Source: Jannaschia sp. GRR-S6-38 (GTDB lineage: Bacteria; Pseudomonadota; Alphaproteobacteria; Rhodobacterales; Rhodobacteraceae). From it: a DNA stretch of 64,000 nt. The notes under the pieces are model-generated. The model made no database searches. It saw only the letters and a program-made list of their open reading frames with translations, and was not told the DNA's origin. A program made the position numbers and the translations under genes. Where the stretch lies: assembly GCF_029853695.1 (NCBI RefSeq), contig NZ_CP122537.1:434001-498000 (forward strand), read 5' to 3'. Shown piece by piece: positions 1-64,000 of this stretch; the first letter of the stretch is position 1; the number at the start of each line of letters is the position of its first letter.

Positions 1-641
1 GCGGCGTCCGGCTGGGGATTGCGGTGCCCGAGATCTACGAAATGCAAGCCCGCGCCATCTTCGAGGCCACTGCGACGGTCCAGAGCGAGGGCACGCCGAT
101 CGTCCCCGAGATCATGATCCCGCTCGTCACCGCGCGCCGCGAGGTCGAGCTCGTCCGCAGGCGGATCGAGGGCATTGCCGCCGCCGTGCGCCACGAGACC
201 GGCGTCGCCTTCGAGTTCAAGCTGGGCGTGATGGTCGAGACGCCCCGAGCCGCGCTGCGTGCGGGCGAGATCGCCGAGACTTCGGCCTTCCTCAGCTTCG
301 GGACCAACGACCTGACGCAGATGACCTATGGCCTGTCGCGCGACGACGCGGGCCGCTTCATGTCGGCCTATGTCAACGAGGGCGTCTATCCCGAGGACCC
401 GTTCGGCACATTGGATGTGGACGGGGTGGGCGAGCTTCTGCTACTCGGCGCGGCGCGGGGACGGCAGGTCCGCCCCGACATCACCATCTCGCTCTGCGGC
501 GAGCATGGCGGCAACCCGGAATCGATCGCCTTCTGCCGGCTGGCGGGATTCGATTACGTCTCCTGCTCGCCGTTCCGGGTCCCCGTGGCGAAACTTGCCG
601 CGGCCCAGGCGACCTTGTTGGCCTCCGATCCGGCAAAATAG
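1..641 (+). CDS. ppdK: Pyruvate, phosphate dikinase, C-terminal part (5' end outside window)
   Basis: About 213 residues of the C-terminal TIM-barrel domain of PPDK, which interconverts pyruvate + ATP + Pi and phosphoenolpyruvate + AMP + PPi. Visible family motifs are PEIMIPLV, the metal/substrate segment GVMVETPRA, SFGTNDLTQMTYG, and the active-site loop LCGEHGGNPESI with the catalytic Cys. The reading frame is open to the window edge (first full codon at base 3), so the gene is truncated only by the window. The internal ATG at 24 is not a real start. No terminator is obvious after the stop. Identification is firm; the reaction direction in vivo is not visible. Confidence 0.95.
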   Translation, partial: GVRLGIAVPEIYEMQARAIFEATATVQSEGTPIVPEIMIPLVTARREVELVRRRIEGIAAAVRHETGVAFEFKLGVMVETPRAALRAGEIAETSAFLSFGTNDLTQMTYGLSRDDAGRFMSAYVNEGVYPEDPFGTLDVDGVGELLLLGAARGRQVRPDITISLCGEHGGNPESIAFCRLAGFDYVSCSPFRVPVAKLAAAQATLLASDPAK

Positions 642-844
642 CGCCGTTTTGAGACGACTTCGGCGAAAATCGGCACAATCAAGCATTTTTTTGCCTTAAC
701 CATGTCGGTTTTGCTGCGCTGCGGCATTGATCCTCTCGGCGACTCGCGGCATGTCCGTCGGCGGACAACGTAGGGGGCGTCAACGGCTCGATAACCCGGA
801 AAAGGGTACAGCCCGAGAGGTCCGAACCGATAGGAAGAGTACAG

Positions 845-1516
845 ATGCAGATCGTTCCCAACGCGGCCCGTATGGCCGCGGTGGCGCTCCTGTTGTGTGT
901 CGGCACACAGGGTACGGCCGACACGGATCAGACGAACACCGCGATGGACGCGACCCGGGGCTGGGCCAGCCTCGCCAGCCTCGACCCCGCGGCCGGCGAC
1001 GATCGCGGCGCCGGGGCGCTGGGCGGCACCGCCCGGCCCCTGCTGGGCGCCAAGACCGCAGACGCCCCGCCGCCCATGGGCCGCGGCGCGCTCGACGCGA
1101 TGCCGCGCGCCAGCGGCAACCAGCAATGGCGCTGCCTCACCGAGGCGATCTATTTCGAGGCCCGCGGCGAGCCCGTCGCCGGCCAGGTGGCGGTGGCCGA
1201 GGTCATCCTCAACCGCGTGGACAGCCCGCGCTACCCCTCCTCGATCTGCAAGGTCGTCAACCAGGGCACCGGCCGGATCCACGCCTGCCAGTTCAGCTAT
1301 ACCTGCGACGGCCAGCCCGAGACCGTGTCCGAGCCCGCCGCCTGGGAACGCGCCGGCAAGATCGCCCGGCTGCTGATCGACGGCGCGCCCCGCGCCCTGA
1401 CCGCCGAGGCCACGCATTACCACGCCGATTACGTCAATCCTCGCTGGGCGGCCGTCTATCCGCGCACCGCGAAGGTCGGCAAGCACATCTTCTATCGCCA
1501 GATCCCCGGCGCCTGA
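845..1516 (+). CDS. Secreted cell-wall hydrolase, SleB/Hydrolase_2 family
   Basis: A 223-residue protein with an N-terminal hydrophobic signal sequence (about residues 8-25), a low-complexity linker to about residue 92, then a SleB-like (Hydrolase_2) domain to the C-terminus. The domain begins CLTEAIYFEARGE, where the Glu residues are the expected catalytic site, and continues through AEVILNRV, CQFSYTCDG, and ATHYHADYVNP. Family members cleave peptidoglycan in the periplasm. In non-sporulating alphaproteobacteria they are usually taken as remodelling lytic enzymes, not germination enzymes. The ATG is preceded by GGAAGAG. A strong hairpin terminator follows, so it appears to be a single-gene unit. 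Confidence 0.88.
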   Translation: MQIVPNAARMAAVALLLCVGTQGTADTDQTNTAMDATRGWASLASLDPAAGDDRGAGALGGTARPLLGAKTADAPPPMGRGALDAMPRASGNQQWRCLTEAIYFEARGEPVAGQVAVAEVILNRVDSPRYPSSICKVVNQGTGRIHACQFSYTCDGQPETVSEPAAWERAGKIARLLIDGAPRALTAEATHYHADYVNPRWAAVYPRTAKVGKHIFYRQIPGA

Positions 1517-1545
1517 GGCGCCCGGCATCGGACGATAGCGCCGCG

Positions 1546-1580
1546 AAAAGCCCCCGGATCGTCGGTCCGGGGGCTTTCGT
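1546..1580 (+). terminator. Rho-independent terminator after the SleB-like gene
   Basis: Perfect 10-bp inverted repeat AGCCCCCGGA / TCCGGGGGCT (1549-1558 and 1566-1575) with a 7-nt loop, flanked by AAA on the left and TTTCGTTT on the right. It lies 30 bases past the stop codon of the hydrolase. Confidence 0.85.
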
Positions 1581-1633
1581 TTCCCGCCCCCGCATGGTTG
1601 GAGAAGGCGACGAGACCGAAGGGGACGCGCCCC

Positions 1634-2572
1634 ATGACGACCCGACCCGCCCGCGCCGCCGACGCCCCCGATCAGGAGGCGCTGCGCCTCGCCTTCGCCG
1701 CGCCGCTCGACCGGGCCCGCGCCGGCGGGCAGCCCCTGGACCGCATCTCGCTGCGCGAGCATGTCCGCGAGGTCGAGATCGGCGCTTTCCAGCCCGAGCG
1801 CGGCGTCACCCAGCGCATCCGGTTCGACATCGTGGCCGAGGTCGTGCCCCATCCCGAGGCCGTGGCCGAGGACGACGTGGACGGCATCCTCAGCTACGAC
1901 ACGCTGATCGACGCGATCGACCACGAACTGGCCGCCGAACGGCTCAACCTGCTGGAGACGCTGGCCGAACGGCTGGCCGCGCGGGTCCTTCTGCACGACC
2001 GCGCGCTGCGGGTCTTCGTGCGCATCGAGAAGCTCGACCGCGGCCCCCACGTGTTGGGGGTCGAGATCGTCCGGTCCCGCGCGGCGCAGGCCCCACGTTT
2101 GGCCGAAGACGACGCGCCGCATCCGCGGGTCATCCTGCTCGGCCCCGGCGCGCCCGACGATCCCGACCTGCCGGCGATGCTGGATCGGCTGGCCCGGGAT
2201 CCCGCGCCCACCGTCCTGATCGCCACGCCCCGCGACCCCGCGCCCCATGCCGCGCATCCGATGGCGCAGCGCCGCATCGACCTGCTGGCGCTGGAACAGG
2301 CCGCCTGGCTTCTCGCCGCGCGCGACCGGCGCTGCATCGTTGTGGACAGCCGGACCGAACTCGACTGGTCTATGCGCCGCGGCGGGCTCGCCGTCTGGGC
2401 CCCGTCGCGGATCGTGCTCGATTCGACCCATGGGCCGGAGGGCGCCGACCCGGCCGAGCTGGCCCGCTGGTTCGCCGCCGAGTTTCACGCCGTCGAGCTG
2501 GTCCTGCCGGGCGGCGCGCGGCTGGGCGGTCCGGTCCCCGAGCGCGAGGCCGCCGCGCCCGCGCGGGTCTGA
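1634..2572 (+). CDS. folB: Dihydroneopterin aldolase-like protein with an unusual C-terminal extension
   Basis: The N-terminal ~135 residues look like FolB (7,8-dihydroneopterin to 6-hydroxymethyl-dihydropterin): ISLREHVREVEIGAFQPERG, DDVDGILSYDTLIDAI, and NLLETLAERLA, ending VFVRIEKLD. A further ~175 residues contain no domain I recognise; they are rich in short hydrophobic strands and include RRIDLLALEQAAWLL and RCIVVDSRTELDW. Ordinary FolB is about 120 residues, so this is a long form. The start at 1634 follows AAGGGGA; an earlier in-frame ATG at 1598 would add 12 poorly coding residues. The stop overlaps the folP start (TGATG), implying translational coupling. Folate role is confident; the role of the extension is unknown. 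Confidence 0.8.
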   Translation: MTTRPARAADAPDQEALRLAFAAPLDRARAGGQPLDRISLREHVREVEIGAFQPERGVTQRIRFDIVAEVVPHPEAVAEDDVDGILSYDTLIDAIDHELAAERLNLLETLAERLAARVLLHDRALRVFVRIEKLDRGPHVLGVEIVRSRAAQAPRLAEDDAPHPRVILLGPGAPDDPDLPAMLDRLARDPAPTVLIATPRDPAPHAAHPMAQRRIDLLALEQAAWLLAARDRRCIVVDSRTELDWSMRRGGLAVWAPSRIVLDSTHGPEGADPAELARWFAAEFHAVELVLPGGARLGGPVPEREAAAPARV

Positions 2573-3546
2573 TGCGCTACCTGCGCCCCCTGCCCGCGCC
2601 CGACGGCCCGCGCCTCGCGGGCGGCTGGCTGCGCTTCGACCGCGTGCTGGCGCTGTCGCGGGGCGGCGCGCGGGAGGTCCTGCCGGTCGCGGAGCTGACC
2701 GCTGACGAGCTCGCGGCGCTGACCGCCCCGCGTCCCGACATCGCCGGTCTCGCCTTCGACGCCCCTCGGATCATGGGCATCCTGAACGTCACGCCGGACA
2801 GCTTCTCGGATGGCGGCCGCCATCTCGATCCCGCCGATGCGCTGGCCCGGGCCGCCACGATGGCGGAGGCCGATATCCTGGACGTGGGCGGGGAAAGCAC
2901 GCGGCCCGGCGCGACCGAGGTGCCCGCGGCCGAGGAGATCGCCCGCGTCGCCCCGGTGCTCGCGGCGCTGGGCCACCGCCGCGTCAGCATCGACACCCGC
3001 AAGGGCGCCGTGGCCCGCGCGGCGCTCGACGCGGGCGCGGCGCTGGTCAACGACGTCTCCGCCCTGCGCTTCGACCCCGACATGGCCGCCACGGTCGCCG
3101 CGGCCGACGCCCCGATCTGCCTGATGCATGCCGGCGGCCCGCCCGAGACGATGCAGGACGATCCGCGCTACGACGACCCCGTTTTGGATATCTACGACGC
3201 GCTGTCCGAGCGCATCGCAGCGGCCGAGGCGGCGGGCATCGCGCGCAGCCGCATCATCGCCGATCCGGGGATCGGCTTCGGCAAGACCGAGGCGCATAAC
3301 CTCGCGCTGCTGCGCGATATCGGCGTGTTTCACGGGCTGGGCGTGCCGATCCTGCTGGGCGCGTCGCGCAAGCGCTTCATCGGATCGATCGGCGCCGCCG
3401 CGCAGGCCGACGCGCGAATGCCCGGAACGCTGGCGGTGACACTCGCGGCTGTGGCACAAGGCGTGCAGCTGCACCGCGTCCACGACGTGGCGGAGGTGGC
3501 GCAGGGCCTCAAGCTGTGGCGGGCGGTTGAAGGGAATCGGGCATGA
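2572..3546 (+). CDS. folP: Dihydropteroate synthase
   Basis: 324 residues. Condenses 6-hydroxymethyl-dihydropterin diphosphate with p-aminobenzoate, the step inhibited by sulfonamides. The TIM-barrel signature begins [16 protein letters not shown], followed by [53 protein letters not shown] and LLGASRKRF, all in family order. About 65 residues precede the core, which is somewhat long. The start overlaps the folB-like stop by one base and its own stop overlaps the glmM start (ATGA), so the three genes form one tightly coupled operon. FolK, the step between FolB and FolP, is not in the window. Confidence 0.95.
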
Positions 3547-4889
3547 GCAAACTCTTCGGAACCGATGGCGTGCGCGGACGCGCCAACCAGGGAAACATGA
3601 CCGCCGAGACGGCGCTGAGGCTGGGCGCGGCGGCGGGACAGTTCTTCCGCCGCGAGGGCCAGGGCGCGTCGGCGCACCGGGTGGTGATCGGCAAGGACAC
3701 GCGGCTCTCGGGCTACATGCTGGAGAACGCGCTGACCGCCGGGCTGACCTCGATGGGCATGAACGTGCTTCTGCTGGGTCCGGTGCCGACGCCCGCCGTG
3801 GGCCTGCTGGCCCGTTCGATGCGTGCCGATCTGGGCGTGATGATCTCGGCCAGCCACAACCCGCCCGAAGACAACGGCATCAAGTTCTTCGGACCCGACG
3901 GCTTCAAGCTGTCCGACGAGGCCGAAACCGAGATCGAGCGGCTCGTCCATGACGGCGTCGCGCCGGTGCCCGCGGACGATATCGGCCGCGCCAAGCGGAT
4001 CGAGGACGGGCGCGGGCGCTATGTCGAGTACGCCAAGACGACGATCCCGTCCGGCATGTCGCTGGAGGGACTGCGCATCGTCGTCGACTGCGCCAACGGG
4101 GCCGCCTACCGCGCCGCGCCCGAGGTGCTGTCGGAACTGGGCGCGACGGTGATCCCGATCGGCGTCGATCCCAATGGCCGTAACATCAACAAGGGCTGCG
4201 GCTCGACCCACACGATGGCCGCCGCCGAGGCGGTGGTGGCGCATGGCGCGGATCTGGGCATCTCGCTCGATGGCGATGCGGACCGCGTGATGATCCTCGA
4301 CGCGAGCGGCACCGTGGCCGACGGCGACCAGCTGATGGCGCTTTTCGCCAGCCGCTGGGCCACCGAGGGGCGGCTGAACGGCGCGACGCTGGTGGCGACG
4401 GTGATGTCCAATCTCGGGCTCGAGCGCCATCTCGCCGCGCAGGGCATCGCGCTGCAACGCACCAAGGTCGGCGACCGCTACGTGGTCGAGGCGATGCGCC
4501 AAGGCGGCTGGAACCTGGGCGGCGAGCAGTCGGGCCATATCGTCATGACGGATTACGCCACGACCGGCGACGGGCTGATCGCCGGGCTGCAATTCGCCGC
4601 CGAGATGGTCCGCACGGGTCGCCCGGCGGCCGAGCTGATGCACAGCTTCACGCCGGTCCCGCAGCGGCTGGAGAACGTGAAATACGAGATGGGCGCGCGC
4701 CCGCTCGACAAGACGGAGGTGCGCACGGCGATCTCCGCTGCCGAGGCGGCGCTGTCGGGCAAGGGCCGGCTCCTGATCCGGCCCTCGGGGACCGAGCCCT
4801 TGATCCGCGTGATGGCGGAATGCGAGGACCCCGCCCTTCTGGACCGCGTGGTCGACGACGTGGCCGGCGCGGTCCGCGCCAGCGCCTGA
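3543..4889 (+). CDS. glmM: Phosphoglucosamine mutase
   Basis: 448 residues, the normal family length. Converts glucosamine-6-phosphate to glucosamine-1-phosphate for UDP-GlcNAc and so peptidoglycan and LPS. N-terminus [15 protein letters not shown] is diagnostic. The phospho-serine loop is [17 protein letters not shown] with catalytic Ser104; the metal loop is SLDGDADRV; the sugar-binding loop GGEQSGHIV and the phosphate-binding segment [12 protein letters not shown] are intact. ATGA overlap with folP. The folP-glmM linkage is widespread in bacteria. Confidence 0.97.
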
Positions 4890-4892
4890 CCG

Positions 4893-6131
4893 TCAGCCCA
4901 GAAGGTGCAGGCCGAGGCCCCCCGCCGCGGCGAGACCGAGCGTCTCGAACAGCCCGCGCCGCAGGACCAGGAGCCAGAGCCCGGCGAAGATCGCCAGCGC
5001 CAGCGCCGCCGGGTCGAGCGAAGCCGGATCGGGGCGCGGCGGACCGCGGCCCTCGGCCACCTCGCGGAACAGCACGTGGACGGCGAACCAGACCGACAGG
5101 TTCGCGATCACGCCCGCGACCGCGGCCGACACCATCGCGAGCGCGCCGCGCAGGCGCGGATTGGCCGTCAGCCGCTCCAGATGCGGGGCGCCCGCAAAGA
5201 TCCACAGGAAGCAGGGCGCGAAGGTCGCATGCAGCGAGACGAGGCCGGTGAGCCAGGCGAGCCCGGTTCCGCCCGCCTGCGCGCCGGCGAGCCAGCCGGT
5301 GAACAGCGTCACCAGGATTAGCGGGCCCGGCGTCGTCTCGGCCAGGCCCAGCCCGTCGATCATCTGCTCGGCGGTGAGCCAGCCCTGCCCCTCCACCGCG
5401 GTTTGCGCCAGCGCGGCGAGGACGGCATAGGCGCCGCCGAAGCTGACCGTCGCCAGCCAGGAGAAGAACAGCCCCGCCTGCGCCGGGACCGAGCCGGGCG
5501 CCAGCCACAGCAGGGAGAGGAGCGGCAGCCACCAGATGGCCAGCCACAGGGTCACCGTCCCCACCGTCCTGCGCCACGGAAACGGGTCGACCACCGTCGC
5601 GACGCCCTCGGGGCGGGCCGCGCCCAGAAGGAGCGCCGCGCCCAGCACGGACCAGAAGGGTGCATCGAGCAGGAAGAGCGCCGCGAAGGCCGCCACCGCC
5701 ACGCCCAGCGCAAGCGGGCCGCGCAGCGCCTTGGCGCGCAACTTCCAGAGCGCGCCCGCGACGATGGCGAGCGCCGCCGCCTTGATGCCGAGGAAGGCCG
5801 CCTCGACCGCCGGCAGCCGGCCGAAGGCCAGATAGGCCGACGCCAGCGCGATCATCACCGCCGCGCCGGGCAGCACGAAGAGCGCCCCGGCCAGAAGCCC
5901 GCCCGCCGTCCCGCGCAGCCGCCAGCCCGCGAAGGTGGCGAGCTGCATGGCCTCGGGGCCCGGAAGCAGGGTGCAGAAGCCGAGGCCCCGCAGGAAGGTC
6001 TCCTCGTCCAGCCAGCGCTCGCGCTCGACCAGCTCGCGGTGCATCACGGCGATCTGCGCGGCCGGGCCGCCGAAGCTGACGATCCCGATCCGCCCGAAAA
6101 CGCGCAGCATCCGTCCCCAGCCGGGCGTCAT
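4893..6131 (-). CDS. chrA: Chromate transporter, long-chain CHR family
   Basis: 412 residues, about 10-12 hydrophobic segments in two homologous halves. Each half has the CHR hallmarks: VSFGGPAAQIAVMHRE plus LLPGPEAMQL in the first, and VSFGGAYAVL plus TTPGPLILV in the second. ChrA proteins export chromate, or in some lineages take part in sulfate/oxyanion transport. The start at 6131 overlaps the stop of the upstream rhodanese-like frame as ATGA, which fixes both boundaries. The upstream rhodanese N-terminal frame also reads into this gene without a stop, but the Arg-rich stretch between them looks like out-of-frame reading and is not a true fusion. Confidence 0.85.
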   Translation of the reverse strand: MTPGWGRMLRVFGRIGIVSFGGPAAQIAVMHRELVERERWLDEETFLRGLGFCTLLPGPEAMQLATFAGWRLRGTAGGLLAGALFVLPGAAVMIALASAYLAFGRLPAVEAAFLGIKAAALAIVAGALWKLRAKALRGPLALGVAVAAFAALFLLDAPFWSVLGAALLLGAARPEGVATVVDPFPWRRTVGTVTLWLAIWWLPLLSLLWLAPGSVPAQAGLFFSWLATVSFGGAYAVLAALAQTAVEGQGWLTAEQMIDGLGLAETTPGPLILVTLFTGWLAGAQAGGTGLAWLTGLVSLHATFAPCFLWIFAGAPHLERLTANPRLRGALAMVSAAVAGVIANLSVWFAVHVLFREVAEGRGPPRPDPASLDPAALALAIFAGLWLLVLRRGLFETLGLAAAGGLGLHLLG

Positions 6132-6773
6132 GCGCCGCCTGCCAGCATGTCGTCGACGAGATCGAGCGCCCGGCCCGCATCGCCGGTCCGCGCGAGCCGC
6201 CCGCGCAGGATCGTCGCGCCATCTGTCGCGGCCAGGCGCGCGGGCGCGGGATGGATCAGGTCGGCCCGCGCAGCCATCGCCTGCGAGATCGGCGGGCAGG
6301 CGTTCGGCGCCCCAGACCGCGGCGCCGGCCTCGCATTGATCCGCGGCGACAGGCAGCACCCGGACGTCTGGGTCGACGAGACGCCGCAGCACCCAGAGCG
6401 CGCAGAGCGTCGGCCAATCCGGCGCGAGCGGCATGACCCAGGCGGCCCCCGGCCCCTCCAGTGCCTGGACCGGCCGCCCCGCGGCGCACCAAGCCAAGTG
6501 CCCGCCGCTGAGCGCCGTCGCGGTCCCGCCCCGCGCGCGCAGCATCGCGGCCCCGAGCTGGCTGATCTTGCCGCCCTTCTGGCAATAGACGACCACCGGG
6601 CCGTCGGGCCCCGCGCCGCGCTCCAGCTCGGCGAGGGACAGGCGCCTTGCGGCGGGTAGACGCGTGGGATCGGCGGCGGCATCCTCGGGCGTTCGCAGGT
6701 CGAGGATCGCGGGCGCGTCCGGCATGTGCAGGACGGCGTCGAGGTCGTGGGGATCGGTGAAATGTCGGGCCAA
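6128..6773 (-). pseudogene. Rhodanese-like protein with ChrB-like C-terminus, apparent frameshift
   Basis: From ATG 6773 the frame encodes a single rhodanese domain (ILDLRTPEDAA; active-site loop VVYCQKGGKISQLG with Cys) and then WVMPLAPDWPTL and LWVLRRLVDPDVRVLPV, which resembles the chromate-resistance (ChrB) domain pattern. Around 6280-6310 sensible coding moves to another frame: SQAMAARADLIHPAP, then ILRGRLARTGDAG, ending LVDDMLAGGA at 6128 in an ATGA overlap with chrA. One extra base, or two missing, would explain it. This may be a true mutation, a sequencing error or, less likely, recoding. The encoded protein would be about 214 residues and probably acts in oxyanion or sulfur chemistry with ChrA. 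Confidence 0.6.
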
Positions 6774-6845
6774 AGGGCATCCTCCGCAAATACGGTGTCA
6801 GGATGCGCGACTTGGGCCGGAAGGCCTGTTGCGGGGTGTGCGCGA

Positions 6846-6872
6846 CCCCGCCCCTGCGTCGCACGGGCGGGG
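6846..6872 (-). terminator. GC hairpin between folE2 and the rhodanese-like gene
   Basis: Inverted repeat CCCCGCCC / GGGCGGGG (6846-6853 and 6865-6872), 14 bases beyond the folE2 stop. There is no U-run on the minus strand, so this could be a weak terminator or a 3'-end stabiliser. The call rests only on the stem. Confidence 0.4.
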
Positions 6873-6885
6873 CATCGCGTCAATC

Positions 6886-7923
6886 TCAGCCGGCGTGGAC
6901 CAGCGTCCCGAAGAGCCGCGGCTCGAGCGTCTCGGCGGCGAAGAGATCGCCGCGGGTCAAGAGCGAGACCGCGTCATGGCTGTGCAGGCTCTCCTGGTGG
7001 CTGGCCACGACGCGGAAATCGCCCGCGGCCGGAAGTCCCGCCAGCCCCTCGGCGAAGAGGCGGGCCGCATCCTCGACGAAGATCGGGTTGGCGGCGTTGA
7101 GCTCGGCGAAGGCCTGCTCGTCCTCGCGCTTGACCATGACCTGCGTCTCGGTGGGCACTTGGGCCCGCGCCATCTCGATCAGGTCCTCGTGGCTCAGATC
7201 GCCCGACGCCTCGACCGAGATCCGCGCGACCGAGCGCTGCGAATGCGGCGTCGCGAGCTGGCCGCGCGTGCGGCGGGCATGTTCGGAGAGCTCCAGCGAG
7301 CAGGGGCAGGTCGAGGAGTAGACATAGTCGAGATGCAGCACCCGGCGGCGGGCGCCGCCGGTCTGCACGACCTCCATCGCGCAATCGTAATACTGCCAGC
7401 CCGACAGGCCCGAGCGCAGGCTGTCGACCTTCAGCGGCACGGAGAAACGCAGCAGGATCCGGGCGTCGAAGCTGCCCAGGTCGGTCAGGTAGTCGTCGAG
7501 TGCGGCCTCGACCGCCTCGAAGCCCATCAGCGCCTCGGCATGCGCATAGAAGGAGCGCATGATGCGGCTCATGTTGATGCCCTTCTTCCCGGCCTCCAGG
7601 CTGACCGTGCCGGTCACCGAAGTTTCGGCCAGGTGGGCACCGCCCCTCATCGGAATGCGCAGCGGCAGGCGGAAATTCGAGATGCCCACATGCTGAATCG
7701 CCACATCCGCGCCGCGGATCAGGCTGGCGGGCCCGTTCTGCAGATCGGGCAGCGTCGCGCGATAGGGCGCGTCGGCCACGTGGTCGGGATAGATGTTCGA
7801 GAGTTCAGGGTAGGGCAGCGCAGCCTCGCCGCCGGCCTTCGCGTAGCGGCGCAAAAGGTCCAGCGCGGCCTGCGCCTCTTCCTCGGTGGGGTTGCGGTCA
7901 ATATCCGGTGCGTGGACGTTCAT
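6886..7923 (-). CDS. folE2: GTP cyclohydrolase FolE2 (type IB)
   Basis: 345 residues. Opens GTP to 7,8-dihydroneopterin triphosphate, the first step of folate (and possibly queuosine) synthesis. FolE2 differs from FolE in fold details and metal use. Visible landmarks: VGISNFRLPLRI, SVTGTVSLEAGKKGINMSR, YVYSSTCPCSLELSEHARR with the catalytic Cys, ATPHSQRS with the conserved His, and ASHQESLHSHDAVSLL near the C-terminus. The start at 7923 has an excellent ribosome-binding site (GAAGGGAGGGG); a longer in-frame start at 7983 adds 20 non-conserved residues. It supplies the pathway that the folB-like and folP genes 3-5 kb away continue. FolE2 is often zinc-regulated, but no Zur box was recognised here. 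Confidence 0.95.
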   Translation of the reverse strand: MNVHAPDIDRNPTEEEAQAALDLLRRYAKAGGEAALPYPELSNIYPDHVADAPYRATLPDLQNGPASLIRGADVAIQHVGISNFRLPLRIPMRGGAHLAETSVTGTVSLEAGKKGINMSRIMRSFYAHAEALMGFEAVEAALDDYLTDLGSFDARILLRFSVPLKVDSLRSGLSGWQYYDCAMEVVQTGGARRRVLHLDYVYSSTCPCSLELSEHARRTRGQLATPHSQRSVARISVEASGDLSHEDLIEMARAQVPTETQVMVKREDEQAFAELNAANPIFVEDAARLFAEGLAGLPAAGDFRVVASHQESLHSHDAVSLLTRGDLFAAETLEPRLFGTLVHAG

Positions 7924-8023
7924 GCGCCCCTCCCTTCGGTTCGCGCGGAGGTCAAAGGTGGGCCCCTCCCATCCTCTTTCCAACCCCCGGTCTGGACACG
8001 TCAGCGCGATTTGCGCGGCCGCG

Positions 8024-8572
8024 TCACAAGGATTGGTTTAGGGCGTGGGGGGAAAAATCCAGTGCTCCGGTCTGCGACATGCCGTCAGCGGGGCGCGCGG
8101 GCGGCAGGTCGAAGGCCATGTCGGTGGCGGGCAGAACCACACCCGCGCGGATCCGCGGCGCGGGCGCGACCACCTGCCAGCCATGGCGCGCGAAGAAGGG
8201 CCGGGCCATGTCGCTGGCCCGCGTCGTCAACCGCGTCAGTCCGGCTGTGGCGGCGTGGTTCAGCAGCACGGCCAGCAGCGCGTCGGCCAGCCCGGTTCCG
8301 CGCCATTCGGGCAGGACATAAGCGGGGTCCAGGTGCCCGCTCGGGCCCAGCGTCATGAACCCGATCGGGTCGTCGCGCCCGTCGGCCACGACCACCGCCT
8401 GCGGGGCCAGCCGGTCGGCGAAGGCGGCAGGCGCGGGCGGCGCGGGCAGCCAGGCCGCCCGCTGGGCCGCATCGTAGCGGGGCGCGGCGCCTTCGTGCAC
8501 GGCCCGCCAGAAGATCCGCGCCAGCGCCACGGCATCCGCCGCGCCGCCGCGCCGGACAGTCCAGCCGGTCAC
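8024..8572 (-). CDS. GNAT-family N-acetyltransferase
   Basis: 182 residues. A GNAT fold protein with the acetyl-CoA pyrophosphate loop in YVLPEWRGTGLADALLAVLLNHA (R-x-T-G-L-A core), and the later ARPFFARHGWQVV segment typical of the family. Substrate cannot be deduced. Its ATG overlaps the metZ stop (ATGA), so it is probably co-transcribed with and translationally coupled to metZ and thus under the same SAM riboswitch. This suggests, without proving, a role in sulfur amino-acid metabolism or its detoxification. Confidence 0.82.
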   Translation of the reverse strand: MTGWTVRRGGAADAVALARIFWRAVHEGAAPRYDAAQRAAWLPAPPAPAAFADRLAPQAVVVADGRDDPIGFMTLGPSGHLDPAYVLPEWRGTGLADALLAVLLNHAATAGLTRLTTRASDMARPFFARHGWQVVAPAPRIRAGVVLPATDMAFDLPPARPADGMSQTGALDFSPHALNQSL

Positions 8573-9762
8573 GCCGCGTCCAGCGCCGCGCTCAGGTCGG
8601 CCAGCAGGTCGTCGCCATCTTCCAGCCCGACCGACAGGCGCACCAGTCCCGGCGTGATGCCCAGCATCGCCTTCTGGGCGTCGGGCAGGCGCTGATGCGT
8701 CGTCGTCGCGGGATGGGTGGCGATTGATTTCGCGTCGCCCAGGTTGTTCGAAATCAGGACGATCTCGAGCGCGTTCAGGAAGCGGAAGGCCGCCTCCTTC
8801 CCGCCGGCCAGGTCCAGCGCCAGGACGGTGCCGCCGCCGGTCATCTGCGCGCGCGCCAGATCCGCCTGCGGATGGCTGTCGAGATGCGGGTGGATCACGC
8901 GGGCGAGCTTCGGATGCCCCTCCAGCGCGCGGGCCAGGCGCAGGCAGGTCTCGGCCTGCGCGCGCACCCGCAGGTCCATCGTCTCCAGCCCCTTCAGCAT
9001 GACCCAGGCGTTGAAGGGCGACATCGCGCCGCCGGTGTGCTTCAGATAGGGCTCGGCCACCTTGCGCACGAATTCGGTCGTGCCGCAGACCACGCCGCCC
9101 AGGCAGCGCCCCTGCCCGTCCACGTGCTTGGTCGTCGAATAGACGACGACATCGGCGCCCTGTTCGACCGCCCGGCTGAAGGCGGGCGTGGCGAAGACGT
9201 TGTCGACGATCACCGTCGCGCCCACCGCGTGGGCCAGCTTCGCCACGCCGGCGATATCGACCAGCTCCAGCGCCGGGTTCGAGACGCTTTCGAAGAAGGC
9301 CGCCTTGGTGTCGGGCCGGATCGCGTCCCGCCAGGCGCCCAGATCGGTGCCGTCGATCAGCGTGACCTCGACGCCGAAGCGCGGCAGGACATCCTCGAGG
9401 ATGTAGAGGCAGGAACCGAAAAGCGCCCGGCCCGCGACGACATGGTCGCCCGCTCGCAGCATCCCCATCAGCGCGCCGTTGACCGCCGCCATGCCCGAGG
9501 CGGTGGCGAAGGCGTCCTCGGTGCCCTCGATGGCGGCGATCCGGTCCTCGAACATCGCCACGGTCGGGTTGCCGTAGCGGGCGTAGATGAACTCCTCCCG
9601 GCCCGCGCCCAGAAAGCGCGCCTCGGCGGCCTCGGCGCTCTCGTAGACGAAGCCCTGCGTCAGGAAGAGCGCCTCGCTCACCTCGCCATACTGGCTGCGG
9701 CGCGTGCCGGCATGCACGGCCTCGGTGCGCGGGTGACGGGGACGGGTCGCGTGATCTTTCAT
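8569..9762 (-). CDS. metZ: O-succinylhomoserine (or O-acetylhomoserine) sulfhydrylase
   Basis: 397 residues, PLP-dependent Cys/Met-metabolism family. Makes homocysteine directly from an O-acylhomoserine and sulfide. Motifs: TEAVHAGTRRSQYGE at the N-terminus, RYGNPTVAMFEDRIAA, ATASGMAAVNGAL, ESVSNPALELVDI, and the PLP lysine in VVYSTTKHVDGQGRCLGG. The MetZ subfamily call comes from the N-terminal start and the GQGRCLGG segment; MetY is longer. The start at 9762 has AAGGAGG eight bases upstream. The longer open frame to 9855 reads through the riboswitch and is spurious. A SAM-II element lies in the leader. Confidence 0.93.
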   Translation of the reverse strand: MKDHATRPRHPRTEAVHAGTRRSQYGEVSEALFLTQGFVYESAEAAEARFLGAGREEFIYARYGNPTVAMFEDRIAAIEGTEDAFATASGMAAVNGALMGMLRAGDHVVAGRALFGSCLYILEDVLPRFGVEVTLIDGTDLGAWRDAIRPDTKAAFFESVSNPALELVDIAGVAKLAHAVGATVIVDNVFATPAFSRAVEQGADVVVYSTTKHVDGQGRCLGGVVCGTTEFVRKVAEPYLKHTGGAMSPFNAWVMLKGLETMDLRVRAQAETCLRLARALEGHPKLARVIHPHLDSHPQADLARAQMTGGGTVLALDLAGGKEAAFRFLNALEIVLISNNLGDAKSIATHPATTTHQRLPDAQKAMLGITPGLVRLSVGLEDGDDLLADLSAALDAA

Positions 9763-9822
9763 CGTCGGGCCTCCTTCAGGCCGGAATTCGATCGCACCGA
9801 TAGGGGGAGGGCCTGGGCCGAA

Positions 9823-9876
9823 CCTCTTTAGCGGTTTGTTTAACGAGGGCCGCAAGCCGGTACCAAATCCCCTCGC
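9823..9876 (-). promoter_or_regulatory. SAM-II riboswitch in the metZ leader
   Basis: Read on the minus strand, the leader contains P1 arm CGAGGG (9875-9870) pairing with CCCTCG, enclosing GATTTGG, TACCGGCTTGCGG, and followed by the A-rich joining segment TTAAACAAACCGCTAAAG. This is the conserved primary sequence and order of the SAM-II (metA-type) H-pseudoknot: AUUUG, CCGGCUUGC, the P1 closure, then UUAAACAA and GCUAAA. It ends 60 bases before the metZ ATG. SAM-II typically lowers translation of methionine genes when S-adenosylmethionine is abundant, and is characteristic of alphaproteobacteria. Confidence 0.9.
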
Positions 9877-9974
9877 CGCAGGCGTTACGCGGGGCGACCG
9901 CCAAGATCAAGGGCGCTTGCATTCCGCCGCATCCGGATCATTGTGACTTGCGCCCCCGCGCCGGAGCCCGCGCC

Positions 9975-10682
9975 ATGTCCCAGCCCATCGACCTGTATTT
10001 CTGGCCCACGCCCAACGGCTGGAAGGTCTCGATAGCGCTCGAGGAGATGGGCCTGCCCTACACGCTGAACCTCGTCGACATCGGCAAGGGCGCGCAGTTC
10101 GACCCGGATTTCCTGCGCATCTCGCCCAACAACCGGATGCCGGCCATCGTCGACCCCGAGGGGCCCGACGGCGCGCCGATCGCGATCTTCGAAAGCGGCG
10201 CGATCCTGCAATACCTCGCCCGCAAGACCGGCCAATTCGGCGGCCGGACCGAGCGCGAGCGCATCGCCGTGGACCAGTGGCTGATGTGGCAGATGGGCGG
10301 GCTCGGCCCGATGGCGGGCCAGGCGCATCACTTCCTGAAATACGCCCCCGCGATGGATCCGCCGCAGGACCTGCCCTACGCGAAGGACCGCTACCGGGGC
10401 GAGACCTCGCGTCTCTACCGTGTGCTCGACACGCAGCTCGGGCAGAACCGCCATGTCGCCGGCGATTTCTACTCCATCGCCGACATGGCGATCTGGGGCT
10501 GGGCCTCGCTCTGGGAGGGGCAGCAACAGGTGTTGGACGACAAGCCGAACATGGCGCGGTGGCTCGACGAGGTCGGCCGGCGCCCGGGCGTGATCGCGGG
10601 CCGCGCGCTGGCCGCCGAAAAGCGCGCCGACTTCCGCAAGGAGGCCGCGTCGCAGGACCTCCTGTTCCGCCAGAAGGGCTGA
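9975..10682 (+). CDS. Glutathione S-transferase, Ure2p/YfcG-like
   Basis: 235 residues. Thioredoxin-like N-terminal domain (IDLYFWPTPNGWKVSIALEE, then RISPNNRMPAIVDPE and FESGAILQYLA) followed by the all-helical C-terminal domain (IADMAIWGWASLW). The TPNGWKVS motif is typical of the Ure2/YfcG/YghU branch, which has glutathione-dependent disulfide reductase or peroxidase activity more often than classic conjugation. The ATG at 9975 matches the family N-terminus; the frame is open upstream to 9948 without coding character. Divergent from metZ, with which it shares the 212-bp intergenic region. Confidence 0.92.
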   Translation: MSQPIDLYFWPTPNGWKVSIALEEMGLPYTLNLVDIGKGAQFDPDFLRISPNNRMPAIVDPEGPDGAPIAIFESGAILQYLARKTGQFGGRTERERIAVDQWLMWQMGGLGPMAGQAHHFLKYAPAMDPPQDLPYAKDRYRGETSRLYRVLDTQLGQNRHVAGDFYSIADMAIWGWASLWEGQQQVLDDKPNMARWLDEVGRRPGVIAGRALAAEKRADFRKEAASQDLLFRQKG

Positions 10683-10688
10683 GATCCC

Positions 10689-10718
10689 GCGCCCGCGGCA
10701 TCGCTTTGCCGCAGGCGC
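10689..10718 (+). terminator. Hairpin after the GST gene
   Basis: Twelve-base arms GCGCCCGCGGCA and TGCCGCAGGCGC (10689-10700, 10707-10718) pair with a single mismatch around a 6-nt loop, six bases after the GST stop. No U-run follows, so it is a probable but imperfect terminator separating GST from the next cluster. Confidence 0.45.
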
Positions 10719-10791
10719 GCACGCGCACTGGCGTCTTGCCGCGCGCCTCGTCTAAGGTGCCCGCGAAACGACCCCGGGAGGGGACTCGCCG

Positions 10792-10887
10792 ATGAAATCC
10801 CTTGGCGCGCAGAGGATCGCCTTCGCCGCGCTGGCCGTGCTGATCGCGCTGGCCGGGGCTGGCGTGCTGGATACCGGGGGGCTGTGA
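10792..10887 (+). CDS. Predicted 31-residue single-pass membrane peptide
   Basis: A small open frame begins MKSLGAQRIAFAALAVLIAL and continues to a stop at 10885-10887. It has a basic N-terminus and one strongly hydrophobic span (about residues 9-25). A good ribosome-binding site, GGGAGGGGAC, lies 7-8 bases upstream, and the stop is only four bases before the XpaC-like start. Position and signal suggest it is the true first gene of the cluster and not noise. No family is recognised; it could also be a leader or a secretion signal fragment. Confidence 0.5.
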   Translation: MKSLGAQRIAFAALAVLIALAGAGVLDTGGL

Positions 10888-10891
10888 CGCC

Positions 10892-11782
10892 ATGGCCCGC
10901 CGGTTCGGAGGCGAATTCAGCCCGCAGGGCAAGCCGAAGGGCGATCCGCGCCCGGTCCCCGCGCCCGCGCTGAAGCCGCCGCTGCGCGGCCGGGCCCGCG
11001 TCGCGATCCTGATGGTGCTGTCGGCGATTCCGGTGGTGACGGCCTTCGCGCAGGGCGGCCCGCTGGGCCTGGCCGGCAACCTGGCGGCCGGGGCCGCGAT
11101 CTTCGCCGGCGCGGTCGCCACCCGCGAGGGCCTGAAGGCCGAGGCCGCCTGGGCCGCGCGCCGCATCGCCCGCCGGCCCGCCCTGCCCCGCAAGCTGATC
11201 GGCGCGGTGCTGGTGGGCGTGGGCGTGATGCTGGCCGCCGCGACGGGGCTGTCGGGGCTGATCCCCGGCGCGCTCTACGGCGCGATCGCAGCGGCGCTGC
11301 ACCTCGCGAGCTTCGGAATGGACCCGATGTCCGACAAGGGGATGGAGGGGATCGACGCCTTCCAGACAGAACGCGTGGCCCGCACGATCGAGGAGGCCGA
11401 GCGCCACGTCTCGGCGATGGAGGATGCGGTGCTGCGCGCGCGCGACCGCGCGGCCGAGGCCCGCGTGTCGCAGGTCGCCGCCACCGCGCGCGCGATGTTC
11501 CGCACCGTCGAGGACGATCCGCGCGACCTGACCGCGGCGCGGAAATTCCTCGGCGTCTACCTGATGGCCGCGCGCGACGCGACGGCCAAGTTCGCCGATC
11601 TCTACGCCCAGACGCGCGACGCAGAGGCGAAGGCCGAGTATTTGGCGCTTCTCGACGACCTCGAGCGCGGGATGGAAGCGAAGCGCGAAACCCTGCTGAT
11701 TACCGACCGCACCGATCTCGATGTCGAGATCGAGGTCCTCCGGGACCGCCTGAAACGCGACGGCCTGCCCGTCCGGGATTGA
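10892..11782 (+). CDS. XpaC-like membrane protein (5-bromo-4-chloroindolyl phosphate hydrolysis family)
   Basis: 296 residues. Two hydrophobic hairpins (about residues 37-75 and 98-130) are followed by a long charged helical region (EEAERHVSAMEDAVLRARDR onward) with a C-terminal EVLRDRLKRDGL. This layout and its position directly ahead of a TelA homologue match the XpaC family. The family name is historical; enzymatic activity is not established and a role in membrane stress or toxic-anion resistance with TelA is the better guess. Start ATG at 10892, tightly spaced from the small upstream peptide. Confidence 0.75.
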   Translation: MARRFGGEFSPQGKPKGDPRPVPAPALKPPLRGRARVAILMVLSAIPVVTAFAQGGPLGLAGNLAAGAAIFAGAVATREGLKAEAAWAARRIARRPALPRKLIGAVLVGVGVMLAAATGLSGLIPGALYGAIAAALHLASFGMDPMSDKGMEGIDAFQTERVARTIEEAERHVSAMEDAVLRARDRAAEARVSQVAATARAMFRTVEDDPRDLTAARKFLGVYLMAARDATAKFADLYAQTRDAEAKAEYLALLDDLERGMEAKRETLLITDRTDLDVEIEVLRDRLKRDGLPVRD

Positions 11783-11793
11783 AAGGAACGAGT

Positions 11794-12987
11794 ATGGACA
11801 CCGCCACCCGCCAGAAAGCCGCCGAGGAAACCGCCGAGATCGCCGAGGTCAGCGCTCTGACCCTGCCCGAACCGGGCGGCGAGATCGTCCCGCTGGAGCG
11901 CGCGCCCGCCCCCGTCGCCGCCGATATCCGCAGGCGCATGGACGAGCTCGACATGACCGACACGCAGTCGATCATCGCCTTCGGCTCCGCCGCGCAGGCC
12001 GAGCTGCAGCAGATCAGCCAGGCGATGCTGGCGGATGTGAAGAACAAGGATGTGGGTCCCGCGGGGGATTCCCTGCGCTCCATCGTCTCGACGATCCGCG
12101 GCTTCTCGGTCTCCGAGCTGGACGTGCGCCGCAAGCGCTCGCTGTGGGAAAAGCTGCTGGGCCGCGCGGCGCCCTTCTCGAAATTCGTCTCGCGCTTCGA
12201 GGACGTCCAGGGCCAGATCGACCGCGTGACGGGCGACCTTCTGAAGCACGAGCATGTGCTCCTCAAGGACATCAAGTCGCTCGACAAGCTCTACGAGAAG
12301 ACGCTCGATTTCTACGAGGAGCTGGGCCTCTACATCGCCGCGGGCGAGGCCAAGCTGGCCGAGCTCGACCGCGACACGATCCCCGCGAAGGAGGCGGCGG
12401 TCGCGGCGCTGCCCGAGGACGACAAGATGATCGGCAGCCAGGAACTGCGCGACCTGCGCGCCGCGCGCGACGATCTGGAGCGCCGCGTCCACGACCTGAA
12501 GCTGACGCGGCAGGTCACGATGCAATCGCTGCCCTCGATCCGCCTGGTCCAGGAGAACGACAAGAGCCTCGTCACTAAGATCAACTCGACGCTGGTCAAC
12601 ACCGTCCCGCTTTGGGAAACCCAGCTTGCCCAGGCGGTTACGATCCAACGTTCACGTGAAGCGGCCGAGGCGGTGCGCGATGCCAACGACCTCACCAACG
12701 AGCTTCTGACCGCCAACGCCAAGAACCTGCGCGAGGCCAATGCCGTCGTGCGCACCGAGATGGAGCGCGGCGTCTTCGACATCGAGGCCGTCCGCCAGGC
12801 CAATGACGACCTCGTCGCCACGATCAACGAAAGCCTGCAAATCGCCGACGAGGGCAAGGCGCGCCGCGCCGAGGCCGAGAAGGAGCTCGAGAAGATGGAG
12901 CGGGAGCTGCGCGAGACGCTGGCCTCGGCCAAGGCGCGCGGCGACGGGACGGGCGACAATGCCGGCACGGCGGTGCCCGCGACGTGA
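11794..12987 (+). CDS. telA: TelA-family toxic anion resistance protein
   Basis: 397 residues, almost entirely alpha-helical with long coiled-coil-like stretches. Typical TelA features: SIIAFGSAAQAELQQISQAML near the N-terminus, GDSLRSIVSTIRGF, KRSLWEKLLGRA, and TMQSLPSIRLVQENDKSLV with VNTVPLWETQLAQAV. TelA proteins are linked to tellurite and cell-envelope stress resistance; the mechanism is unknown. The ATG at 11794 follows AAAGGAAC; the TTG at 11779 overlaps the upstream gene and is less likely. The stop overlaps the next gene's GTG start (GTGA). XpaC-TelA pairing is common in bacteria. Confidence 0.9.
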   Translation: MDTATRQKAAEETAEIAEVSALTLPEPGGEIVPLERAPAPVAADIRRRMDELDMTDTQSIIAFGSAAQAELQQISQAMLADVKNKDVGPAGDSLRSIVSTIRGFSVSELDVRRKRSLWEKLLGRAAPFSKFVSRFEDVQGQIDRVTGDLLKHEHVLLKDIKSLDKLYEKTLDFYEELGLYIAAGEAKLAELDRDTIPAKEAAVAALPEDDKMIGSQELRDLRAARDDLERRVHDLKLTRQVTMQSLPSIRLVQENDKSLVTKINSTLVNTVPLWETQLAQAVTIQRSREAAEAVRDANDLTNELLTANAKNLREANAVVRTEMERGVFDIEAVRQANDDLVATINESLQIADEGKARRAEAEKELEKMERELRETLASAKARGDGTGDNAGTAVPAT

Positions 12988-13934
12988 GGCCTTCGGGCCC
13001 GAGATGGCTGGCGGCGCTCTGCGCCGTGGCGCTGGCGGCCTGCCAGCCCGTGCAGGCCCCGGTCGATCCCTCGCCCGTGCCCGCGCAGCGCCCCGCGGTG
13101 CCCGTCCGGGAGGTGGGCCCCTCGGCCGAGAGCCGGGAGCTCGCGCGATACTACCGCCGGATCGAGCAGCGGCTTCTGTCGCAGGGTCTCTTGCGCCGCG
13201 ACGGCGGCGGGCCGGACACCGCCTTCGGCCCGCAGGACCTGGCGCGAAACTTCGAACGCATCGCGCTGTTCTCGGAATACGTGCAGGTCGGCGGGCGCTA
13301 CGTCGCGCAGCAGAGCCGGGCGCAACTGCGCCGCTGGGAGGGCCCGGTCCGCATCCAGATGCATTTCGGGGACTCGGTGGATGCGAATATGCGCCTGCAG
13401 GACCGGCTACGCGTCGAGGCCTTCGCCTCGCGCCTGCGCCGCCTGACCGCGCATCCGATCAGCGTCGTCTCCTCGGGCGGCAATTTCCACGTCTTCGTGG
13501 CCTCGGTGGACGAGCAGCGCGCCCTCGGCCCGGCCATCGCCCGGGTCGAGCCCGGCCTGAGCCGGTCCACCCTGCGCGAGATCTCCCAGCTCGGCCGCAA
13601 CACCTATTGCGCGGTCTACGCCTCCTCCACCGCCGCGCGGCCCAATTCCTACGTCTCTGCGGTGGCCCTGATCCGGTCGGAGCATCCCGACCTGATGCGC
13701 CAGAGCTGCTATCACGAGGAGATCGCGCAAGGCCTCGGTCTCGCCAATGACAGCCCCTCCGCGCGGCCGTCGATCTTCAACGACGACGAGGAATTCGCGC
13801 TCCTGACGACGCAGGACGAGTTCCTGCTCCGCATTCTCTACGACGACCGCCTGCGCGTCGGCATGACCGCCGAGCAGGCCCGTCCCATCGTCCGCCGCCT
13901 CGCTGCCGAGCTGCTCGGCACCGGCCCCGCCTGA
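12984..13934 (+). CDS. DUF2927-family lipoprotein
   Basis: 316 residues starting at GTG, overlapping the telA stop. The N-terminus carries a lipoprotein signal with lipobox ALAAC (Cys20), so it should be a membrane-anchored periplasmic protein. A Pro-rich linker to about residue 45 precedes a DUF2927-like domain containing GPVRIQMHFG, SSGGNFHVFV and the Cys/His-containing segment MRQSCYHEEIAQGLGL with LLTTQDEFLLRILYD. The QSCYHEEI...L pattern recalls a degenerate zincin-type site, but this is only a resemblance. Function unknown; translational coupling to telA points to the same process. Confidence 0.75.
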   Translation: MRPSGPRWLAALCAVALAACQPVQAPVDPSPVPAQRPAVPVREVGPSAESRELARYYRRIEQRLLSQGLLRRDGGGPDTAFGPQDLARNFERIALFSEYVQVGGRYVAQQSRAQLRRWEGPVRIQMHFGDSVDANMRLQDRLRVEAFASRLRRLTAHPISVVSSGGNFHVFVASVDEQRALGPAIARVEPGLSRSTLREISQLGRNTYCAVYASSTAARPNSYVSAVALIRSEHPDLMRQSCYHEEIAQGLGLANDSPSARPSIFNDDEEFALLTTQDEFLLRILYDDRLRVGMTAEQARPIVRRLAAELLGTGPA

Positions 13935-13937
13935 CCG

Positions 13938-14567
13938 ATGGGACAGCTCTTATCGCCGGATACTTTCGAGTTCTTCGCTCGGTATCTATTGGCCGGCTAT
14001 GTCGTCATCATCGTCCGGTCGCGCTTCGTTGCGGGCCTTCGGCCCAAACCTGCAGAACTTGTTGTCGAGGCAATCATTTTTAGCCTCATCATTCAGGTTC
14101 TCGTCGAAGCAGGAGCATGGCTAGTATCACTTGTCGGTTTCGTCCCCGCAAAATTTCCAGCCCGTGTCGATCTTCTTCTTAACGTTCTCGTCTGGCCGGC
14201 GTTGCTTGGCGCCTTGCTCGGCTGGAACCTCTCGAACGGCTGGAATAGGGCGATCCTGCGCCGTCTTTCGCTACCTGTCACACATCCCGTTCAGAGAGGG
14301 CATGATTTCGCGTTCGGGCAGGATCGCGACCCATGTTTCGTAATAGTTACCTACGAAGACGGGACCATCGTCAGGGGATGGTTCGGCGAATGCTCTTTGG
14401 CTTCGACGGATCCTGACCGTAGTGATCTGTTCTTGGAGCGCGTATATTCGGTCGATCAGGATGATCAGATGATAGAGCAATCCCCCGGCCGTTCTGCGCT
14501 GATAAGTCTGTCGCGAGTTCGTTCGATCGAGTTTCTCGATCCTGAAGGAGATGAGAATGGCACGTGA
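13938..14567 (+). CDS. DUF6338-family membrane protein
   Basis: 209 residues. Three hydrophobic segments in the first ~100 residues (FARYLLAGYVVIIV, AIIFSLIIQVLVEAGAWL, LNVLVWPALLGALLGW) and a cytosolic C-terminal beta-rich part with CFVIVTYEDGTIVRGWFGE, DLFLERVYSVD, and a final VRSIEFLDPEG, which match DUF6338. Codon use and base composition are visibly more A/T-rich than in all neighbours, suggesting recent acquisition. Starts three bases after the lipoprotein stop and overlaps the next small gene. Function unknown; family members turn up sporadically among accessory genes. Confidence 0.72.
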   Translation: MGQLLSPDTFEFFARYLLAGYVVIIVRSRFVAGLRPKPAELVVEAIIFSLIIQVLVEAGAWLVSLVGFVPAKFPARVDLLLNVLVWPALLGALLGWNLSNGWNRAILRRLSLPVTHPVQRGHDFAFGQDRDPCFVIVTYEDGTIVRGWFGECSLASTDPDRSDLFLERVYSVDQDDQMIEQSPGRSALISLSRVRSIEFLDPEGDENGT

Positions 14568-14727
14568 TGATCGACGCCTTCTGGTAGAAGGCTATTCGGC
14601 AAAACCCGTCCGGCAAGATACTGCCAAGCGCGGTCTTCAGGCAGGCGGGACTTCATCGAAGCCAAGCGGACCGCCGTCGAAGCTTCCGCGGGCAACCTCC
14701 TCCATTCAAAAGCCGAAGAAAGGTTAA
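14557..14727 (+). CDS. Small basic protein paired with the DUF6338 gene
   Basis: 56 residues, N-terminus MARDDRRLLVEGYSAKPV, then Gly/Ser/Pro/Lys-rich to the end (GPPSKLPR ... IQKPKKG). It begins inside the last codons of the DUF6338 gene with AAGGAG seven bases upstream and ends five bases before the SPFH gene start. The same A/T-rich composition as DUF6338 suggests that the two arrived together. The basic, disordered character suggests a protein- or membrane-surface-binding peptide. No family assignment can be made from the sequence alone. Confidence 0.55.
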   Translation: MARDDRRLLVEGYSAKPVRQDTAKRGLQAGGTSSKPSGPPSKLPRATSSIQKPKKG

Positions 14728-14732
14728 ACTCC

Positions 14733-15842
14733 ATGCCCATCTTCGACTTCCTGTCCGGCCAGTTCATCGACGTCATCGAGTGGACCGACGACACCCGCGA
14801 CACGCTGGTCTACCGGTTCGAGCGGCACGGCCACGAGATCAAGTACGGCGCCAAGCTGACGGTGCGCGAGGGGCAGGCCGCGGTCTTCATCCACGAGGGC
14901 CAGCTGGCCGATGTCTTCATGCCCGGTCTCTACATGCTCGAGACCAACAACATGCCCGTCATGACGACGCTGCAGCACTGGGACCACGGGTTCAAATCGC
15001 CGTTCAAGTCCGAGATCTACTTCGTCTCGACCACGCGCATGACCGACCTGAAATGGGGCACCAAGAACCCGATCACCCTGCGCGACCCGGAATTCGGCCC
15101 CGTCCGCCTGCGCGCCTTCGGGACCTACGCGATCAAGGTGGCCGATCCCGCCCGCTTCATGACCGAGATCGTCGGCACCGATGGCGAGTTCACCCGCGAC
15201 GAGATCCAGTTCCAGATCCGCAACATGATCGTGCAATCCGCATCCCGCGCGCTGGCGGCCAGCCGGATCCCCGTGCTCGACATGGCCGCCAATACCGACG
15301 AGCTGGGCCGCATCGTGGCCGAGCAGATCTCGGCCACGACCAAGGAATACGGCCTCGTGGTGCCCGAGCTCTATGTCGAGAATATCTCGCTGCCGCCCGC
15401 GGTCGAGGCGGCGCTCGATAAGCGCACCTCGATGGGCGTGATCGGCGATCTCGCCAAGTACCAGCAATTCGCTACCGCCGAGGCGATGCAGGACGCCGCG
15501 GGGACGCCGAATTCCGGAATGGGCATGGGCCTCGGCGCCGGCATGGGCATGGCGATGGGCAACATGATGGCGCAAGCCGGTCCCTGGGGCCAGGCCCCCG
15601 TCCAGGCGGCCCCGCCGCCGCCGCCCCCGCCGGTCGAGCATGTCTGGCACATCGCCGAGAACGGCCAGACCAAGGGCCCATTCTCGAAGGCGCGGCTGGG
15701 CCGGATGGTGAGCGAGGGCGAGGTCACGCGCGAGACGCTGGTCTGGACGCAGGGCCAGGACGGCTGGAAGACCGCCGATGACGTGGACGAGCTGGCCCAG
15801 CTCTTCACGGTGATGCCCCCGCCGCCGCCGCCCGCGGGATGA
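14733..15842 (+). CDS. SPFH/Band-7 protein (YdjI/virion-core-like) with C-terminal GYF_2 domain
   Basis: 369 residues. The N-terminal ~240 residues are an SPFH-like domain of the YdjI branch (IFDFLSGQFIDVIEWTDD, VREGQAAVFIHEGQLADVF, FGTYAIKVADPARFM). A Gly/Met-rich linker (MGMGLGAGMGMAMGNMM) and a Pro stretch lead to a GYF_2-type domain at about residues 300-360 (WHIAENGQTKGPFSKARLGRM ... TLVWTQGQDGWKTADDV). It ends in a proline run. YdjI-type proteins recruit partners to stressed membranes in Bacillus. GYF domains bind proline-rich ligands, so self-association through the poly-Pro tails is conceivable. Role here is inferred from context. Confidence 0.85.
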   Translation: MPIFDFLSGQFIDVIEWTDDTRDTLVYRFERHGHEIKYGAKLTVREGQAAVFIHEGQLADVFMPGLYMLETNNMPVMTTLQHWDHGFKSPFKSEIYFVSTTRMTDLKWGTKNPITLRDPEFGPVRLRAFGTYAIKVADPARFMTEIVGTDGEFTRDEIQFQIRNMIVQSASRALAASRIPVLDMAANTDELGRIVAEQISATTKEYGLVVPELYVENISLPPAVEAALDKRTSMGVIGDLAKYQQFATAEAMQDAAGTPNSGMGMGLGAGMGMAMGNMMAQAGPWGQAPVQAAPPPPPPPVEHVWHIAENGQTKGPFSKARLGRMVSEGEVTRETLVWTQGQDGWKTADDVDELAQLFTVMPPPPPPAG

Positions 15843-15843
15843 C

Positions 15844-16248
15844 ATGACCGGCCGGCGCGCGATAGACGGTCTGGCGATGGCGCTGCACTGGGCGGCGCTG
15901 CCGTCGCTCGTGGCCGCGTTGGCCCGTCCCGGCCCGGCCACGGGTTTGCTGATGGTTGCGCTCGCCACAGCCTGGATCGCGCTGACGGCGGTCCGCGGCC
16001 TTCGCCGGCCCGGCCCGAAGCTCGCGCCTCGGCTGCGCGCGCTGGTGCGCCCGGCGCATGGGTTGATGCTCGCCACCTTCGCCGCCGCGGCCGTCTGGAC
16101 GCTGATTGACCCGCCGGCTGCGCGCCCGCTTCTCCTCGCACTGCTCGGCGCGGCGGCGCTGCACGGCGTCTTCAACCTCTGGCGCGCCTCGGTCCTGGGC
16201 GACGGCGCCTTCCGCGCCATGCTGCCCCGCGCGATCACGGGAGCCTGA
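15844..16248 (+). CDS. Small b561-like membrane protein
   Basis: 134 residues with four hydrophobic segments. Histidines in ALHWAALPS, RPAHGLML and LHGVFNLWR sit where the neighbouring b561-type protein has haem-ligand candidates, so this looks like a shortened paralogue (DGLAMALHW, ALLGAAALHGVFNLWRASV ... DGAFRAMLPR matching DNALRIMAPR downstream). It starts one base after the SPFH stop and ends three bases before the next ATG. Whether it binds haem is uncertain; it may form a heterodimer with the next protein. Confidence 0.6.
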   Translation: MTGRRAIDGLAMALHWAALPSLVAALARPGPATGLLMVALATAWIALTAVRGLRRPGPKLAPRLRALVRPAHGLMLATFAAAAVWTLIDPPAARPLLLALLGAAALHGVFNLWRASVLGDGAFRAMLPRAITGA

Positions 16249-16251
16249 GCC

Positions 16252-16812
16252 ATGGCGCTGCCCGACGCGATCCGCCGCCGCCTGCCCAGCCGCCGCACCT
16301 GGCTCAAGGCCCTTCACTGGACGATGGTGCCCTTCTTCCTCTGGTTCCTGATCGTCACGCCCGGCGACGTGGCGCGGATCGGATCCTGGGCGGTGCAGCT
16401 GCACTCGGTCTTCGGGCTGATCTTCGTGACCATGGCGCTGGTCTGGACGGGCGATCTGCTCTGGCGCGGCCTCGCCTCGCGCCCGGGACCGAAGCTGCGC
16501 GGCGCGGCGCGCGCGATCCACCGGCCGCTGCACCTGACGATCATCTGGGGGCTGTTCGGCGTGGCGCTGACCGGCTTCCTGATCGGGCTCACGGCCAGCC
16601 GCATCCTGTTCGCGGGCGGCATCCTGCCCATCGCGCCCCCGATGGGCCTGCCCGAGGCGAACCGCTGGGTCGGCACGCTGCACACGATCGAGTTCTACAT
16701 CCTGGGCGGCATCGTCGCCTTCCACGCCGCCTTCCACATCTGGCGCCATCTGCGCCTGCGCGACAACGCGCTGCGGATCATGGCGCCCCGCGTGTTGCAC
16801 CGCTTCCTGTGA
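16252..16812 (+). CDS. Cytochrome b561-like integral membrane protein
   Basis: 186 residues, four transmembrane helices, with paired histidines suited to bis-haem ligation: LKALHWTMVPFF, VQLHSVFGL, IHRPLHLTI, TLHTIEFYI and FHAAFHIWRHLR. This matches the b561/Ni-Fe-hydrogenase b-subunit superfamily, which moves electrons across or within the inner membrane. It overlaps the next gene (GTGA). The donor and acceptor are not evident from context; a link to redox control in the neighbouring envelope-stress genes is speculative. Confidence 0.75.
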   Translation: MALPDAIRRRLPSRRTWLKALHWTMVPFFLWFLIVTPGDVARIGSWAVQLHSVFGLIFVTMALVWTGDLLWRGLASRPGPKLRGAARAIHRPLHLTIIWGLFGVALTGFLIGLTASRILFAGGILPIAPPMGLPEANRWVGTLHTIEFYILGGIVAFHAAFHIWRHLRLRDNALRIMAPRVLHRFL

Positions 16813-17936
16813 AGGTGCCCTCCGTCTCCCGCGAGCCGCCGCGCCCGCCCGAGGTCCCGAAGACCGAGGAGCATCGCTTCCCCTGCGACGCCTGCGGCGG
16901 AGACATGCGCTTCGATCCCGGCGGCGACCGCATGGTCTGCGACCATTGCGGCAATGTCGAAGCGTTGGGCCGCAGCGCCCCGGCCGCGATCCGCGAGATC
17001 GACATCGAGACGGGCCTCGCCGCCGCATCCGACGCCGAGATCGAGGAGACGCGCGTCCTCGCCTGCTCCAATTGCGGCGCGCAGGTCGAGTTCGACCCGG
17101 CCATCCACGCCGCCGAATGCCCGTTCTGCGCCACGCCCGTGGTCACCGACACCGGCACCAACCGCCATATCAAGCCCGCCGCGCTGATCCCCTTCGCACT
17201 GGAGGAGCGGCAGGCCCATGACGCGATGAACGCCTGGCTGGGCGGGCTGTGGTTCGCCCCGAACGGCTTGCAGAAATACGCCCGCAAGGGCCGCAAGATG
17301 TCGGGCATCTACGTCCCCTTCTGGACCTTCGACGCGCAGAGCGAGAGCGACTGGCGCGGTCAGCGCGGCGACACCTATTACGTGACCCGGACCGTCATGC
17401 GCGACGGCAAGCCCGTGCAGGTGCAAGTGCCCAAGATCCGCTGGACGCCGCGTCGCGGCCGCACCCGGCGGTTCTTCGACGACGTCACGATCCTCGCCTC
17501 GACGTCGCTGCCAAAGACCCATACCGACGCGCTCGAGCCTTGGGACATGTCCGCGCTGGCCCCCTACGCGCCGCAATTCCTCGCGGGATTCCGTGCCGAG
17601 GCCTACCGGATCGAGCTGGCCGACGGCCTGCGCGAGGCGCGGGCGCGGATGGACGCAGCCATCGCGCGCGACGTGCGCATGGCGATCGGCGGCGACCAGC
17701 AGCGGATCGAAGCGATCGACACGCGGCTGTCGGACGTGACCTTCAAGCATGTCCTGCTGCCGGTCTGGATCGCCGCCTACAAGTATCGCGGCACCAGCTA
17801 CCGTTTCGTCGTCAACGGCCAGACCGGCCGGGTGCAGGGCGAACGCCCGTGGTCGGCCGTCAAGATCGCGCTGGCGGTCCTGGCGGCGCTGGTGGTGGCG
17901 GCCATCGCCGCGGCGCTTTATGCCGGGGCGCAATGA
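16809..17936 (+). CDS. Membrane-anchored double zinc-ribbon protein (TFIIB-type ribbon)
   Basis: 375 residues from GTG 16809. Two zinc ribbons: CDACGGDMRF ... CDHCGN (residues ~26-46) and CSNCGAQVEF ... CPFCATPVV (~79-106). A beta-rich middle region (GIYVPFWTFDAQSESDW, YYVTRTVMRDGKPVQVQVPK, AYKYRGTSYRFVVNGQTG) precedes a single C-terminal transmembrane helix. Such proteins are often mislabelled as primosomal/helicase proteins; there is no helicase motif. It closes the 10.8-17.9 kb operon. Likely a membrane-tethered scaffold; function unknown. Confidence 0.75.
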   Translation: MKVPSVSREPPRPPEVPKTEEHRFPCDACGGDMRFDPGGDRMVCDHCGNVEALGRSAPAAIREIDIETGLAAASDAEIEETRVLACSNCGAQVEFDPAIHAAECPFCATPVVTDTGTNRHIKPAALIPFALEERQAHDAMNAWLGGLWFAPNGLQKYARKGRKMSGIYVPFWTFDAQSESDWRGQRGDTYYVTRTVMRDGKPVQVQVPKIRWTPRRGRTRRFFDDVTILASTSLPKTHTDALEPWDMSALAPYAPQFLAGFRAEAYRIELADGLREARARMDAAIARDVRMAIGGDQQRIEAIDTRLSDVTFKHVLLPVWIAAYKYRGTSYRFVVNGQTGRVQGERPWSAVKIALAVLAALVVAAIAAALYAGAQ

Positions 17937-17955
17937 GAAGCCGAAGGAAGACGCC

Positions 17956-18873
17956 ATGATCCTCTGCGCGGGCGAAGCCCTGATCGACATGCTGCCGCGC
18001 GAGACGCCGGATGGCGACGCTTTCCTGCCGGTACCGGGCGGCGCCGTCTTCAACACCGCGATCGCGCTGGGCCGGCTCGGCGCGCCGGTCGCGCTGCATA
18101 CCGGGCTCAGCCGCGACCTCTTCGGCCGGAAGCTGGCGCAGGCGATGGCGGATAGCGACGTCGAGAACCGCGCCGCGCTGTCGGATCGACCCACGACGCT
18201 GGCCTTCGTGACGCTCACCGACGGGCACGCGCAATACGCCTTCTACGACGAGGGAACGGCGGGCCGGATGCTGGGCCTCGCGGATGCGCCGTCGATGAAG
18301 GGGATCGAGGCGCTATTCATCGGCGGGATTTCCCTCGCGACCGAGCCCTGCGCCCGCGCCTATGAGGGGCTCGCCATCGGGCATCAGCACCTGCCGATGA
18401 TGATCGACCCGAACATCCGCCCGAATTTCATCGCCCATGAGGCCGCCTTCCGCGCCCGGCTCGAGCGTTTGCTGCATGCCGCCGACATCGTGAAACTGTC
18501 GGACGAGGACATGGCCTGGCTCAAGATGACGCCCGAGGATGTGCTGGATCACGGGGCCAAGGTGCTCTGCGTGACCGAGGGCGCGAAGGGCGTGGTCGCC
18601 GTGACGCGGCGCGGCACGGTGCGGGTCAAGGCGCAGAAGGTGACGGTCGTCGACACCGTCGGCGCGGGCGACACGTTCAACGCGGGCTTCCTGGCGGGGC
18701 TGCACCGCGCGGGCGCGCTGGCCGGGCTGCCGGAGGCGGCGCCCGCGGACGACATCCTGCGCGACGCGCTCGATCTGGGCAGCCGCGCCGCGGCCGTCAC
18801 CGTCAGCCGGGCAGGCGCCAACCCGCCCTGGGCCCGCGAGCTGGAGGCGGCGGACGCCGCCGGCGGGGATTGA
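17956..18873 (+). CDS. PfkB-family sugar kinase, fructokinase-like
   Basis: 305 residues, PfkB/ribokinase fold. Starts [20 protein letters not shown], has the substrate glycine motif [46 protein letters not shown], and the catalytic signature [18 protein letters not shown]. This pattern fits bacterial fructokinases, phosphorylating fructose at O6, though other ketose or ribose-type substrates remain possible. The ATG at 17956 is preceded by AAGGAAG and lies 19 bases after the zinc-ribbon stop. Four bases after its stop dtd begins. Confidence 0.85.
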
Positions 18874-18877
18874 GCCG

Positions 18878-19315
18878 TTGCGCGCCGTCCTGCAACGCGT
18901 CTCCGAGGCGCGGGTCGAGATCGACGGCGCCGTGGTCGGGCGCTGCGGGCCGGGCATGATGATCCTGGTCTGCGCCATGGCCGGCGACACCGAAGCCAAT
19001 GCCGAGGCGCTCGCCGCGCGCATCGCCAAGCTGCGCGTGTTCCGCGATGCGGAGGGGCGGATGAACCGCTCGGTGCTGGAGGCCGGCGGCGCGGCGCTGG
19101 TGGTCAGCCAGTTCACGCTGGCAGCCGACACCTCGCGCGGCAACCGGCCCGGCTTTTCCGCAGCCGCCCCGCCCGAAGAAGGCGAGCGTCTCTACGCGCA
19201 TTTCTGCGCGGCCCTGCGGGATGCGGGCCTCGCGGTCGAGACCGGCCGCTTCGGCGCCGACATGGCGGTCCACCTGGTCAATGACGGCCCCGTGACGATC
19301 CAGATGGAGCGCTGA
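18878..19315 (+). CDS. dtd: D-aminoacyl-tRNA deacylase
   Basis: 145 residues from a TTG start, which matches the family N-terminus ([17 protein letters not shown]). Removes D-amino acids, and glycine from tRNA-Ala, from mischarged tRNAs. The two active-site motifs are visible: [10 protein letters not shown] and, near the C-terminus, [10 protein letters not shown] with the Gly-cisPro element. No other start gives a correct length. Tightly packed between the fructokinase and speD. Confidence 0.94.
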
Positions 19316-19316
19316 G

Positions 19317-19667
19317 ATGATCGGGCGACATCTGATCCTGGAGCACTGGGGCGGGCTGATGGGCGAGGCCGTGCTGGAGGCCGCGATGCGCGAGGCCGCC
19401 CGCGCCGGCGGCGCGCATGTCCTTTCGGCGCAGTTCCATCCCTTCGAGGGCGGCGGCGTGACCGGCGTGCTGCTGCTCGCCGAAAGCCACATCTCCGTGC
19501 ACACCTGGCCCGAGCACGACTACGCGGCGCTCGATCTCTTCATGTGCGGCACGGCCGATGTCGAAGCCGCCGCCGACGCGCTGGACGAAGCCCTGCGCCC
19601 GCGCCGGTCGGACCGGCGGATCCTGGTGCGCGGGGCGTTGCGGCCCTCTATGAAGATCGACGCGTAA
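19317..19667 (+). CDS. speD: S-adenosylmethionine decarboxylase proenzyme
   Basis: 116 residues, the prokaryotic short form. Self-cleaves to create a pyruvoyl group and produces decarboxylated SAM, the aminopropyl donor for spermidine. The cleavage site is LAESHISVHTWPEHDYA, with Ser57 becoming the pyruvoyl group, plus His62 and Cys77 (LDLFMCG) as catalytic residues. It begins one base after the dtd stop and its 3' end faces the 3' end of the spermidine-synthase-like gene only 10 bases away. This supports a shared polyamine function despite opposite strands. Confidence 0.93.
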   Translation: MIGRHLILEHWGGLMGEAVLEAAMREAARAGGAHVLSAQFHPFEGGGVTGVLLLAESHISVHTWPEHDYAALDLFMCGTADVEAAADALDEALRPRRSDRRILVRGALRPSMKIDA

Positions 19668-19677
19668 AACCCTGATT

Positions 19678-21192
19678 CTACTGGAACCATCTGTCCCAGC
19701 CGGCGGTGTAGGCCCGCGGCAGCGGATGGGTCCGCAGCGTGTTGACCGGCCCCTCGCGCGGCCCGGTCTCGGCGTCGAAGACCTGCGCGGCGGACCAGAC
19801 CGCGGGCGTGAGCCAGCGCAGGTCTTGCGGATAGGGCGCCTGGCGCGGCCGCATCCTCACAGGGACGGCCAGAACGAAGCCCCAGAGGCCGAAGCTGGGC
19901 ACATAGGCTTGGTAAGGCGTCACCGACCATTCCGTCCGCAGGGTCCGCGCCACGATCCAGAACGCCTCGGGCGCGAACATGGGCGAGCCCGCCTGCGTGA
20001 CGACCACGCCCTGCGCCGACATCCGGGCCGCCAGAAGCCGGTAGAACTCCGCGCTGTAGAGCCTTGAAAGCGATAGGTTCTTCGGATCCGGAAGGTCGAG
20101 GATCGCGACGTCGAACCGGTCCGCGCCGTCCCGCACCCAGGTGAAGGCATCGGCGTTCACGACCGTAACGCGGTCGTCGCGCAGCGCGCCGTCATTGAGC
20201 GCCGCGAGGTCGGCGCGGTCGCGGAACAGGCCTGTCACCGCCGGGTCCAGATCGACCAGCACGACCGCCTCGGGATCCCAGCGCAGCACCTCGCGCGCGG
20301 CCATTCCGTCGCCGCCGCCCAGGATCAGCACGCGGGCCCGGCGCGGCGCCTGCGCCATGGCCGGATGGACCAGCGCCTCGTGGTAGCGATGCTCGTCGAT
20401 CGTGTCGAACTGGATCGCGCCGTCGAGATGCAGGCGCGTGCGCTCGCGGTGCCGCGTCACGGTGATCTGCTGGTAGGCGGAGCGCTCGTTCAGCACGATC
20501 TCCTCGGCGTAGAGGCGCGCGTCGAGCGCCGCTGCGATCGGGCCCGACCAGACCAGGGCCGCGGCCACGGCCAGCACGGCGGCGAACCAGCCGAGCCAGT
20601 CCCCCGCCCCGAGCCGCGCGCGGAAGAGCCAGAGCGTTCCGCCCGCGACGGCGAGGTTCATCAGCCCGAAACCCAGCCCCGCCGCCACCAGGCCCAGATG
20701 CGGTACGATCAGCACCGGGAAGGCCAGCGACGCGACCAGCGCGCCCAGATAATCGACGGAGAGGACGTTCTCGAACCGGAAGCGGCCGGCGCCGATCTCG
20801 GCCAGGATGCGGGCGAGAAGCGGGATCTCCATCCCCGAGAGCAGGCCCACGGCCACCAGCGCCCCGTAGAGCGGCAGCGCCACCGCCCCCGTCGCCGCGT
20901 AGCTGGCGAAGGTGACCAGCGCCGCGAAGCCGCCGATCAGCCCCAGCCCAATCTGCGCGCGCACGAAGCCCGTCACCGCGTCGATCACCCAGCGCGACGC
21001 CCAGGCGCCGACGCCCATCGCGGCGAGGAACACGCCGATGACGAAGCTGAACTGCCGGATCGAATCGCCCAGAAGGTAGCTCGACACCGTGGCGGCGATC
21101 AGCTCGTAGATCAGGCCCGCCACGGCCACCACGAGCGTCGTCGCCAGCAGCCAGATCTCGGCGCCCCGGTTGGGGCGGGCGGCCTCGCTCAA
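19678..21192 (-). CDS. Membrane-anchored spermidine synthase-like aminopropyltransferase
   Basis: 504 residues from a TTG that overlaps the DUF350 stop (TTGA). Residues ~12-230 contain about seven hydrophobic helices (LIYELIAATVSSYLLGDS, GLLSGMEIPLLARI). The C-terminal ~260 residues are a SpeE-type Rossmann domain: QQITVTRH, LHLDGAIQFDTIDEHRYHEA, RVLILGGGDGMAAREVLR, VVLVDLDPAVT, VVNADAFTWV, ILDLPDPKNLSLSRLYS. This is the transmembrane SpeE-like class that co-occurs with DUF350 and speD. Standard SpeE has DxPDP in the same place, so activity is plausible. The acceptor might be putrescine or a membrane or peptide amine. Confidence 0.88.
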   Translation of the reverse strand: MSEAARPNRGAEIWLLATTLVVAVAGLIYELIAATVSSYLLGDSIRQFSFVIGVFLAAMGVGAWASRWVIDAVTGFVRAQIGLGLIGGFAALVTFASYAATGAVALPLYGALVAVGLLSGMEIPLLARILAEIGAGRFRFENVLSVDYLGALVASLAFPVLIVPHLGLVAAGLGFGLMNLAVAGGTLWLFRARLGAGDWLGWFAAVLAVAAALVWSGPIAAALDARLYAEEIVLNERSAYQQITVTRHRERTRLHLDGAIQFDTIDEHRYHEALVHPAMAQAPRRARVLILGGGDGMAAREVLRWDPEAVVLVDLDPAVTGLFRDRADLAALNDGALRDDRVTVVNADAFTWVRDGADRFDVAILDLPDPKNLSLSRLYSAEFYRLLAARMSAQGVVVTQAGSPMFAPEAFWIVARTLRTEWSVTPYQAYVPSFGLWGFVLAVPVRMRPRQAPYPQDLRWLTPAVWSAAQVFDAETGPREGPVNTLRTHPLPRAYTAGWDRWFQ

Positions 21193-21413
21193 GCGCGCAT
21201 CACCGCGGCGATGATGATCGCCAGCGCGATGAACATGGCGCCCATGACGATGGCGATGGCGGTGTTCTGATCCTCCTCCAGCTCCTTGCGCAGGCTGAAG
21301 GGCGTCAGCGCCTCGATCAGCCACCACGAGCCGAGCAGCAGGAACAGCCCGAAGAAGGTGTAGAAGATCGTCGCGACGATCTCGGAGAAGAGGATGCCGT
21401 CGAAGGCGGTCAT
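21189..21413 (-). CDS. DUF350 (YjfL-like) membrane protein
   Basis: 74 residues, two transmembrane helices separated by a charged polar loop: TIFYTFFGLFLLLGSWWLIE, then LRKELEEDQNTAIAIVMGAM leading to the second helix. The E-x-x-x-x-N-T-A-x-A motif is the DUF350 hallmark; most DUF350 proteins hold two such units, so this is a minimal one. It overlaps the downstream spermidine-synthase-like gene. DUF350 proteins recur next to SpeE-like, SpeD and DUF4178 genes; biochemical role unknown. Confidence 0.85.
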   Translation of the reverse strand: MTAFDGILFSEIVATIFYTFFGLFLLLGSWWLIEALTPFSLRKELEEDQNTAIAIVMGAMFIALAIIIAAVMRA

Positions 21414-21429
21414 GTCGTGCTCCCTTTGG

Positions 21430-21591
21430 TCATTTCACGCGGATACGGCCCACGCCGCCCACTCCGGCCGAGCCGGTCCGGATGCTGGTCGCGCCGGTGT
21501 CGCGGCTGGCCACGCCCACCCCCGTCCAGGAGGCCCAGCCCGCGCCGGCCAGGATGGCCAGCGACAGCAAGGTGATCAGCAATCGGCCCAT
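21430..21591 (-). CDS. Small single-pass membrane or secreted protein
   Basis: 53 residues: MGRLLITLLSLAILAGAG then a Gly/Ser/Thr-rich tail (TGVGVASRDTGATSIRTGSA) ending in RIRVK. One N-terminal hydrophobic helix, which could be an anchor or a signal sequence. It starts one base after the stop of the larger DUF4178 gene and ends 16 bases before DUF350, so it is retained in the operon. No family recognised. Confidence 0.6.
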   Translation of the reverse strand: MGRLLITLLSLAILAGAGWASWTGVGVASRDTGATSIRTGSAGVGGVGRIRVK

Positions 21592-21592
21592 C

Positions 21593-22876
21593 TCAGTCGT
21601 CGCTCCAGTCGCCGCCCTTCCAGCGGGCCATGCGGTGACGGTAGGGGGCCGAGGCCACCCAGGCCAGCGCCAGCGCAAAGCCCGCCAGGGCGACGGTCAG
21701 CCAGGTGATGTTGGTGCGTCCCTCGTGGGCGGTGACGCGCAGCGGTACGCGGCCCGCGTCGCGGCTGCCCGCCTCGAGCTGCGACAGCGCCAGTTCGTAG
21801 CGGCCCGGCGCCGGCGGCTGAAAGCCCAGAGTGACGCTACGGCTGCCCTCGGTCCAGCTTTCGCCGCCCTCTGTGCCCGAATAGTAGCTGATCGCGCGCT
21901 CGGTATCGGCCAGCGGCGCACCGTCGGGCCCGGTCAGCGCGATGCCGTAGACGGCCCAGTCGTTTCGCAGGCGCTGGTCGAGCCGCAGCATCACCGGCCG
22001 ATCGGCATTCGTGATCTCGATCGCCAGCGGCGCCGACAGCTCGCGCGGCGGGGCATCCCAGACCAGCCGCCCCTCGCCGCGCATCGACAGCATCGCCAGC
22101 ACCGCGACCAGCGCCGCGGCCGTCAGGCCGCCGAACAGCGCGAGGTAGTATCCGCGATGCTGCTCGGCCTTCCAAGGCTGGAGCGGATGCGTGCCCTGCG
22201 GCACCGGCGGCGTGGCCCCGAAGGCCGCGGCGGCCTCGGGCCAATAGGTCGTGCGCTCGACCTCGCGCTCGACGCCCTGCCCGGCCCGCCCCTCGACGAA
22301 GGCCAGCATGTCGAGGGCCCGACCGTTCGGCATCATCGACACGGTCGTTCCGCGCGCGTCCTTGGCGGGCCGCCAGTTGAAGGCGCCCTCGACGAAATCG
22401 GTGCGCCAGTTCGAGGTCGCGTAATAGCGATAGGTCCGTCCCCGCCAGGCCCGGCTGGGCCGCTGCTCCGACCGCTCGACGACGGCCGAGGTCAGGAACC
22501 CGCCGCCCGGCCAGTCGCGCTGCTTGCGCGTCAGCAGGGTATGGCCGTCCTCGACGGTCAGCCAGGCATAGCCGTGGGTGGGCGAGAACAGCATGTGATC
22601 GGTCCAGCGCCAGGTCCGGCCCTCATAGGTCTCGGACTGGCCCAGCGTGCCGATGATGGTGAAGGGCACGCCCTCGATGCGGCCCTCCATCCCCAGCCGG
22701 AACGGACTCTCGGGGCGCGGCATGTCGCCGAAGACCTTCATCACGCGCCAGTCGTCCAGCGCGTCGAGCGCCGCCCCGCAATAGGAGCAGACCTGCATCA
22801 CCACGCGCCCGCCGCCCAGCACCGGCAGGCCGGCGCCGCAATTCGGACAGTCGATGGCGCGGGCGGCGTCGGTCAT
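21593..22876 (-). CDS. DUF4178 protein with zinc ribbon and two membrane segments
   Basis: 427 residues. N-terminal zinc ribbon CPNCGAGLPV ... CSYCGAALDALDD, a DUF4178 beta domain (GMEGRIEGVPFTIIGTLGQS ... WRWTDHMLFSPTHGYAWL), a transmembrane helix near residue 240 (YYLALFGGLTAAALVAVLAML), a predicted periplasmic beta-sandwich (RPVMLRLDQRLRNDWAVYGI ... PGRYELALSQLEAGS), and a second helix close to the C-terminus. ATGA overlap with the shorter DUF4178 gene upstream. Probably a membrane stress sensor or scaffold; no enzymatic motif is visible. Confidence 0.8.
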   Translation of the reverse strand: MTDAARAIDCPNCGAGLPVLGGGRVVMQVCSYCGAALDALDDWRVMKVFGDMPRPESPFRLGMEGRIEGVPFTIIGTLGQSETYEGRTWRWTDHMLFSPTHGYAWLTVEDGHTLLTRKQRDWPGGGFLTSAVVERSEQRPSRAWRGRTYRYYATSNWRTDFVEGAFNWRPAKDARGTTVSMMPNGRALDMLAFVEGRAGQGVEREVERTTYWPEAAAAFGATPPVPQGTHPLQPWKAEQHRGYYLALFGGLTAAALVAVLAMLSMRGEGRLVWDAPPRELSAPLAIEITNADRPVMLRLDQRLRNDWAVYGIALTGPDGAPLADTERAISYYSGTEGGESWTEGSRSVTLGFQPPAPGRYELALSQLEAGSRDAGRVPLRVTAHEGRTNITWLTVALAGFALALAWVASAPYRHRMARWKGGDWSDD

Positions 22877-23493
22877 GCCTCCTCCACCTCGAAGGGATCG
22901 ACCCAGTGGCCGAAGAACCACGCGGCGCGGTCGCGGCCGCCCTCGGACCAGATCTCGCCCGAGAGGATCGCGCCGCCATGGCCCGCGAAATTGGCGTAGA
23001 GATGCCGGTCGCCGATGGATACGGGCTCGGGCAGCTGGCCACGGAACGCGGTGGCCACGGCGTCGTCCACCTCGGTGCAGGTCCAACGCAGTCCCGCATG
23101 GTCGACCGTGGCGCCCACGCGGAACAGCTCGCGCCCGCCCGGCGGCGGGGGATCGGCCGGGCGCTGGATCGCGACGTCGCCCTCGTCGACCGAGACCCAG
23201 ACGCCCTCGCCGGCGAGGCTGCCGAAATACTCGTCCCAATGGCCCCGCCCGTAATCGTAGCGGACATGGCCCTGCGGCTCGAAGACCTGACCCGCCAGGC
23301 GCACGGACCGGCCCAGATAGATCAGCTCGGGCGCATCGAGCATCGCGCCCGCCTCGCCCGTCTTCCGCACGACCTCGCCGTCCAGCAGCACGGCCGAGCC
23401 GCAGAATTCGCAATTCACCATCCGCGCGAAGGCCAGGATCGGCGGCAGCGCGGCGCCGCAATTGGGACAGTTGGAGCGTTCCATTCCCGCCAC
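22873..23493 (-). CDS. Soluble DUF4178 zinc-ribbon protein
   Basis: 206 residues. Zinc ribbon NCPNCGAALPPIL ... NCEFCGSAVLL at residues 8-36, then a DUF4178-like domain with YLGRSVRLAGQVFEPQGHVR, WDEYFGSLAGEGVWVSVDEG and WVDPFEVEEA, and no transmembrane segment. A divergent paralogue of the next gene, which it overlaps (ATGA). The GTG at 23493 has GAGGG close upstream; the ATG at 23484 is an alternative start that removes three residues. It heads the DUF4178-small-DUF350-SpeE operon. Confidence 0.78.
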   Translation of the reverse strand: MAGMERSNCPNCGAALPPILAFARMVNCEFCGSAVLLDGEVVRKTGEAGAMLDAPELIYLGRSVRLAGQVFEPQGHVRYDYGRGHWDEYFGSLAGEGVWVSVDEGDVAIQRPADPPPPGGRELFRVGATVDHAGLRWTCTEVDDAVATAFRGQLPEPVSIGDRHLYANFAGHGGAILSGEIWSEGGRDRAAWFFGHWVDPFEVEEA

Positions 23494-23500
23494 GATACCC

Positions 23501-24763
23501 TCAGGACGCCGCGGCGGAAGGCCCGTCGCCCAGCAGCGCGAAGGCGTCGGTGAAGAAGGTCTCGGCGCCGAAATTCCCTGATTTCAGGGCCAGTGCGGCG
23601 CCGTCCCCGGTGAAGCACCAGGGCACGCCCGGCGCGATCTCCGGCCCGAGCGTCAGGCTCTCGACGCCCAGCGCGCGGGTCACCGCGCCCGAGGTCTCGC
23701 CCCCCGCGACGACGATGCGGGCGATTCCCATCGCGCGGGCGTCCTGGGCCAGCTGCGCCAGCGCCTCCTCGACCAGCGCGCCGGCACGGGTGACGCCCAG
23801 CGCCTCCTGCGCGGCAGCCACGGATTTGGGCTCGGCGGTGGCGAAGATGATCTTCGGCGCGGCCGGGTCCTGCGCCGCCAGCCATTCGCGCGCATGGGTC
23901 AGCTGGCCCTTCGCCAATTCCAGCGGGTCGAGCCGGTAGCCGGTCGCGCCCGCGTCCAGGTAGCGGCCCACCTGCTTGCGCGTCATCGCCGAGCAGGAGC
24001 CCGACAGCACGACCTGCCCCGGCGCCGGCACGGGAAGCGTCGCGTCCGCCCGCGCGACCGCCCCCGCCGCGCGCCAGAGCGCGGGCAAGGGCTGCGCGAT
24101 GGCCGATCCGCCGCAGACAAGCGGCATCTCGGCCACGGCCGCGGCGATGGCGGCCAAGTCCTCGGTCTCGACGGCATCGACCACGACATGCCCGCGCCGT
24201 GCCGCGATCGCCTCCGCAATCGCCGCGGCCCCCGCGCGCACCACCGGCAGCGCGACCAGCGCCGTCTCGCGCCGGACCTGCGGGGCCAGAAGGCGCTGTA
24301 GGTCGGAATCGCGCATTGGCGTCAGCGGGTGATCCTTCATCGGGCTCTCGCTCAGAAGCTCCTCGCCGACGAAGAGCTTGCCCATGAAGACGCGGCGGCC
24401 ATTCTCGGGGAAGGCCGGGCAATGCACCGTGCGCTCGACGCCCAGATCGTTCATCAGCGCATCGGCCACGGGGCCGATATTGCCCTGCGGCGTGCTGTCG
24501 AAGGTCGAGCAGTATTTCCAGAACAGCCGCTGCGCGCCCTGCTTGCGCAGCCAGCGCAGCGCCGCGCGGGCCTCGGACACGGCGTCCTCGGGCGGGGTGG
24601 TGCGGATCTTCAGCGCGATCACCTCGAAGGGCGCGGGCACGGCCCCGGGGCCCGGCAGGCCGATGCGCAGCGTGACCGGGACGCCCGCGCGCGACAGCAT
24701 CGCAGCAAGGTCGGTCGCGCCGGTGAAATCGTCGGCGATGGCGCCGAAGAACGTCTCGGGCAT
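23501..24763 (-). CDS. otnK: Four-carbon acid sugar kinase, 3-oxo-tetronate kinase-like
   Basis: 420 residues, DUF1537 two-domain kinase. N-terminal substrate domain with GAIADDFTGATDLAAML and KYCSTFDSTPQGNIGPVADA, then HCPAFPENGRRVFMGKLFVGE and ESPMKDHPLTPM. The C-terminal nucleotide-binding domain has VVAGGETSGAVTRAL and PWCFTGDGAALALKSGNFG. OtnK phosphorylates 3-oxo-tetronates in the breakdown of four-carbon sugar acids, usually beside an OtnC aldolase and a dehydrogenase. None of those is here, so this is an orphan and the exact substrate is uncertain. ATG 24763. Confidence 0.88.
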   Translation of the reverse strand: MPETFFGAIADDFTGATDLAAMLSRAGVPVTLRIGLPGPGAVPAPFEVIALKIRTTPPEDAVSEARAALRWLRKQGAQRLFWKYCSTFDSTPQGNIGPVADALMNDLGVERTVHCPAFPENGRRVFMGKLFVGEELLSESPMKDHPLTPMRDSDLQRLLAPQVRRETALVALPVVRAGAAAIAEAIAARRGHVVVDAVETEDLAAIAAAVAEMPLVCGGSAIAQPLPALWRAAGAVARADATLPVPAPGQVVLSGSCSAMTRKQVGRYLDAGATGYRLDPLELAKGQLTHAREWLAAQDPAAPKIIFATAEPKSVAAAQEALGVTRAGALVEEALAQLAQDARAMGIARIVVAGGETSGAVTRALGVESLTLGPEIAPGVPWCFTGDGAALALKSGNFGAETFFTDAFALLGDGPSAAAS

Positions 24764-24914
24764 TGCAGATCCCCCTGCGGCAAATGGTGCCGGGGCGGCG
24801 CGCGCGGGGAAAGCCGCGCATGGCGAAATCGCGCCGGGTGATGCCTTTCGGTCGCGGATGGACGGCGCCCCCGGGCGGGCGTAGCAAGACGCCAGAGCCG
24901 CGAGAGGTCACGCC

Positions 24915-26282
24915 ATGCCCGACACCGTTTTGCCCGACGACTGGGACGCCCGCGCCAAGCGGCACAGCTTCTTCGGCTTCACCGACCTGCCCTCAATCGC
25001 TGAGCGCGGGACGGTCGTCTTGACCCGCGGCGAGGGGCCCTATGTCATCGACACCGAGGGCCGCCGCTACCTCGATGCGAATTCGGGCCTCTGGAACATG
25101 ATCGCGGGATTCGACCATCCCGAGCTGATCGCGACCGCGCAGGCGCAATACGCGCGCTTCCCGGGCTACCACGCCTTCTTCGGCCGCATGGCCGACACCA
25201 CGGTCGAGCTGTCCGAGACACTGGCCGAGGTCGCGCCCTTCGAGGATGCGAAGGTGTTCTACACCAATTCCGGGTCCGAGGCGAACGACACCATGGTCAA
25301 GATGCTGTGGTTCCTGCACGCCGCCGAAGGGCGCCCGCAGGCCCGCAAGATCCTGACCCGCGGCAATGCCTATCACGGGGTCACCGTCGTCTCGGCCTCG
25401 ATGACCGGCAAGCCCTACAATTCCGTCTTCGGCCTGCCCCTGCCGGGCTTCATCCACCTGACCTGTCCGCATTTCTGGCGCGAGGGCCGCGACGGCGAGA
25501 GCGAGGCCGCGTTCACCGCGCGCCTCGCCGCCGAGCTGGAAGAGGTCATCGCCCGCGAAGGCGCCGACACGATCGCAGGCTTCTTCGCCGAGCCGGTGCA
25601 GGGGGCGGGCGGCGTGATCCCCCCGTCCGAGGGCTATTTCGACGCGATCCTGCCGGTCCTGCGGGCGCACGGCATCCCGGTCATCGCCGACGAGGTCATC
25701 ACGGGCTTCGGGCGTACGGGCGAGCTCTGGGGCTGCGAGAGCTACGGCTTCGTGCCGGACGCCATCATCTCGTCGAAGGCGCTGACCGCCGGGTTCTTCC
25801 CGATGGGCGCCGTCATCCTGGGGCCCGAGCTGTCGGACCGCATGAGCCGGGCCGTCGACGCGATCGAGGAGTTTCCGCATGGCTTCACCGCCTCGGGCCA
25901 TCCGGTCGGCTGCGCCATCGCGCTCAAGGCGATCGAACTGGTGCGCGGCGGGCTGCTCGACGATGTCCGCCGCCTGACCCCCCGGTTCGAGGCCGGCCTC
26001 GCGAAGCTGGCCGCGCATCCGCATATCGGCGAATGGCGCGGGCGCGGGCTGATGGGCGCGCTGGAGGCGGTGAAGGACAAGGCGACGAAGACGCCCTGGG
26101 ACAGCCATCTCTCGGTCAGCGAGCGCATCGCCAACACCTGCACCGATCATGGGCTGATCTGCCGCCCGCTGGGACAATCGATCGTGCTCTGCCCGCCCTT
26201 CATCATGACCGACGCGCAGATGGACGAGATGTTCGACAAGCTGGGCGGCGCCCTGGACGAGGTCTTCGCCGGTCTCGCCTGA
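24915..26282 (+). CDS. Class III (omega) aminotransferase, PLP-dependent
   Basis: 455 residues. Class III fold: ANSGLWNMIAGFDHPEL, FYTNSGSEANDTMVKM (phosphate-binding), AYHGVTVVSASMTG, FFAEPVQGAGGVIPP, VIADEVITGFGRTGELWG with the PLP-ring Asp, and the Schiff-base lysine in IISSKALTAGFFPMGAVI. The overall signature (W-N at the N-terminus, GYHAFFGR) is like omega-amino acid:pyruvate or diamine/putrescine transaminases used in amine breakdown. The substrate is not decidable by eye. The start at 24915 follows GAGAGGT. Confidence 0.88.
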   Translation: MPDTVLPDDWDARAKRHSFFGFTDLPSIAERGTVVLTRGEGPYVIDTEGRRYLDANSGLWNMIAGFDHPELIATAQAQYARFPGYHAFFGRMADTTVELSETLAEVAPFEDAKVFYTNSGSEANDTMVKMLWFLHAAEGRPQARKILTRGNAYHGVTVVSASMTGKPYNSVFGLPLPGFIHLTCPHFWREGRDGESEAAFTARLAAELEEVIAREGADTIAGFFAEPVQGAGGVIPPSEGYFDAILPVLRAHGIPVIADEVITGFGRTGELWGCESYGFVPDAIISSKALTAGFFPMGAVILGPELSDRMSRAVDAIEEFPHGFTASGHPVGCAIALKAIELVRGGLLDDVRRLTPRFEAGLAKLAAHPHIGEWRGRGLMGALEAVKDKATKTPWDSHLSVSERIANTCTDHGLICRPLGQSIVLCPPFIMTDAQMDEMFDKLGGALDEVFAGLA

Positions 26283-26339
26283 CGCTTGCCGGGACCGGTG
26301 GCGGGGCCTAGCCTGACCCCCGAAACGGGAGGACGGGCG

Positions 26340-27566
26340 ATGGCACGATATCTGGCATGGGCCGCGCTCGCGGTCGGGATCGCGGGCAGTCCGGCCTGGG
26401 CGCAGGCGCCGATCTGCGGCGGCATCAGCCTCGTGGGCGAATGGGTCGGCGGAAGCGAGGCGGCCTCCGACCTTGCCACGGCCGAGGCGCCGTTCGACCT
26501 GACGGGCCGAGTGCCCATCGCCGGGCATCTGGTGCGCATGTTCACCCTGTCCGAGCGTGCCGAGATCCGCATCGAGGTCGCGGCGGAGCCCGCGGGCGAC
26601 CCCTACGTGACCGTCTTCGATTCGGCGGGGGCCGAGGTGGGCGGCGACGACGACAGCGGCGGTGATTTCGCCGCGCGGGCCGAGATGGCGCTGGCGCCGG
26701 GCACCTATTGCTTGGCCGCGCGCAGCTACGAGAGTGGCGTGACCGATGTCGCGATCCGCGTCGGCCGGACCGAGATGGCCGCGATGACGAATGGCGGCGG
26801 CGCGGCCTCCGCCCTGCCCTCCGAGCCCGCGACCGGCGGCTGCGGCACGCCCGACCTCGCGCGGCTGGGCGACGGGCTCGACCGCGCGGGGCTCGAAGGC
26901 GGGCTCTCGGCCACCGCGACGCAGGGCGAAACACCGGCCTGGGGCCTGGGGCTGGCCGAGGCGACGGCCCTGTCGATCACCGCCATCAGCGAGACCGGCG
27001 ATCCCATCCTGACCGTGCGGGACGCCGATGGGGAGCTCCTCGCCGAGAACGACGATTTCGACGGGCTCAACAGCCGCGTCGACCTGGAGCGGCCGGTGGG
27101 CCCGGGCGAGATCTGCCTCGAAATCGGCGATCTGAACGGCTCGGACAACCCGATCACGGTCACCGTCTCGGCCTTCGACCCCGCCGCCGCGCGGCGCCAG
27201 AGGCTCGACGATGCCGAGATCGCGCCCACCCCGTCCGACGACGTGGCGATCGGCGAACTCGGGGCGCTGGAGACGGTGCTGCTTAGCGACGTGACCGCCG
27301 GTGCGCGGGCAAGCTGGTTCGCCTTCGACCTGCCGGCCGGCGGGCTGATCCTGACCGAAGCGCTGGGCGGCGGGCTGGACCCGGCGGTGACGCTCTTCGA
27401 CCGCGCGGGCCGACGCATCGGGTTCAACGACGACGCGCAGGACGGGCTCGACAGCCAACTCGTCTCGCGGCTGCCCGCGGGGCGCTACATTCTCGCGCTG
27501 CGCCTCGTCGGCGAGGGCGAGGGGCCGGTGCGTCTGGTGATGGAGCGCTTCGTGCCTGCGCAGTGA
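26340..27566 (+). CDS. Secreted beta-rich repeat protein (PPC/DVUA0089-like domains)
   Basis: 408 residues with a cleavable signal (…AGSPAWAQA, site near residue 22). The mature part is three similar beta-sandwich units of about 110 residues, each containing a strand pattern with PYVTVFDSAGAEVGGDDDSG, PILTVRDADGELLAENDDF, and PAVTLFDRAGRRIGFNDDA, followed by L-x-PGxYxL. These Asp-rich loops resemble prepeptidase C-terminal (PPC) domains and could bind calcium. No catalytic domain is present. Likely periplasmic or surface-exposed. ATG at 26340 has GGGAGGACGGGCG upstream. Transcribed toward phaR and probably monocistronic. Confidence 0.72.
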   Translation: MARYLAWAALAVGIAGSPAWAQAPICGGISLVGEWVGGSEAASDLATAEAPFDLTGRVPIAGHLVRMFTLSERAEIRIEVAAEPAGDPYVTVFDSAGAEVGGDDDSGGDFAARAEMALAPGTYCLAARSYESGVTDVAIRVGRTEMAAMTNGGGAASALPSEPATGGCGTPDLARLGDGLDRAGLEGGLSATATQGETPAWGLGLAEATALSITAISETGDPILTVRDADGELLAENDDFDGLNSRVDLERPVGPGEICLEIGDLNGSDNPITVTVSAFDPAAARRQRLDDAEIAPTPSDDVAIGELGALETVLLSDVTAGARASWFAFDLPAGGLILTEALGGGLDPAVTLFDRAGRRIGFNDDAQDGLDSQLVSRLPAGRYILALRLVGEGEGPVRLVMERFVPAQ

Positions 27567-27590
27567 CGCGGGGACCTGGAAGGCGCGGGC

Positions 27591-28157
27591 CTACTTGTTC
27601 ATCTTGGCCAGCATCGCCTGCATCTGCGCCAGCTGCTTGCGGATGTCGTCGAGCTCCTCGGCGGAGCGGTCGGGCGCCGCCTCGCCCGTCTCGGGCGCGG
27701 CCTCGCCGCCGGTGGGGGGCTTCAAGCCACCCGTCATCGCCTTGAAGAACGCGGCCTGCTGCTCCTGCATCGCCTTGAAGCCGGGCATCTGCGACATCGG
27801 GTTCATCGCGGTCATGTTCTCGACCAGCTTCGACTGGCCCGAGCGCAGCATCTCGAAGCTATGCGCGAGGAATTCCGGCACGACCGATTGCGCCGCGCCC
27901 GTGTAGGAGCGGACGAGATCGGTCAGCACGGCGAGCGGCAGGACGCTTTCGCCCTTCGACTCGTGCTCGGCGATGATCTGCAGAAGGTAGGAGCGGGTCA
28001 GGTCGTCGCCGGATTTCAGGTCGACGATCTTCACCTCGCGCCCGGCGCGGATGAAGCCCGCGATGTCGTCCAGCGTGACATAGTCGCTGGTCTCGGTGTT
28101 GTAGAGCCGCCGGCTGGCGTAGCGCTTGATCAGGAGCGGCTTCGTTTCGTCCGCCAT
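27591..28157 (-). CDS. phaR: PHA synthesis repressor PhaR
   Basis: 188 residues. N-terminal DNA-binding domain LLIKRYASRRLYNTETSDYV with TLDDIAGFIRAGREVKIVD (PHB_acc_N), followed by the PHB-accumulation regulatory domain (LPLAVLTDLVRSYTG ... MLRSGQSKLVENM) and a C-terminal coiled-coil tail. PhaR binds both DNA and nascent polyhydroxyalkanoate granules and represses phasin and its own gene. The start is the ATG at 28157; the longer open frame to 28205 is not supported. A matching operator lies upstream of phaP at 28850-28860. Confidence 0.94.
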   Translation of the reverse strand: MADETKPLLIKRYASRRLYNTETSDYVTLDDIAGFIRAGREVKIVDLKSGDDLTRSYLLQIIAEHESKGESVLPLAVLTDLVRSYTGAAQSVVPEFLAHSFEMLRSGQSKLVENMTAMNPMSQMPGFKAMQEQQAAFFKAMTGGLKPPTGGEAAPETGEAAPDRSAEELDDIRKQLAQMQAMLAKMNK

Positions 28158-28230
28158 GGCGCGACCCTTTCGTGTTGCGGTGCGGCGAGGGTAACGCAGA
28201 AGCACGGGGGCGCAAACGAAAAGCGCATAG

Positions 28231-28264
28231 AAAAAGGGCAGGACGCGGATGCGCCCTGCCCTTC
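28231..28264 (-). terminator. Terminator of phaP
   Basis: On the minus strand AGGGCAGGGCGC and GCGTCCTGCCCT form a stem of at least 8 perfect pairs followed by TTTTTC. It lies about 30 bases downstream of the phasin stop and upstream of phaR, so the phasin and its repressor are separate transcripts. Confidence 0.85.
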
Positions 28265-28294
28265 GGAAGTCGGTTGGCCGTCAGGCCGGCCGGA

Positions 28295-28741
28295 TTATTT
28301 CGCGGCGGCCTTCTTGGTCGCGGCGGTCGTCTCGGCAGTCGCCTTCTTGACGGCGGCGGTCGCGTCTTCCTGGGCTTCCTTGCCCGCGGCCATCATGATC
28401 TCGACGGTGTCCATCTGGACCTTCTTGGCGACTTCGGCGAAGGCGGCCATGTTCTCGGCGGCCACTTCGGCATAGGCCGAGGCGAAATCGGTCATCGCCT
28501 TCGTGTAGTCGGCCGGCTCGTCCTTGACGGAGGTGACGGGCGCCATCTTCGACAGGGTCTCGCGGGTGAACTTGTGGGTGATCTCGGCCGACTGCTCGGC
28601 GGCGCCCAGGGCAACCTTCGACAGCTTCTCGGCATAGGCAGCCTGGCTCTTGAACGCTTCGCCCATCGCGTGCGCATCCATCGGCATCATGCCCAGCATG
28701 TCGTTCATGTACTTGGTGAAGTCTTGCGTCTTGGCCATCAT
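28295..28741 (-). CDS. phaP: Phasin, PHA granule-associated protein
   Basis: 148 residues, all-helical, with the Phasin_2 pattern: KYMNDMLGMMPMDAHAMGEAF, AYAEKLSKVALGAAEQSAE, and MTDFASAYAEVAAENMAAF; the tail is Ala/Lys/Thr-rich (ATAAVKKATAET). Phasins coat polyhydroxyalkanoate granules and control their number and size. GAGGAG is positioned eight bases before ATG 28741; the next codon is also Met. A PhaR operator sits about 110 bases upstream and a terminator follows. Confidence 0.92.
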   Translation of the reverse strand: MMAKTQDFTKYMNDMLGMMPMDAHAMGEAFKSQAAYAEKLSKVALGAAEQSAEITHKFTRETLSKMAPVTSVKDEPADYTKAMTDFASAYAEVAAENMAAFAEVAKKVQMDTVEIMMAAGKEAQEDATAAVKKATAETTAATKKAAAK

Positions 28742-28849
28742 TTCGTCGCTCCTCGCGTGTCTCTCGTCGCAGGGCCCGAACCGCCGGGCCGCTTTGTTCT
28801 GCGTCTGCGAATGAGATACATGCTGCAGCGCGGCAAATCAAGCCCGTTT

Positions 28850-28860
28850 CTGCACTGCAG
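28850..28860. promoter_or_regulatory. PhaR operator (CTGC-N3-GCAG)
   Basis: CTGCACTGCAG is a perfect CTGC-N3-GCAG dyad, the site class described for PhaR of Paracoccus denitrificans at the phaP promoter. A second partial element, GCTGCAGC (28822-28829), lies 20 bases nearer phaP. Both are upstream of phaP on the minus strand, with an A/T-rich segment (ATAAAATTT) beside the first. The site is what the sequence shows; binding is inferred from the family. Confidence 0.7.
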
Positions 28861-28939
28861 CATAAAATTTCCCCAACGGCAACGCGCGGGCCGCCCGGCC
28901 CGGACAACCCATTTTCGCAAGGGGTTCGCGACGATGGAA

Positions 28940-28967
28940 GGCGGGGCACCCCTCCGGGCGCCCCGCC
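28940..28967 (-). terminator. Hairpin after the heme peroxidase gene
   Basis: Arms GGCGGGGC and GCCCCGCC (28940-28947, 28960-28967) with a 12-nt loop begin about 20 bases after the peroxidase stop. There is no clear U-run, so this is a probable terminator-like hairpin between the peroxidase and phaP. Confidence 0.4.
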
Positions 28968-28986
28968 GATCGGCGGTGCTCCGCCG

Positions 28987-30327
28987 TCAGGCGACGGCCA
29001 TCTCCGCCTGCGCGTTCAGGATCGATTCCGGGTCCCGCAGCATCAGGTTCAGGATGGTGCCCGCGACCAGCGTGCCGCCCAGCTGGCCCAGCTTGCCGCC
29101 CACGCATTCCGCTTCCCACAGGATGTAGAACCACAGGGGCGTCTGCCCGGTCAGCCCCAGATCGGCGATGTCGGGATGCGCGTCGAGCGGGGTCCAGCCG
29201 CAGGCCTCGGCCAGCGCCTCGCCGGTGGGCAGGCAGAAGGTGTGCTGCCCGCGGATCATGTTGCGCTCGGCCAGGTTCGGGGTGTCGGGCACGACCGTCG
29301 GCGGCAGCGCGATCAGGTCGGCGACGATCTTGGTGTTGATCGGCCGCGACCTCTGCGCGCCGGCCCCGAAGAACCGACCCATCTCGAGGTTGTGCGCCCG
29401 CGACACCGGCGCGAAGCCCGCGTTGACCGGCGAGAAGATCTCCTCCTCCGGGAAGGCGTCGTTGAGCGCATAGCTCTGCCGGATCATCGAATGGCCGAAC
29501 CGGAACGCCGCGGCGGCGAATTCGATCGGCATGTCCGGCGCGCTGTCCCAGTCGATCGGCCCGGGCATCGCCCCGGCCCGCGCGCCGTCGACCAGCGGGC
29601 GCAGCACGTCCTCGGCCACGACGGCGGGCAGGAACTCCTCGATCACGCGGGTCTGGTACTCGCGCCGGAGCGCCGCGCGGGCGGCCTCGAACCGGTGCGC
29701 GTCATCGCCGGCCTGCTGTGCCAGAAGCTCGTTGTGGCGCGCCACGAACTGGCGGCCGTGCAGCTGGCTGATGAACAGGTTCTCGTCGTTGCGCGGATCG
29801 CCGATCAGGGCGCGGTCGTTGCAGTTGCGCTGCAGGTCGAGCGGATTGCCCTTGGTGCCCGCCGACCAGCCGCGCCCGAAGGCCAAGGCCAGCGGCTCGT
29901 CCTCCTGGCCGTAGAGCCAGGGATCGACCTCGGGCCCCGCGCCGTAGACGCTGTCGAGATCCAGGCGCGGGGTGCGGAAGTTCTCGATCTCCGCGACATT
30001 GCCCGAGGCGACGCCCAACCGCGTCGTGGCGTCCAGCGTCAGGTCGTGGTCGATGAACTGGCCGAAGAAGGCCGTGCCGGCATCGGCCGGGCCGTCCTTC
30101 GGATCGTCGGGGCCCTCGGCCATCCGCTGCGCCAGCGCGCGCAGATCGGCGGCGTCTGGCTGCGCCGCCTGCCGATCGAAGAGCCGTCCGAAGCTGCGCT
30201 CCGCCGATCCCTCATGCGGGCGGCCCAGGCTCTGGGTGCCCTGCTCGACCCCGTCGCAGGCCGCGTGCATCGCCATCGTGACGCCCGTCATCATGCCGTG
30301 ATGGGCCGGTTCCATTGCCTTGCTCAT
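28987..30327 (-). CDS. Animal-type heme peroxidase
   Basis: 446 residues, one An_peroxidase (peroxinectin-like) domain. Distal pocket GTAFFGQFIDHDLTLDA with distal His94 and a calcium-binding Asp beside it; PRLDLDSVYGAG; the catalytic Arg region REYQTRVIEEFLP; proximal His in AFRFGHSMIRQSYAL. The C-terminus is TILNLMLRDPESILN. No N-terminal signal peptide and no RTX repeats are visible, unlike many bacterial relatives. Such enzymes oxidise halides or organic substrates with H2O2. It sits between phaP and phaC on the same strand, an unexpected neighbour for PHA genes. Confidence 0.88.
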   Translation of the reverse strand: MSKAMEPAHHGMMTGVTMAMHAACDGVEQGTQSLGRPHEGSAERSFGRLFDRQAAQPDAADLRALAQRMAEGPDDPKDGPADAGTAFFGQFIDHDLTLDATTRLGVASGNVAEIENFRTPRLDLDSVYGAGPEVDPWLYGQEDEPLALAFGRGWSAGTKGNPLDLQRNCNDRALIGDPRNDENLFISQLHGRQFVARHNELLAQQAGDDAHRFEAARAALRREYQTRVIEEFLPAVVAEDVLRPLVDGARAGAMPGPIDWDSAPDMPIEFAAAAFRFGHSMIRQSYALNDAFPEEEIFSPVNAGFAPVSRAHNLEMGRFFGAGAQRSRPINTKIVADLIALPPTVVPDTPNLAERNMIRGQHTFCLPTGEALAEACGWTPLDAHPDIADLGLTGQTPLWFYILWEAECVGGKLGQLGGTLVAGTILNLMLRDPESILNAQAEMAVA

Positions 30328-30374
30328 GTCAGCTCCCTCTCTTGCGAATTGCGATATCCGCAGAGGATCCCACG

Positions 30375-30392
30375 GACGCGCCGAAGCGCGTC
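30375..30392 (-). terminator. Short hairpin after phaC
   Basis: GACGCGC-CGAA-GCGCGTC: a perfect 7-bp stem with a 4-nt loop, 28 bases after the phaC stop. No U-run is seen. A likely 3'-end structure, weak as a terminator. Confidence 0.3.
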
Positions 30393-30419
30393 AGTGGGGG
30401 AAACCCGACTTGAATCGGT

Positions 30420-32255
30420 TCAGGCGGCCGAGTCCTTCGGCAATACGTAAGTCCCCGGTGCCGCTTCGAGGACGGGATGCGTCGCGGTGCCCGGCTCGCG
30501 GGCAGGGACCTTCTTGCCGGAATGCGGGCGCAGCCATTTCTCCCAGCGCGGCCACCAGGAGCCCTCGTATTTCGTCGCCGCCTCCAGCCAGGCCTCGGCC
30601 GTGTCGAAATCGACATGGCCGTCATTGGTGTAATGGCCGTATTTCTTCTTCGAGGGCGGGTTCACGATCCCGGCGATATGGCCCGACTCGGACAGGATGA
30701 AGGTCTTGTCCTCCGATCCCATCTGCCGGACGGTGGACCACGCGCCCTTCCACTGGGCGATATGGTCGGTCTCGCAGGCGATCGCGCAGAGCGGCGTCTC
30801 GATATCCGAAAGCTTCAGGCCGCGCTCGCCCATGATGTCGAACCCGCCCTCGCAGAGCTCGTTGGCGATGCAGAGCTTGCGCAGGTATTCCGTCACCATC
30901 GGCCCGGGCAGGTTCGTGCCGTCGCCGTTCCAATAGAGCAGGTCGAAAGCCGGGGGCGCCTCGCCCAGCATGTAGGATTTGATCGCCGGCCCGTAGACCA
31001 GGTCGTTGGAGCGCAGATAGCTGAAGGTCCGCCCCATGAAGAACCGGTCGAGATAGCCCTTCACCGCCGCCTCGCGCTCGATCCCGTCGACGAAATCCTT
31101 GTCGAGGAAGACACCCATCTCGCCCGGGTCGCTGAAATCGGCCAGCGTGGTGAAGAAGGTCGCCGTCTCGATCGACGTGTCCTTGCGACGCGCCATCAAC
31201 GCCAGCACGATCGAGAGCGTGGTGCCCGCAATGCAATAGCCGATGGCGTTGACGCGGTCCTCGCCGGTGATCTCCTTCGCGACGTCGATCGCGGTCAGGT
31301 AGCCGTCCTCGATATAGTCCTTGAGACCAACATCGGCGTAGCTCGCATCCGGGTTCACCCAGCTGACGACGAACAGCGTGTAGCCCTGGTCCACGACCCA
31401 TTTCACGAAGCTGTTCTGCGGCTTCAGGTCCAGCACGTAGAACTTGTTGATCCAGGGCGGGAACAGGACGATCGGTCGGGCATGCACCTTCTCGGTCGTG
31501 GGCTTGTACTGGATCAGCTCGAACATGCGGTTGCGGAACACGACCGAGCCCTCGGTCGCCGCGATATTGCCGCCCAGTTCGAAGGCGTCCGGATCCGACA
31601 GCGTGACCAGAAGGTCGCCCTTGTTCGCCTCAATATCGCGGACGAGGTTTTCCAGTCCCTTCACCAGGCTGTCGCCCTCGGTCTCGACGGCGCGGGCCAT
31701 CGCCTCGGGATTGGTGGCCAGGAAGTTCGTGGGCGCGAACAGATCGACGATCTGCTGGCTGAAGAACTCGACCCGCTGCTTGTCGCGCGGATCCAGCCCG
31801 CCCAGCTCCTTCACCGTGTCGCGGATCGCCGAGGCGCTGATCTGGTACTGCTGCTTGAGAAAATTGTAATAGGGGTGCTCCTGCCAGATCGGGCTGGCGA
31901 AGCGGCGGTCCTTGGGCTGCGGATCCTCGGGCGCGACGGTCTTGCCCTGCGTTAGCGCGGATTGCGCCTCGACCGCGTGTTTCAGCGCCTCGCCCCAATA
32001 GCCGACCTGCCGTTCGATCAGCTTCCCGGGATTGTTGGCCATCTCGGTCCAGTAGGCCGCCATCGCCTTTGCATAGAGCTCCGGCCCCGGCCCCTGGAGG
32101 CCCGGATCGGCACGGCGCTTGTTTGCAAGTGCAGCAACGAGGCGCTTCGACAGCTCGTCGATCTTCGCGAGATTCGCGTTCAGCCGGGACAGCGCTTCCG
32201 GGCCTGCATCCGTCGTGTCACGCTCACCGGTCTTCGCGTCGTCTTTATCGCTCAT
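30420..32255 (-). CDS. phaC: Class I poly(3-hydroxyalkanoate) synthase
   Basis: 611 residues. Polymerises (R)-3-hydroxyacyl-CoA to PHA. N-terminal helical region, then the alpha/beta-hydrolase core: VLFPPWINKFYVLDLKPQNS, the nucleophile elbow NAIGYCIAGTTL with catalytic Cys341 (class I form GYCxxGT), a catalytic Asp in ACETDHIAQWKGAW, and His in SESGHIAGIVNPP. C-terminal motif GSWWPRWEKWL is standard. The ATG at 32255 has GGAGAGAAG in front; the alternative start at 32276 would add seven residues. Divergent from phaZ with a 127-bp shared promoter region. Confidence 0.95.
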   Translation of the reverse strand: MSDKDDAKTGERDTTDAGPEALSRLNANLAKIDELSKRLVAALANKRRADPGLQGPGPELYAKAMAAYWTEMANNPGKLIERQVGYWGEALKHAVEAQSALTQGKTVAPEDPQPKDRRFASPIWQEHPYYNFLKQQYQISASAIRDTVKELGGLDPRDKQRVEFFSQQIVDLFAPTNFLATNPEAMARAVETEGDSLVKGLENLVRDIEANKGDLLVTLSDPDAFELGGNIAATEGSVVFRNRMFELIQYKPTTEKVHARPIVLFPPWINKFYVLDLKPQNSFVKWVVDQGYTLFVVSWVNPDASYADVGLKDYIEDGYLTAIDVAKEITGEDRVNAIGYCIAGTTLSIVLALMARRKDTSIETATFFTTLADFSDPGEMGVFLDKDFVDGIEREAAVKGYLDRFFMGRTFSYLRSNDLVYGPAIKSYMLGEAPPAFDLLYWNGDGTNLPGPMVTEYLRKLCIANELCEGGFDIMGERGLKLSDIETPLCAIACETDHIAQWKGAWSTVRQMGSEDKTFILSESGHIAGIVNPPSKKKYGHYTNDGHVDFDTAEAWLEAATKYEGSWWPRWEKWLRPHSGKKVPAREPGTATHPVLEAAPGTYVLPKDSAA

Positions 32256-32382
32256 CGCTGGACTTCTCTCCGCCATGCTGCAACTGCTTGGTCAATAATG
32301 CCTAGCATAGCGGCGGCGGCGACCCAACGGCCCTTGCGCGAACGGCGCGGGCCCGCCCGCCCCTCCGCCAAGGAGAAGACCC

Positions 32383-33699
32383 ATGCGCTACATGGTCGCC
32401 TATGACCTCATGGAAGCCGCCCGGAACACCAATGCCTGGCTGGGGGCGACCGCCCGCACCATGGCGGGATACCCGGCCTTTTCGCTGATCCCGAACCCCG
32501 CCATCTCGATGATGGCGGCCTGGGGCGAGGTGACCGAGCGCAGCTTCGACCGGATGATCGTCAAGCCCGACTGGAACATCCTGCCCATCGCCGACGAGAA
32601 CGGGCGCGACATGATCGTCACCCCCGAGACCGTCGTCGAGAAGCCCTTCGGCGACCTCGTCCGCTTCAACGTGCAGGGCCGGCCGCCGCAGGCCCGCCGC
32701 ATCCTGCTGGTGGCGCCGATGTCGGGGCATTACGCGACGCTTCTGCGCTCCACCGTGGTCTCGCTGCTGCCCGATGCCGACGTCTTCGTGACCGATTGGC
32801 ACAATGCGCGCGACATTCCGGTCAGCGCCGGCAAGTTCGATATCGAGGATTACACGCTCTACCTGACCGATTTCATGCGCAAGCTCGGTCCCGACCTGAA
32901 CGTCATCGCCATCTGCCAGCCCGCGCCGCTCACCCTTGCCGCCACCGCGCTGCTGGCCGAGCAGGAGCCCGAGGCGCAGCCGCGCACGCTGACGCTGATC
33001 GGCGGGCCGATCGACCCCGACGCCGCCGCCACCGACGTGACCGATTTCGGACGCCGTGTGACGATGGGCCAGCTCGAGCAGTCGATGATCCAGCGCGTGG
33101 GCTTCAAATACGAGGGCGCCGGCCGGATGGTCTATCCGGGCCTGCTGCAGCTCGCGTCCTTCGTGTCGATGAACGCCGAGACCCACAGCCGCGCCTTCTG
33201 GAGCCAGATGCTCCGCGTGGCCGAGGGCACGGCCTCCGACCACGACAAGCACAACAAGTTCTACGACGAATACCTCGCCGTGATGGACATGACCGCCGAG
33301 TTCTACCTCTCGACGGTCGAGCGGATCTTCAAGGGACTCGAGATCGCGAAGAACGAGTTCGTCGTCGACGGCCACCAAGTCGATTTCGGCAAGATCACCA
33401 ACGTCGCCGTGAAGACGGTCGAAGGCGGCAAGGACGACATCTCGGCGCCCGGCCAATGCGTTGCCGCGCTGGCACTGCTGACCGGCCTGCCCGACGAGAA
33501 GAAGGCGAGCTATATCGAGCCGGAGGCCGGCCATTACGGCATCTTCGCCGGCGGCTCGTGGCGGCGCAACATCCGCCCGCTGGTGCTCGACTTCATCGAC
33601 GCGAACAGCGAAGGGCCCAAGCCGCGCCGCAAGACGCGCAAGACGCCCACGCCCGTGCATCTCGCGCAGCCGGACGAGACCGGCCACCTGCCTGTCTGA
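32383..33699 (+). CDS. phaZ: Intracellular PHA depolymerase
   Basis: 438 residues of the intracellular (non-secreted) depolymerase family that mobilises amorphous granules. Start MRYMVAYDLMEAARNTNAWL is family-typical; other landmarks are LIPNPAISMMAAWGEVTER, LLVAPMSGHYATLLRSTV, VFVTDWHNARDIPVSAGKFD, and the Cys-nucleophile site VIAICQPAPLTLAATALL. C-terminal GHYGIFAGGSWRRNIRPLV contains the catalytic His. It diverges from phaC and overlaps the next gene start by one base (TGATG). Confidence 0.93.
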   Translation: MRYMVAYDLMEAARNTNAWLGATARTMAGYPAFSLIPNPAISMMAAWGEVTERSFDRMIVKPDWNILPIADENGRDMIVTPETVVEKPFGDLVRFNVQGRPPQARRILLVAPMSGHYATLLRSTVVSLLPDADVFVTDWHNARDIPVSAGKFDIEDYTLYLTDFMRKLGPDLNVIAICQPAPLTLAATALLAEQEPEAQPRTLTLIGGPIDPDAAATDVTDFGRRVTMGQLEQSMIQRVGFKYEGAGRMVYPGLLQLASFVSMNAETHSRAFWSQMLRVAEGTASDHDKHNKFYDEYLAVMDMTAEFYLSTVERIFKGLEIAKNEFVVDGHQVDFGKITNVAVKTVEGGKDDISAPGQCVAALALLTGLPDEKKASYIEPEAGHYGIFAGGSWRRNIRPLVLDFIDANSEGPKPRRKTRKTPTPVHLAQPDETGHLPV

Positions 33700-34271
33700 T
33701 GGCCACGCTGGGCTTCGCCTGCCGCTGTGGAACCCTTCGGGGCGAAATCGCGGACGTGTCGCCCGCGGACATGACGAATATCGTCTGCCACTGCCATGAT
33801 TGCCGCGCGGCCTACACGCATCTCGGCCTCGCCGATCCTGAGAAGGTGGGCATCCTGCAGACCGCGCAGGACCGCATCCGCATCACGCAGGGCGGCGAGA
33901 ATCTGCGGGTCTTCCGCCACAGCCCGCGCGGTGCGCTGCGCTGGTACGCGACCTGCTGCGACACGCCGCTGTTCTATACGCCGCTCAAGCCCCGCCTCGT
34001 GCATGTCGGGGTGAATACCGACCGGCTGGAAGACCCGACCGCCGCCGGCCCCGTGCAGGCCGAGGCCTTCATCCCCGGCGACAATGGAAAGCAGCGCCAC
34101 AAGGGCGCGGGCCGCATGATCGCGCGCATGGCCAAGCGCGTCGCGGCGCATAACCTGTCGGGCAAATGGCGCGAGACGCCCTTCTTCGACGCGGATGGCA
34201 ACCCGGTCGTCGACCCCACCGTGCTCAGCCGGGAGGAGCGCGCCGCGGCGCTGATGGGCGTGCGGCGATGA
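33699..34271 (+). CDS. DUF6151/GFA-like zinc-binding protein
   Basis: 190 residues. The N-terminal Cys pattern FACRCGTLRGEI, IVCHCHDCRAAYTHL, and WYATCCDTPLFY is the Mss4-like zinc fold seen in glutathione-dependent formaldehyde-activating (GFA) relatives. The C-terminal half (HKGAGRMIARMAKRVAAHNL and WRETPFFDADGNPVV) is like the DUF6151 branch. Starts at the ATG overlapping the phaZ stop and itself overlaps the next gene (ATGA). A role in aldehyde or thiol metabolism is possible, not shown. Confidence 0.7.
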   Translation: MATLGFACRCGTLRGEIADVSPADMTNIVCHCHDCRAAYTHLGLADPEKVGILQTAQDRIRITQGGENLRVFRHSPRGALRWYATCCDTPLFYTPLKPRLVHVGVNTDRLEDPTAAGPVQAEAFIPGDNGKQRHKGAGRMIARMAKRVAAHNLSGKWRETPFFDADGNPVVDPTVLSREERAAALMGVRR

Positions 34272-34741
34272 CCGCCCCGACCCTCGGGCACGTGCATCTG
34301 AAGGTCGCCGATCTCGACCGGTCGATCGCCTTCTACCGCGACGTGGTCGGCCTGCAGGTGACGCAGCGCTACGGGCGCGGCGCGGCCTTCCTCTCGGGGG
34401 ACGGCTACCACCATCACCTGGGCCTCAACGTCTGGGAAAGCCGCGGCGCCGAACCCGGCCCGAAGGGCCATCCCGGTCTCTACCACACGGCCTTCCTCTA
34501 TCCCGACCGCGCGGCGCTCGGCGCGGCGGTCAAGCGGGCGAAGGCGGCCGGGGTGGCGCTGACCGGCGCCGCCGATCACGGCGTCAGCGAGGCGGTCTAT
34601 CTCGACGATCCGGACGGCAACGGGGTCGAGCTCTACCGCGACCGCGCGCCCGGGGACTGGCCGCGCGACGCCGATGGCGAACTCGAGATGGTCAATGACT
34701 GGCTCGACGTCGAGGCGCTGCTGGCCGAGGCCGAGGACTAA
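34268..34741 (+). CDS. VOC-family (glyoxalase/extradiol dioxygenase-like) protein
   Basis: 157 residues. Two beta-alpha-beta-beta-beta units: LGHVHLKVADLDRSIAFYRD with metal-ligand His, LSGDGYHHHLGLNVW, LYHTAFLYPDRAALG with His, and VYLDDPDGNGVELYRD with the metal Glu. Length and pattern resemble the CatE/YfiE-like subgroup. The substrate is unknown. The ATGA overlap with the previous gene indicates an operon phaZ, GFA-like, VOC, which ends at the terminator at 34763-34786. Confidence 0.85.
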   Translation: MTAPTLGHVHLKVADLDRSIAFYRDVVGLQVTQRYGRGAAFLSGDGYHHHLGLNVWESRGAEPGPKGHPGLYHTAFLYPDRAALGAAVKRAKAAGVALTGAADHGVSEAVYLDDPDGNGVELYRDRAPGDWPRDADGELEMVNDWLDVEALLAEAED

Positions 34742-34762
34742 CCAGACCCGTCCCAAAAGCGA

Positions 34763-34786
34763 AAGGGCGCCCCGCGAGGCGCCCTT
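34763..34786. terminator. Bidirectional terminator between the VOC gene and the AGCS symporter
   Basis: AAGGGCGCC and GGCGCCCTT (34763-34771, 34778-34786) form a perfect 9-bp stem with a 6-nt loop, between the convergent stops at 34741 and 34810. The A-rich and T-containing flanks allow use on both strands. Confidence 0.8.
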
Positions 34787-34809
34787 CCTGTCTGCCGAGG
34801 CCGCCGCTC

Positions 34810-36384
34810 TCAGGCGGTGGCGTATTTGCGGATCTCTCCGGCCTTCAGCCGCGCGCCGTAGGAGGTCAGCTCGATGCGAACCAGCTTCATCAGGAAGTAG
34901 AGCGCGAAGATGTTGACCACGGCCATGGCGAAGATCGCCGCGTCCGAGAAGTCGATCACCGGCCCGAGGCTCGCCGCCGCGCCGATCACGATGAAGACGC
35001 AGAAGATCAGCTTGAAGACAAGCTCCGTCGTCTTCCCCTCGCCGAAGAGATAGGTCCAAGCCTTCAGCCCATAATAGCTCCACGAGATCATCGTCGAGAA
35101 GGCGAAGAGGATCACCGCAATGGCCAGCACGTAGGGGAACCACGAGATCGAGGACCCGAAGGCCGCCGAGGTCAGCGCCACGCCGGACGTGTCGCCCACC
35201 GTCGCGATGGCCGTGCCCGCCTCGTTGAGCAGGAAGTTGCCCGTCGCCTCGTCCATGATGAGCTGGCCCGAGATGGTGATGACAAGCGCCGTCATCGTGC
35301 AGATGACGACCGTGTCGATCAGCGGCTCGAGCAGCGAGACGAAGCCCTCGGTGATCGGCTCCTTGGTGCGCACCGCCGAGTGGGCGATGGCCGCCGAGCC
35401 GACGCCCGCCTCGTTCGAGAAGGCCGCCCGCTTGAAGCCCTGGATCAGCGCGCCGACGAAGCCGCCTGCCACGCCGAGGCCGGTGAAGGCGCCCGCGAAG
35501 ATCTGGCCGAAGGCCGCGCCGATCATGTCGTAGTTCACGATCAGGATGATGAGGGCCGCGCCGACATACATGATGCCCATGAACGGCACGACCTTCTCGG
35601 TCACCTTGGCGATGGACTTGATGCCGCCGACGATCACCGCGAAGACCACCGCGGCGAAGACAAGGCCGGTGATCCAGCCCGGAAAATCGCCCACGATCCC
35701 CGAGATCTGCGCATGCGCCTGGTTGGCCTGGAACATGTTGCCCCCGCCCAGCGCGCCCAGGATGCAGAAGACCGAGAACAGGATCGCGAGGATCCGGCCG
35801 CCCGGCAGGCCCAGCTCGTCGAAGCCCTTCTGCATGTAATACATCGGCCCGCCCGAGACGGTGCCGTCGGGATACTCGTTGCGGTATTTCACGCCCAGCG
35901 TGCACTCGGTGAATTTCGACGCCATGCCCAGCAGGCCTGCGAGGATCATCCAGAACGTGGCCCCCGGCCCGCCGATGCCGACGGCCACCGCGACGCCCGC
36001 GATGTTGCCCAAGCCCACGGTGCCCGACAGGGCGGTCGCAAGCGCTTGGAAGTGGCTGACCTCGCCCGCGTCGTCGGGATCGGAGTAGTCGCCCTTCACC
36101 AGCGCGATGGAATGGCCGAAGAAGCGGAACTGCACGAAGCCGAAATAGAGCGTGAAGACCGTCGCCGCGACCACCAGCCACATCACGATCCACGGGAATT
36201 CCGTACCCGGGAAGGGTGCGAAGATCAGGCTGACGAAGGGGCCCGTCGCGCTGGCGAAGATCTCGTTGACCTGCTGGTCCAGCGTCAGAGCCTCCGACGG
36301 GGTCGTCGCCTCCTGCGCGCGGGCGGCAGCGGTCATGAGCGTCAATGCGAGCGGTGCGCCCGCGAGTTTCTTGAAGATGTCCAT
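34810..36384 (-). CDS. Sodium/alanine (glycine) symporter, AGCS family
   Basis: 524 residues, ten or more transmembrane segments. AGCS motifs are plain: HFQALATALSGTVGLGNIAGVA, SGGPMYYMQKGF, FSNEAGVGSAAIAHSAVRT, STMISWSYYGLKAW. The N-terminus starts with a signal-peptide-like segment (LALTLMTAAARAQEATTPSE) before the membrane core, as in several alphaproteobacterial AGCS proteins. Imports alanine or glycine with Na+ or H+. The ATG at 36384 follows AAGGAA; UspA lies immediately upstream on the same strand with an 11-base gap and is probably co-transcribed. Confidence 0.92.
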   Translation of the reverse strand: MDIFKKLAGAPLALTLMTAAARAQEATTPSEALTLDQQVNEIFASATGPFVSLIFAPFPGTEFPWIVMWLVVAATVFTLYFGFVQFRFFGHSIALVKGDYSDPDDAGEVSHFQALATALSGTVGLGNIAGVAVAVGIGGPGATFWMILAGLLGMASKFTECTLGVKYRNEYPDGTVSGGPMYYMQKGFDELGLPGGRILAILFSVFCILGALGGGNMFQANQAHAQISGIVGDFPGWITGLVFAAVVFAVIVGGIKSIAKVTEKVVPFMGIMYVGAALIILIVNYDMIGAAFGQIFAGAFTGLGVAGGFVGALIQGFKRAAFSNEAGVGSAAIAHSAVRTKEPITEGFVSLLEPLIDTVVICTMTALVITISGQLIMDEATGNFLLNEAGTAIATVGDTSGVALTSAAFGSSISWFPYVLAIAVILFAFSTMISWSYYGLKAWTYLFGEGKTTELVFKLIFCVFIVIGAAASLGPVIDFSDAAIFAMAVVNIFALYFLMKLVRIELTSYGARLKAGEIRKYATA

Positions 36385-36395
36385 GCGATGTTCCT

Positions 36396-36833
36396 TCACG
36401 CCACGACGGTCACGGGCACCGAAGCGCTCATGACCAGGTTGGAAGTGGAGCTGCCGAAGACGCGCTGCGCGAAGCCGCCTTCGGAGGAGCGGGCGACGAC
36501 GATTTGCGAGGCGCCCTTGTCCTTGCAGACGCGATTGAGGGTCTGCGCCACGTCGCCGTGCCGCACGATCCCTTCGGCTTTCATGCCGCCATCGGTGAGC
36601 TTCTTGACCGCCGGGTCGATGATCCGGTCATGGGCGAGCTTCAGCTCCTCCTCCCGGCGCTTGTGACGCTCGGCATTCTCCTCCGGGGTCTGGAACGAAA
36701 ACGGCGACCATTCGACGACATAGACCACGATCAATTCGCAGTCGCCGATCAACTCGGCCAGGTGCCTGGCATGCGCCAGCGCCCGTTCTCCCGATGCGTG
36801 GCCGTCCAGGCCCACCACGAGCTTTGTTGTCAT
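36396..36833 (-). CDS. Universal stress protein (UspA family)
   Basis: 145 residues. TTKLVVGLDGHASGERALAHA is the N-terminal strand-loop of the Usp fold; the nucleotide-binding loop appears as ARSSEGGFAQRVFGSSTSNLV followed by VPVTVVA. The ATP-type motif G-x2-G-x9-G-S/T is partly preserved (SEGG...FGSST). Expected to be cytosolic and to tune stress responses or transport. Its gene leads the symporter gene, a recurrent pairing (transporter with UspA) suggesting nucleotide-dependent regulation. Confidence 0.88.
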   Translation of the reverse strand: MTTKLVVGLDGHASGERALAHARHLAELIGDCELIVVYVVEWSPFSFQTPEENAERHKRREEELKLAHDRIIDPAVKKLTDGGMKAEGIVRHGDVAQTLNRVCKDKGASQIVVARSSEGGFAQRVFGSSTSNLVMSASVPVTVVA

Positions 36834-36906
36834 GACTGTCCTCTCTCCTGTCCGCTTTCGCCCCTTCGAGAGGCGGCGGAGGCTGTTGGAGACCGGATTC
36901 GACCGG

Positions 36907-36926
36907 CCCCTAAGTTACCCTAGGGG
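36907..36926. repeat. Inverted repeat upstream of the UspA gene
   Basis: CCCCTA-N8-TAGGGG (36907-36912 and 36921-36926), a perfect 6-bp dyad about 75 bases upstream of the UspA start. It could be a regulator-binding site. No known operator consensus is matched. Confidence 0.3.
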
Positions 36927-36976
36927 AAAGGATGTCATAAAGCGCGCATCATTGTTGCGAGGCCCCGGAACGCAGC

Positions 36977-37000
36977 GGGGCGGCCCCGAAGGACCGCCCC
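36977..37000 (-). terminator. Hairpin after the aapP gene
   Basis: GGGGCGG / CCGCCCC arms (36977-36983, 36994-37000) just past the stop of the ABC ATPase gene at 37026. No U-run is visible. Probable transcript 3' end of the transporter operon. Confidence 0.45.
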
Positions 37001-37025
37001 GACGCCGTGGCGAAGCCCGTGCGCC

Positions 37026-37805
37026 TCAGTGTCCGAGGATCTGGCTCAGGAACAGCTTGGTGCGCTCGTTCTGCGGGTTCTTGAAGAAGGATTCCGGCTC
37101 GTTCTGTTCGACGATCTGGCCGGCATCCATGAAGATGACGCGGTTGGCGACCTGGCGCGCGAAGCCCATCTCGTGGGTCACGCAGAGCATCGTCATCCCC
37201 TCCTCGGCGAGCTGGATCATCGTATCCAGCACCTCCTTGATCATCTCGGGGTCGAGGGCCGAGGTCGGCTCGTCGAACAGCATGATGCGGGGCCGCATGC
37301 AGAGGCTTCGCGCGATGGCGACCCGCTGCTGCTGACCGCCCGAGAGTTGGCCGGGATACTTGTCAGCCTGCTCGGGGATCTTGACCTTCTCGAGGAAGTG
37401 CATCGCCGTCTCTTCCGCCTCCCGCTTAGGGATCTTGCGGACCCAGATCGGGGCCAGCGTGCAGTTCTCCATGATCGTCAGGTGCGGGAAGAGGTTGAAG
37501 TGCTGGAAGCACATCCCGACTTCGGAGCGGATCCGGTCGATGTTCTTGAGATCCGACGATAGCGGGGTGCCGTCGACGACGATCGACCCCTGCTGGTGCT
37601 CCTCGAGCGCGTTGATGCAGCGGATCAGCGTCGACTTGCCCGAGCCCGAGGGCCCGCAGATCACGATCCGCTCGCCCCGCTGCACGGTCAGGTCGATATC
37701 GCGCAGCACGTGGAACGACCCGTACCACTTGTTCATGTTCTTGATTTCGATGGCCACCTCGTCGGAGACGGTCATGCCCTGCGGATTGGTGTCAGCCATA
37801 GCCAT
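37026..37805 (-). CDS. aapP: Polar amino-acid ABC transporter ATP-binding protein
   Basis: 259 residues. Walker [10 protein letters not shown] (residues 51-59), Q-loop [13 protein letters not shown], signature [15 protein letters not shown], Walker [16 protein letters not shown] and switch His in [14 protein letters not shown]. It is the ATPase of the glutamate/glutamine/aspartate/asparagine type system (BztD in Rhodobacter capsulatus, AapP in rhizobia). Start at 37805; a second Met codon is two residues inside. It is the last gene of the substrate-binding protein, two permeases, ATPase operon. Confidence 0.94.
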
Positions 37806-37818
37806 GGTTCAGGCCCCC

Positions 37819-39114
37819 TCAGTGATGGTCGGTCTGCAGCTGGCGTTCGAGCCACTGCGAGTATTGCGAAATGCCGTAGCAGACGACGAAGAACAGAACG
37901 CAGGCCGCGGCCCACAGCTCCCAGTAGACGCCCACCCAGTCGGTCGAGGACAGGATCGGTCCGCGGATCATCCCCACGAGGTCGAACATCGAAATGATCG
38001 AGACCAGCGTGGTGTCCTTGAACAGACCCACCGCCACGTTGACGATGCCCGGGATCGAGATCTTCAGCGCCTGCGGCAGGATCACGAGCTGCATCGCCTG
38101 CGCATAGTCGAGCCCGAGGCTGTCGGCGGCCTCGTACTGACCCTTCGGTAGCGCGGCCAGGCCGCCGCGGATCACCTCGGCGATATAGGCCGATGCGAAG
38201 AGCGTGATCATGATGATCACCCGCAGGATCAGGTCGAAATTCGTCCCCGGCGGCAGGAAGTAGGCCAGCACCACGTTCGCCACGAAGAGCAGCGTGATCA
38301 GCGGCACGCCGCGCACGAACTCGATGAAGATCACGCAGACATATTTGATAAGCGGCATGCGCGACTGCCGGCCCAGCGCCAGGAGGATGCCGATGGGCAG
38401 CGACAGGGACACGCAGACGATGCCGAGGATCAGGTTCAGCATGAAGCCGCCCATGTTCCGGCTCTCCACCGGCTCGAGCGCCAGCAGGTTCGGGAAGGCC
38501 GCGGTGACGAAGCCGCCCAGCCACCAGGTCGCGGCGGCGCCCACCACGAAGGCGGCGAGGCCCGCGGCGAAGTTCACGTGCTCGCCGCGCTGGAAGGCCA
38601 GGTAGCCGACGGCCAGTCCCAAGAGCGCGAAGGTCGGGATCAGCAGCGAGCCGCCCCAGATCAGCCAATAGGCCAGGAACGGATAGAGCGCGGTCAGGAT
38701 CAGCAGCTTGCGCGGCAGATTGATGAACAGGACCTGCGGCACCGCGATGAAGAGCAGCACGAAGGCCAGCGTCGGCCGCCAGTAGAGCTCGGACGGGTAT
38801 TCGAACCCGAAGAGAAGCTGGTTCCAGCGCTCGCCCAGCACCGCGAAGCAGCCGCCGCCGGTGTCGCCGATAATCTCACGGCAATCGCGGATCGACGAGC
38901 CCTCCCAGGTGCCGTTGACGATCCAGGGGATCAGGCCCGACAGCAGCCAGTAGACCACGTAGAGCCCCAGCAGCGTCATGATCGTGTTGAACGGGCCCGA
39001 GAATAGGTTCTCGCGAACCCATTTCACCGCGCCGGTCTCGGTGACCGGGGGCGGCGCGGGCGGGATCTCGGTCTCGCGGACGAAGGCGACGGATTGGGCG
39101 TGCGTATCGCTCAT
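37819..39114 (-). CDS. aapM: Polar amino-acid ABC transporter permease, AapM/BztC type
   Basis: 431 residues. Long N-terminal half with four membrane segments and a periplasmic loop containing a Cys pair (IRDCREIIGDTGGGCFAV), then the conserved permease core GFMLNLILGIVCVSLSLPIG, EFVRGVPLITLLFVANV, SAYIAEVIRGGLAALPKGQYE (EAA loop), and LPQALKISIPGIVN. The unusually long N-terminal halves of both permeases are characteristic of the Aap/Bzt systems. It follows aapQ with one base between stop and start. Confidence 0.93.
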   Translation of the reverse strand: MSDTHAQSVAFVRETEIPPAPPPVTETGAVKWVRENLFSGPFNTIMTLLGLYVVYWLLSGLIPWIVNGTWEGSSIRDCREIIGDTGGGCFAVLGERWNQLLFGFEYPSELYWRPTLAFVLLFIAVPQVLFINLPRKLLILTALYPFLAYWLIWGGSLLIPTFALLGLAVGYLAFQRGEHVNFAAGLAAFVVGAAATWWLGGFVTAAFPNLLALEPVESRNMGGFMLNLILGIVCVSLSLPIGILLALGRQSRMPLIKYVCVIFIEFVRGVPLITLLFVANVVLAYFLPPGTNFDLILRVIIMITLFASAYIAEVIRGGLAALPKGQYEAADSLGLDYAQAMQLVILPQALKISIPGIVNVAVGLFKDTTLVSIISMFDLVGMIRGPILSSTDWVGVYWELWAAACVLFFVVCYGISQYSQWLERQLQTDHH

Positions 39115-39115
39115 C

Positions 39116-40417
39116 TCAGCGCTCCTTCAGCCGGACGGAGTTGTTGTAGATGTTCATGAAGAACGAGATCAGCAGGCTGATCGTCAGGTAGAAGAGCATC
39201 AAGAGCAGGATGGACTCGATCGCCCGCCCCGTCTGGTTCAGCGTAATGCCCCCCAGGGTCGCCGTCAGGTCCATGTAGCCCACGGCGATGGCCAGCGAGG
39301 AGTTCTTCGTGATGTTGAGATATTGCGAGATCAGCGGCGGGATGATGACTCGCAGCGCTTGCGGCAGAACCACCAGGTTCATGATCCGCCGCGGGCGCAG
39401 GCCCAGAGCGGCCGCGGCCTCGGTCTGGCCCTTCGAGATGGCCAGGATGCCCGCGCGCACGTTCTCGGCGATGAAGGCGCCGGTGTAGATCGACAGCGCC
39501 AACCACAGCGCGATCAGCGATCCGCGCATCAGGATGCCGCCCTGGAAGTTGAAGCCGCGCAGTTCCGGGACCTCCCAGGACAGGCCCATGAACCAGCAGA
39601 CCAAGGTGATCGGCACGATCCAGACGGCCAGCGTCGGCCAGAACGTCGCCGGCCGTTTGCCGGTCGCCTCCTGCGTGCGGTTGGCCCAGTTCAGGATCGC
39701 GCGCGCCGCGAAGAAGGACCCGGCCAGGACGGCCAGGATCACCAGCCAGTCCAGCAGCGCCCCCTGCGTTGCGGCCAGCTCGAACGCATCCGCGTCGGTG
39801 GCGCCCTGCGACAGCGCCTCTTCGTCGGTCAGGCCGAAGCCGTTGGTGAAATAGGGGCGCGGCACGTAGACGCCGCGGTTCGTCGCCGCGATCACCCCGA
39901 AGAGCGGCGAGGCCGTCGCCTCCTCGCCCCGGAAGTCCCGCGGCTGCGGGAAGACGTTCGCGACGACGGTGAAGATGATGATGATCCAGATGAGGACCGG
40001 AATGTTGCGGAAGGCCTCGACATAGACGGCCATCAGCTTGGAGATGATCCAGTTCTTCGACAGGCGCAGCACGCCCGCGATCACGCCCAGCACCGTCGCG
40101 GTCACGCAGGCCAGGAAGGCCACGATCAGCGTGTTCAGCGCCCCCACGATGGTCGCCCGCAGATGCGTCGACTGGCTGTCATAGGGAATGGGCTGCTGGT
40201 TGATGTCGTAGCCCGAAGGCGCCGCGAGGAAGTCGTAGCTCAGGTCCTGGCCCAGATCGGCGAGGTTCGCGAGCAGGTTCGAGATCAGATACCCGATCCC
40301 GAGCACGAGAAGCACCAGCGTGATGACCTGGAAGGTGATCGAACGATAGCGCGTGTCGCTGATCAGCTTGCCGAGGCGGAATCCGTCGTCCCGCGGCGGA
40401 TCGGTCATGATCGTCAT
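39116..40417 (-). CDS. aapQ: Polar amino-acid ABC transporter permease, AapQ/BztB type
   Basis: 433 residues. Membrane protein with EAA loop AENVRAGILAISKGQTEAAA, LPQALRVIIPPLISQYLNI and the AapQ-type periplasmic region (LAAPSGYDINQQPIPYD). Forms a heterodimer with AapM in the inner membrane. The N-terminal start at 40417 follows GGGGA; a second in-frame ATG is at 40408. Separated from aapJ by 145 bases that carry a stem-loop (40525-40549). Confidence 0.93.
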   Translation of the reverse strand: MTIMTDPPRDDGFRLGKLISDTRYRSITFQVITLVLLVLGIGYLISNLLANLADLGQDLSYDFLAAPSGYDINQQPIPYDSQSTHLRATIVGALNTLIVAFLACVTATVLGVIAGVLRLSKNWIISKLMAVYVEAFRNIPVLIWIIIIFTVVANVFPQPRDFRGEEATASPLFGVIAATNRGVYVPRPYFTNGFGLTDEEALSQGATDADAFELAATQGALLDWLVILAVLAGSFFAARAILNWANRTQEATGKRPATFWPTLAVWIVPITLVCWFMGLSWEVPELRGFNFQGGILMRGSLIALWLALSIYTGAFIAENVRAGILAISKGQTEAAAALGLRPRRIMNLVVLPQALRVIIPPLISQYLNITKNSSLAIAVGYMDLTATLGGITLNQTGRAIESILLLMLFYLTISLLISFFMNIYNNSVRLKER

Positions 40418-40524
40418 CTGTTTTCCCCGTGTTCCCGTCGGGCGGAGCGGCCGCTTGGGCCGCCGATGCCGGGGACGTTTGCCGCCCCTCGGATCCCCGA
40501 GAGATTATCGTTTCAGCTGTGGAA

Positions 40525-40549
40525 AGGGGCGCGGCATGACCGCGCCCCT
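40525..40549 (-). other. Perfect hairpin in the aapJ-aapQ intergenic region
   Basis: AGGGGCGCGG / CCGCGCCCCT (40525-40534 and 40540-40549), 10 bp with a 5-nt loop, located 14 bases after the binding-protein stop. Such structures between a binding-protein gene and its permeases commonly protect the upstream mRNA or attenuate transcription, giving excess binding protein. The function here is inferred. Confidence 0.65.
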
Positions 40550-40562
40550 GACCGAAATCGTC

Positions 40563-41582
40563 TTACCGGAAGGGCGGCGAGTAGAGCAGCCCGCCCTCGG
40601 TGTACTGCGCGTTCAGGCCGCGCGAGAGGCCGATCGCCGTTTCCTCGCCGATATTGGTCGAGAAGACCTCGCCGTAGTTGCCGACGGCGGCGATGGCGCG
40701 ACGGGCCCACTCATTGTCGAGACCCATCATGGCGCCCAGCTCGCCCTCGGTGCCCAGCAGGCGGTTCACCTCGGGGTTGTCGCCCGGCGCGGCGGCCAGC
40801 TCCTCGACGTTCTCACTGGTCACGCCGTACTCTTCGGCGGCGATCAGGGCGTTGAGCGTCCACTTGACGATGTCGAACCACTCCGAGTCGCCGTGACGGA
40901 CCAGCGGGCCCAGCGGCTCCTTGGAAACGACCTCGGGCAGGATCACGCTGTCGGCGGGGTTCTCGAAGCCCGCGCGCTGCGCGGCCAGGGCCGAGCGGTC
41001 GGTGGTGTAGACGTCGCAGGCACCGGCCAGGTACTGCTGAACGGCCTCGGCGCCGGTCTCGATCGGAACGGGCTCGTAGGACATGCCGTTCACGCGGAAG
41101 TAGTCCGCGAGGTTCAGCTCGGTCGTCGTGCCGGTCTGGATGCAGACCGTCGCGCCGTCGAGCTCGGTGGCCGAGGACACGCCCAGCGCGGCCGGGACCA
41201 TGAAGCCCTGGCCGTCATAGTAGTTGATGCCGGTGAAGTCGAACTTCAGGTCGGTGTCGCGCGAGAAGGTCCAGGTGGTGTTCCGGGCCAGCATGTCGAT
41301 TTCGCCCGAGGCGAGCGACGTGAAGCGCGTTTTGCCGGTGGTCGGCACGAAGGTCACGGCGGTCGCGTCGCCCAGGACCGCGGCGGCGACGGCGCGGCAG
41401 ACGGCCACGTCGAAGCCCTGCCATTCGCCATTGGCGTCGGGCTCGGCGAAGCCCGGGACACCGGTCGTCACGCCGCAGTTCAGCGTCCCGCGGGCCTTGA
41501 CGTCGTCCAGAGTCGCAGCCGAGGCGGCCGCGGCAGCCAGACCGGCGAAGGCCACGGTGCCGAGAAATACGGATTTCTTCAT
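40563..41582 (-). CDS. aapJ: Periplasmic polar amino-acid-binding protein
   Basis: 339 residues with signal peptide (MKKSVFLGTVAFAGLAAAAASA). The mature protein has the type 2 solute-binding fold; landmarks are GTLNCGVTTGVPGFAEPD, GFDVAVCRAVAAAVLGD, RNTTWTFSRDTDLKFDF and GTEGELGAMMGLDNEWARR, which agree with AapJ/BztA. First gene of the operon; AGGAAGAGGTAACTA precedes the ATG. The GC-rich leader contains a palindrome at 41637-41650. Confidence 0.94.
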   Translation of the reverse strand: MKKSVFLGTVAFAGLAAAAASAATLDDVKARGTLNCGVTTGVPGFAEPDANGEWQGFDVAVCRAVAAAVLGDATAVTFVPTTGKTRFTSLASGEIDMLARNTTWTFSRDTDLKFDFTGINYYDGQGFMVPAALGVSSATELDGATVCIQTGTTTELNLADYFRVNGMSYEPVPIETGAEAVQQYLAGACDVYTTDRSALAAQRAGFENPADSVILPEVVSKEPLGPLVRHGDSEWFDIVKWTLNALIAAEEYGVTSENVEELAAAPGDNPEVNRLLGTEGELGAMMGLDNEWARRAIAAVGNYGEVFSTNIGEETAIGLSRGLNAQYTEGGLLYSPPFR

Positions 41583-41636
41583 TAGTTACCTCTTCCTGAT
41601 GGACCGCGCCCTCTCCCCGAAGGCGCGGCGCCGACC

Positions 41637-41650
41637 CCCGATGCATCGGG
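41637..41650. promoter_or_regulatory. 14-bp perfect palindrome in the aapJ leader
   Basis: CCCGATGCATCGGG, self-complementary, about 55-68 bases upstream of the aapJ ATG. Position and symmetry fit an operator for a dimeric regulator, or a small transcript hairpin. No known consensus is matched. Confidence 0.35.
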
Positions 41651-41809
41651 ACCGGCAGTTCTGACGTGAGGATGTTCATCCCCCTCACTGCCGCGAAAGA
41701 GGCCAGATGGGGCTGGGAAGGTCAAGGGACGATGCCGCATTAAGGGGCAGACGCCTCGGAAAGCGTCAGCCTGCCCCCGGTGCTGCCTGCCAAGGCGGCG
41801 GCCGGCGCA

Positions 41810-42520
41810 TCAGCCCGCGCGCAGAAGCTCGAGGTAGCGCGCGGCCTGCAGGAAGGCGGCCCGGCGCGAGGCGGTCAGCTTCTGCTCCTCCTCGTCGGGG
41901 CCCCATTGCTCGATTTGCCAATCCTCGTCGATGCGCGAGGCCCGCCAGAGCGTCTCGATATCCTGCTCCGCCATCGCGGCCAGCCCGAGGACGAGGCTGC
42001 CCGAAAGCGTGACGAATTCGCTCAGCGCCGTCAGCTCCCAGGCCGACAGCGCCGCGACCCGCGCGTGGAGCGCCTCGGTCGCGTTGGCGGGCTGGGCGGC
42101 CGGCATGACGCCTTCGGTCACCGCCAGCCGCGCGCCCAGCGCCTCGGCGGCCCAGTCGAGCATCGGGTCCCAGGCCGCGCACTGGCGCGCGACCAGCTCG
42201 GCCGGGCCGGCGGCGCGGTAGGACAAGAGGTCCGAGCCGCCATATTCCGCCAGATGCGCGGCGACGGCCTCCGCCTGCGGCATGACCTTGTCGAGCGTGC
42301 TGTTCACCGCCCGCGTGAGCGGCATCGACAGCGGGTCGATCACCTCCGCCTGGGCGTCCCATTCCGCGGCGACGCCCCCGGCCAGCGCGCGCGACGGCAT
42401 GATGAGTTCGGTCTTGGACGGGCTCTTCACCGGGCGGCCGTCCAGGCGGACAGTGTAGCCGCCCGCGACCTCCTCGACGGTGGCGGCGGTCCAGAAGCGG
42501 CGGGCCTTCCACTCGCTCAT
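41810..42520 (-). CDS. ATP12-family F1-ATPase assembly chaperone
   Basis: 236 residues. The N-terminal KARRFWTAATVEEVAGGYTV with LDGRPVKSPSKTELIMPS is the ATP12 start pattern, followed by DPLSMPLTRAVNSTLDKV, YGGSDLLSYRAAGPAELV and WDPMLDWAAEALGARL. ATP12 binds unassembled F1 alpha subunit, and alphaproteobacteria are its only bacterial source. The ATGA overlap with the pseudouridine synthase gene upstream suggests co-expression. Stop at 41810. Confidence 0.9.
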   Translation of the reverse strand: MSEWKARRFWTAATVEEVAGGYTVRLDGRPVKSPSKTELIMPSRALAGGVAAEWDAQAEVIDPLSMPLTRAVNSTLDKVMPQAEAVAAHLAEYGGSDLLSYRAAGPAELVARQCAAWDPMLDWAAEALGARLAVTEGVMPAAQPANATEALHARVAALSAWELTALSEFVTLSGSLVLGLAAMAEQDIETLWRASRIDEDWQIEQWGPDEEEQKLTASRRAAFLQAARYLELLRAG

Positions 42521-43560
42521 GACGCGTCCTCCTCGGCGAAGGGGTCGTCGGGCACCTCGGCGGCATCCCAGCCCAGCATCGCCCAGGTCTCGGCCATGTG
42601 CTTGGGCAGCGGCGCGGCCAGCTGCAGCCGCGCGCCCGTGACCGGATGCGTCAGGCTGAGCGAGCGGGCGTGCAGATGCAGCTTGCGGCTGACCTCGCCG
42701 CCCAGCTGCGCGCCCCAGCCGTCGCCCAGGTTCTCCTGCCCCGAGCCGCCATATTTGCCGTCGCCCACGATCGGGTGGCCCAGCTCGGCCATATGCGCGC
42801 GCAACTGATGGGTGCGGCCCGTCACCGGCACCAGCGCCACCCAGGCCGCGCGCGTGCCCAGCGCCTCGAGCACCGCGTAATCGGTGGTCGCGTTCTTCGC
42901 GCCCTTCACCTCCGGCACCTCGGAGGGATGAATGGCGCGCATCTTCTCGCCCCCGTCCCCGCCGCCGCCGGCCTTCACCAGCCCGTAGCGGATGGTTCCC
43001 ATGCGCGGATGCGGCACGCCCGCGACGACGGCCCAGTAGATCTTGCGCGTGTCACGGTCGCGGAACGCCTCGGACAGGGCCGCCGCCGTCAGCCGGTTGC
43101 GCGCCATGATCAGGATGCCCGACGTGTCCTTGTCCAGACGGTGCACCAGCCGTGGCTGCTCCTCGGCGTCGAAGCGCAGCGCGTCGCCCAGCCCGTCGAC
43201 ATGGCGCGTCTGGCCCGACCCGCCCTGCGAAGCCAGCCCCGGCGGCTTGTTGAGGGCCAGGATATGGTCGTCGCGATAGATCACGCAGGACCGGATCATC
43301 TCGGCATCGGCGCGGGCGACCTTGTCGCGGCGCGGCGCTGCCGGCGCCTGCCCCTCGGGCATCGGCGGCACGCGCACGGCCTGGCCCTCGCCCACGCGGG
43401 TGCTGGCCTTCACCCGGCCGCCATCGACGCGGATCTCGCCCTTGCGGCAGCCCTTCTCGACGAAGCCCTGCGTGACCTGCGGAAAGCGCCGCTTGAGCCA
43501 GCGGTCCAGGCGCTGATCGCCCTCGCCCGCGCCTACGGTGATCGTCTGCACGCCGCTCAT
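42517..43560 (-). CDS. RluA/RluC-family 23S rRNA pseudouridine synthase
   Basis: 347 residues. N-terminal S4 domain (DQRLDRWLKRRFPQVTQGF), then the pseudouridine synthase core: ILALNKPPGLASQGGSG, PRLVHRLDKDTSGILIMAR with catalytic Asp, RKIYWAVVAGVPHP, and GRTHQLRAHMAELGHPIVGD. It most resembles RluC, which modifies 23S rRNA positions 955, 2504 and 2580 in E. coli. The start at 43560 overlaps the crcB stop by ATGA; the open frame beyond it is crcB in a shifted frame. Confidence 0.92.
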   Translation of the reverse strand: MSGVQTITVGAGEGDQRLDRWLKRRFPQVTQGFVEKGCRKGEIRVDGGRVKASTRVGEGQAVRVPPMPEGQAPAAPRRDKVARADAEMIRSCVIYRDDHILALNKPPGLASQGGSGQTRHVDGLGDALRFDAEEQPRLVHRLDKDTSGILIMARNRLTAAALSEAFRDRDTRKIYWAVVAGVPHPRMGTIRYGLVKAGGGGDGGEKMRAIHPSEVPEVKGAKNATTDYAVLEALGTRAAWVALVPVTGRTHQLRAHMAELGHPIVGDGKYGGSGQENLGDGWGAQLGGEVSRKLHLHARSLSLTHPVTGARLQLAAPLPKHMAETWAMLGWDAAEVPDDPFAEEDAS

Positions 43561-43922
43561 GCCGTGGCCCGCGCCAGCCAGACGCCCAGCGCCAGCGCAC
43601 CCACCGCCAGCCCGACCGAGAGCGCGACATAGGCCAGCGCCTGCGCCGCCGCCCCGCGTTCGATCAGCGTCATCGTTTCGAGCGAGAAGGCCGAGAAGGT
43701 GGTGAAGCCGCCCAGCACTCCGGTCATCAGGAAAGGCTGCCAGCCGGCCAGCCCCCGCTGGTGCAGCCACACGACCAGCAGCCCCATCAGGAACGAGCCG
43801 ATCACGTTGACGCTGAGGATGCCAATCGGGAAACCGGGCCGCAGCAGCGCCGTGCCCAGGAGGAAGCGCAGCGCCGCACCCAGCGCGCCGCCCAAAGCGA
43901 CTTGAAGCGTTGTCGAAATCAT
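43557..43922 (-). CDS. crcB: Fluoride exporter CrcB/FluC
   Basis: 121 residues with four helices. Fluc signatures are TLQVALGGALGAALRFLLG, GILSVNVIGSFLMGLLVV (Asn in the fluoride path) and GVLGGFTTFSAFSLETM. Forms dual-topology dimers that export F-. The ATG at 43922 is chosen with GGAG upstream; GTG at 43937 is possible. No fluoride riboswitch is evident in the 31-base leader. The downstream rluC-like and ATP12 genes probably share its transcript. Confidence 0.9.
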   Translation of the reverse strand: MISTTLQVALGGALGAALRFLLGTALLRPGFPIGILSVNVIGSFLMGLLVVWLHQRGLAGWQPFLMTGVLGGFTTFSAFSLETMTLIERGAAAQALAYVALSVGLAVGALALGVWLARATA

Positions 43923-43953
43923 CGCGGGCGTCTCCACCCGCGGCGCGAGACTG

Positions 43954-45273
43954 TCAACCCTTGGCCCGCTTGGCGCGCTGCTCGACGAACCAGTCGAGGC
44001 GGCGGCCCAGCTCGCGCTCGAAGCCGCGATCGACGGGCACGTAGTAGACCGGCCGCTTCATCCCGTCGGGGAAGTAATTCTGCCCCGAGAAGCCGTCCGC
44101 CTGGTCGTGATCGTAGGCGTAGCCCTCGCCGTAGCCCTCGCCCTTCATGAACTTGGTGGGCGCGTTCAGGATATGCTTGGGCGGCGGCTCGGACCCGGTC
44201 TGGCCCGCGCCCTTCATCGCCGCCTTGTAGGCCGCGTAGCCGGCATTCGATTTCGGCGCGAGCGCGAGGTAGACGACCGCGTTGGCGATGGCGAGCTCGC
44301 CCTCGGGCGAGCCCAGCCGCTCATAGGTCTCCCAGGCCTGCAGGCAGACCGTCTGCGCCTGCGGATCGGCCAGGCCGATATCCTCGACCGCCATGCGGGT
44401 CACCCGGCGGGCCAGGTAGCGCGGGTCCTCGCCGCCCTTCAACATCCGCGCCAGCCAGTAGAGCGCCGCGTCCGGGTCCGAGCCGCGCACCGATTTGTGC
44501 AGCGCCGAGATCAGGTTGTAATGCGCGTCCCCCGACTTGTCGTATTGCGCCGCACGCTTCTGCAGCCGCGCGGCCAGCGTCTCGCGGTCGATCCGGTCCG
44601 TCGCCCCCCAGCCATGGACCTGCTCGACGAGGTTCAGGAGCGCCCGGCCGTCACCATCGGCCATCTCCTGCAGGGCCGCGCGGGCGGGCCCGTCGAGGGG
44701 CAACTTCGCGCCCAGCTCTTTCTCGGCCCGCTGGGTCAGCAGCTCCATGTCCCGCAGCTCCAGCCGCTTCAGCGTCAGGACCTGCGCGCGGCTCATCAGC
44801 GCCGCGTTGAGCTCGAAGGAGGGGTTCTCGGTCGTGGCGCCCACCAGCGTGATGGTCCCGTCCTCCATATGCGGCAGGAAGCCGTCCTGCTGCGCCTTGT
44901 TGAAGCGGTGGATCTCGTCGACGAAGAGCAGCGTGCCGGTGCCGTTGGCCCGCCGGTTGCGCGCCGTCTCGAACACCTTCCGCAGGTCGGCCACGCCGGT
45001 GAAGATCGCGCTGATCTGCACGAAATGCAGGTCGGCCCGGTCCGCCAGAAGCCGCGCGATGGTGGTCTTGCCCACGCCCGGCGGCCCCCAGAGGATCAGG
45101 CTCGGAAGGGTGCCCGAGAGCATCGCCGTCAGCGCCCCGTCCGGGCCCAGCAGGTGCCCCTGCCCGACCACCTGGTCCAGCGTCGCCGGGCGCAGCCGGT
45201 CGGCCAGCGGGCCGGGGCGCGCGGGCGTTTCGCTGCGCGGCGCCTGCGCGCCCATGTCGAAGAGATCGGCCAT
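43954..45273 (-). CDS. rarA: Replication-associated recombination protein RarA (MgsA)
   Basis: 439 residues, AAA+ ATPase. Walker A WGPPGVGKTTIARLLA, Walker B TLLFVDEIHRFNKAQQD, sensor 1 VGATTENPSF, and C-terminal RarA tetramerisation region containing SDPDAALYWLARMLKGGEDP and HILNAPTKFMKGEGYGEGY. Acts at stalled replication forks with RecA and SSB. Start ATG 45273. It follows the LuxR-LuxI pair on the same strand. Confidence 0.95.
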   Translation of the reverse strand: MADLFDMGAQAPRSETPARPGPLADRLRPATLDQVVGQGHLLGPDGALTAMLSGTLPSLILWGPPGVGKTTIARLLADRADLHFVQISAIFTGVADLRKVFETARNRRANGTGTLLFVDEIHRFNKAQQDGFLPHMEDGTITLVGATTENPSFELNAALMSRAQVLTLKRLELRDMELLTQRAEKELGAKLPLDGPARAALQEMADGDGRALLNLVEQVHGWGATDRIDRETLAARLQKRAAQYDKSGDAHYNLISALHKSVRGSDPDAALYWLARMLKGGEDPRYLARRVTRMAVEDIGLADPQAQTVCLQAWETYERLGSPEGELAIANAVVYLALAPKSNAGYAAYKAAMKGAGQTGSEPPPKHILNAPTKFMKGEGYGEGYAYDHDQADGFSGQNYFPDGMKRPVYYVPVDRGFERELGRRLDWFVEQRAKRAKG

Positions 45274-45290
45274 CCCCCCGATATAGAGGC

Positions 45291-45333
45291 GGCGCCGCCG
45301 CGCGGGAAGACACGCCCGGCTTGCGGCGGCGCC
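45291..45333 (-). terminator. GC hairpin after luxI
   Basis: GGCGCCGCCGC / GCGGCGGCGCC arms (45291-45301, 45323-45333), 11 bp, lie between the luxI stop at 45340 and the rarA start at 45273. There is a 21-nt loop and no U-run. A possible 3' boundary of the luxR-luxI transcript. Confidence 0.35.
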
Positions 45334-45339
45334 GGGGGG

Positions 45340-45927
45340 TCAGTGCATCTTCGTCGCCATCGGGATATCGACGCAGACCGCGTTCGCGCCCCCGATCCAG
45401 GTGACCGGGCCCGCGGGCCGGCAATCGAGCCCCACGCGCCGCGCGAGGCGGGGCGAGCTGGCCGGGATCAGGCCCAGGACCGAGGTCGCGCCCAGGGCGC
45501 GCGCCGATTTCACCATCTCGCCGATCAGCTGCATCTGCACCCGCATCCGCATCTTCGCGGGCACCTCGTCGCTGACGAAGACGCGGCTCGACTCCCAGAT
45601 ATGCGGCGCCACAGGGGCGGGCCGGTCGATGATCCCCGGGGGAATGTCGTCGAGCAGGCAGCGCTGCGCGTCGCGGATCATGTAGCTGTAGATGCCGCAG
45701 CGATGCGTCGTGGGCGTCAGCCGGACGCCCGCCAGGACGCGGCCGAATTCGTGCACGGCGACCCACCGGCTGGCGGGCGTGTCGTACTGGTCGAATTCCA
45801 TCCCGTCCGCCTGCGGCAGGTCCCACTGCGCCTGCTCGATGAAGGTCCGGTGGCGCGCGCGCAGCAGCTCGGCGAACAGCTCGCCATGGTTGTGGATGTT
45901 CTGGATGGAAAGGGTCGTGACTTGCAT
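45340..45927 (-). CDS. luxI: N-acyl-homoserine lactone synthase, LuxI family
   Basis: 195 residues. Conserved LuxI positions are present: Arg25 and Phe29 (RARHRTFIEQ), Trp35, Asp46 and Asp49 (MEFDQYDTPAS), Arg69, and Glu112/Arg115 (IWESSRVFVSD). Makes an AHL signal from SAM and acyl-ACP; the acyl chain cannot be read from sequence. Start ATG 45927; the open frame beyond it to 45963 has no coding support. Its luxR partner is 72 bases upstream on the same strand, the usual arrangement in roseobacters. Confidence 0.92.
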   Translation of the reverse strand: MQVTTLSIQNIHNHGELFAELLRARHRTFIEQAQWDLPQADGMEFDQYDTPASRWVAVHEFGRVLAGVRLTPTTHRCGIYSYMIRDAQRCLLDDIPPGIIDRPAPVAPHIWESSRVFVSDEVPAKMRMRVQMQLIGEMVKSARALGATSVLGLIPASSPRLARRVGLDCRPAGPVTWIGGANAVCVDIPMATKMH

Positions 45928-45999
45928 GGGGCAATTCTTCCTCTGCCGGGTTGTCGATGACACCAGGGGACCGGGGTTGCTCGCGATGTGGGGTCGGGT

Positions 46000-46614
46000 T
46001 CAGATCAGCCCGTATTCTCTTGCCATTCTCAGTGCCTCGGCCGTGGTTTCTGCGCCCAGGCTGGCCCGGACGGTCGAAAGCCGCGCTTCGAGCGCGGCCT
46101 CCGTAATTCCCAGTTCGAGCGCCGCGTCCGGCTTCTCCGCGCCCGCATCGATCAGCCGCAGGGCGTCGAGCTCGTCCTGCGTCAGGCGCGGCGGAAGCCC
46201 CGCGACCTCGTGCAGCCCCTCGGCGATCTCGGCCAGCGCCTCGATCTCGGGATCGGTCAGCTCGCGGTCGCGGCGGGCGACGCCCACGATGGTGCGGGAG
46301 GTGATCTTGCCCGCCGCGGCGACCGCACCGAAGCGCAGCCCGTGCTCCGCCGCCTGGCGCATGATGCCGAACGGGTCGGGCAGGTCGATCTCGGACCAGC
46401 GGATCGCGCCAGTGCGGCTGATGCCCCAGAAGACCAGCGGATCGCGCAGCGCGAAGGAGCGCGACCGGTAGAGCTCCTGCCAATCGGCCGGGTAGGTGCT
46501 GCGCATGAACAGGGGCGTGGCGAAGCGAATATGCGCCCCGACCGTGTAGCCCGCCGGCCCGAGGTCATCGAGACGCTGCAGGTAGCGAACCATGAGGCGG
46601 CGTCTCTCGGGCAT
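46000..46614 (-). CDS. luxR: LuxR-family quorum-sensing regulator
   Basis: 204 residues from the ATG at 46614. Residues ~10-125 look like an autoinducer-binding domain (FMRSTYPADWQELYRSRSFALRDPLVFWG; WSEIDLP; QAAEHGLRFG), where the W/Y/D positions of LuxR ligand pockets are kept. The C-terminal ~65 residues form a LuxR HTH (PRLTQDELDALRLIDAGAEK ... ELGITEAALEARLSTVRASLGA). The HTH is recognisable but divergent. Somewhat short for LuxR. A longer TTG start at 46632 is possible. Expected to sense the AHL made by the adjacent LuxI. Confidence 0.87.
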   Translation of the reverse strand: MPERRRLMVRYLQRLDDLGPAGYTVGAHIRFATPLFMRSTYPADWQELYRSRSFALRDPLVFWGISRTGAIRWSEIDLPDPFGIMRQAAEHGLRFGAVAAAGKITSRTIVGVARRDRELTDPEIEALAEIAEGLHEVAGLPPRLTQDELDALRLIDAGAEKPDAALELGITEAALEARLSTVRASLGAETTAEALRMAREYGLI

Positions 46615-46639
46615 GGGTGTCGATCTGCTCAACGAAGGA

Positions 46640-46673
46640 GGGTTAACCAGACTAGACGCCCCGGGGGGTTAAC
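46640..46673. repeat. Direct repeat GGGTTAAC upstream of luxR
   Basis: GGGTTAAC occurs at 46640-46647 and 46666-46673, 26 bases apart, in the short region between luxR and the rplQ terminator. GTTAAC is itself palindromic. It could be a regulator or RNA-polymerase site; it does not match a lux box. Confidence 0.35.
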
Positions 46674-46714
46674 AAAGCCTAAACGGTGCCGCCCGGAAGC
46701 CCCTGAGGTGTCAA

Positions 46715-46747
46715 CGAAAAAAGCCCCGCCGAGGGGGCGGGGCTTTC
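46715..46747 (-). terminator. Terminator of the alpha (rpsM-rplQ) operon
   Basis: Minus-strand stem AAGCCCCGCC / GGCGGGGCTT (46721-46730, 46736-46745), perfect 10 bp, followed by TTTTTT (complement of AAAAAA at 46717-46722). Thirty bases after the rplQ stop. A strong intrinsic terminator. Confidence 0.93.
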
Positions 46748-46776
46748 GGATCGTCGGGTGCCTGGCGGCGGGAGGC

Positions 46777-47196
46777 TCAGCCCTCCAGCGCGTCCTCGGC
46801 CTCGAGCCGTGCACGGTCGCCCGCGCCCTTGGCGTCGACATCGCGGTCGACCAGCTCGATGATGGCCATGGGCGCCATGTCGCCGTAGCGGAAGCCCGCC
46901 TTGAGCACGCGCGCATAGCCGCCCTGGCGGTCCGTGTAGCGCGGGGCCAGGACGTCGATCAGCTTCTGTACCGCGGCCTCGTCATGCAGGCGCGAGGCCA
47001 GCAGGCGGCGGGCGTGCAGATCGCCGCGCTTGGCGAGCGTGATCATCTTCTCGACGATGGGCCGAAGCTCCTTCGCCTTGGGCAGCGTCGTCTTGATCTG
47101 CTCGTGCTCGATCAGCGAGGCGGCCATGTTCTTGAACAGCGACTTGCGGTGTTCGTGGGTCCGGTTCAGGCGGCGGTATCCGCGGGCGTGACGCAT
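46777..47196 (-). CDS. rplQ: 50S ribosomal protein L17 (bL17)
   Basis: 139 residues. The N-terminus [20 protein letters not shown] and [19 protein letters not shown] are diagnostic of bL17; the C-terminal ~25 residues ([21 protein letters not shown]) are the acidic tail common in alphaproteobacteria. It is the last gene of the alpha operon, but a 141-base gap with a stem-loop separates it from rpoA, more than usual. A strong terminator follows. Confidence 0.97.
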
Positions 47197-47302
47197 GGGT
47201 CTATCTCCGTATGCTTATGCTTTGTCCGGGGTCCCATGCGTGGCGGGACCCTCACCTTGGGGCCGTTAGGCCCGAGTATTCCCCGCATCAGGCGGGCATT
47301 GC

Positions 47303-47330
47303 CCCGCCCCGGACCGTGGCCCGGGGCGGG
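47303..47330 (-). other. Stem-loop between rpoA and rplQ
   Basis: CCCGCCCCGG / CCGGGGCGGG (47303-47312, 47321-47330), perfect 10-bp arms with an 8-nt loop, starting 8 bases past the rpoA stop. No U-run on the minus strand. A partial terminator or an mRNA-processing/stability element is plausible. Confidence 0.55.
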
Positions 47331-47337
47331 AAAGCGA

Positions 47338-48354
47338 TCAGAAGTTGTCCTCGAACTTCTTGGCCAGGTCCTCGATGTTCTCGGGCGGCCAGTCGACGAT
47401 ATCCATCCCCAGATGCAGGCCCATGCCCGAGAGCACTTCCTTGATCTCGTTGAGGGATTTGCGGCCGAAGTTCGGGGTGCGCAGCATCTCGGCTTCGGTC
47501 TTCTGGATCAGGTCGCCGATATAGACGATGTTGTCGTTCTTCAGGCAGTTGGCCGAACGCACCGACAGCTCCAGCTCGTCAACCTTCTTCAGCAGAAGCG
47601 GGTTGAACTCGAGATCGTCGGCATCGCCATCGGCGCGGGCGGCTTCCGGCTCGTCGAAGTTGACGAAGACCTGAAGCTGGTCCTGCAGAATGCGCGCGGC
47701 ATAGGCCACGGCGTCGTCGGGCGCGAGGCTGCCGTCGGTTTCCAGCTTCAGCGTCAGCTTGTCGTAGTCGAGCACCTGGCCCTCGCGGGTCGGCTGCACC
47801 TCGTAGGAGACCTTCTTGACCGGCGAGTAAATCGCGTCGATCGGGATCAGGCCGATGGGCGCATCCTCGGGCTTGTTCTTGTCGGCCGAGACGTAGCCCT
47901 TCCCGGTGCTGACCGTCAGCTCCATGTAGAGCTCGGCCCCGTCGTCGAGGTGGCAGATGACGTGGTCGCGGTTCAGAACCTCGATGCCGTTAGACTCGGA
48001 AATGTCGCCGGCTGTGACGACCATCGGACCCTTGGCCGAGATCGACAGGCGCTTGGGCCCTTCCACTTCCATCTTCAGGCTGACGCCCTTGAGGTTGAGG
48101 ATGATGTCGGTCACGTCCTCGCGCACGCCCGAGACCGAGCTGAACTCGTGCAGGACGTTGTCGATCTGGACGCTGGTGATGGCCGCGCCCTGCAGCGAGG
48201 ACATCAGCACGCGGCGCAGCGCGTTGCCGAGCGTCAGGCCGAAGCCCCGCTCCAGCGGTTCGGCCACGACGGTGGCCTGGCGGGCGGGGTTGTTCCCCGG
48301 ACGAACGTCAAGCTGTTGCGGCTTGATGAGTTCCTGCCAATTCTTGTGGATCAT
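47338..48354 (-). CDS. rpoA: RNA polymerase alpha subunit
   Basis: 338 residues. N-terminal assembly domain [25 protein letters not shown] pattern (here [20 protein letters not shown], split by the family insert regions), [19 protein letters not shown], and the linker; C-terminal DNA/activator-binding domain from about residue 255 ([20 protein letters not shown] ... [20 protein letters not shown]). The alphaproteobacterial insertion [11 protein letters not shown] lies between the domains. Upstream of rplQ and downstream of rpsK in the standard alpha-operon order. Confidence 0.97.
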
Positions 48355-48469
48355 GGGCCCAATCCCTCCATTCTCGTCGCACCCCGGGGCGGTTGGGTGG
48401 ACACTCGAGGTTGAAACGGCGTGGGCAGGGACCGCGCGTCGCGGCCCCTGCCCTGTCGTCGAAATATCG

Positions 48470-48865
48470 TCAGACGCGGCGGCGCTTCGGCGGGCGGACG
48501 CCGTTATGCGCGATCGGGGTCACGTCGCGGATCGCGGTGATCTGCAGGCCGACCGCGGCCAGCGCGCGCAGGGCGCTCTCACGGCCCGAACCGGGGCCCT
48601 GGACCTCGACCTCGAGGGTCTTGAGCCCGTGCTCCTGCGCCTTCTTGGCGGCGTCTTCGGCAGCCATCTGAGCGGCGTAGGGGGTCGACTTGCGCGAGCC
48701 CTTGAAGCCCATGGTGCCGGCCGACGACCACGAGATCGCGTTGCCCTGCACGTCCGAGATCAGGATCTTGGTGTTGTTGAACGAGGAGTTCACATGCGCA
48801 ACGCCGGCGGCGATGTTCTTGCGTTCCTTGCGCTTGGGCGCGCCACGACGGGTATCACGTGCCAT
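48470..48865 (-). CDS. rpsK: 30S ribosomal protein S11 (uS11)
   Basis: 131 residues. [40 protein letters not shown] and the C-terminal THE-like RNA-binding tail [15 protein letters not shown] are family-typical. Located at the platform of the 30S subunit, binding 16S rRNA near the E site. 15 bases after the rpsM stop. The 115-base gap to rpoA contains no distinct signal beyond the rpoA ribosome-binding region. Confidence 0.97.
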
Positions 48866-48880
48866 TGGTCCTGCCCTCCC

Positions 48881-49249
48881 TTACTTCTTCTTGCCGGCAA
48901 TGGCCTTCGCGGGGCCCTTGCGCGTGCGTGCGTTGGTATGGGTGCGCTGACCGCGAACCGGCAGGTTGCGGCGGTGGCGCAGGCCACGGTAGCAACCGAG
49001 ATCCATCAGGCGCTTGACGTTCATTTGCGTCTCGCGGCGCAGGTCGCCCTCGACCGTCAGGTTGGCGTCGATATATTCACGGATCGACAGCACTTCCTGG
49101 TCGGAGAGTTCGTTGATGCGGCGGCTGCTATCGATGCCCACGGCGTCGATAATTTCCTTCGCCTTCGAGGGACCGATCCCCGTGATGTAAGTCAGCGCGA
49201 CGGGAACGCGCTTCCCCGTGGGGATGTTGACGCCTGCGATACGAGCCAA
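48881..49249 (-). CDS. rpsM: 30S ribosomal protein S13 (uS13), TTG start
   Basis: 122 residues if translation begins at the TTG at 49249, matching the family N-terminus (L/M)[20 protein letters not shown] is 8 bases upstream. An upstream ATG at 49300 would add 17 non-family residues. Core: [53 protein letters not shown], and the lysine-rich tail that touches P-site tRNA. First gene of the alpha operon. Confidence 0.93.
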
Positions 49250-49371
49250 ATGGAGCTTCCTTCTTCGTTGCGGTTCCGTAGTTCCAGAACCTTTTTTCAC
49301 AACGCCCGCGCCGGTGCGACGGGGGCAAATACGGATGGCCGGGAACCCGTTCGATTCCCGGCGGAGCCTGC

Positions 49372-49400
49372 GACCTAAGGGCTTCGGGCGGGCGCGTCAA
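49372..49400 (-). promoter_or_regulatory. Candidate promoter of the rpsM operon
   Basis: On the minus strand TTGACG (49400-49395), a 17-base spacer and TAGGTC (49377-49372), about 120 bases upstream of the rpsM start and just past the adk stop. The -35 is strong and the -10 weak, as is common in this group. It would let the alpha operon start independently of the spc transcript. Confidence 0.45.
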
Positions 49401-49418
49401 GCGCTCGGGGGCGGCCTG

Positions 49419-50065
49419 TCAAGCCTTTTCGAACAAGGCGTCGGAAATCGCCCGCGCGACCCCGTCGATCTCGCCCAGCCCGTCCACGGGGCGCAGCTTT
49501 CCGGCGTGGTAGTAATAGCCGATCAGGGGCGAGGTCTTCTTGTAGTATTCCATCAGCCGTGTGTTCAGCGCCTCGGCATTGTCGTCGGCCCGGCGCTTGA
49601 ACTCGGTGCCGCCGCAGTTGCTGCACTCGCCGCTCTCGGGGATCGGCTTGGTGATGTCGTTATAGACCTCGCCGCAGCTGCCGCAGGTCGACCGCGCCAC
49701 GATCCGCTCGACCAGCGCGGCGTCGTTGACGCGCATCTCTACCACCGCGTCGAGCCCGGTGCCGTGCTTGGCCAGGATCGCGTCCAGCGCGTCGGCCTGC
49801 CCCAGCGTGCGCGGGAAGCCGTCAAAGATGAACCCGCCGCCATGCTCGCCCTGCAGCTTCTCCTCGATCAGCCCGATGACGATCTCGTCGGTGACCAGCT
49901 CGCCCGCATCCATGATGGCGGCGACCTTGTTGCCCATCGCCGTGCCCGAGGACCGCGCCTCGCGCAGCATGTCGCCGGTCGAGAGCTGGATCATGCCCCG
50001 CTCCGCCTCGAGCCGCCGCGCCTGGGTTCCCTTGCCCGCGCCCGGCGGTCCCAACAGGATGATGT

Positions 50066-50069
<4 letters not shown>
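49419..50069 (-). CDS. adk: Adenylate kinase
   Basis: 216 residues. Long-lid form. P-loop [16 protein letters not shown], the AMP-binding GDMLREA segment, [17 protein letters not shown], and a Cys4 zinc [13 protein letters not shown] with GECSNCGG. Catalyses 2 ADP to ATP + AMP. Its start overlaps the secY stop (ATGA). The secY-adk order is conserved, with infA/rpmJ absent as in many alphaproteobacteria. Confidence 0.96.
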
Positions 50070-51424
<1,355 letters not shown>

Positions 51425-51446
51425 GAGAGCCCCTCTCGATGCTGAA

Positions 51447-51479
51447 ACGCCGCCCTGCGGGCTTTCCCGCGGGCGGCGT
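51447..51479 (-). other. Strong hairpin between rplO and secY
   Basis: Arms at 51447-51461 and 51466-51479 pair over 14 bp with one bulged base and a CTTT loop (ACGCCGCCC ... GGGCGGCGT outer stem). Located in the 116-base rplO-secY gap. Possibly an attenuator or mRNA-stability element controlling secY relative to the ribosomal genes. Confidence 0.55.
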
Positions 51480-51540
51480 CAGGGAAAACTTCAGACCATG
51501 TAAGCGGCGCCGCGCCCGCCCACAACCGATCCGCGACGGC

Positions 51541-52005
51541 TCACTCGGCCGCTTGCGGAACCGTGACCGAACCGCCGGCCTTCTCGACCGCCTCGACCGC
51601 GCCCTTCGAGGCGCCGGTGCAGGTGATCGCGGCCTTCGCGGTCAGCTCGCCCTTGCCCAGCAGCCGGATGCCGTCGAGCTTGCGGCGCACGAGGCCCGAC
51701 TCGACCATCGCGTCCTCGGTGACATTGGCCGCGTCCAGCTTGCCCGCGTCGATGAAGGCCTGGAGCTTGCCCAGGTTCACGACGGCGAAGGACTTGCGGT
51801 TGGGCTTGTTGAAGCCGCGCTTGGGCAGCCGCTGGTAGAGCGGCATCTGGCCGCCCTCGTAGCCGTTGATCGCCACGCCCGAGCGGGATTTCTGGCCCTT
51901 GATGCCGCGGCCGCCGGTCTTGCCGATGCCCGAACCGGGGCCCCGGCCGACGCGCTTAGGCTTGTGGGTGGCGCCGGGTTTGTCGCGCAGATCGTTGAGT
52001 TTCAT
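51541..52005 (-). CDS. rplO: 50S ribosomal protein L15 (uL15)
   Basis: 154 residues. The Gly-rich N-terminus [20 protein letters not shown], then [17 protein letters not shown] and [16 protein letters not shown], are uL15 hallmarks. Binds 23S rRNA late in 50S assembly. Normally it follows rpmD directly, but here 2.7 kb of other genes separate them, and rplO is preceded by its own predicted promoter (52092-52120). Confidence 0.97.
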
Positions 52006-52091
52006 GTCGCTTCTCCTCTTGCCGGAAGCGCCCCCGAAGCGATGTGGAGCGAACGCGGCGTTTCGATTCGTGTCCGCGGACGGACCCGGCG

Positions 52092-52120
52092 CGTATAGGA
52101 GGGCCGCGCCCCGCGCGCAA
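52092..52120 (-). promoter_or_regulatory. Predicted promoter for rplO-secY-adk
   Basis: Minus strand: TTGCGC (52120-52115), 17-base spacer, TATACG (52097-52092); about 87 bases before the rplO start. Its layout is nearly identical to the candidate before rpmC (59101-59129). It is needed because the upstream spc genes are separated by opposite-strand genes. Confidence 0.65.
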
Positions 52121-52187
52121 GGTGCCGCCCCCCGCCCGGGGCGGCCCGGCGGCTTGCCCTTCCCGCGCAGCCGCGCGAGACAGGCAC

Positions 52188-52901
52188 ATGCGCCTCGCCT
52201 CCGCCGCCCTGATCTGCGCCCTCGCCCTGCCCGCGCAGGCGCAGGGGCCCTGCGCCACCGACGCGATGCTGGTCTTCGACGGCTCGGCCTCGATGTCCGA
52301 GATCGGCTTCGATATCCAGGACGCCACCCGCATTGAGGACGCGCGCCGCGCCATGGCCCGCGCCATGCCCGAGGTCGAGCTCTACCGCCGCATCGGCCTT
52401 CTGACCTACGGTCCGGGCGGCGCGGATGCCTGCACCGGCATCTCGCTACGCTTCCCGCCCATCGACCGCGCCGCCGCCCGCGTCACCGCCGAGATCGAGG
52501 CGCTGCGTCCCGAAGGCCTGACCCCGCTCGCCGCCTCCGTCGAGGCCGCCGCCGAGCTTCTGGCCTTCCGCGAGCGGAAGGCCATCGTTGTGCTCGTCAC
52601 CGACGGCAACGAGACCTGCGGCGGGCGCCCCTGCGCGCTGGGCCGGCGGCTCTCGGCCGAGGCCGCCGACCTCACCATCCATGTCGTGGGCTTCAAGGCC
52701 ACGCGCGACTTCTTCGCCTGGGACAATCCCGACCAGCAGGAATATGCGGGCGACACGGTGGCCAAGTGCCTGTCCGACTGGACCGGCGGGCTGTTCGTGC
52801 CGACCGACACCGTGGACGAGCTGGTCGAGGCGCTGCGCGCGACCCTGGGCTGCGCGCTGATCGGCGCCGCCCCCGCGACCGACCCCCGGAGACGCTCATG
52901 A
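52188..52901 (+). CDS. Secreted von Willebrand factor A domain protein
   Basis: 237 residues. Signal peptide (…ALALPAQAQ, site near residue 19), then one VWA domain with the MIDAS start [16 protein letters not shown] (Asp31-x-Ser33-x-Ser35), Thr at [14 protein letters not shown], and Asp at [17 protein letters not shown]. Cysteines suggest disulfides in the periplasm. Metal-dependent protein binding is likely; no enzymatic domain. It lies on the plus strand between rpmD and rplO and overlaps the kinase gene (ATGA), so the two are coupled. Confidence 0.82.
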
Positions 52902-53842
52902 CCGATATCATCACCGTCACCGCGAACCCCGCGCTGGACCTGTCGACCGAGGCGCAGGCCGTCATCCCCGACCGCAAGCTGCGCTGCACCGCGCCGCTGA
53001 TCCATCCCGGTGGCGGCGGTGTGAATATCAGCCGCGCTGTGGCCGGATTGGGCGGGACGTCGCGCGCGCTGGTGGCCTATGGCGGCACCACGGGCGACGA
53101 ACTGGTCGCCCGGATCCGCGCCGAGGGCCTGACGCCCGAGCCCCTGGGCGTCACGCATCCGACCCGGCAATCCATCTCGGTCCGCGACCGCGCCACCGGG
53201 CTGCAATACCGCTTCATGCTGCCCGGCCCGGACTGGACCGAGGCGGACGCGACGGCCGCGCGCGCCGCGATCCTCGCCGCGGTGACCGAGGGCGCGCTGG
53301 TGATCCCCTCGGGCTCGCTGCCGCCGGGCCTGCCGGTCGATTTCTTCCTCGACCTCGCGCCCGCGCTGGCGCGCCGCGGCGCGCGGATGATCATCGACAC
53401 CTCGGGTCCCGCGCTCGAACGCGCGGCCGAGGCCCGCGCCGGGCTCTACGTGCTGCGCATGGACACGGTCGAGGCGGAGGAGCTGTCGGGCCGCACCCTC
53501 AACAGTCTCGACGACATGGCCGCGCTGGCCGAGAAGCTGCGCGCGGCGCAGGCCGCCGAGATCGTGATGATCGCCGCCGGCGCGCAGGGTACCGTCATCG
53601 CGAGCCCCGACTGGCGCGGCCTGACGCGCCCGCCGGTCGTCATCCCGCATTCCAAGATCGGCGCGGGCGACAGCTTCGTCGCGGCCTTCGCCATGTCCAT
53701 CGCGCGCGGCGAGGACGCGGTGACCGCCTGCTGCTGGGGCACCGCCGCGGCCGCCTCCGCCGTGCAGGAGGAGGGCACGCGCCTCTGCCAGCGCGGCGAC
53801 ACGGAGCGGTTCTTCACGCGGGTGGAGCGCACCGCGCTCTGA
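52898..53842 (+). CDS. pfkB: PfkB-type 6-phosphofructokinase/hexose-phosphate kinase
   Basis: 314 residues, ribokinase fold. KLRCTAPLIHPGGGGVNISR, VIPSGSLPPGLPVDFF, IGAGDSFVAAFAMSIARGE and the C-terminal EEGTRLCQRGD closely follow E. coli PfkB (6-phosphofructokinase 2). In most PfkB kinases a VKPNxxE motif coordinates metal and phosphate; here the region reads YVLRMDTVEAEEL, so Asn is Asp and the Lys is absent. Activity is still likely but the substrate may be shifted (fructose-1-phosphate or tagatose-6-phosphate are alternatives). Confidence 0.82.
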   Translation: MTDIITVTANPALDLSTEAQAVIPDRKLRCTAPLIHPGGGGVNISRAVAGLGGTSRALVAYGGTTGDELVARIRAEGLTPEPLGVTHPTRQSISVRDRATGLQYRFMLPGPDWTEADATAARAAILAAVTEGALVIPSGSLPPGLPVDFFLDLAPALARRGARMIIDTSGPALERAAEARAGLYVLRMDTVEAEELSGRTLNSLDDMAALAEKLRAAQAAEIVMIAAGAQGTVIASPDWRGLTRPPVVIPHSKIGAGDSFVAAFAMSIARGEDAVTACCWGTAAAASAVQEEGTRLCQRGDTERFFTRVERTAL

Positions 53843-53934
53843 CGACCGGCAAGGGCCCGCCGCCCCGCCGCCCCCGCTCTGGACAGCCGCCCGCGCGCGT
53901 GGTGCCTCTGCCCCGATCCAAAGGGAGCCCATCC

Positions 53935-54600
53935 ATGCCCTCTCGCCTCCTCCTCGTTACAGCCCTTCTCACTGCGGCCGGCCCCGCGCAGGCTTCGCTC
54001 TGCGACTACAAGCCCAGCCGCCTGATCTCGGCGATGGCCGCCTCGGAGGCCGCGGGCACGGTGGGCACTGCGGCGGTCCAGGCGGGGCGCTACACGCTGA
54101 TCGGGCCGGAGGGCAGCAACCTGCTGACCGCCGCCTCCAGCGCCGGCGCGGCGGCCTCGGGGCTCGCTGCGGGCGTGTCGGGCCTCCTCGCCGGCGCGGC
54201 GGCGGTCGTCACCGCGCCCGTCACCATCGTCGCGGGCTCGGTCACGGCGGTGGCGCTCGGCGGCTACGAGGGCGCCTGCTATTTCGCGGTCGAACGCGTC
54301 ACCGACCGCGATCGGGTCGAGGCCATCCTGCGCAATATGGAAGCCGGGGCCGATCCCGACCGCTTCGCCCTGGTCACGCCCGAGGCGACGGGCGAGCTGA
54401 CCCTCGTGCTGCGCGACCCCGCGACGCCCGAAGCGGTCGGGACCTACGAGGTCCGCAACCTCTACATCGCCGATGGCACGCTTCTGCACCGCGACCGGCT
54501 GCTCAACACGAAACTAGGCCAGGTGGTGTTCGTGGACGACGCGCCCGGCGGCGTCGCGGATCCCGTTCCCGCTCCCTCGCCCGAAGCCGGCGACGACTGA
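53935..54600 (+). CDS. Hypothetical secreted protein with hydrophobic Gly/Ala core
   Basis: 221 residues. Signal peptide (…LLTAAGPAQA), then a Cys (LCDYKPSRLISAMAASEAAG), and an Ala/Gly/Ser-rich hydrophobic region from about residue 58 to 105 (TAASSAGAAASGLAAGVSGL, then VVTAPVTIVAGSVTAVALGG). The C-terminal half is a mixed polar domain with ERVTDRDRVEAILRNMEAG, VGTYEVRNLYIADGTLLHRD and a Pro/Asp tail. No family known to me. The hydrophobic part could insert in a membrane. ATG with AAGGGAG upstream; separated from pfkB by 92 bases. Confidence 0.65.
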   Translation: MPSRLLLVTALLTAAGPAQASLCDYKPSRLISAMAASEAAGTVGTAAVQAGRYTLIGPEGSNLLTAASSAGAAASGLAAGVSGLLAGAAAVVTAPVTIVAGSVTAVALGGYEGACYFAVERVTDRDRVEAILRNMEAGADPDRFALVTPEATGELTLVLRDPATPEAVGTYEVRNLYIADGTLLHRDRLLNTKLGQVVFVDDAPGGVADPVPAPSPEAGDD

Positions 54601-54611
54601 CCCCCGAAAAC

Positions 54612-54648
54612 GGAAAACGCCCCGGCCGTTTCCGACTGGGGCGCGTTC
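54612..54648. terminator. Terminator between the secreted protein gene and rpmD
   Basis: CGCCCC / GGGGCG core (54618-54623, 54638-54643) with a 14-nt loop between the convergent stops of the plus-strand gene (54600) and rpmD (54677). On the minus strand it is followed by TTTTCC and GTTTTC tracts, so it fits an rpmD-side terminator. Confidence 0.6.
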
Positions 54649-54676
54649 TGATCTCCGACGTCGCGGAAGGGGCGGT

Positions 54677-54865
54677 TCAGCCCTTCTCCTCGATGATCTC
54701 CACCATGTGGGGGATCTTCGCGACCATGCCGCGGACGGAGGGGGTGTCCTCCAGCTCGCGGGTCTTGTGCATCTTGTTCAGGCCCAGCCCGATTAGCGTC
54801 GCGCGCTGGTCGGCGGGGCGGCGGATCGGCGAGCCGATCTGCTTGACGACGATGGTCTTCGCCAT
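54677..54865 (-). CDS. rpmD: 50S ribosomal protein L30 (uL30)
   Basis: 62 residues. [39 protein letters not shown] and [14 protein letters not shown] fit short bacterial uL30. Overlaps/abuts rpsE with a three-base gap. It is the last ribosomal gene before the break in the spc operon; a terminator-like hairpin follows. Confidence 0.97.
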
Positions 54866-54868
54866 GGG

Positions 54869-55453
54869 TCAGGCCTCCTCGGACACTTGGCTGGACTCGG
54901 CCGGGGCCTCGTCCCGCTTGGGCAGGATGTCCGCGACCTTCTTGCCGCGGCGCTGCGCGACCGAGCGGGGCGAGCTTTCCTTTCGCAGCCCGTCCAGCGT
55001 GGCACGGATCATGTTGTAGGGGTTCTGCGAGCCGATCGACTTCGACACCACGTCCTTGACGCCCAGCATCTCGAACACGGCGCGCATCGGGCCGCCGGCG
55101 ATGATGCCGGTGCCTTCGGGCGCAGTGCGCATCACGACGCGGCCCGCGCCATGGCGGCCGGCGATGTCGTGGTGCAGCGTGCGGCCGTCGCGCAGCGGCA
55201 CGCGGATCATCTGGCGCTTGGCCTGCTCGGTGGCCTTGCGGATGGCCTCGGGCACTTCCTTGGCCTTGCCCTTGCCGAAGCCCACGCGGCCCTTCTGGTC
55301 GCCCACGACGACGAGCGCCGCGAAGCCGAAGCGCTTGCCGCCCTTGACGGTCTTGGACACGCGGTTGATCGCCACGAGGCGATCGGCGAATTCCGGGGTT
55401 TCGTCGCGATCGCGGCCTCGGCCCCGTCCACGGCTGTCGTCACGTCCTGCCAT
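54869..55453 (-). CDS. rpsE: 30S ribosomal protein S5 (uS5)
   Basis: 194 residues from ATG 55453. [60 protein letters not shown] and [18 protein letters not shown] are standard uS5 motifs (spectinomycin and proofreading region). A long Arg/Gly-rich N-terminus ([19 protein letters not shown]) is a lineage feature. The apparent longer frame to 55516 is not supported. Confidence 0.97.
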
Positions 55454-55546
55454 GCGGCATCTCCTGTCTTCGGGGGCTCGCCCCAATTGGTACGATCCTG
55501 GTGGCCGGGGTCTCACGAATTGGGGTCACCCGGCCCCTGATCATCG

Positions 55547-55567
55547 AGGGGGCGGCGCGCGCCCCCT
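55547..55567 (-). other. Hairpin between rplR and rpsE
   Basis: AGGGGGC / GCCCCCT (55547-55553, 55561-55567) with a 7-nt GC loop, 14 bases after the rplR stop, in the 127-base gap to rpsE. Its role is unknown; possibly mRNA stability or translational regulation. Confidence 0.45.
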
Positions 55568-55580
55568 GCCCTTCACGTCT

Positions 55581-55940
55581 TCAGAACTTCAGGCCGCCCT
55601 CGCGCGCCGCGTCGGCCAGAGCCTTCACGCGCCCGTGGAAGAGGAAGCCGCCGCGGTCGAAATAGACTTCTTCCACGCCGGCCTTCTTGGCCTTCTCGGC
55701 GATGGCGGCGCCGATCTTGGCGGCCGCCTCGACGTTGTTCTTGCCCGCCAGACCGATATCCTTGTCCATGGTCGACGCCGAGGCGAGGGTCACCCCGTTC
55801 ACGTCGTCGATCACCTGGACGGAGATATTCTTGTTCGAGCGGTGCACCGACAGGCGCGGACGCCCGGCGGCCATCTTGCGAAGCTTGTTCCGGACGCGCA
55901 GGCGGCGCTTGAGGAACAGATCCCGTTTGCTGTTTGCCAT
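55581..55940 (-). CDS. rplR: 50S ribosomal protein L18 (uL18)
   Basis: 119 residues. [38 protein letters not shown] and [20 protein letters not shown] are uL18; it links 5S rRNA to the 50S subunit. ATG 55940, 11 bases past the rplF stop. Confidence 0.97.
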
Positions 55941-55951
55941 CTGACTGGTCC

Positions 55952-56485
55952 TTACTTCTTCTTGCCTTCCTTGCGGAAGATGTACTCGTCTTTGTACTTG
56001 ATGCCCTTTCCCTTGTAGGGCTCCGGCGCACGCCATTCGCGGATATTGGCCGCGACCTGGCCGACGAGCTGTTCATCCGAGCCTTCGATGACCACTTCGG
56101 TCTGCTTCGGCGCGGTGACGGTGACGCCCGCGGGCACCTCGAAATTGACGTCGTGGCTGTAGCCCAGCGCCAGCTTCAGGGTATTGCCCTGCATCTGCGC
56201 GCGGTAGCCGACGCCCGAGATCTCCAGCTCCTTCTTGAAGCCGGTGGTCACGCCGGTCACCAGGTTCTGGACCATGGTGCGCGACATGCCCCACTGCTGC
56301 CGGGCGCGCTTGGACTTGCCGCGCGGCGTGACCGACACGGTGTTGTCGGCCACGCTGAGCGTGACGTCGTCGGTCGCGGTGAACGTGCGGGTGCCCTTGG
56401 GCCCCTTCACCGAGATCGTCTGACCCGAGACAGAGGCTTCGACGCCCGAGGGCAGGTCGACGGGTTTCTTGCCGATACGAGACAT
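55952..56485 (-). CDS. rplF: 50S ribosomal protein L6 (uL6)
   Basis: 177 residues. [19 protein letters not shown] start, [30 protein letters not shown] and the C-terminal [20 protein letters not shown] are typical. Located near the elongation-factor binding site. Eleven bases after the rpsH stop. Confidence 0.97.
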
Positions 56486-56496
56486 TTCAACCCTCC

Positions 56497-56889
56497 TCAG
56501 AATACGGTGCAGAGCACTTCGCCGCCGACATTGGCCGAGCGAGCGGCCGCGTCGGACATGACGCCGCGCGACGTGGAGACGATGGACACGCCCAGGCCCT
56601 GACGGACCGAGGGCACATCCTTGACGGCCATGTAGACACGGCGGCCGGGCTTGGAGACGCGCTTGAGTTCGCGAATGACCGGGGTGCCCTCGTAGTACTT
56701 GAGGGAGATCTCGATCTGCGGATGGCCGCGCTCGTCGCGCCCTTCCTCGTAGCCGCGGATATAGCCCTCGTCGGCCAGCACGTCGAGCACGCGGGCGCGC
56801 AGCTTCGAGGCCGGGGTGAGGACGGTGGACTTGCCGCGCATCTGCGCGTTGCGGATGCGGGTCAGCATATCGCCGATGGGATCATTCAT
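56497..56889 (-). CDS. rpsH: 30S ribosomal protein S8 (uS8)
   Basis: 130 residues. [39 protein letters not shown], and the C-terminal [20 protein letters not shown] with GGEVLCTVF match uS8. S8 is the autogenous translational repressor of the spc operon in E. coli; a target structure near rplE was not modelled here. Confidence 0.97.
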
Positions 56890-56901
56890 ATCCTGATCTC
56901 C

Positions 56902-57207
56902 TTACCAGCTGGACTTGACCATGCCGGGGATCTTCCCCTGGCTGGCCAGTTCGCGCAGCATGATGCGGGACAGCTTCAGCTTGCGATAATACGCACGCGG
57001 ACGCCCGGTCAGCTGGCAACGGTTGTTGAGACGGGTGGGCGAGGAGTTGCGGGGCAGCTGGGCCAGCTTGAGCCGGGCCTTGAACCGCTCCTCCATCTCC
57101 TTCGACTCGTCATTCGCGATCTCTTTCAGAGAGGCGCGCTTGTCGGCGTACTTCTTCACCAGCCGCTCGCGCTTCTTCTGGCGTTCGATCATGGAAACTT
57201 TTGCCAT
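56902..57207 (-). CDS. rpsN: 30S ribosomal protein S14, zinc-independent form (uS14)
   Basis: 101 residues. Long (C-minus) form: no CxxC zinc ribbon is present. [40 protein letters not shown] and [20 protein letters not shown] are characteristic. Nine bases after the rplE stop. Confidence 0.97.
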
Positions 57208-57216
57208 GTCTTGTCC

Positions 57217-57780
57217 TCAGCTGTTGAACGGAAGGTTGAAGCCCTTGAGAAGAGCCTTCGCCTCCGCGTCCGTCTTGGCGGTGGTGCAGATGATGATGTC
57301 CATGCCCCAGACTTCGTCGACCTTGTCGAAATTGATCTCGGGGAAGACGATGTGCTCCTTGAGGCCCATGGCGTAGTTGCCGCGGCCGTCGAAGCTCTTG
57401 CCGTTCACGCCGCGGAAGTCGCGGACGCGGGGCAGCGCGATGGTCACCAGGCGGTCGAGAAACTCGTACATCCGGGCGCCGCGCAGGGTCACCTTGGCAC
57501 CGAGCGGCATGCCCTCGCGGACGCGGAAGCCGGCGATCGACTTCTTGGCCTTGGTCACGACGGCCTTCTGGCCGGCGATGGCGCTAAGGTCGTCCTGCGC
57601 GCTCTTGGCCTTCTTGCTGTCGCGAACCGCCTCGGCGCCGGCGCCGATATTCAGGACGATCTTGTCCAGGCGCGGGATCATCATGTCGTTGGCGTAGCCG
57701 AACTGCTCCTTCAGGGCGCTCTTGACGGTCTCGTCATAAAGCGCGCGGAGCCGCGGCGTGTAGTTGGCTTGGTCGAGCAT
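57217..57780 (-). CDS. rplE: 50S ribosomal protein L5 (uL5)
   Basis: 187 residues. [58 protein letters not shown] and [20 protein letters not shown] are uL5; it binds 5S rRNA and P-site tRNA. Overlaps the rplX stop by one base. Confidence 0.97.
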
Positions 57781-58085
57781 CAGATCACGTCTCCCGTGGT
57801 CTTGGCGAAGCGGACCTTCTTGTCGCCTTCCATGCGGAAGCCGACACGGGTCGCGCGACCGTTTCCGTCGATCATGGCGAGGTTCGACAGGTCGATCGGC
57901 AGCGCCTTGGGGATGCGGCCGCCCTGCGACGCCTGGCTCTGGCGGGTGTGGCGGATGGCCATGTTAATGCCCTCGACCACGGCCTTGCCGGCCTTGGGAT
58001 CGACGGAGACGATCTCGCCTTCCTTGCCCTTGTCGCGGCCGGACAGCACGACGACCTTGTCACCCTTGCGGAGTTTGGCAGCCAT
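57780..58085 (-). CDS. rplX: 50S ribosomal protein L24 (uL24)
   Basis: 101 residues. KOW motif near the start ([20 protein letters not shown]), [20 protein letters not shown] and C-terminal [20 protein letters not shown]. An initiator of 50S assembly. Start 58085 overlaps the rplN stop by one base; the longer frame upstream is in the rplN region. Confidence 0.97.
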
Positions 58086-58453
58086 CACAGCACCTCCGGC
58101 GCGAGCGAGATGATCTTCATGAAGTTCTTCGCGCGCAATTCGCGAACCACCGGCCCGAAGATGCGGGTGCCGATCGGCTCGTTGTTGTTGTTGAGGATCA
58201 CGGCGGCGTTGCGATCGAAGCGGATCGCGGTGCCGTCCTCGCGGCGCACTTCCTTGGCGGTGCGCACGACGACGGCCTTGCGCACGTCGCCCTTCTTGAC
58301 GCGTCCGCGCGGGATCGCTTCCTTGACCGACACCACGATGATGTCGCCCACGGAGGCGTATTTCCGCTTGGACCCGCCCAGGACCTTGATGCACTGAACG
58401 CGGCGCGCGCCGCTGTTGTCAGCAACATCCAGGTTGGTCTGCATCTGGATCAT
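58085..58453 (-). CDS. rplN: 50S ribosomal protein L14 (uL14)
   Basis: 122 residues. [60 protein letters not shown] and [20 protein letters not shown] are uL14. Forms bridges with 16S rRNA. Precedes rplX. Confidence 0.97.
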
Positions 58454-58521
58454 TGGTTTCTCCCGACCTTTGGGGGGGCGATGCGTGCCCGTGTCCCCAG
58501 GGTTTCGACATTACGTCTGGC

Positions 58522-58544
58522 GTCGCGCCCCGGCGGGGCGCGAC
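58522..58544 (-). other. Perfect hairpin between rpsQ and rplN
   Basis: GTCGCGCCCC-GGC-GGGGCGCGAC: a 10-bp stem with a 3-nt loop, 13 bases after the rpsQ stop in the 104-base rpsQ-rplN gap. No U-run is seen. Candidate attenuator or processing site that could modulate the downstream genes. Confidence 0.55.
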
Positions 58545-58557
58545 CGGCGACCGCAGC

Positions 58558-58788
58558 TTATTCCGCGATCACCTCCCACCGCTTCGTCTTGGACTTGGGC
58601 GGGCATTCCTGGATGCGCACGACGTCGCCGACCTTGAACTGGTTGGCCTCGTCATGGGCGCGGTACTTCTTCGACTTCCGGACCGTCTTCTTCAGCAGCG
58701 GGTGCTTGAAGCGGCGTTCGATCGAGACGGTGACCGTCTGGGCGTTCGTGTCGGACGTCACGACGCCCTGGAGGATACGCTTCGGCAT
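58558..58788 (-). CDS. rpsQ: 30S ribosomal protein S17 (uS17)
   Basis: 76 residues. [40 protein letters not shown] and [20 protein letters not shown] are uS17 (OB-fold rRNA binder). Four bases after the rpmC stop. Confidence 0.97.
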
Positions 58789-58792
58789 GGGC

Positions 58793-59002
58793 TCAGGCCT
58801 CCGGAGCAGCGGCTTCGGCCGCCTTTTCGTTCAGGATCGTCATCACGCGCGCGGTGTCGCGCTTGACGGCGCGCATGCGCGCGGTGTTCTCGAGCTGGCT
58901 GGTGGCCTGCTGGAAGCGGAGGTTGAAGGCCTCTTTCTTCAGCTGGGTCAGCTGGTCCCGGAGCTGATCCGGGGTTTTGTCACGCAGTTCTGCGGCGTTC
59001 AT
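58793..59002 (-). CDS. rpmC: 50S ribosomal protein L29 (uL29)
   Basis: 69 residues from ATG 59002. [40 protein letters not shown] and [15 protein letters not shown] are uL29. First ribosomal gene after the break that follows rplP; AAAGGAC is its ribosome-binding site and a predicted promoter lies at 59101-59129. Confidence 0.97.
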
Positions 59003-59100
59003 CGCCTTTGTCCTTTCAACATCACCGGGCCGCTCTGCCCCTCGCTCGCGCGGCGGGCGGGTCACGGTCGATTCCGGTGGAGATCAACGGGTGAGCGCGC

Positions 59101-59129
59101 CGCATAGACGGGTTGGGCCCCGAGCGCAA
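59101..59129 (-). promoter_or_regulatory. Predicted promoter for the rpmC-rpmD segment
   Basis: Minus strand: TTGCGC (59129-59124), 17-base spacer, TATGCG (59106-59101), about 100 bases before the rpmC start, in the 299-base region that separates rpmC from the plus-strand membrane gene. Nearly the same elements and spacing as the candidate before rplO. The rest of this 299-base interval shows nothing else clear. Confidence 0.65.
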
Positions 59130-59301
59130 GGCCGGCCCGTGCCATCGGCGGAAAAATCGGGCGGGGGCGCCGCCGATCTGACGCGCGCTGCCCCCGCGGC
59201 CCGCGAGGTAAGGTTTCCCGGACTTGCCGCACGCGCCCCGCCCGCCCCACCCTGACCTAGGGTCAGCTGCCCGATTTTAACGAGTTCGATGGTGTGCGGC
59301 G

Positions 59302-59970
59302 ATGGGTGACGGTGGGTCGGGTTTCGTGTCGTCGGTCGGCCTTCTCGCGGCCGGTCTGAGCGTCCTCGGCTACCTCGCCTATATCCGCGAGACGCTGCGC
59401 CGTCGCATCGCGCCCTGCCGGGCCAGCTGGCTGATCTGGTCCGTCCTCGGAACGATCGCGCTGAGCTCGCTGGTCAGCGAGGGCGCGACCACGTCGCTGG
59501 TCTTCGCGGCCGCGCAGGTCGGGGGCACGATCTTCGTGTTCGGTCTCGCCGCCCTTTTCGGGCGGGGCGCCTATCTGCGCCGTGGCGACTGGCTCGTCCT
59601 GGTCGCGGCCGCGCTCGGGCTGGCGCTCTGGCAGGCCACGGCGAACGCGGCCTATGCGCTCGCGATCACAATCTCGATCAGCCTGCTCGGCGGCGTGCTC
59701 ACCGCCGTGAAGGCCCTGATCCGCCCCCGTTCGGAGCCGGTGGGTGTCTGGATGATCTTCCTTGCCGCCTCGCTGTTCGGGCTGGCCTCCGTCCGCGAGG
59801 CCGAGCCTGTGCTCCAGGCCTATCCGCTCTACCTGATCGCCCTCTACGCCATGATCGTGTCGGCCATCCTGATCGGCCGCCGCCGCGCCCGCGTCCCGGA
59901 GGTCGTGCCGGCATCGCCCGGCGGCCCGCCGCTGCCCGAGATCCCGCGCGGGGACTATCCCCACCGGTAG
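59302..59970 (+). CDS. Hypothetical multi-pass membrane protein, PQ-loop-like
   Basis: 222 residues, about seven hydrophobic segments. The start SVGLLAAGLSVLGYLAYIRE and the PCRASWLIWSVLG segment (P-x-x-x-SW-x-x-W) resemble SWEET/PQ-loop type membrane proteins of unknown substrate, with a second similar region around AITISISLLGGVLTAVKALI and SEPVGVWMIFLAASLFG. Pro-rich C-terminal tail (VVPASPGGPPLPEIPRG). The plus-strand gene overlaps the 3' end of the convergent oxygenase gene by 16 bases. Function unknown. Confidence 0.68.
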   Translation: MGDGGSGFVSSVGLLAAGLSVLGYLAYIRETLRRRIAPCRASWLIWSVLGTIALSSLVSEGATTSLVFAAAQVGGTIFVFGLAALFGRGAYLRRGDWLVLVAAALGLALWQATANAAYALAITISISLLGGVLTAVKALIRPRSEPVGVWMIFLAASLFGLASVREAEPVLQAYPLYLIALYAMIVSAILIGRRRARVPEVVPASPGGPPLPEIPRGDYPHR

Positions 59971-60572
59971 TTGAAGCTGACCGAGATCCGGTCCTCCTCG
60001 GTCATGTTCATCGGAACCTCGTGGCGCAGCCAGCTCTCCCAGAGCACCACGTCGCCCACCGCCGGGGTCTCGTAATGGAAGGTCCGCAGCTCCTCGGGGG
60101 CGTCCTTGCGGCGGGTCGGCGCGGCCATCATCATCGGCAGGCGCGGATCCTCGAAGCGGATGGCCGAAGTGCCTTCGGGCATGGCGACATAGGTCGTGCC
60201 CGAGATCACCGAATGCGGGTGCAGGTGCCCCGAATGCGTCCCGCCCTCGGGCAGGATGTTGATCCAAAGATCCTCGAGCTCCAGCTTCCGCTCGCCCAGA
60301 TCGAAAGCGAGGTCCCCGGCGAAGGCCGCGACATGGGCGTCGAGCGATTTCACCAGATCCGCAAAGATCGGGAACCGCCAGGGCAAGTCCGTCAGCGAAG
60401 CGTAGGAGGTGTAGCCGGGAAAGGCGTTCGCCTCGCACCAGTCCTGCCCCGCTTCGTCATCCTCGGCGACGGAGAGGCAGGACGCCTCCAGCTCGCCCGG
60501 GTCGATGGCAGGGCCGTGCGCGGAGAGCGCGGCGCGATAGAGGCGGGTGACGAAGAGGGAACGGATGGCCAT
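59955..60572 (-). CDS. 2-oxoglutarate/Fe(II) oxygenase (2OG-FeII_Oxy_5-like)
   Basis: 205 residues. Double-stranded beta-helix pattern with the metal motif HSGHLHPHSVISGTTYVAMP (H-x-H region), acidic and Arg positions in AIRFEDPRLPMMM, and DVVLWESWLRHEVPMNMTEE followed by DRISVSFNYRWG (distal His, Arg for 2OG). This fits the TIGR02466/2OG-FeII_Oxy_5 group, which hydroxylates unknown, possibly protein, targets. Start ATG 60572. It is the one minus-strand gene of the insert, the same strand as the ribosomal genes. Confidence 0.82.
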   Translation of the reverse strand: MAIRSLFVTRLYRAALSAHGPAIDPGELEASCLSVAEDDEAGQDWCEANAFPGYTSYASLTDLPWRFPIFADLVKSLDAHVAAFAGDLAFDLGERKLELEDLWINILPEGGTHSGHLHPHSVISGTTYVAMPEGTSAIRFEDPRLPMMMAAPTRRKDAPEELRTFHYETPAVGDVVLWESWLRHEVPMNMTEEDRISVSFNYRWG

Positions 60573-60635
60573 ACTCGCCTGATAGAGGCCGCTCGACGGC
60601 CGGGCAACCGCGCCCGGCGCGGCCGGGATGGCGGC

Positions 60636-61829
60636 ATGGTCTCGATCACGGATCACTACGACACCTACCCCTACCCCGAACGCGATCCGGCCGACGAGGC
60701 CCGGCGCCTGATCGTCGGCTCGCCCTCGCGGCCCGTCGAGATGGACCATTTCCTCTGGGGCGGGCGGCACGACTGGTCGAAGCCGCTGAAGGCGCTGGTC
60801 GCGGGCGGCGGCTCGGGGGACGGGCTCGTGCAACTGGCACAGCTGCTGACCGCGGCGGGGCGGCCCTATGCGATCACCTATCTGGACCTGTCGCCGGGCG
60901 CGCGAAGGGTGGCGGAGGCGCGGGTCGCGGCGCGCGGGCTGGACGGCATCACCTTCCGGACGGGCAGCCTGCTGGACGCGGCCGAATACGGCCCCTTCGA
61001 CTACATCGATTGCTGCGGCGTATTGCACCACCTGCCCGATCCCGCCGCGGGCTTCGCGGCCCTGGCCCAGGCCGTCGCGCCGGAGGGCGGGATGGGCTTC
61101 ATGGTCTACGCGCCCTACGGCCGGTCGGGCGTCTACCCGCTGCAGGAGGCGTTCGGCGCGCTGCTCGACGGGCTGCCGCCGCGGGAGCGGCTGGCGCGGG
61201 CGCGCGCCATCCTCGACCGCGTGCCGGAGGGCCACCCGTTCAAGCGCAACCCCAACCTCGTCGATCACGAGGCGGGCGATGCGGGCTTCTACGACCTGTT
61301 GCTGCACGGGCAGGACCGGGCCTTCGACGTGAACGCGCTGTCGGAGGTGCTGGCGGCGACGGGCTGGGACCTGGTGTCCTTCTGCCAGCCGGGCCTCTAC
61401 GAGCCCGAGCGGATCACCGGCACCGCCCATGACCTGCCGCCGCTCGCGGCGATGGCCGTGGCCGAGAAGCTGCGCGGCACGATCAAGACCCATGTCGGCT
61501 ATGCCGCCCCCGCGGGCCAGGCGCGCCGGCCGGCGCGCGGCACGGCGATGGGGCTGATCCCGCACCTGTCGGGCGTGAAAGCCCGGGCGCTGGCCGAGGC
61601 CGTCCGGCGCGAGAAACCGATCCCGCTGACGATCGCGGGCGAGACCATGCCGCTTTCCCTGCCGCCCTCGACGGCGCCGCTGATCGCGGGCATAGACGGC
61701 CGCCATTCGCTCACGCAGATCGCGGCGGCCGCGGGGCTCGACCCGCTGGGCTTCGGCGCGCTCTGGGCCAAGGTCGAGGCGGCGTTCCTGCCCTGGGGGC
61801 TGCTGCATTACTCGGGCGTGCTTCGGTAG
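60636..61829 (+). CDS. Class I SAM-dependent methyltransferase with C-terminal winged-helix-like domain
   Basis: 397 residues. N-terminal ITDHYDTYPYPERDPADEAR (Y-P-x-P signature), SAM motif I KALVAGGGSGDGLVQLAQL, acidic LDLSPGARRVAEARV, IDCCGVLHHLPDPAAGFAAL, and FMVYAPYGRSGVYPL. The C-terminal ~75 residues contain AGIDGRHSLTQIAAAAGLDP, reminiscent of a PqqD-like/winged-helix module that could bind a peptide. Substrate unknown. It is 63 bases from the divergent oxygenase start, with a shared promoter region. Confidence 0.8.
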   Translation: MVSITDHYDTYPYPERDPADEARRLIVGSPSRPVEMDHFLWGGRHDWSKPLKALVAGGGSGDGLVQLAQLLTAAGRPYAITYLDLSPGARRVAEARVAARGLDGITFRTGSLLDAAEYGPFDYIDCCGVLHHLPDPAAGFAALAQAVAPEGGMGFMVYAPYGRSGVYPLQEAFGALLDGLPPRERLARARAILDRVPEGHPFKRNPNLVDHEAGDAGFYDLLLHGQDRAFDVNALSEVLAATGWDLVSFCQPGLYEPERITGTAHDLPPLAAMAVAEKLRGTIKTHVGYAAPAGQARRPARGTAMGLIPHLSGVKARALAEAVRREKPIPLTIAGETMPLSLPPSTAPLIAGIDGRHSLTQIAAAAGLDPLGFGALWAKVEAAFLPWGLLHYSGVLR

Positions 61830-61855
61830 GCCTCTCCCCCCGGGGCCCGGAAACG

Positions 61856-61886
61856 CGAAAAGGGCGGGGTCGCCCCCGCCCTTTCC
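61856..61886. terminator. Bidirectional terminator between the methyltransferase and rplP
   Basis: AAAGGGCGGGG / CCCCGCCCTTT (61859-61869, 61874-61884), a perfect 11-bp stem with a 4-nt loop between convergent stops at 61829 and 61915. On the minus strand the stem ends in TTTT. It ends the rplB-rplP transcript. Confidence 0.88.
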
Positions 61887-61914
61887 GAACCTGTCCAACC
61901 CCGAAGGGCCGGGC

Positions 61915-62328
61915 TTACCAGTCCTCGCGCACCACGGTGCGGGTCTTGATCGGCAGCTTCATCGCGGCGAGGCGCAGCGCTTCGCGGGCGACCTCCTCCG
62001 AGACGCCGTCGATCTCGAACATCACGCGGCCGGGCTTGACCTTGCAGGCCCAGAAATCGACCGAGCCCTTGCCCTTGCCCATCCGCACTTCGGTGGGCTT
62101 CGAGGTCACGGGCAGATCCGGGAAGATCCGGATCCAGACGCGGCCCTGACGCTTCATGTGACGCGTCATGGCGCGGCGCGCGGCCTCGATCTGGCGGGCG
62201 GTGACCCGCTCGGGCTGGGTGGCCTTCAGACCGTAGGTGCCGAAGTTCAGGTCGGACCCGCCCTTCGCCTCGCCGTGGATGCGGCCCTTGTGTTGCTTGC
62301 GGAACTTCGTCCGTTTCGGTTGCAGCAT
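61915..62328 (-). CDS. rplP: 50S ribosomal protein L16 (uL16)
   Basis: 137 residues. [60 protein letters not shown] are uL16. Located by the A-site finger. Normally followed by rpmC, but here followed by a terminator and a three-gene insert. 12 bases after the rpsC stop. Confidence 0.97.
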
Positions 62329-62340
62329 TGCGTCTACTCC

Positions 62341-63078
62341 TTACCGGCGCGGGCCGCGGGGACCGCGGTCGTCGCGACGGCCGCCGGCGCCACGGGGGGC
62401 CGGGCCGTCCTGCAGTTCCTGGGCCTTGCGGTCGCGGGCGGAGGGATCATGCTCCATGATCTCGCCTTTGAAGATCCAGACCTTGATGCCGATGATGCCG
62501 TAGGGCGTCTTCGCCTCGGAATGGGCGTAGTCGATATCGGCGCGCAGCGTGTGCAGCGGAACCCGACCCTCGCGGTACCACTCGGTCCGCGCGATCTCGG
62601 CGCCGCCCAGGCGGCCGGCCATGTTGATCCGGATGCCCTGGGCGCCCATGCGCATCGCGTTCTGCACCGAGCGCTTCATGGCGCGGCGGAACGAGACACG
62701 ACGCTCGAGCTGCTGGGCGATGCTCTCGCCGACCAGCTGGGCGTCGAGCTCCGGCTTGCGGACCTCCACGATGTTGAGATGCAGCTCGCTATCCGTCATC
62801 TTGGCCAGCTTCTTGCGCAGCACCTCGATATCGGCGCCCTTCTTGCCGATGATGACGCCCGGACGCGCGGTGTGGATCGTGACGCGGCACTTCTTGTGCG
62901 GACGCTCGATGATCACGCGGCTGACGCCGGCCTGCTTGCACTCCTCCTCGATGAACTCGCGCATGCGCAGGTCCTCGAGCAGCAGATTGCCGTAGTCCTT
63001 CGTGTCGGCGTACCAGCGGCTGTCCCAGGTGCGGTTCACCTGGAGCCGCATGCCGATCGGGTTGACCTTATGTCCCAT
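62341..63078 (-). CDS. rpsC: 30S ribosomal protein S3 (uS3)
   Basis: 245 residues. [20 protein letters not shown] start, KH-domain [60 protein letters not shown] are uS3. The C-terminus is an extended Gly/Arg tail ([19 protein letters not shown]), common in this order. Start overlaps the rplV stop by one base. Confidence 0.97.
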
Positions 63079-63458
63079 CAGGCTTGCTCCTCTACCTGCC
63101 GCACTTTGATCGTGAGTTCCGAGAACGGCTTGATGATGCGGCCGAACCGTCCACGCGCCCGCGGACGGCCACGCTTCATCGTCAGGTTCTTGCCCACCCA
63201 GGCCTCGGCGACGACGAGCTCGTCGACATCCAGGCTGTGGTTGTTCTCGGCATTCGCGATCGCCGATTGCAGGCATTTGCGCACGTCGATCGCGATCCGC
63301 TTCTTCGAGAAGGTCAGGTCGGCCAGCGCCTTATCGACCTTCTTGCCGCGGATCATCGCGGCGACGAGGTTCAGCTTCTGCGGGCTGGTGCGCAGCATCC
63401 GCAGCTTCGCCATGGCTTCGTTGTCAGCCACGCGGCGGGGATTCTTGTCCTTGCCCAT
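63078..63458 (-). CDS. rplV: 50S ribosomal protein L22 (uL22)
   Basis: 126 residues. [40 protein letters not shown] and the tunnel loop region [20 protein letters not shown] are uL22, which lines the exit tunnel (macrolide region). Three bases after the rpsS stop. Confidence 0.97.
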
Positions 63459-63461
63459 GAC

Positions 63462-63740
63462 TTACTTCCTCTTGGCTTTCTTGTCGGCGGCGTGCCCGTA
63501 ATAGGTACGCGTCGGCGCGTATTCACCGAACTTCTGACCGATCATGTCTTCGGAGACGTTGACGGGGATGTGCTTGTGCCCGTTGTAGACGCCGAAGGTG
63601 AGGCCCACGAACTGGGGCAGGATGGTGGAGCGGCGCGACCAGATCTTGATCACGTCGTTGCGCCCGCTGTCGCGGGCCTTCTCGGCCTTCTTGAGGACGT
63701 AGGCGTCCACGAAGGGGCCTTTCCAGACGGAACGGCTCAT
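63462..63740 (-). CDS. rpsS: 30S ribosomal protein S19 (uS19)
   Basis: 92 residues. [76 protein letters not shown] are uS19. Between rplB and rplV; three bases after the rplB stop. Confidence 0.97.
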
Positions 63741-63743
63741 GGA

Positions 63744-64000
63744 TTAGCGTCCTTTCTTGCGGGCGTGACGCGAGCGAACGATCAGCTTCTGCGACGCCTT
63801 GTTCTTGTTGCGGGTGCGGGCGCCCTTGGTGGGCTTGCCCCAGGGCGTGACCGGGTGACGGCCGCCCGAGGTGCGGCCTTCGCCGCCGCCATGCGGGTGG
63901 TCGATCGGGTTCATCACCACGCCGCGGACGCTCGGGCGGATGCCCTTGTGGCGGTTGCGGCCGGCCTTGCCGAGGTTCTGGTTCGAGTTGTCCGGATTCG
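63744..64000 (-). CDS. rplB: 50S ribosomal protein L2 (uL2), C-terminal part (start outside window)
   Basis: The last ~85 codons of L2: [20 protein letters not shown] with the conserved His of the peptidyl-transferase neighbourhood, [18 protein letters not shown], and [17 protein letters not shown] to the stop TAA at 63744-63746. Incomplete only because the window ends at 64000. Confidence 0.95.

Follow-up and report, generated by a model that had tools for sequence, protein, structure and literature searches.

An SPFH protein of the PF13421 family works in Bacillus membrane stress (PMC8581546), and the pspA-ydjGHI operon of Bacillus subtilis (PMC8581546 and PMC11237479) offers one point of comparison for the locus described below. 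In Firmicutes, an XpaC-type gene lies beside a TelA-type gene (yaaN), for example in the Listeria pair lmo1966-1967, which is tied to nisin and tellurite tolerance (PMC12791056). A further relative is the PspA-CesT/Tir operon with its 7TM-SpeE, DUF350 and DUF4178 genes (second group of PMC11237479).

The window, a 64,000-nucleotide stretch of the Jannaschia sp. GRR-S6-38 genome (NZ_CP122537.1, 434,001 to 498,000), carries two neighboring gene arrays, whose content was read from an ORF listing and a Pfam scan of 20 proteins. Array 1 reads as follows.

10792..10887, +, hydrophobic 31-aa microprotein, single-TM type, MKSLGAQRIAFAALAVLIALAGAGVLDTGGL (smORF abutting xpaC; pN/pS)
10892..11782, +, XpaC-like protein (PF10112, Halogen_Hydrol; Pfam E 4.4e-28)
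11797..12987, +, TelA (PF05816; Pfam E 6.4e-106)
12984..13934, +, DUF2927, likely lipoprotein, metzincin-fold model (Pfam E 3e-60)
13938..14567, +, DUF6338 protein, rare low-GC insertion, non-core (Pfam E 2e-43)
14551..14727, +, 58-aa ORF, doubtful (without family match)
14733..15842, +, SPFH (Band_7_1, PF13421) with C-terminal GYF_2 (Pfam E 3.8e-100 and 1e-21)
15844..16248, +, small hydrophobic protein, b561-like by eye, variable (without Pfam match)
16252..16812, +, cytochrome b561-type protein (b561b), variable (Pfam E 3e-9)
16809..17936, +, double zinc ribbon, long-strand domain, C-terminal hydrophobic helix, YdjG-like (two CxxC pairs)

The genes listed by a first-pass annotation of this DNA are present, with the reservations that the small partner it gave to DUF6338 is doubtful (we rejected the 58-aa ORF as a gene because it has no family match) and that the first b561-like gene lacks a Pfam match. 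The overlapping stop and start codons it described are there as well; many of the genes run into the next or leave almost no gap before it (TelA/DUF2927 overlap 4, DUF2927/DUF6338 gap 3, b561b/zinc-ribbon overlap 4).

Array 1 and its described relatives

Like pspA-ydjGHI, array 1 places an SPFH gene beside one for a membrane protein with a double zinc ribbon, and PF13421 also matches in B. subtilis. The zinc-ribbon protein may have a YpeB-like domain, but matches YpeB weakly. Array 1 differs from the Bacillus operon (PMC8581546, PMC11237479) in having neither PspA nor a TPM-type YdjH, in bearing a GYF domain on the SPFH protein where the Bacillus SPFH protein has a zinc ribbon, and in adding XpaC-TelA, DUF2927 and a TM microprotein. 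As in the Firmicutes pairs, the PF10112 and PF05816 genes are adjacent in the window (Pfam); the difference is that here the pair belongs to a larger unit of six genes, found in Gram-negative bacteria, where SPFH and zinc-ribbon genes are its partners.

The locus had been described as PspA-less, and it is: PspA (PF04012) has no match in the whole genome, while the control matched in 9 of 14 genomes. None of the 20 proteins of the window that were scanned matched the TPM domain of YdjH, nor did a CesT/Tir-PspA dyad turn up among them. As for the accompanying claim that such partners recur together around PspA loci, both arrays resemble published partners of PspA (PMC11237479, PMC8581546), but recurrence of XpaC and TelA around PspA loci is undocumented in PMC11237479, since neither occurs in its main text (0 occurrences).

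Conservation of array 1 and its less familiar components

The order XpaC-TelA-DUF2927-SPFH/GYF-zinc-ribbon is kept in 114 of 122 distinct Rhodobacteraceae loci (of 139, 6 were excluded as duplicates and 11 as too short). The gene run thus exceeds chance, and the earlier view of these genes as a conserved unit is borne out. The inserts behave differently. DUF6338 was rejected as a core part, being found in 1 of 59 loci (L131; 40 of the 59 G-handle loci come from the better-scoring half of the zinc-ribbon matches, among the matches listed) and in 1 of the 70 long named loci (named loci being the best 80 of 203); its gene has a GC content of 54%, against 69% for the window. The b561-like genes were likewise rejected as core parts, with b561b in 16 of those 70 long loci from the best 80 of 203. 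Within the family, three loci (L072, L128 and L139) keep SPFH and the zinc ribbon with no XpaC/TelA match, and L228 has the zinc ribbon alone; outside it, 3 of 8 loci (L153, L154 and L156, of which two belong to a single genome) lack an XpaC/TelA match despite at least 4 kb on that side. Array 1 is a family-wide conserved core operon of Rhodobacteraceae with optional inserts; its transcription as an operon, each protein-protein step and the phenotype discussed below are what we infer.

The first gene of the array is a tiny conserved one of about 30 residues, a size often missed by annotation. A hydrophobic smORF abuts xpaC in 120 of 121 distinct loci, and the sole family exception by threshold, L267, has a similar, less hydrophobic peptide. 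For comparison, hydrophobic smORFs also precede FrcK (17/79), Dtd (9/114) and the zinc-ribbon gene (5/130). The microprotein carries a coding signal, with a pN/pS of 0.36 in frame versus 1.49 and 1.89 out of frame, and its start is preceded by a purine-rich GGGAGGGGA stretch. Under the stricter rule, no hydrophobic smORF was seen in eight loci outside the family; under a looser rule, applied to four outgroup loci, one lies near xpaC in three and is absent in one.

DUF2927 is likely a lipoprotein, and its predicted structure has a metzincin fold. It lacks the HExxHxxGxxH zinc site: in all 56 orthologues EExxQxxGxxND stands there, and a search of the whole phylum and of the window's own genome gave 32 loci, every one with EExxQ. 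Compared with matrixins and other metzincins (MMP-7, karilysin), E, Q and N occupy the places of the three histidines that bind zinc; the catalytic Glu position is retained; SIFND stands at the place of the Met-turn, judged by sequence. None of the papers searched names DUF2927, for which a clear structural hypothesis is now offered.

In the SPFH protein, GYF_2 is flanked by a polyproline tract on either side, and PPP occurs within the last 30 residues in 58 of 59 orthologues. A sequence search of the PDB with TelA gave no relative at E <0.05, and a plasmid search with XpaC gave 2 partial matches. Foldseek matches of the zinc-ribbon model to pore toxins were rejected (probability at most ~0.13; a long-strand effect, not homology), as was a tRNA called by ARAGORN inside xpaC (11041-11133), to which Rfam gives no support. 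Scans for promoters (1 found vs 0.7 expected) and terminators (4 found vs 5.0 expected) were uninformative. A possible -10-like TAGGAT element appears in the upstream alignment within the genus.

A candidate membrane-stress system

PspA was undetected in 210 of the 292 genomes of the order sample (the basis for the zinc-ribbon, SpeE_TM and PspA tallies), yet the zinc-ribbon gene is present in 282 of them, which makes the array-1 operon a candidate membrane-stress system. PspA and array 1 are not complementary in distribution; of the 82 genomes in which PspA was detected, many carry the zinc-ribbon gene too.

On balance, we think that array 1 probably encodes a membrane-protection complex of SPFH and zinc-ribbon proteins that lacks PspA and has XpaC-TelA in its stead, array 2 being separate. 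Such a complex would work like that of Bacillus pspA-ydjGHI minus PspA and YdjH: the zinc-ribbon protein would anchor the SPFH protein to the inner membrane, the GYF domain would collect polyproline tails, its own or a neighbor's, to form a scaffold, XpaC-TelA would be the effector, and DUF2927, with a metzincin fold lacking the zinc-binding histidines, would serve as a periplasmic binding or sensing arm. A more elaborate version is tentative and rather unlikely to hold: a PspA-independent membrane-surveillance complex core to Rhodobacteraceae, in which the microprotein and XpaC-TelA replace PspA and YdjH, SPFH forms a GYF-polyproline polymer, and the metzincin-fold protein, present across the family, would have converted its zinc site to an all-oxygen EExxQxxGxxND site that acts in sensing or binding rather than proteolysis.

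The Pfam name of TelA invites another reading, in which the main role of array 1 would be resistance to tellurite or other oxyanions, and a telA locus in Rhodobacter sphaeroides reportedly affects tellurite resistance. We consider this improbable. Loss of lmo1967 (TelA) in Listeria does raise tellurite sensitivity 2-fold, but nisin tolerance is affected more strongly (4-fold), and LiaFSR is the heading under which these genes appear (PMC12791056); moreover, near-universal presence is ill-suited to a niche metal resistance, and the same-family SPFH protein acts in Bacillus membrane stress.

Array 2 and its relation to array 1

Array 2 (19317-23493) is separated from array 1 by two housekeeping genes, of which dtd occurs in 67 of the 70 long named loci (best 80 of 203).

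17957..18873, +, pfkB-family sugar kinase, housekeeping neighbor (Pfam E 8.8e-39)
18878..19315, +, dtd, D-aminoacyl-tRNA deacylase (Tyr_Deacylase), housekeeping neighbor (Pfam)
19317..19667, +, SpeD, AdoMet decarboxylase (AdoMet_dc, PF02675; Pfam)
19678..21327, -, membrane-fused SpeE-like aminopropyltransferase (Spermine_synth, PF01564; NF002956, 5.5e-180), start uncertain, ORF overlapping DUF350
21189..21413, -, half-length DUF350, 74 aa (Pfam, profile positions 2-65 of 133)
21430..21591, -, small hydrophobic protein, 53 aa from ATG (ORF listing)
21593..22876, -, N-terminal zinc ribbon (CxxC pairs) and DUF4178, hydrophobic C-terminal part (Pfam)
22873..23493, -, N-terminal zinc ribbon (CxxC pairs) and DUF4178 (Pfam)

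With the PspA-CesT/Tir operon (PMC11237479), array 2 shares a SpeE with a membrane part, DUF350 and DUF4178; it differs in that no PspA/CesT dyad was found, in its two zinc-ribbon DUF4178 proteins, in the half-length DUF350 and in the SpeD gene, which is convergent to the SpeE-like group. Array 2 is a PspA-less relative of the published operon.

The first-pass annotation had joined both arrays into one PspA-less system of zinc-ribbon scaffold, membrane raft and polyamine modification. The arrays are neighbors in the window, as they are in 8 of the 122 distinct loci of the family, and published PspA operons (PMC11237479) hold SpeE/DUF350/DUF4178 or band-7/zinc ribbon; in one genome (G013, L140), a zinc-ribbon paralogue (32-34%) lies beside SpeD and a soluble SpeE. 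However, all eight adjoining loci are from Jannaschia, as are all 7 of the 31 genomes with a full-length SpeE_TM orthologue (>590 bits; 31 of 292 sampled) in which that gene and the zinc-ribbon gene lie within a few kb on one contig. In the other 24, which belong to different genera, the sequence retrieved around array 2 held no core gene of array 1 (0 of 24), and of the 282 genomes carrying the zinc-ribbon gene, 251 have no SpeE_TM orthologue of full length. Co-occurrence is itself uninformative because the zinc-ribbon gene, found in all 31 SpeE_TM genomes, is also in nearly all genomes. We therefore rejected a single combined system, linked as the arrays are only within one genus, and regard it as very improbable; the neighborhood comparison that had been proposed across related genomes upholds array 1 and not its union with array 2. 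Array 2 is an independent polyamine/membrane cassette, beside array 1 only in Jannaschia as far as sampled.

Array 2 might instead be the plain spermidine pathway of the genome (SpeD plus membrane SpeE), with DUF350 and DUF4178 as accessories, which we find possible, if doubtful. SpeD is the only PF02675 match in the genome and the SpeE-like protein, which has an N-terminal hydrophobic part, the only PF01564 match; nspC has no match in the genome, and SpeE scores 599 bits against the 472-bit NCBIfam cut-off for polyamine aminopropyltransferases. Against this, SpeD was found beside array 2 in 4 of the 24 loci outside the genus and in 5 of the 7 named Jannaschia loci where the arrays are linked, whereas both DUF4178 genes accompany SpeE_TM in 24 of 24. 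One overlap rule picked up DUF350 in 11 of 14 array-2 loci, a stricter one in 9 of 24. Finally, PspA is commoner in genomes with SpeE_TM (17/31 vs 65/261, Fisher p 0.001; by genus 8/12 vs 32/100, p 0.026; tallies compiled by hand, kinship not controlled), an association that runs somewhat towards the PspA link that the first-pass annotation drew for array 2.

Array 1 as a core of the family

In a genome comprising a single contig of 3.32 Mb (99.81% complete), the window spans C1:434001-498000, and the genes considered here are arranged in it as follows (window positions):

10792-17936, + strand: array 1 (a 31-aa peptide, XpaC, TelA, DUF2927, DUF6338, SPFH-GYF, b561-like and ZnR, a zinc-ribbon membrane protein)
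19317-19667, + strand: SpeD of array 2, beyond a kinase and dtd
19678-23493, - strand: rest of array 2 (SpeE_TM, a membrane-fused SpeE-like protein; DUF350 at 21189-21413, a half-length form of 74 aa; a small TM protein; two DUF4178 zinc ribbons)

From 10792 to 19667 the genes form one co-directional chain in which many ORFs overlap or nearly abut. The genes named in the first-pass annotation are present, except that a 58-aa partner protein is doubtful and one b561-like protein lacks a Pfam match.

Array 1 is a core of the family Rhodobacteraceae. ZnR was found in 282/292 genomes of the order sample (107/112 genera), all from one family among the matches listed. The closest named relatives of the window's ZnR are from Jannaschia (75-79% identity), which is therefore probably the genus of the window. 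Across the class sample, the ZnR alignment profile matched 11/289 genomes, four of them in the family, hence 7/285 outside. We collected 59 neighbourhoods from one genome sample and 80 named loci (the best 80 of 203), and removal of 6 duplicates and 11 loci short of upstream sequence left 122 distinct loci, 114 of which carry XpaC-TelA-DUF2927-SPFH-ZnR in that order. Six of the eight exceptions (L072, L124, L128, L135, L138, L139) lack one to three core genes, ZnR is inverted relative to the other four in L200, and L228 has ZnR alone of the five. Outside the family, 5/8 loci have XpaC-TelA-SPFH-ZnR with no DUF2927 match, two have SPFH-ZnR alone and one ZnR alone. DUF6338 is rare and low in GC (54% vs 69% for the window), and we therefore regard it as an insertion.

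A microprotein upstream of xpaC

The small membrane peptide noticed at first pass proves to be conserved: in 120/121 distinct loci, xpaC starts where a hydrophobic smORF (20-60 codons) ends. The same type of smORF precedes telA in 1/122, DUF2927 in 0/123, SPFH in 0/126, ZnR in 5/130, the kinase in 17/79 and dtd in 9/114. Aligned microproteins share [LVF]-Q-K-x-A-[FY]-x-x-L, with one column F or Y and another L in 125/126 rows each (duplicates included), and pN/pS is 0.36 in frame vs 1.49 and 1.89 in the other two frames (14 genus sequences, equal-length pairs). Positive residues ahead of the hydrophobic stretch suggest an N-in topology. Hydrophobic smORFs with a weaker motif also lie near xpaC in three loci outside the family (L152, L155, L157).

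Array 2 and its polyamine links

Array 2 is separate from array 1. Full-length SpeE_TM orthologues (>590 bits) occur in 31/292 genomes and adjoin array 1 in seven, all of the window's genus; in the other 24, all fetched, both DUF4178 genes accompany SpeE_TM (24/24), SpeD adjoins in 4/24 and array-1 core genes in 0/24. Linkage of the two arrays was seen in a single genus, and with 24/24 loci of other genera unlinked, we rate the proposal that both make one system as very improbable. Two of nine sampled genomes of the genus lack array 2 (L061, L063) and instead run straight on as dtd-otnK-aminotransferase or dtd-aminotransferase, the latter order recurring in L197 and L198; L192 has neither array 2 nor otnK/aminotransferase neighbours within the fetched stretch.

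Plain spermidine synthesis by array 2 is a fairly plausible, if less favoured, rival because the genome's only SpeD and only SpeE-family match sit there; a polyamine cassette having its own membrane role is more likely. Seven further SpeE_TM paralogues have 41-45% identity, and SpeD was found in 5/6 loci examined (L115-L120). On visual inspection of L115, L116 and L120, the genes ahead of the paralogue encode a small protein and a rhomboid-like/GNAT-like one. The sole zinc-ribbon/polyamine link noticed outside the genus is L140 (G013:C30, ~8659-11084 on the reversed locus), where a ZnR paralogue (32-34% identity) directly precedes SpeD and a soluble SpeE.

A candidate membrane-protection complex

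A profile search found no PspA match anywhere in the window's genome. The best supported reading is that SPFH and ZnR would form a membrane-protection complex without PspA, in which XpaC-TelA may fill PspA's role and DUF2927 would be a periplasmic arm. The analysis shows the order of the genes, the coding signal, the motif and the predicted fold; co-transcription, interactions and a phenotype we infer. SPFH-GYF has a PPP tract within its last 30 residues in 58/59 orthologues, and one directly ahead of the GYF domain in 57 of 59; for PPP within the C-terminal 30 residues, the counts in the other four core proteins are 0, 1, 0 and 0. GYF domains bind proline-rich peptides, making a putative head-to-tail clasp between protomers plausible.

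PspA operons containing SpeE-7TM, DUF350 and DUF4178 have been described, as have ydjF-type operons (PMC11237479), and the accessible part of that paper uses the term band-7, with no occurrence there of TelA, XpaC or SPFH. PMC8581546 reports that YdjI is required for PspA localisation and that both require YdjG/H, and PMC12791056 lists lmo1966-1967 as LiaFSR-regulated and GarKS-induced, also naming them cation efflux systems while stating that their function is not established. In a literature collection covering few of the subscription journals, our search found no paper on TelA with SPFH, TelA+XpaC+SPFH, or DUF2927. Work on telA reportedly exists in Rhodobacter sphaeroides.

Two more DUF2927 paralogues, both with an EExxQ motif, lie at G000:C1:2563646-2564248 and 1227354-1227575 of the window's genome. 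In the window, a SAM-alpha riboswitch (RF00521, 56.6 bits; 9807-9884, - strand) heads a reverse-strand ORF (8569-9855) that by eye resembles a PLP-dependent sulfhydrylase.
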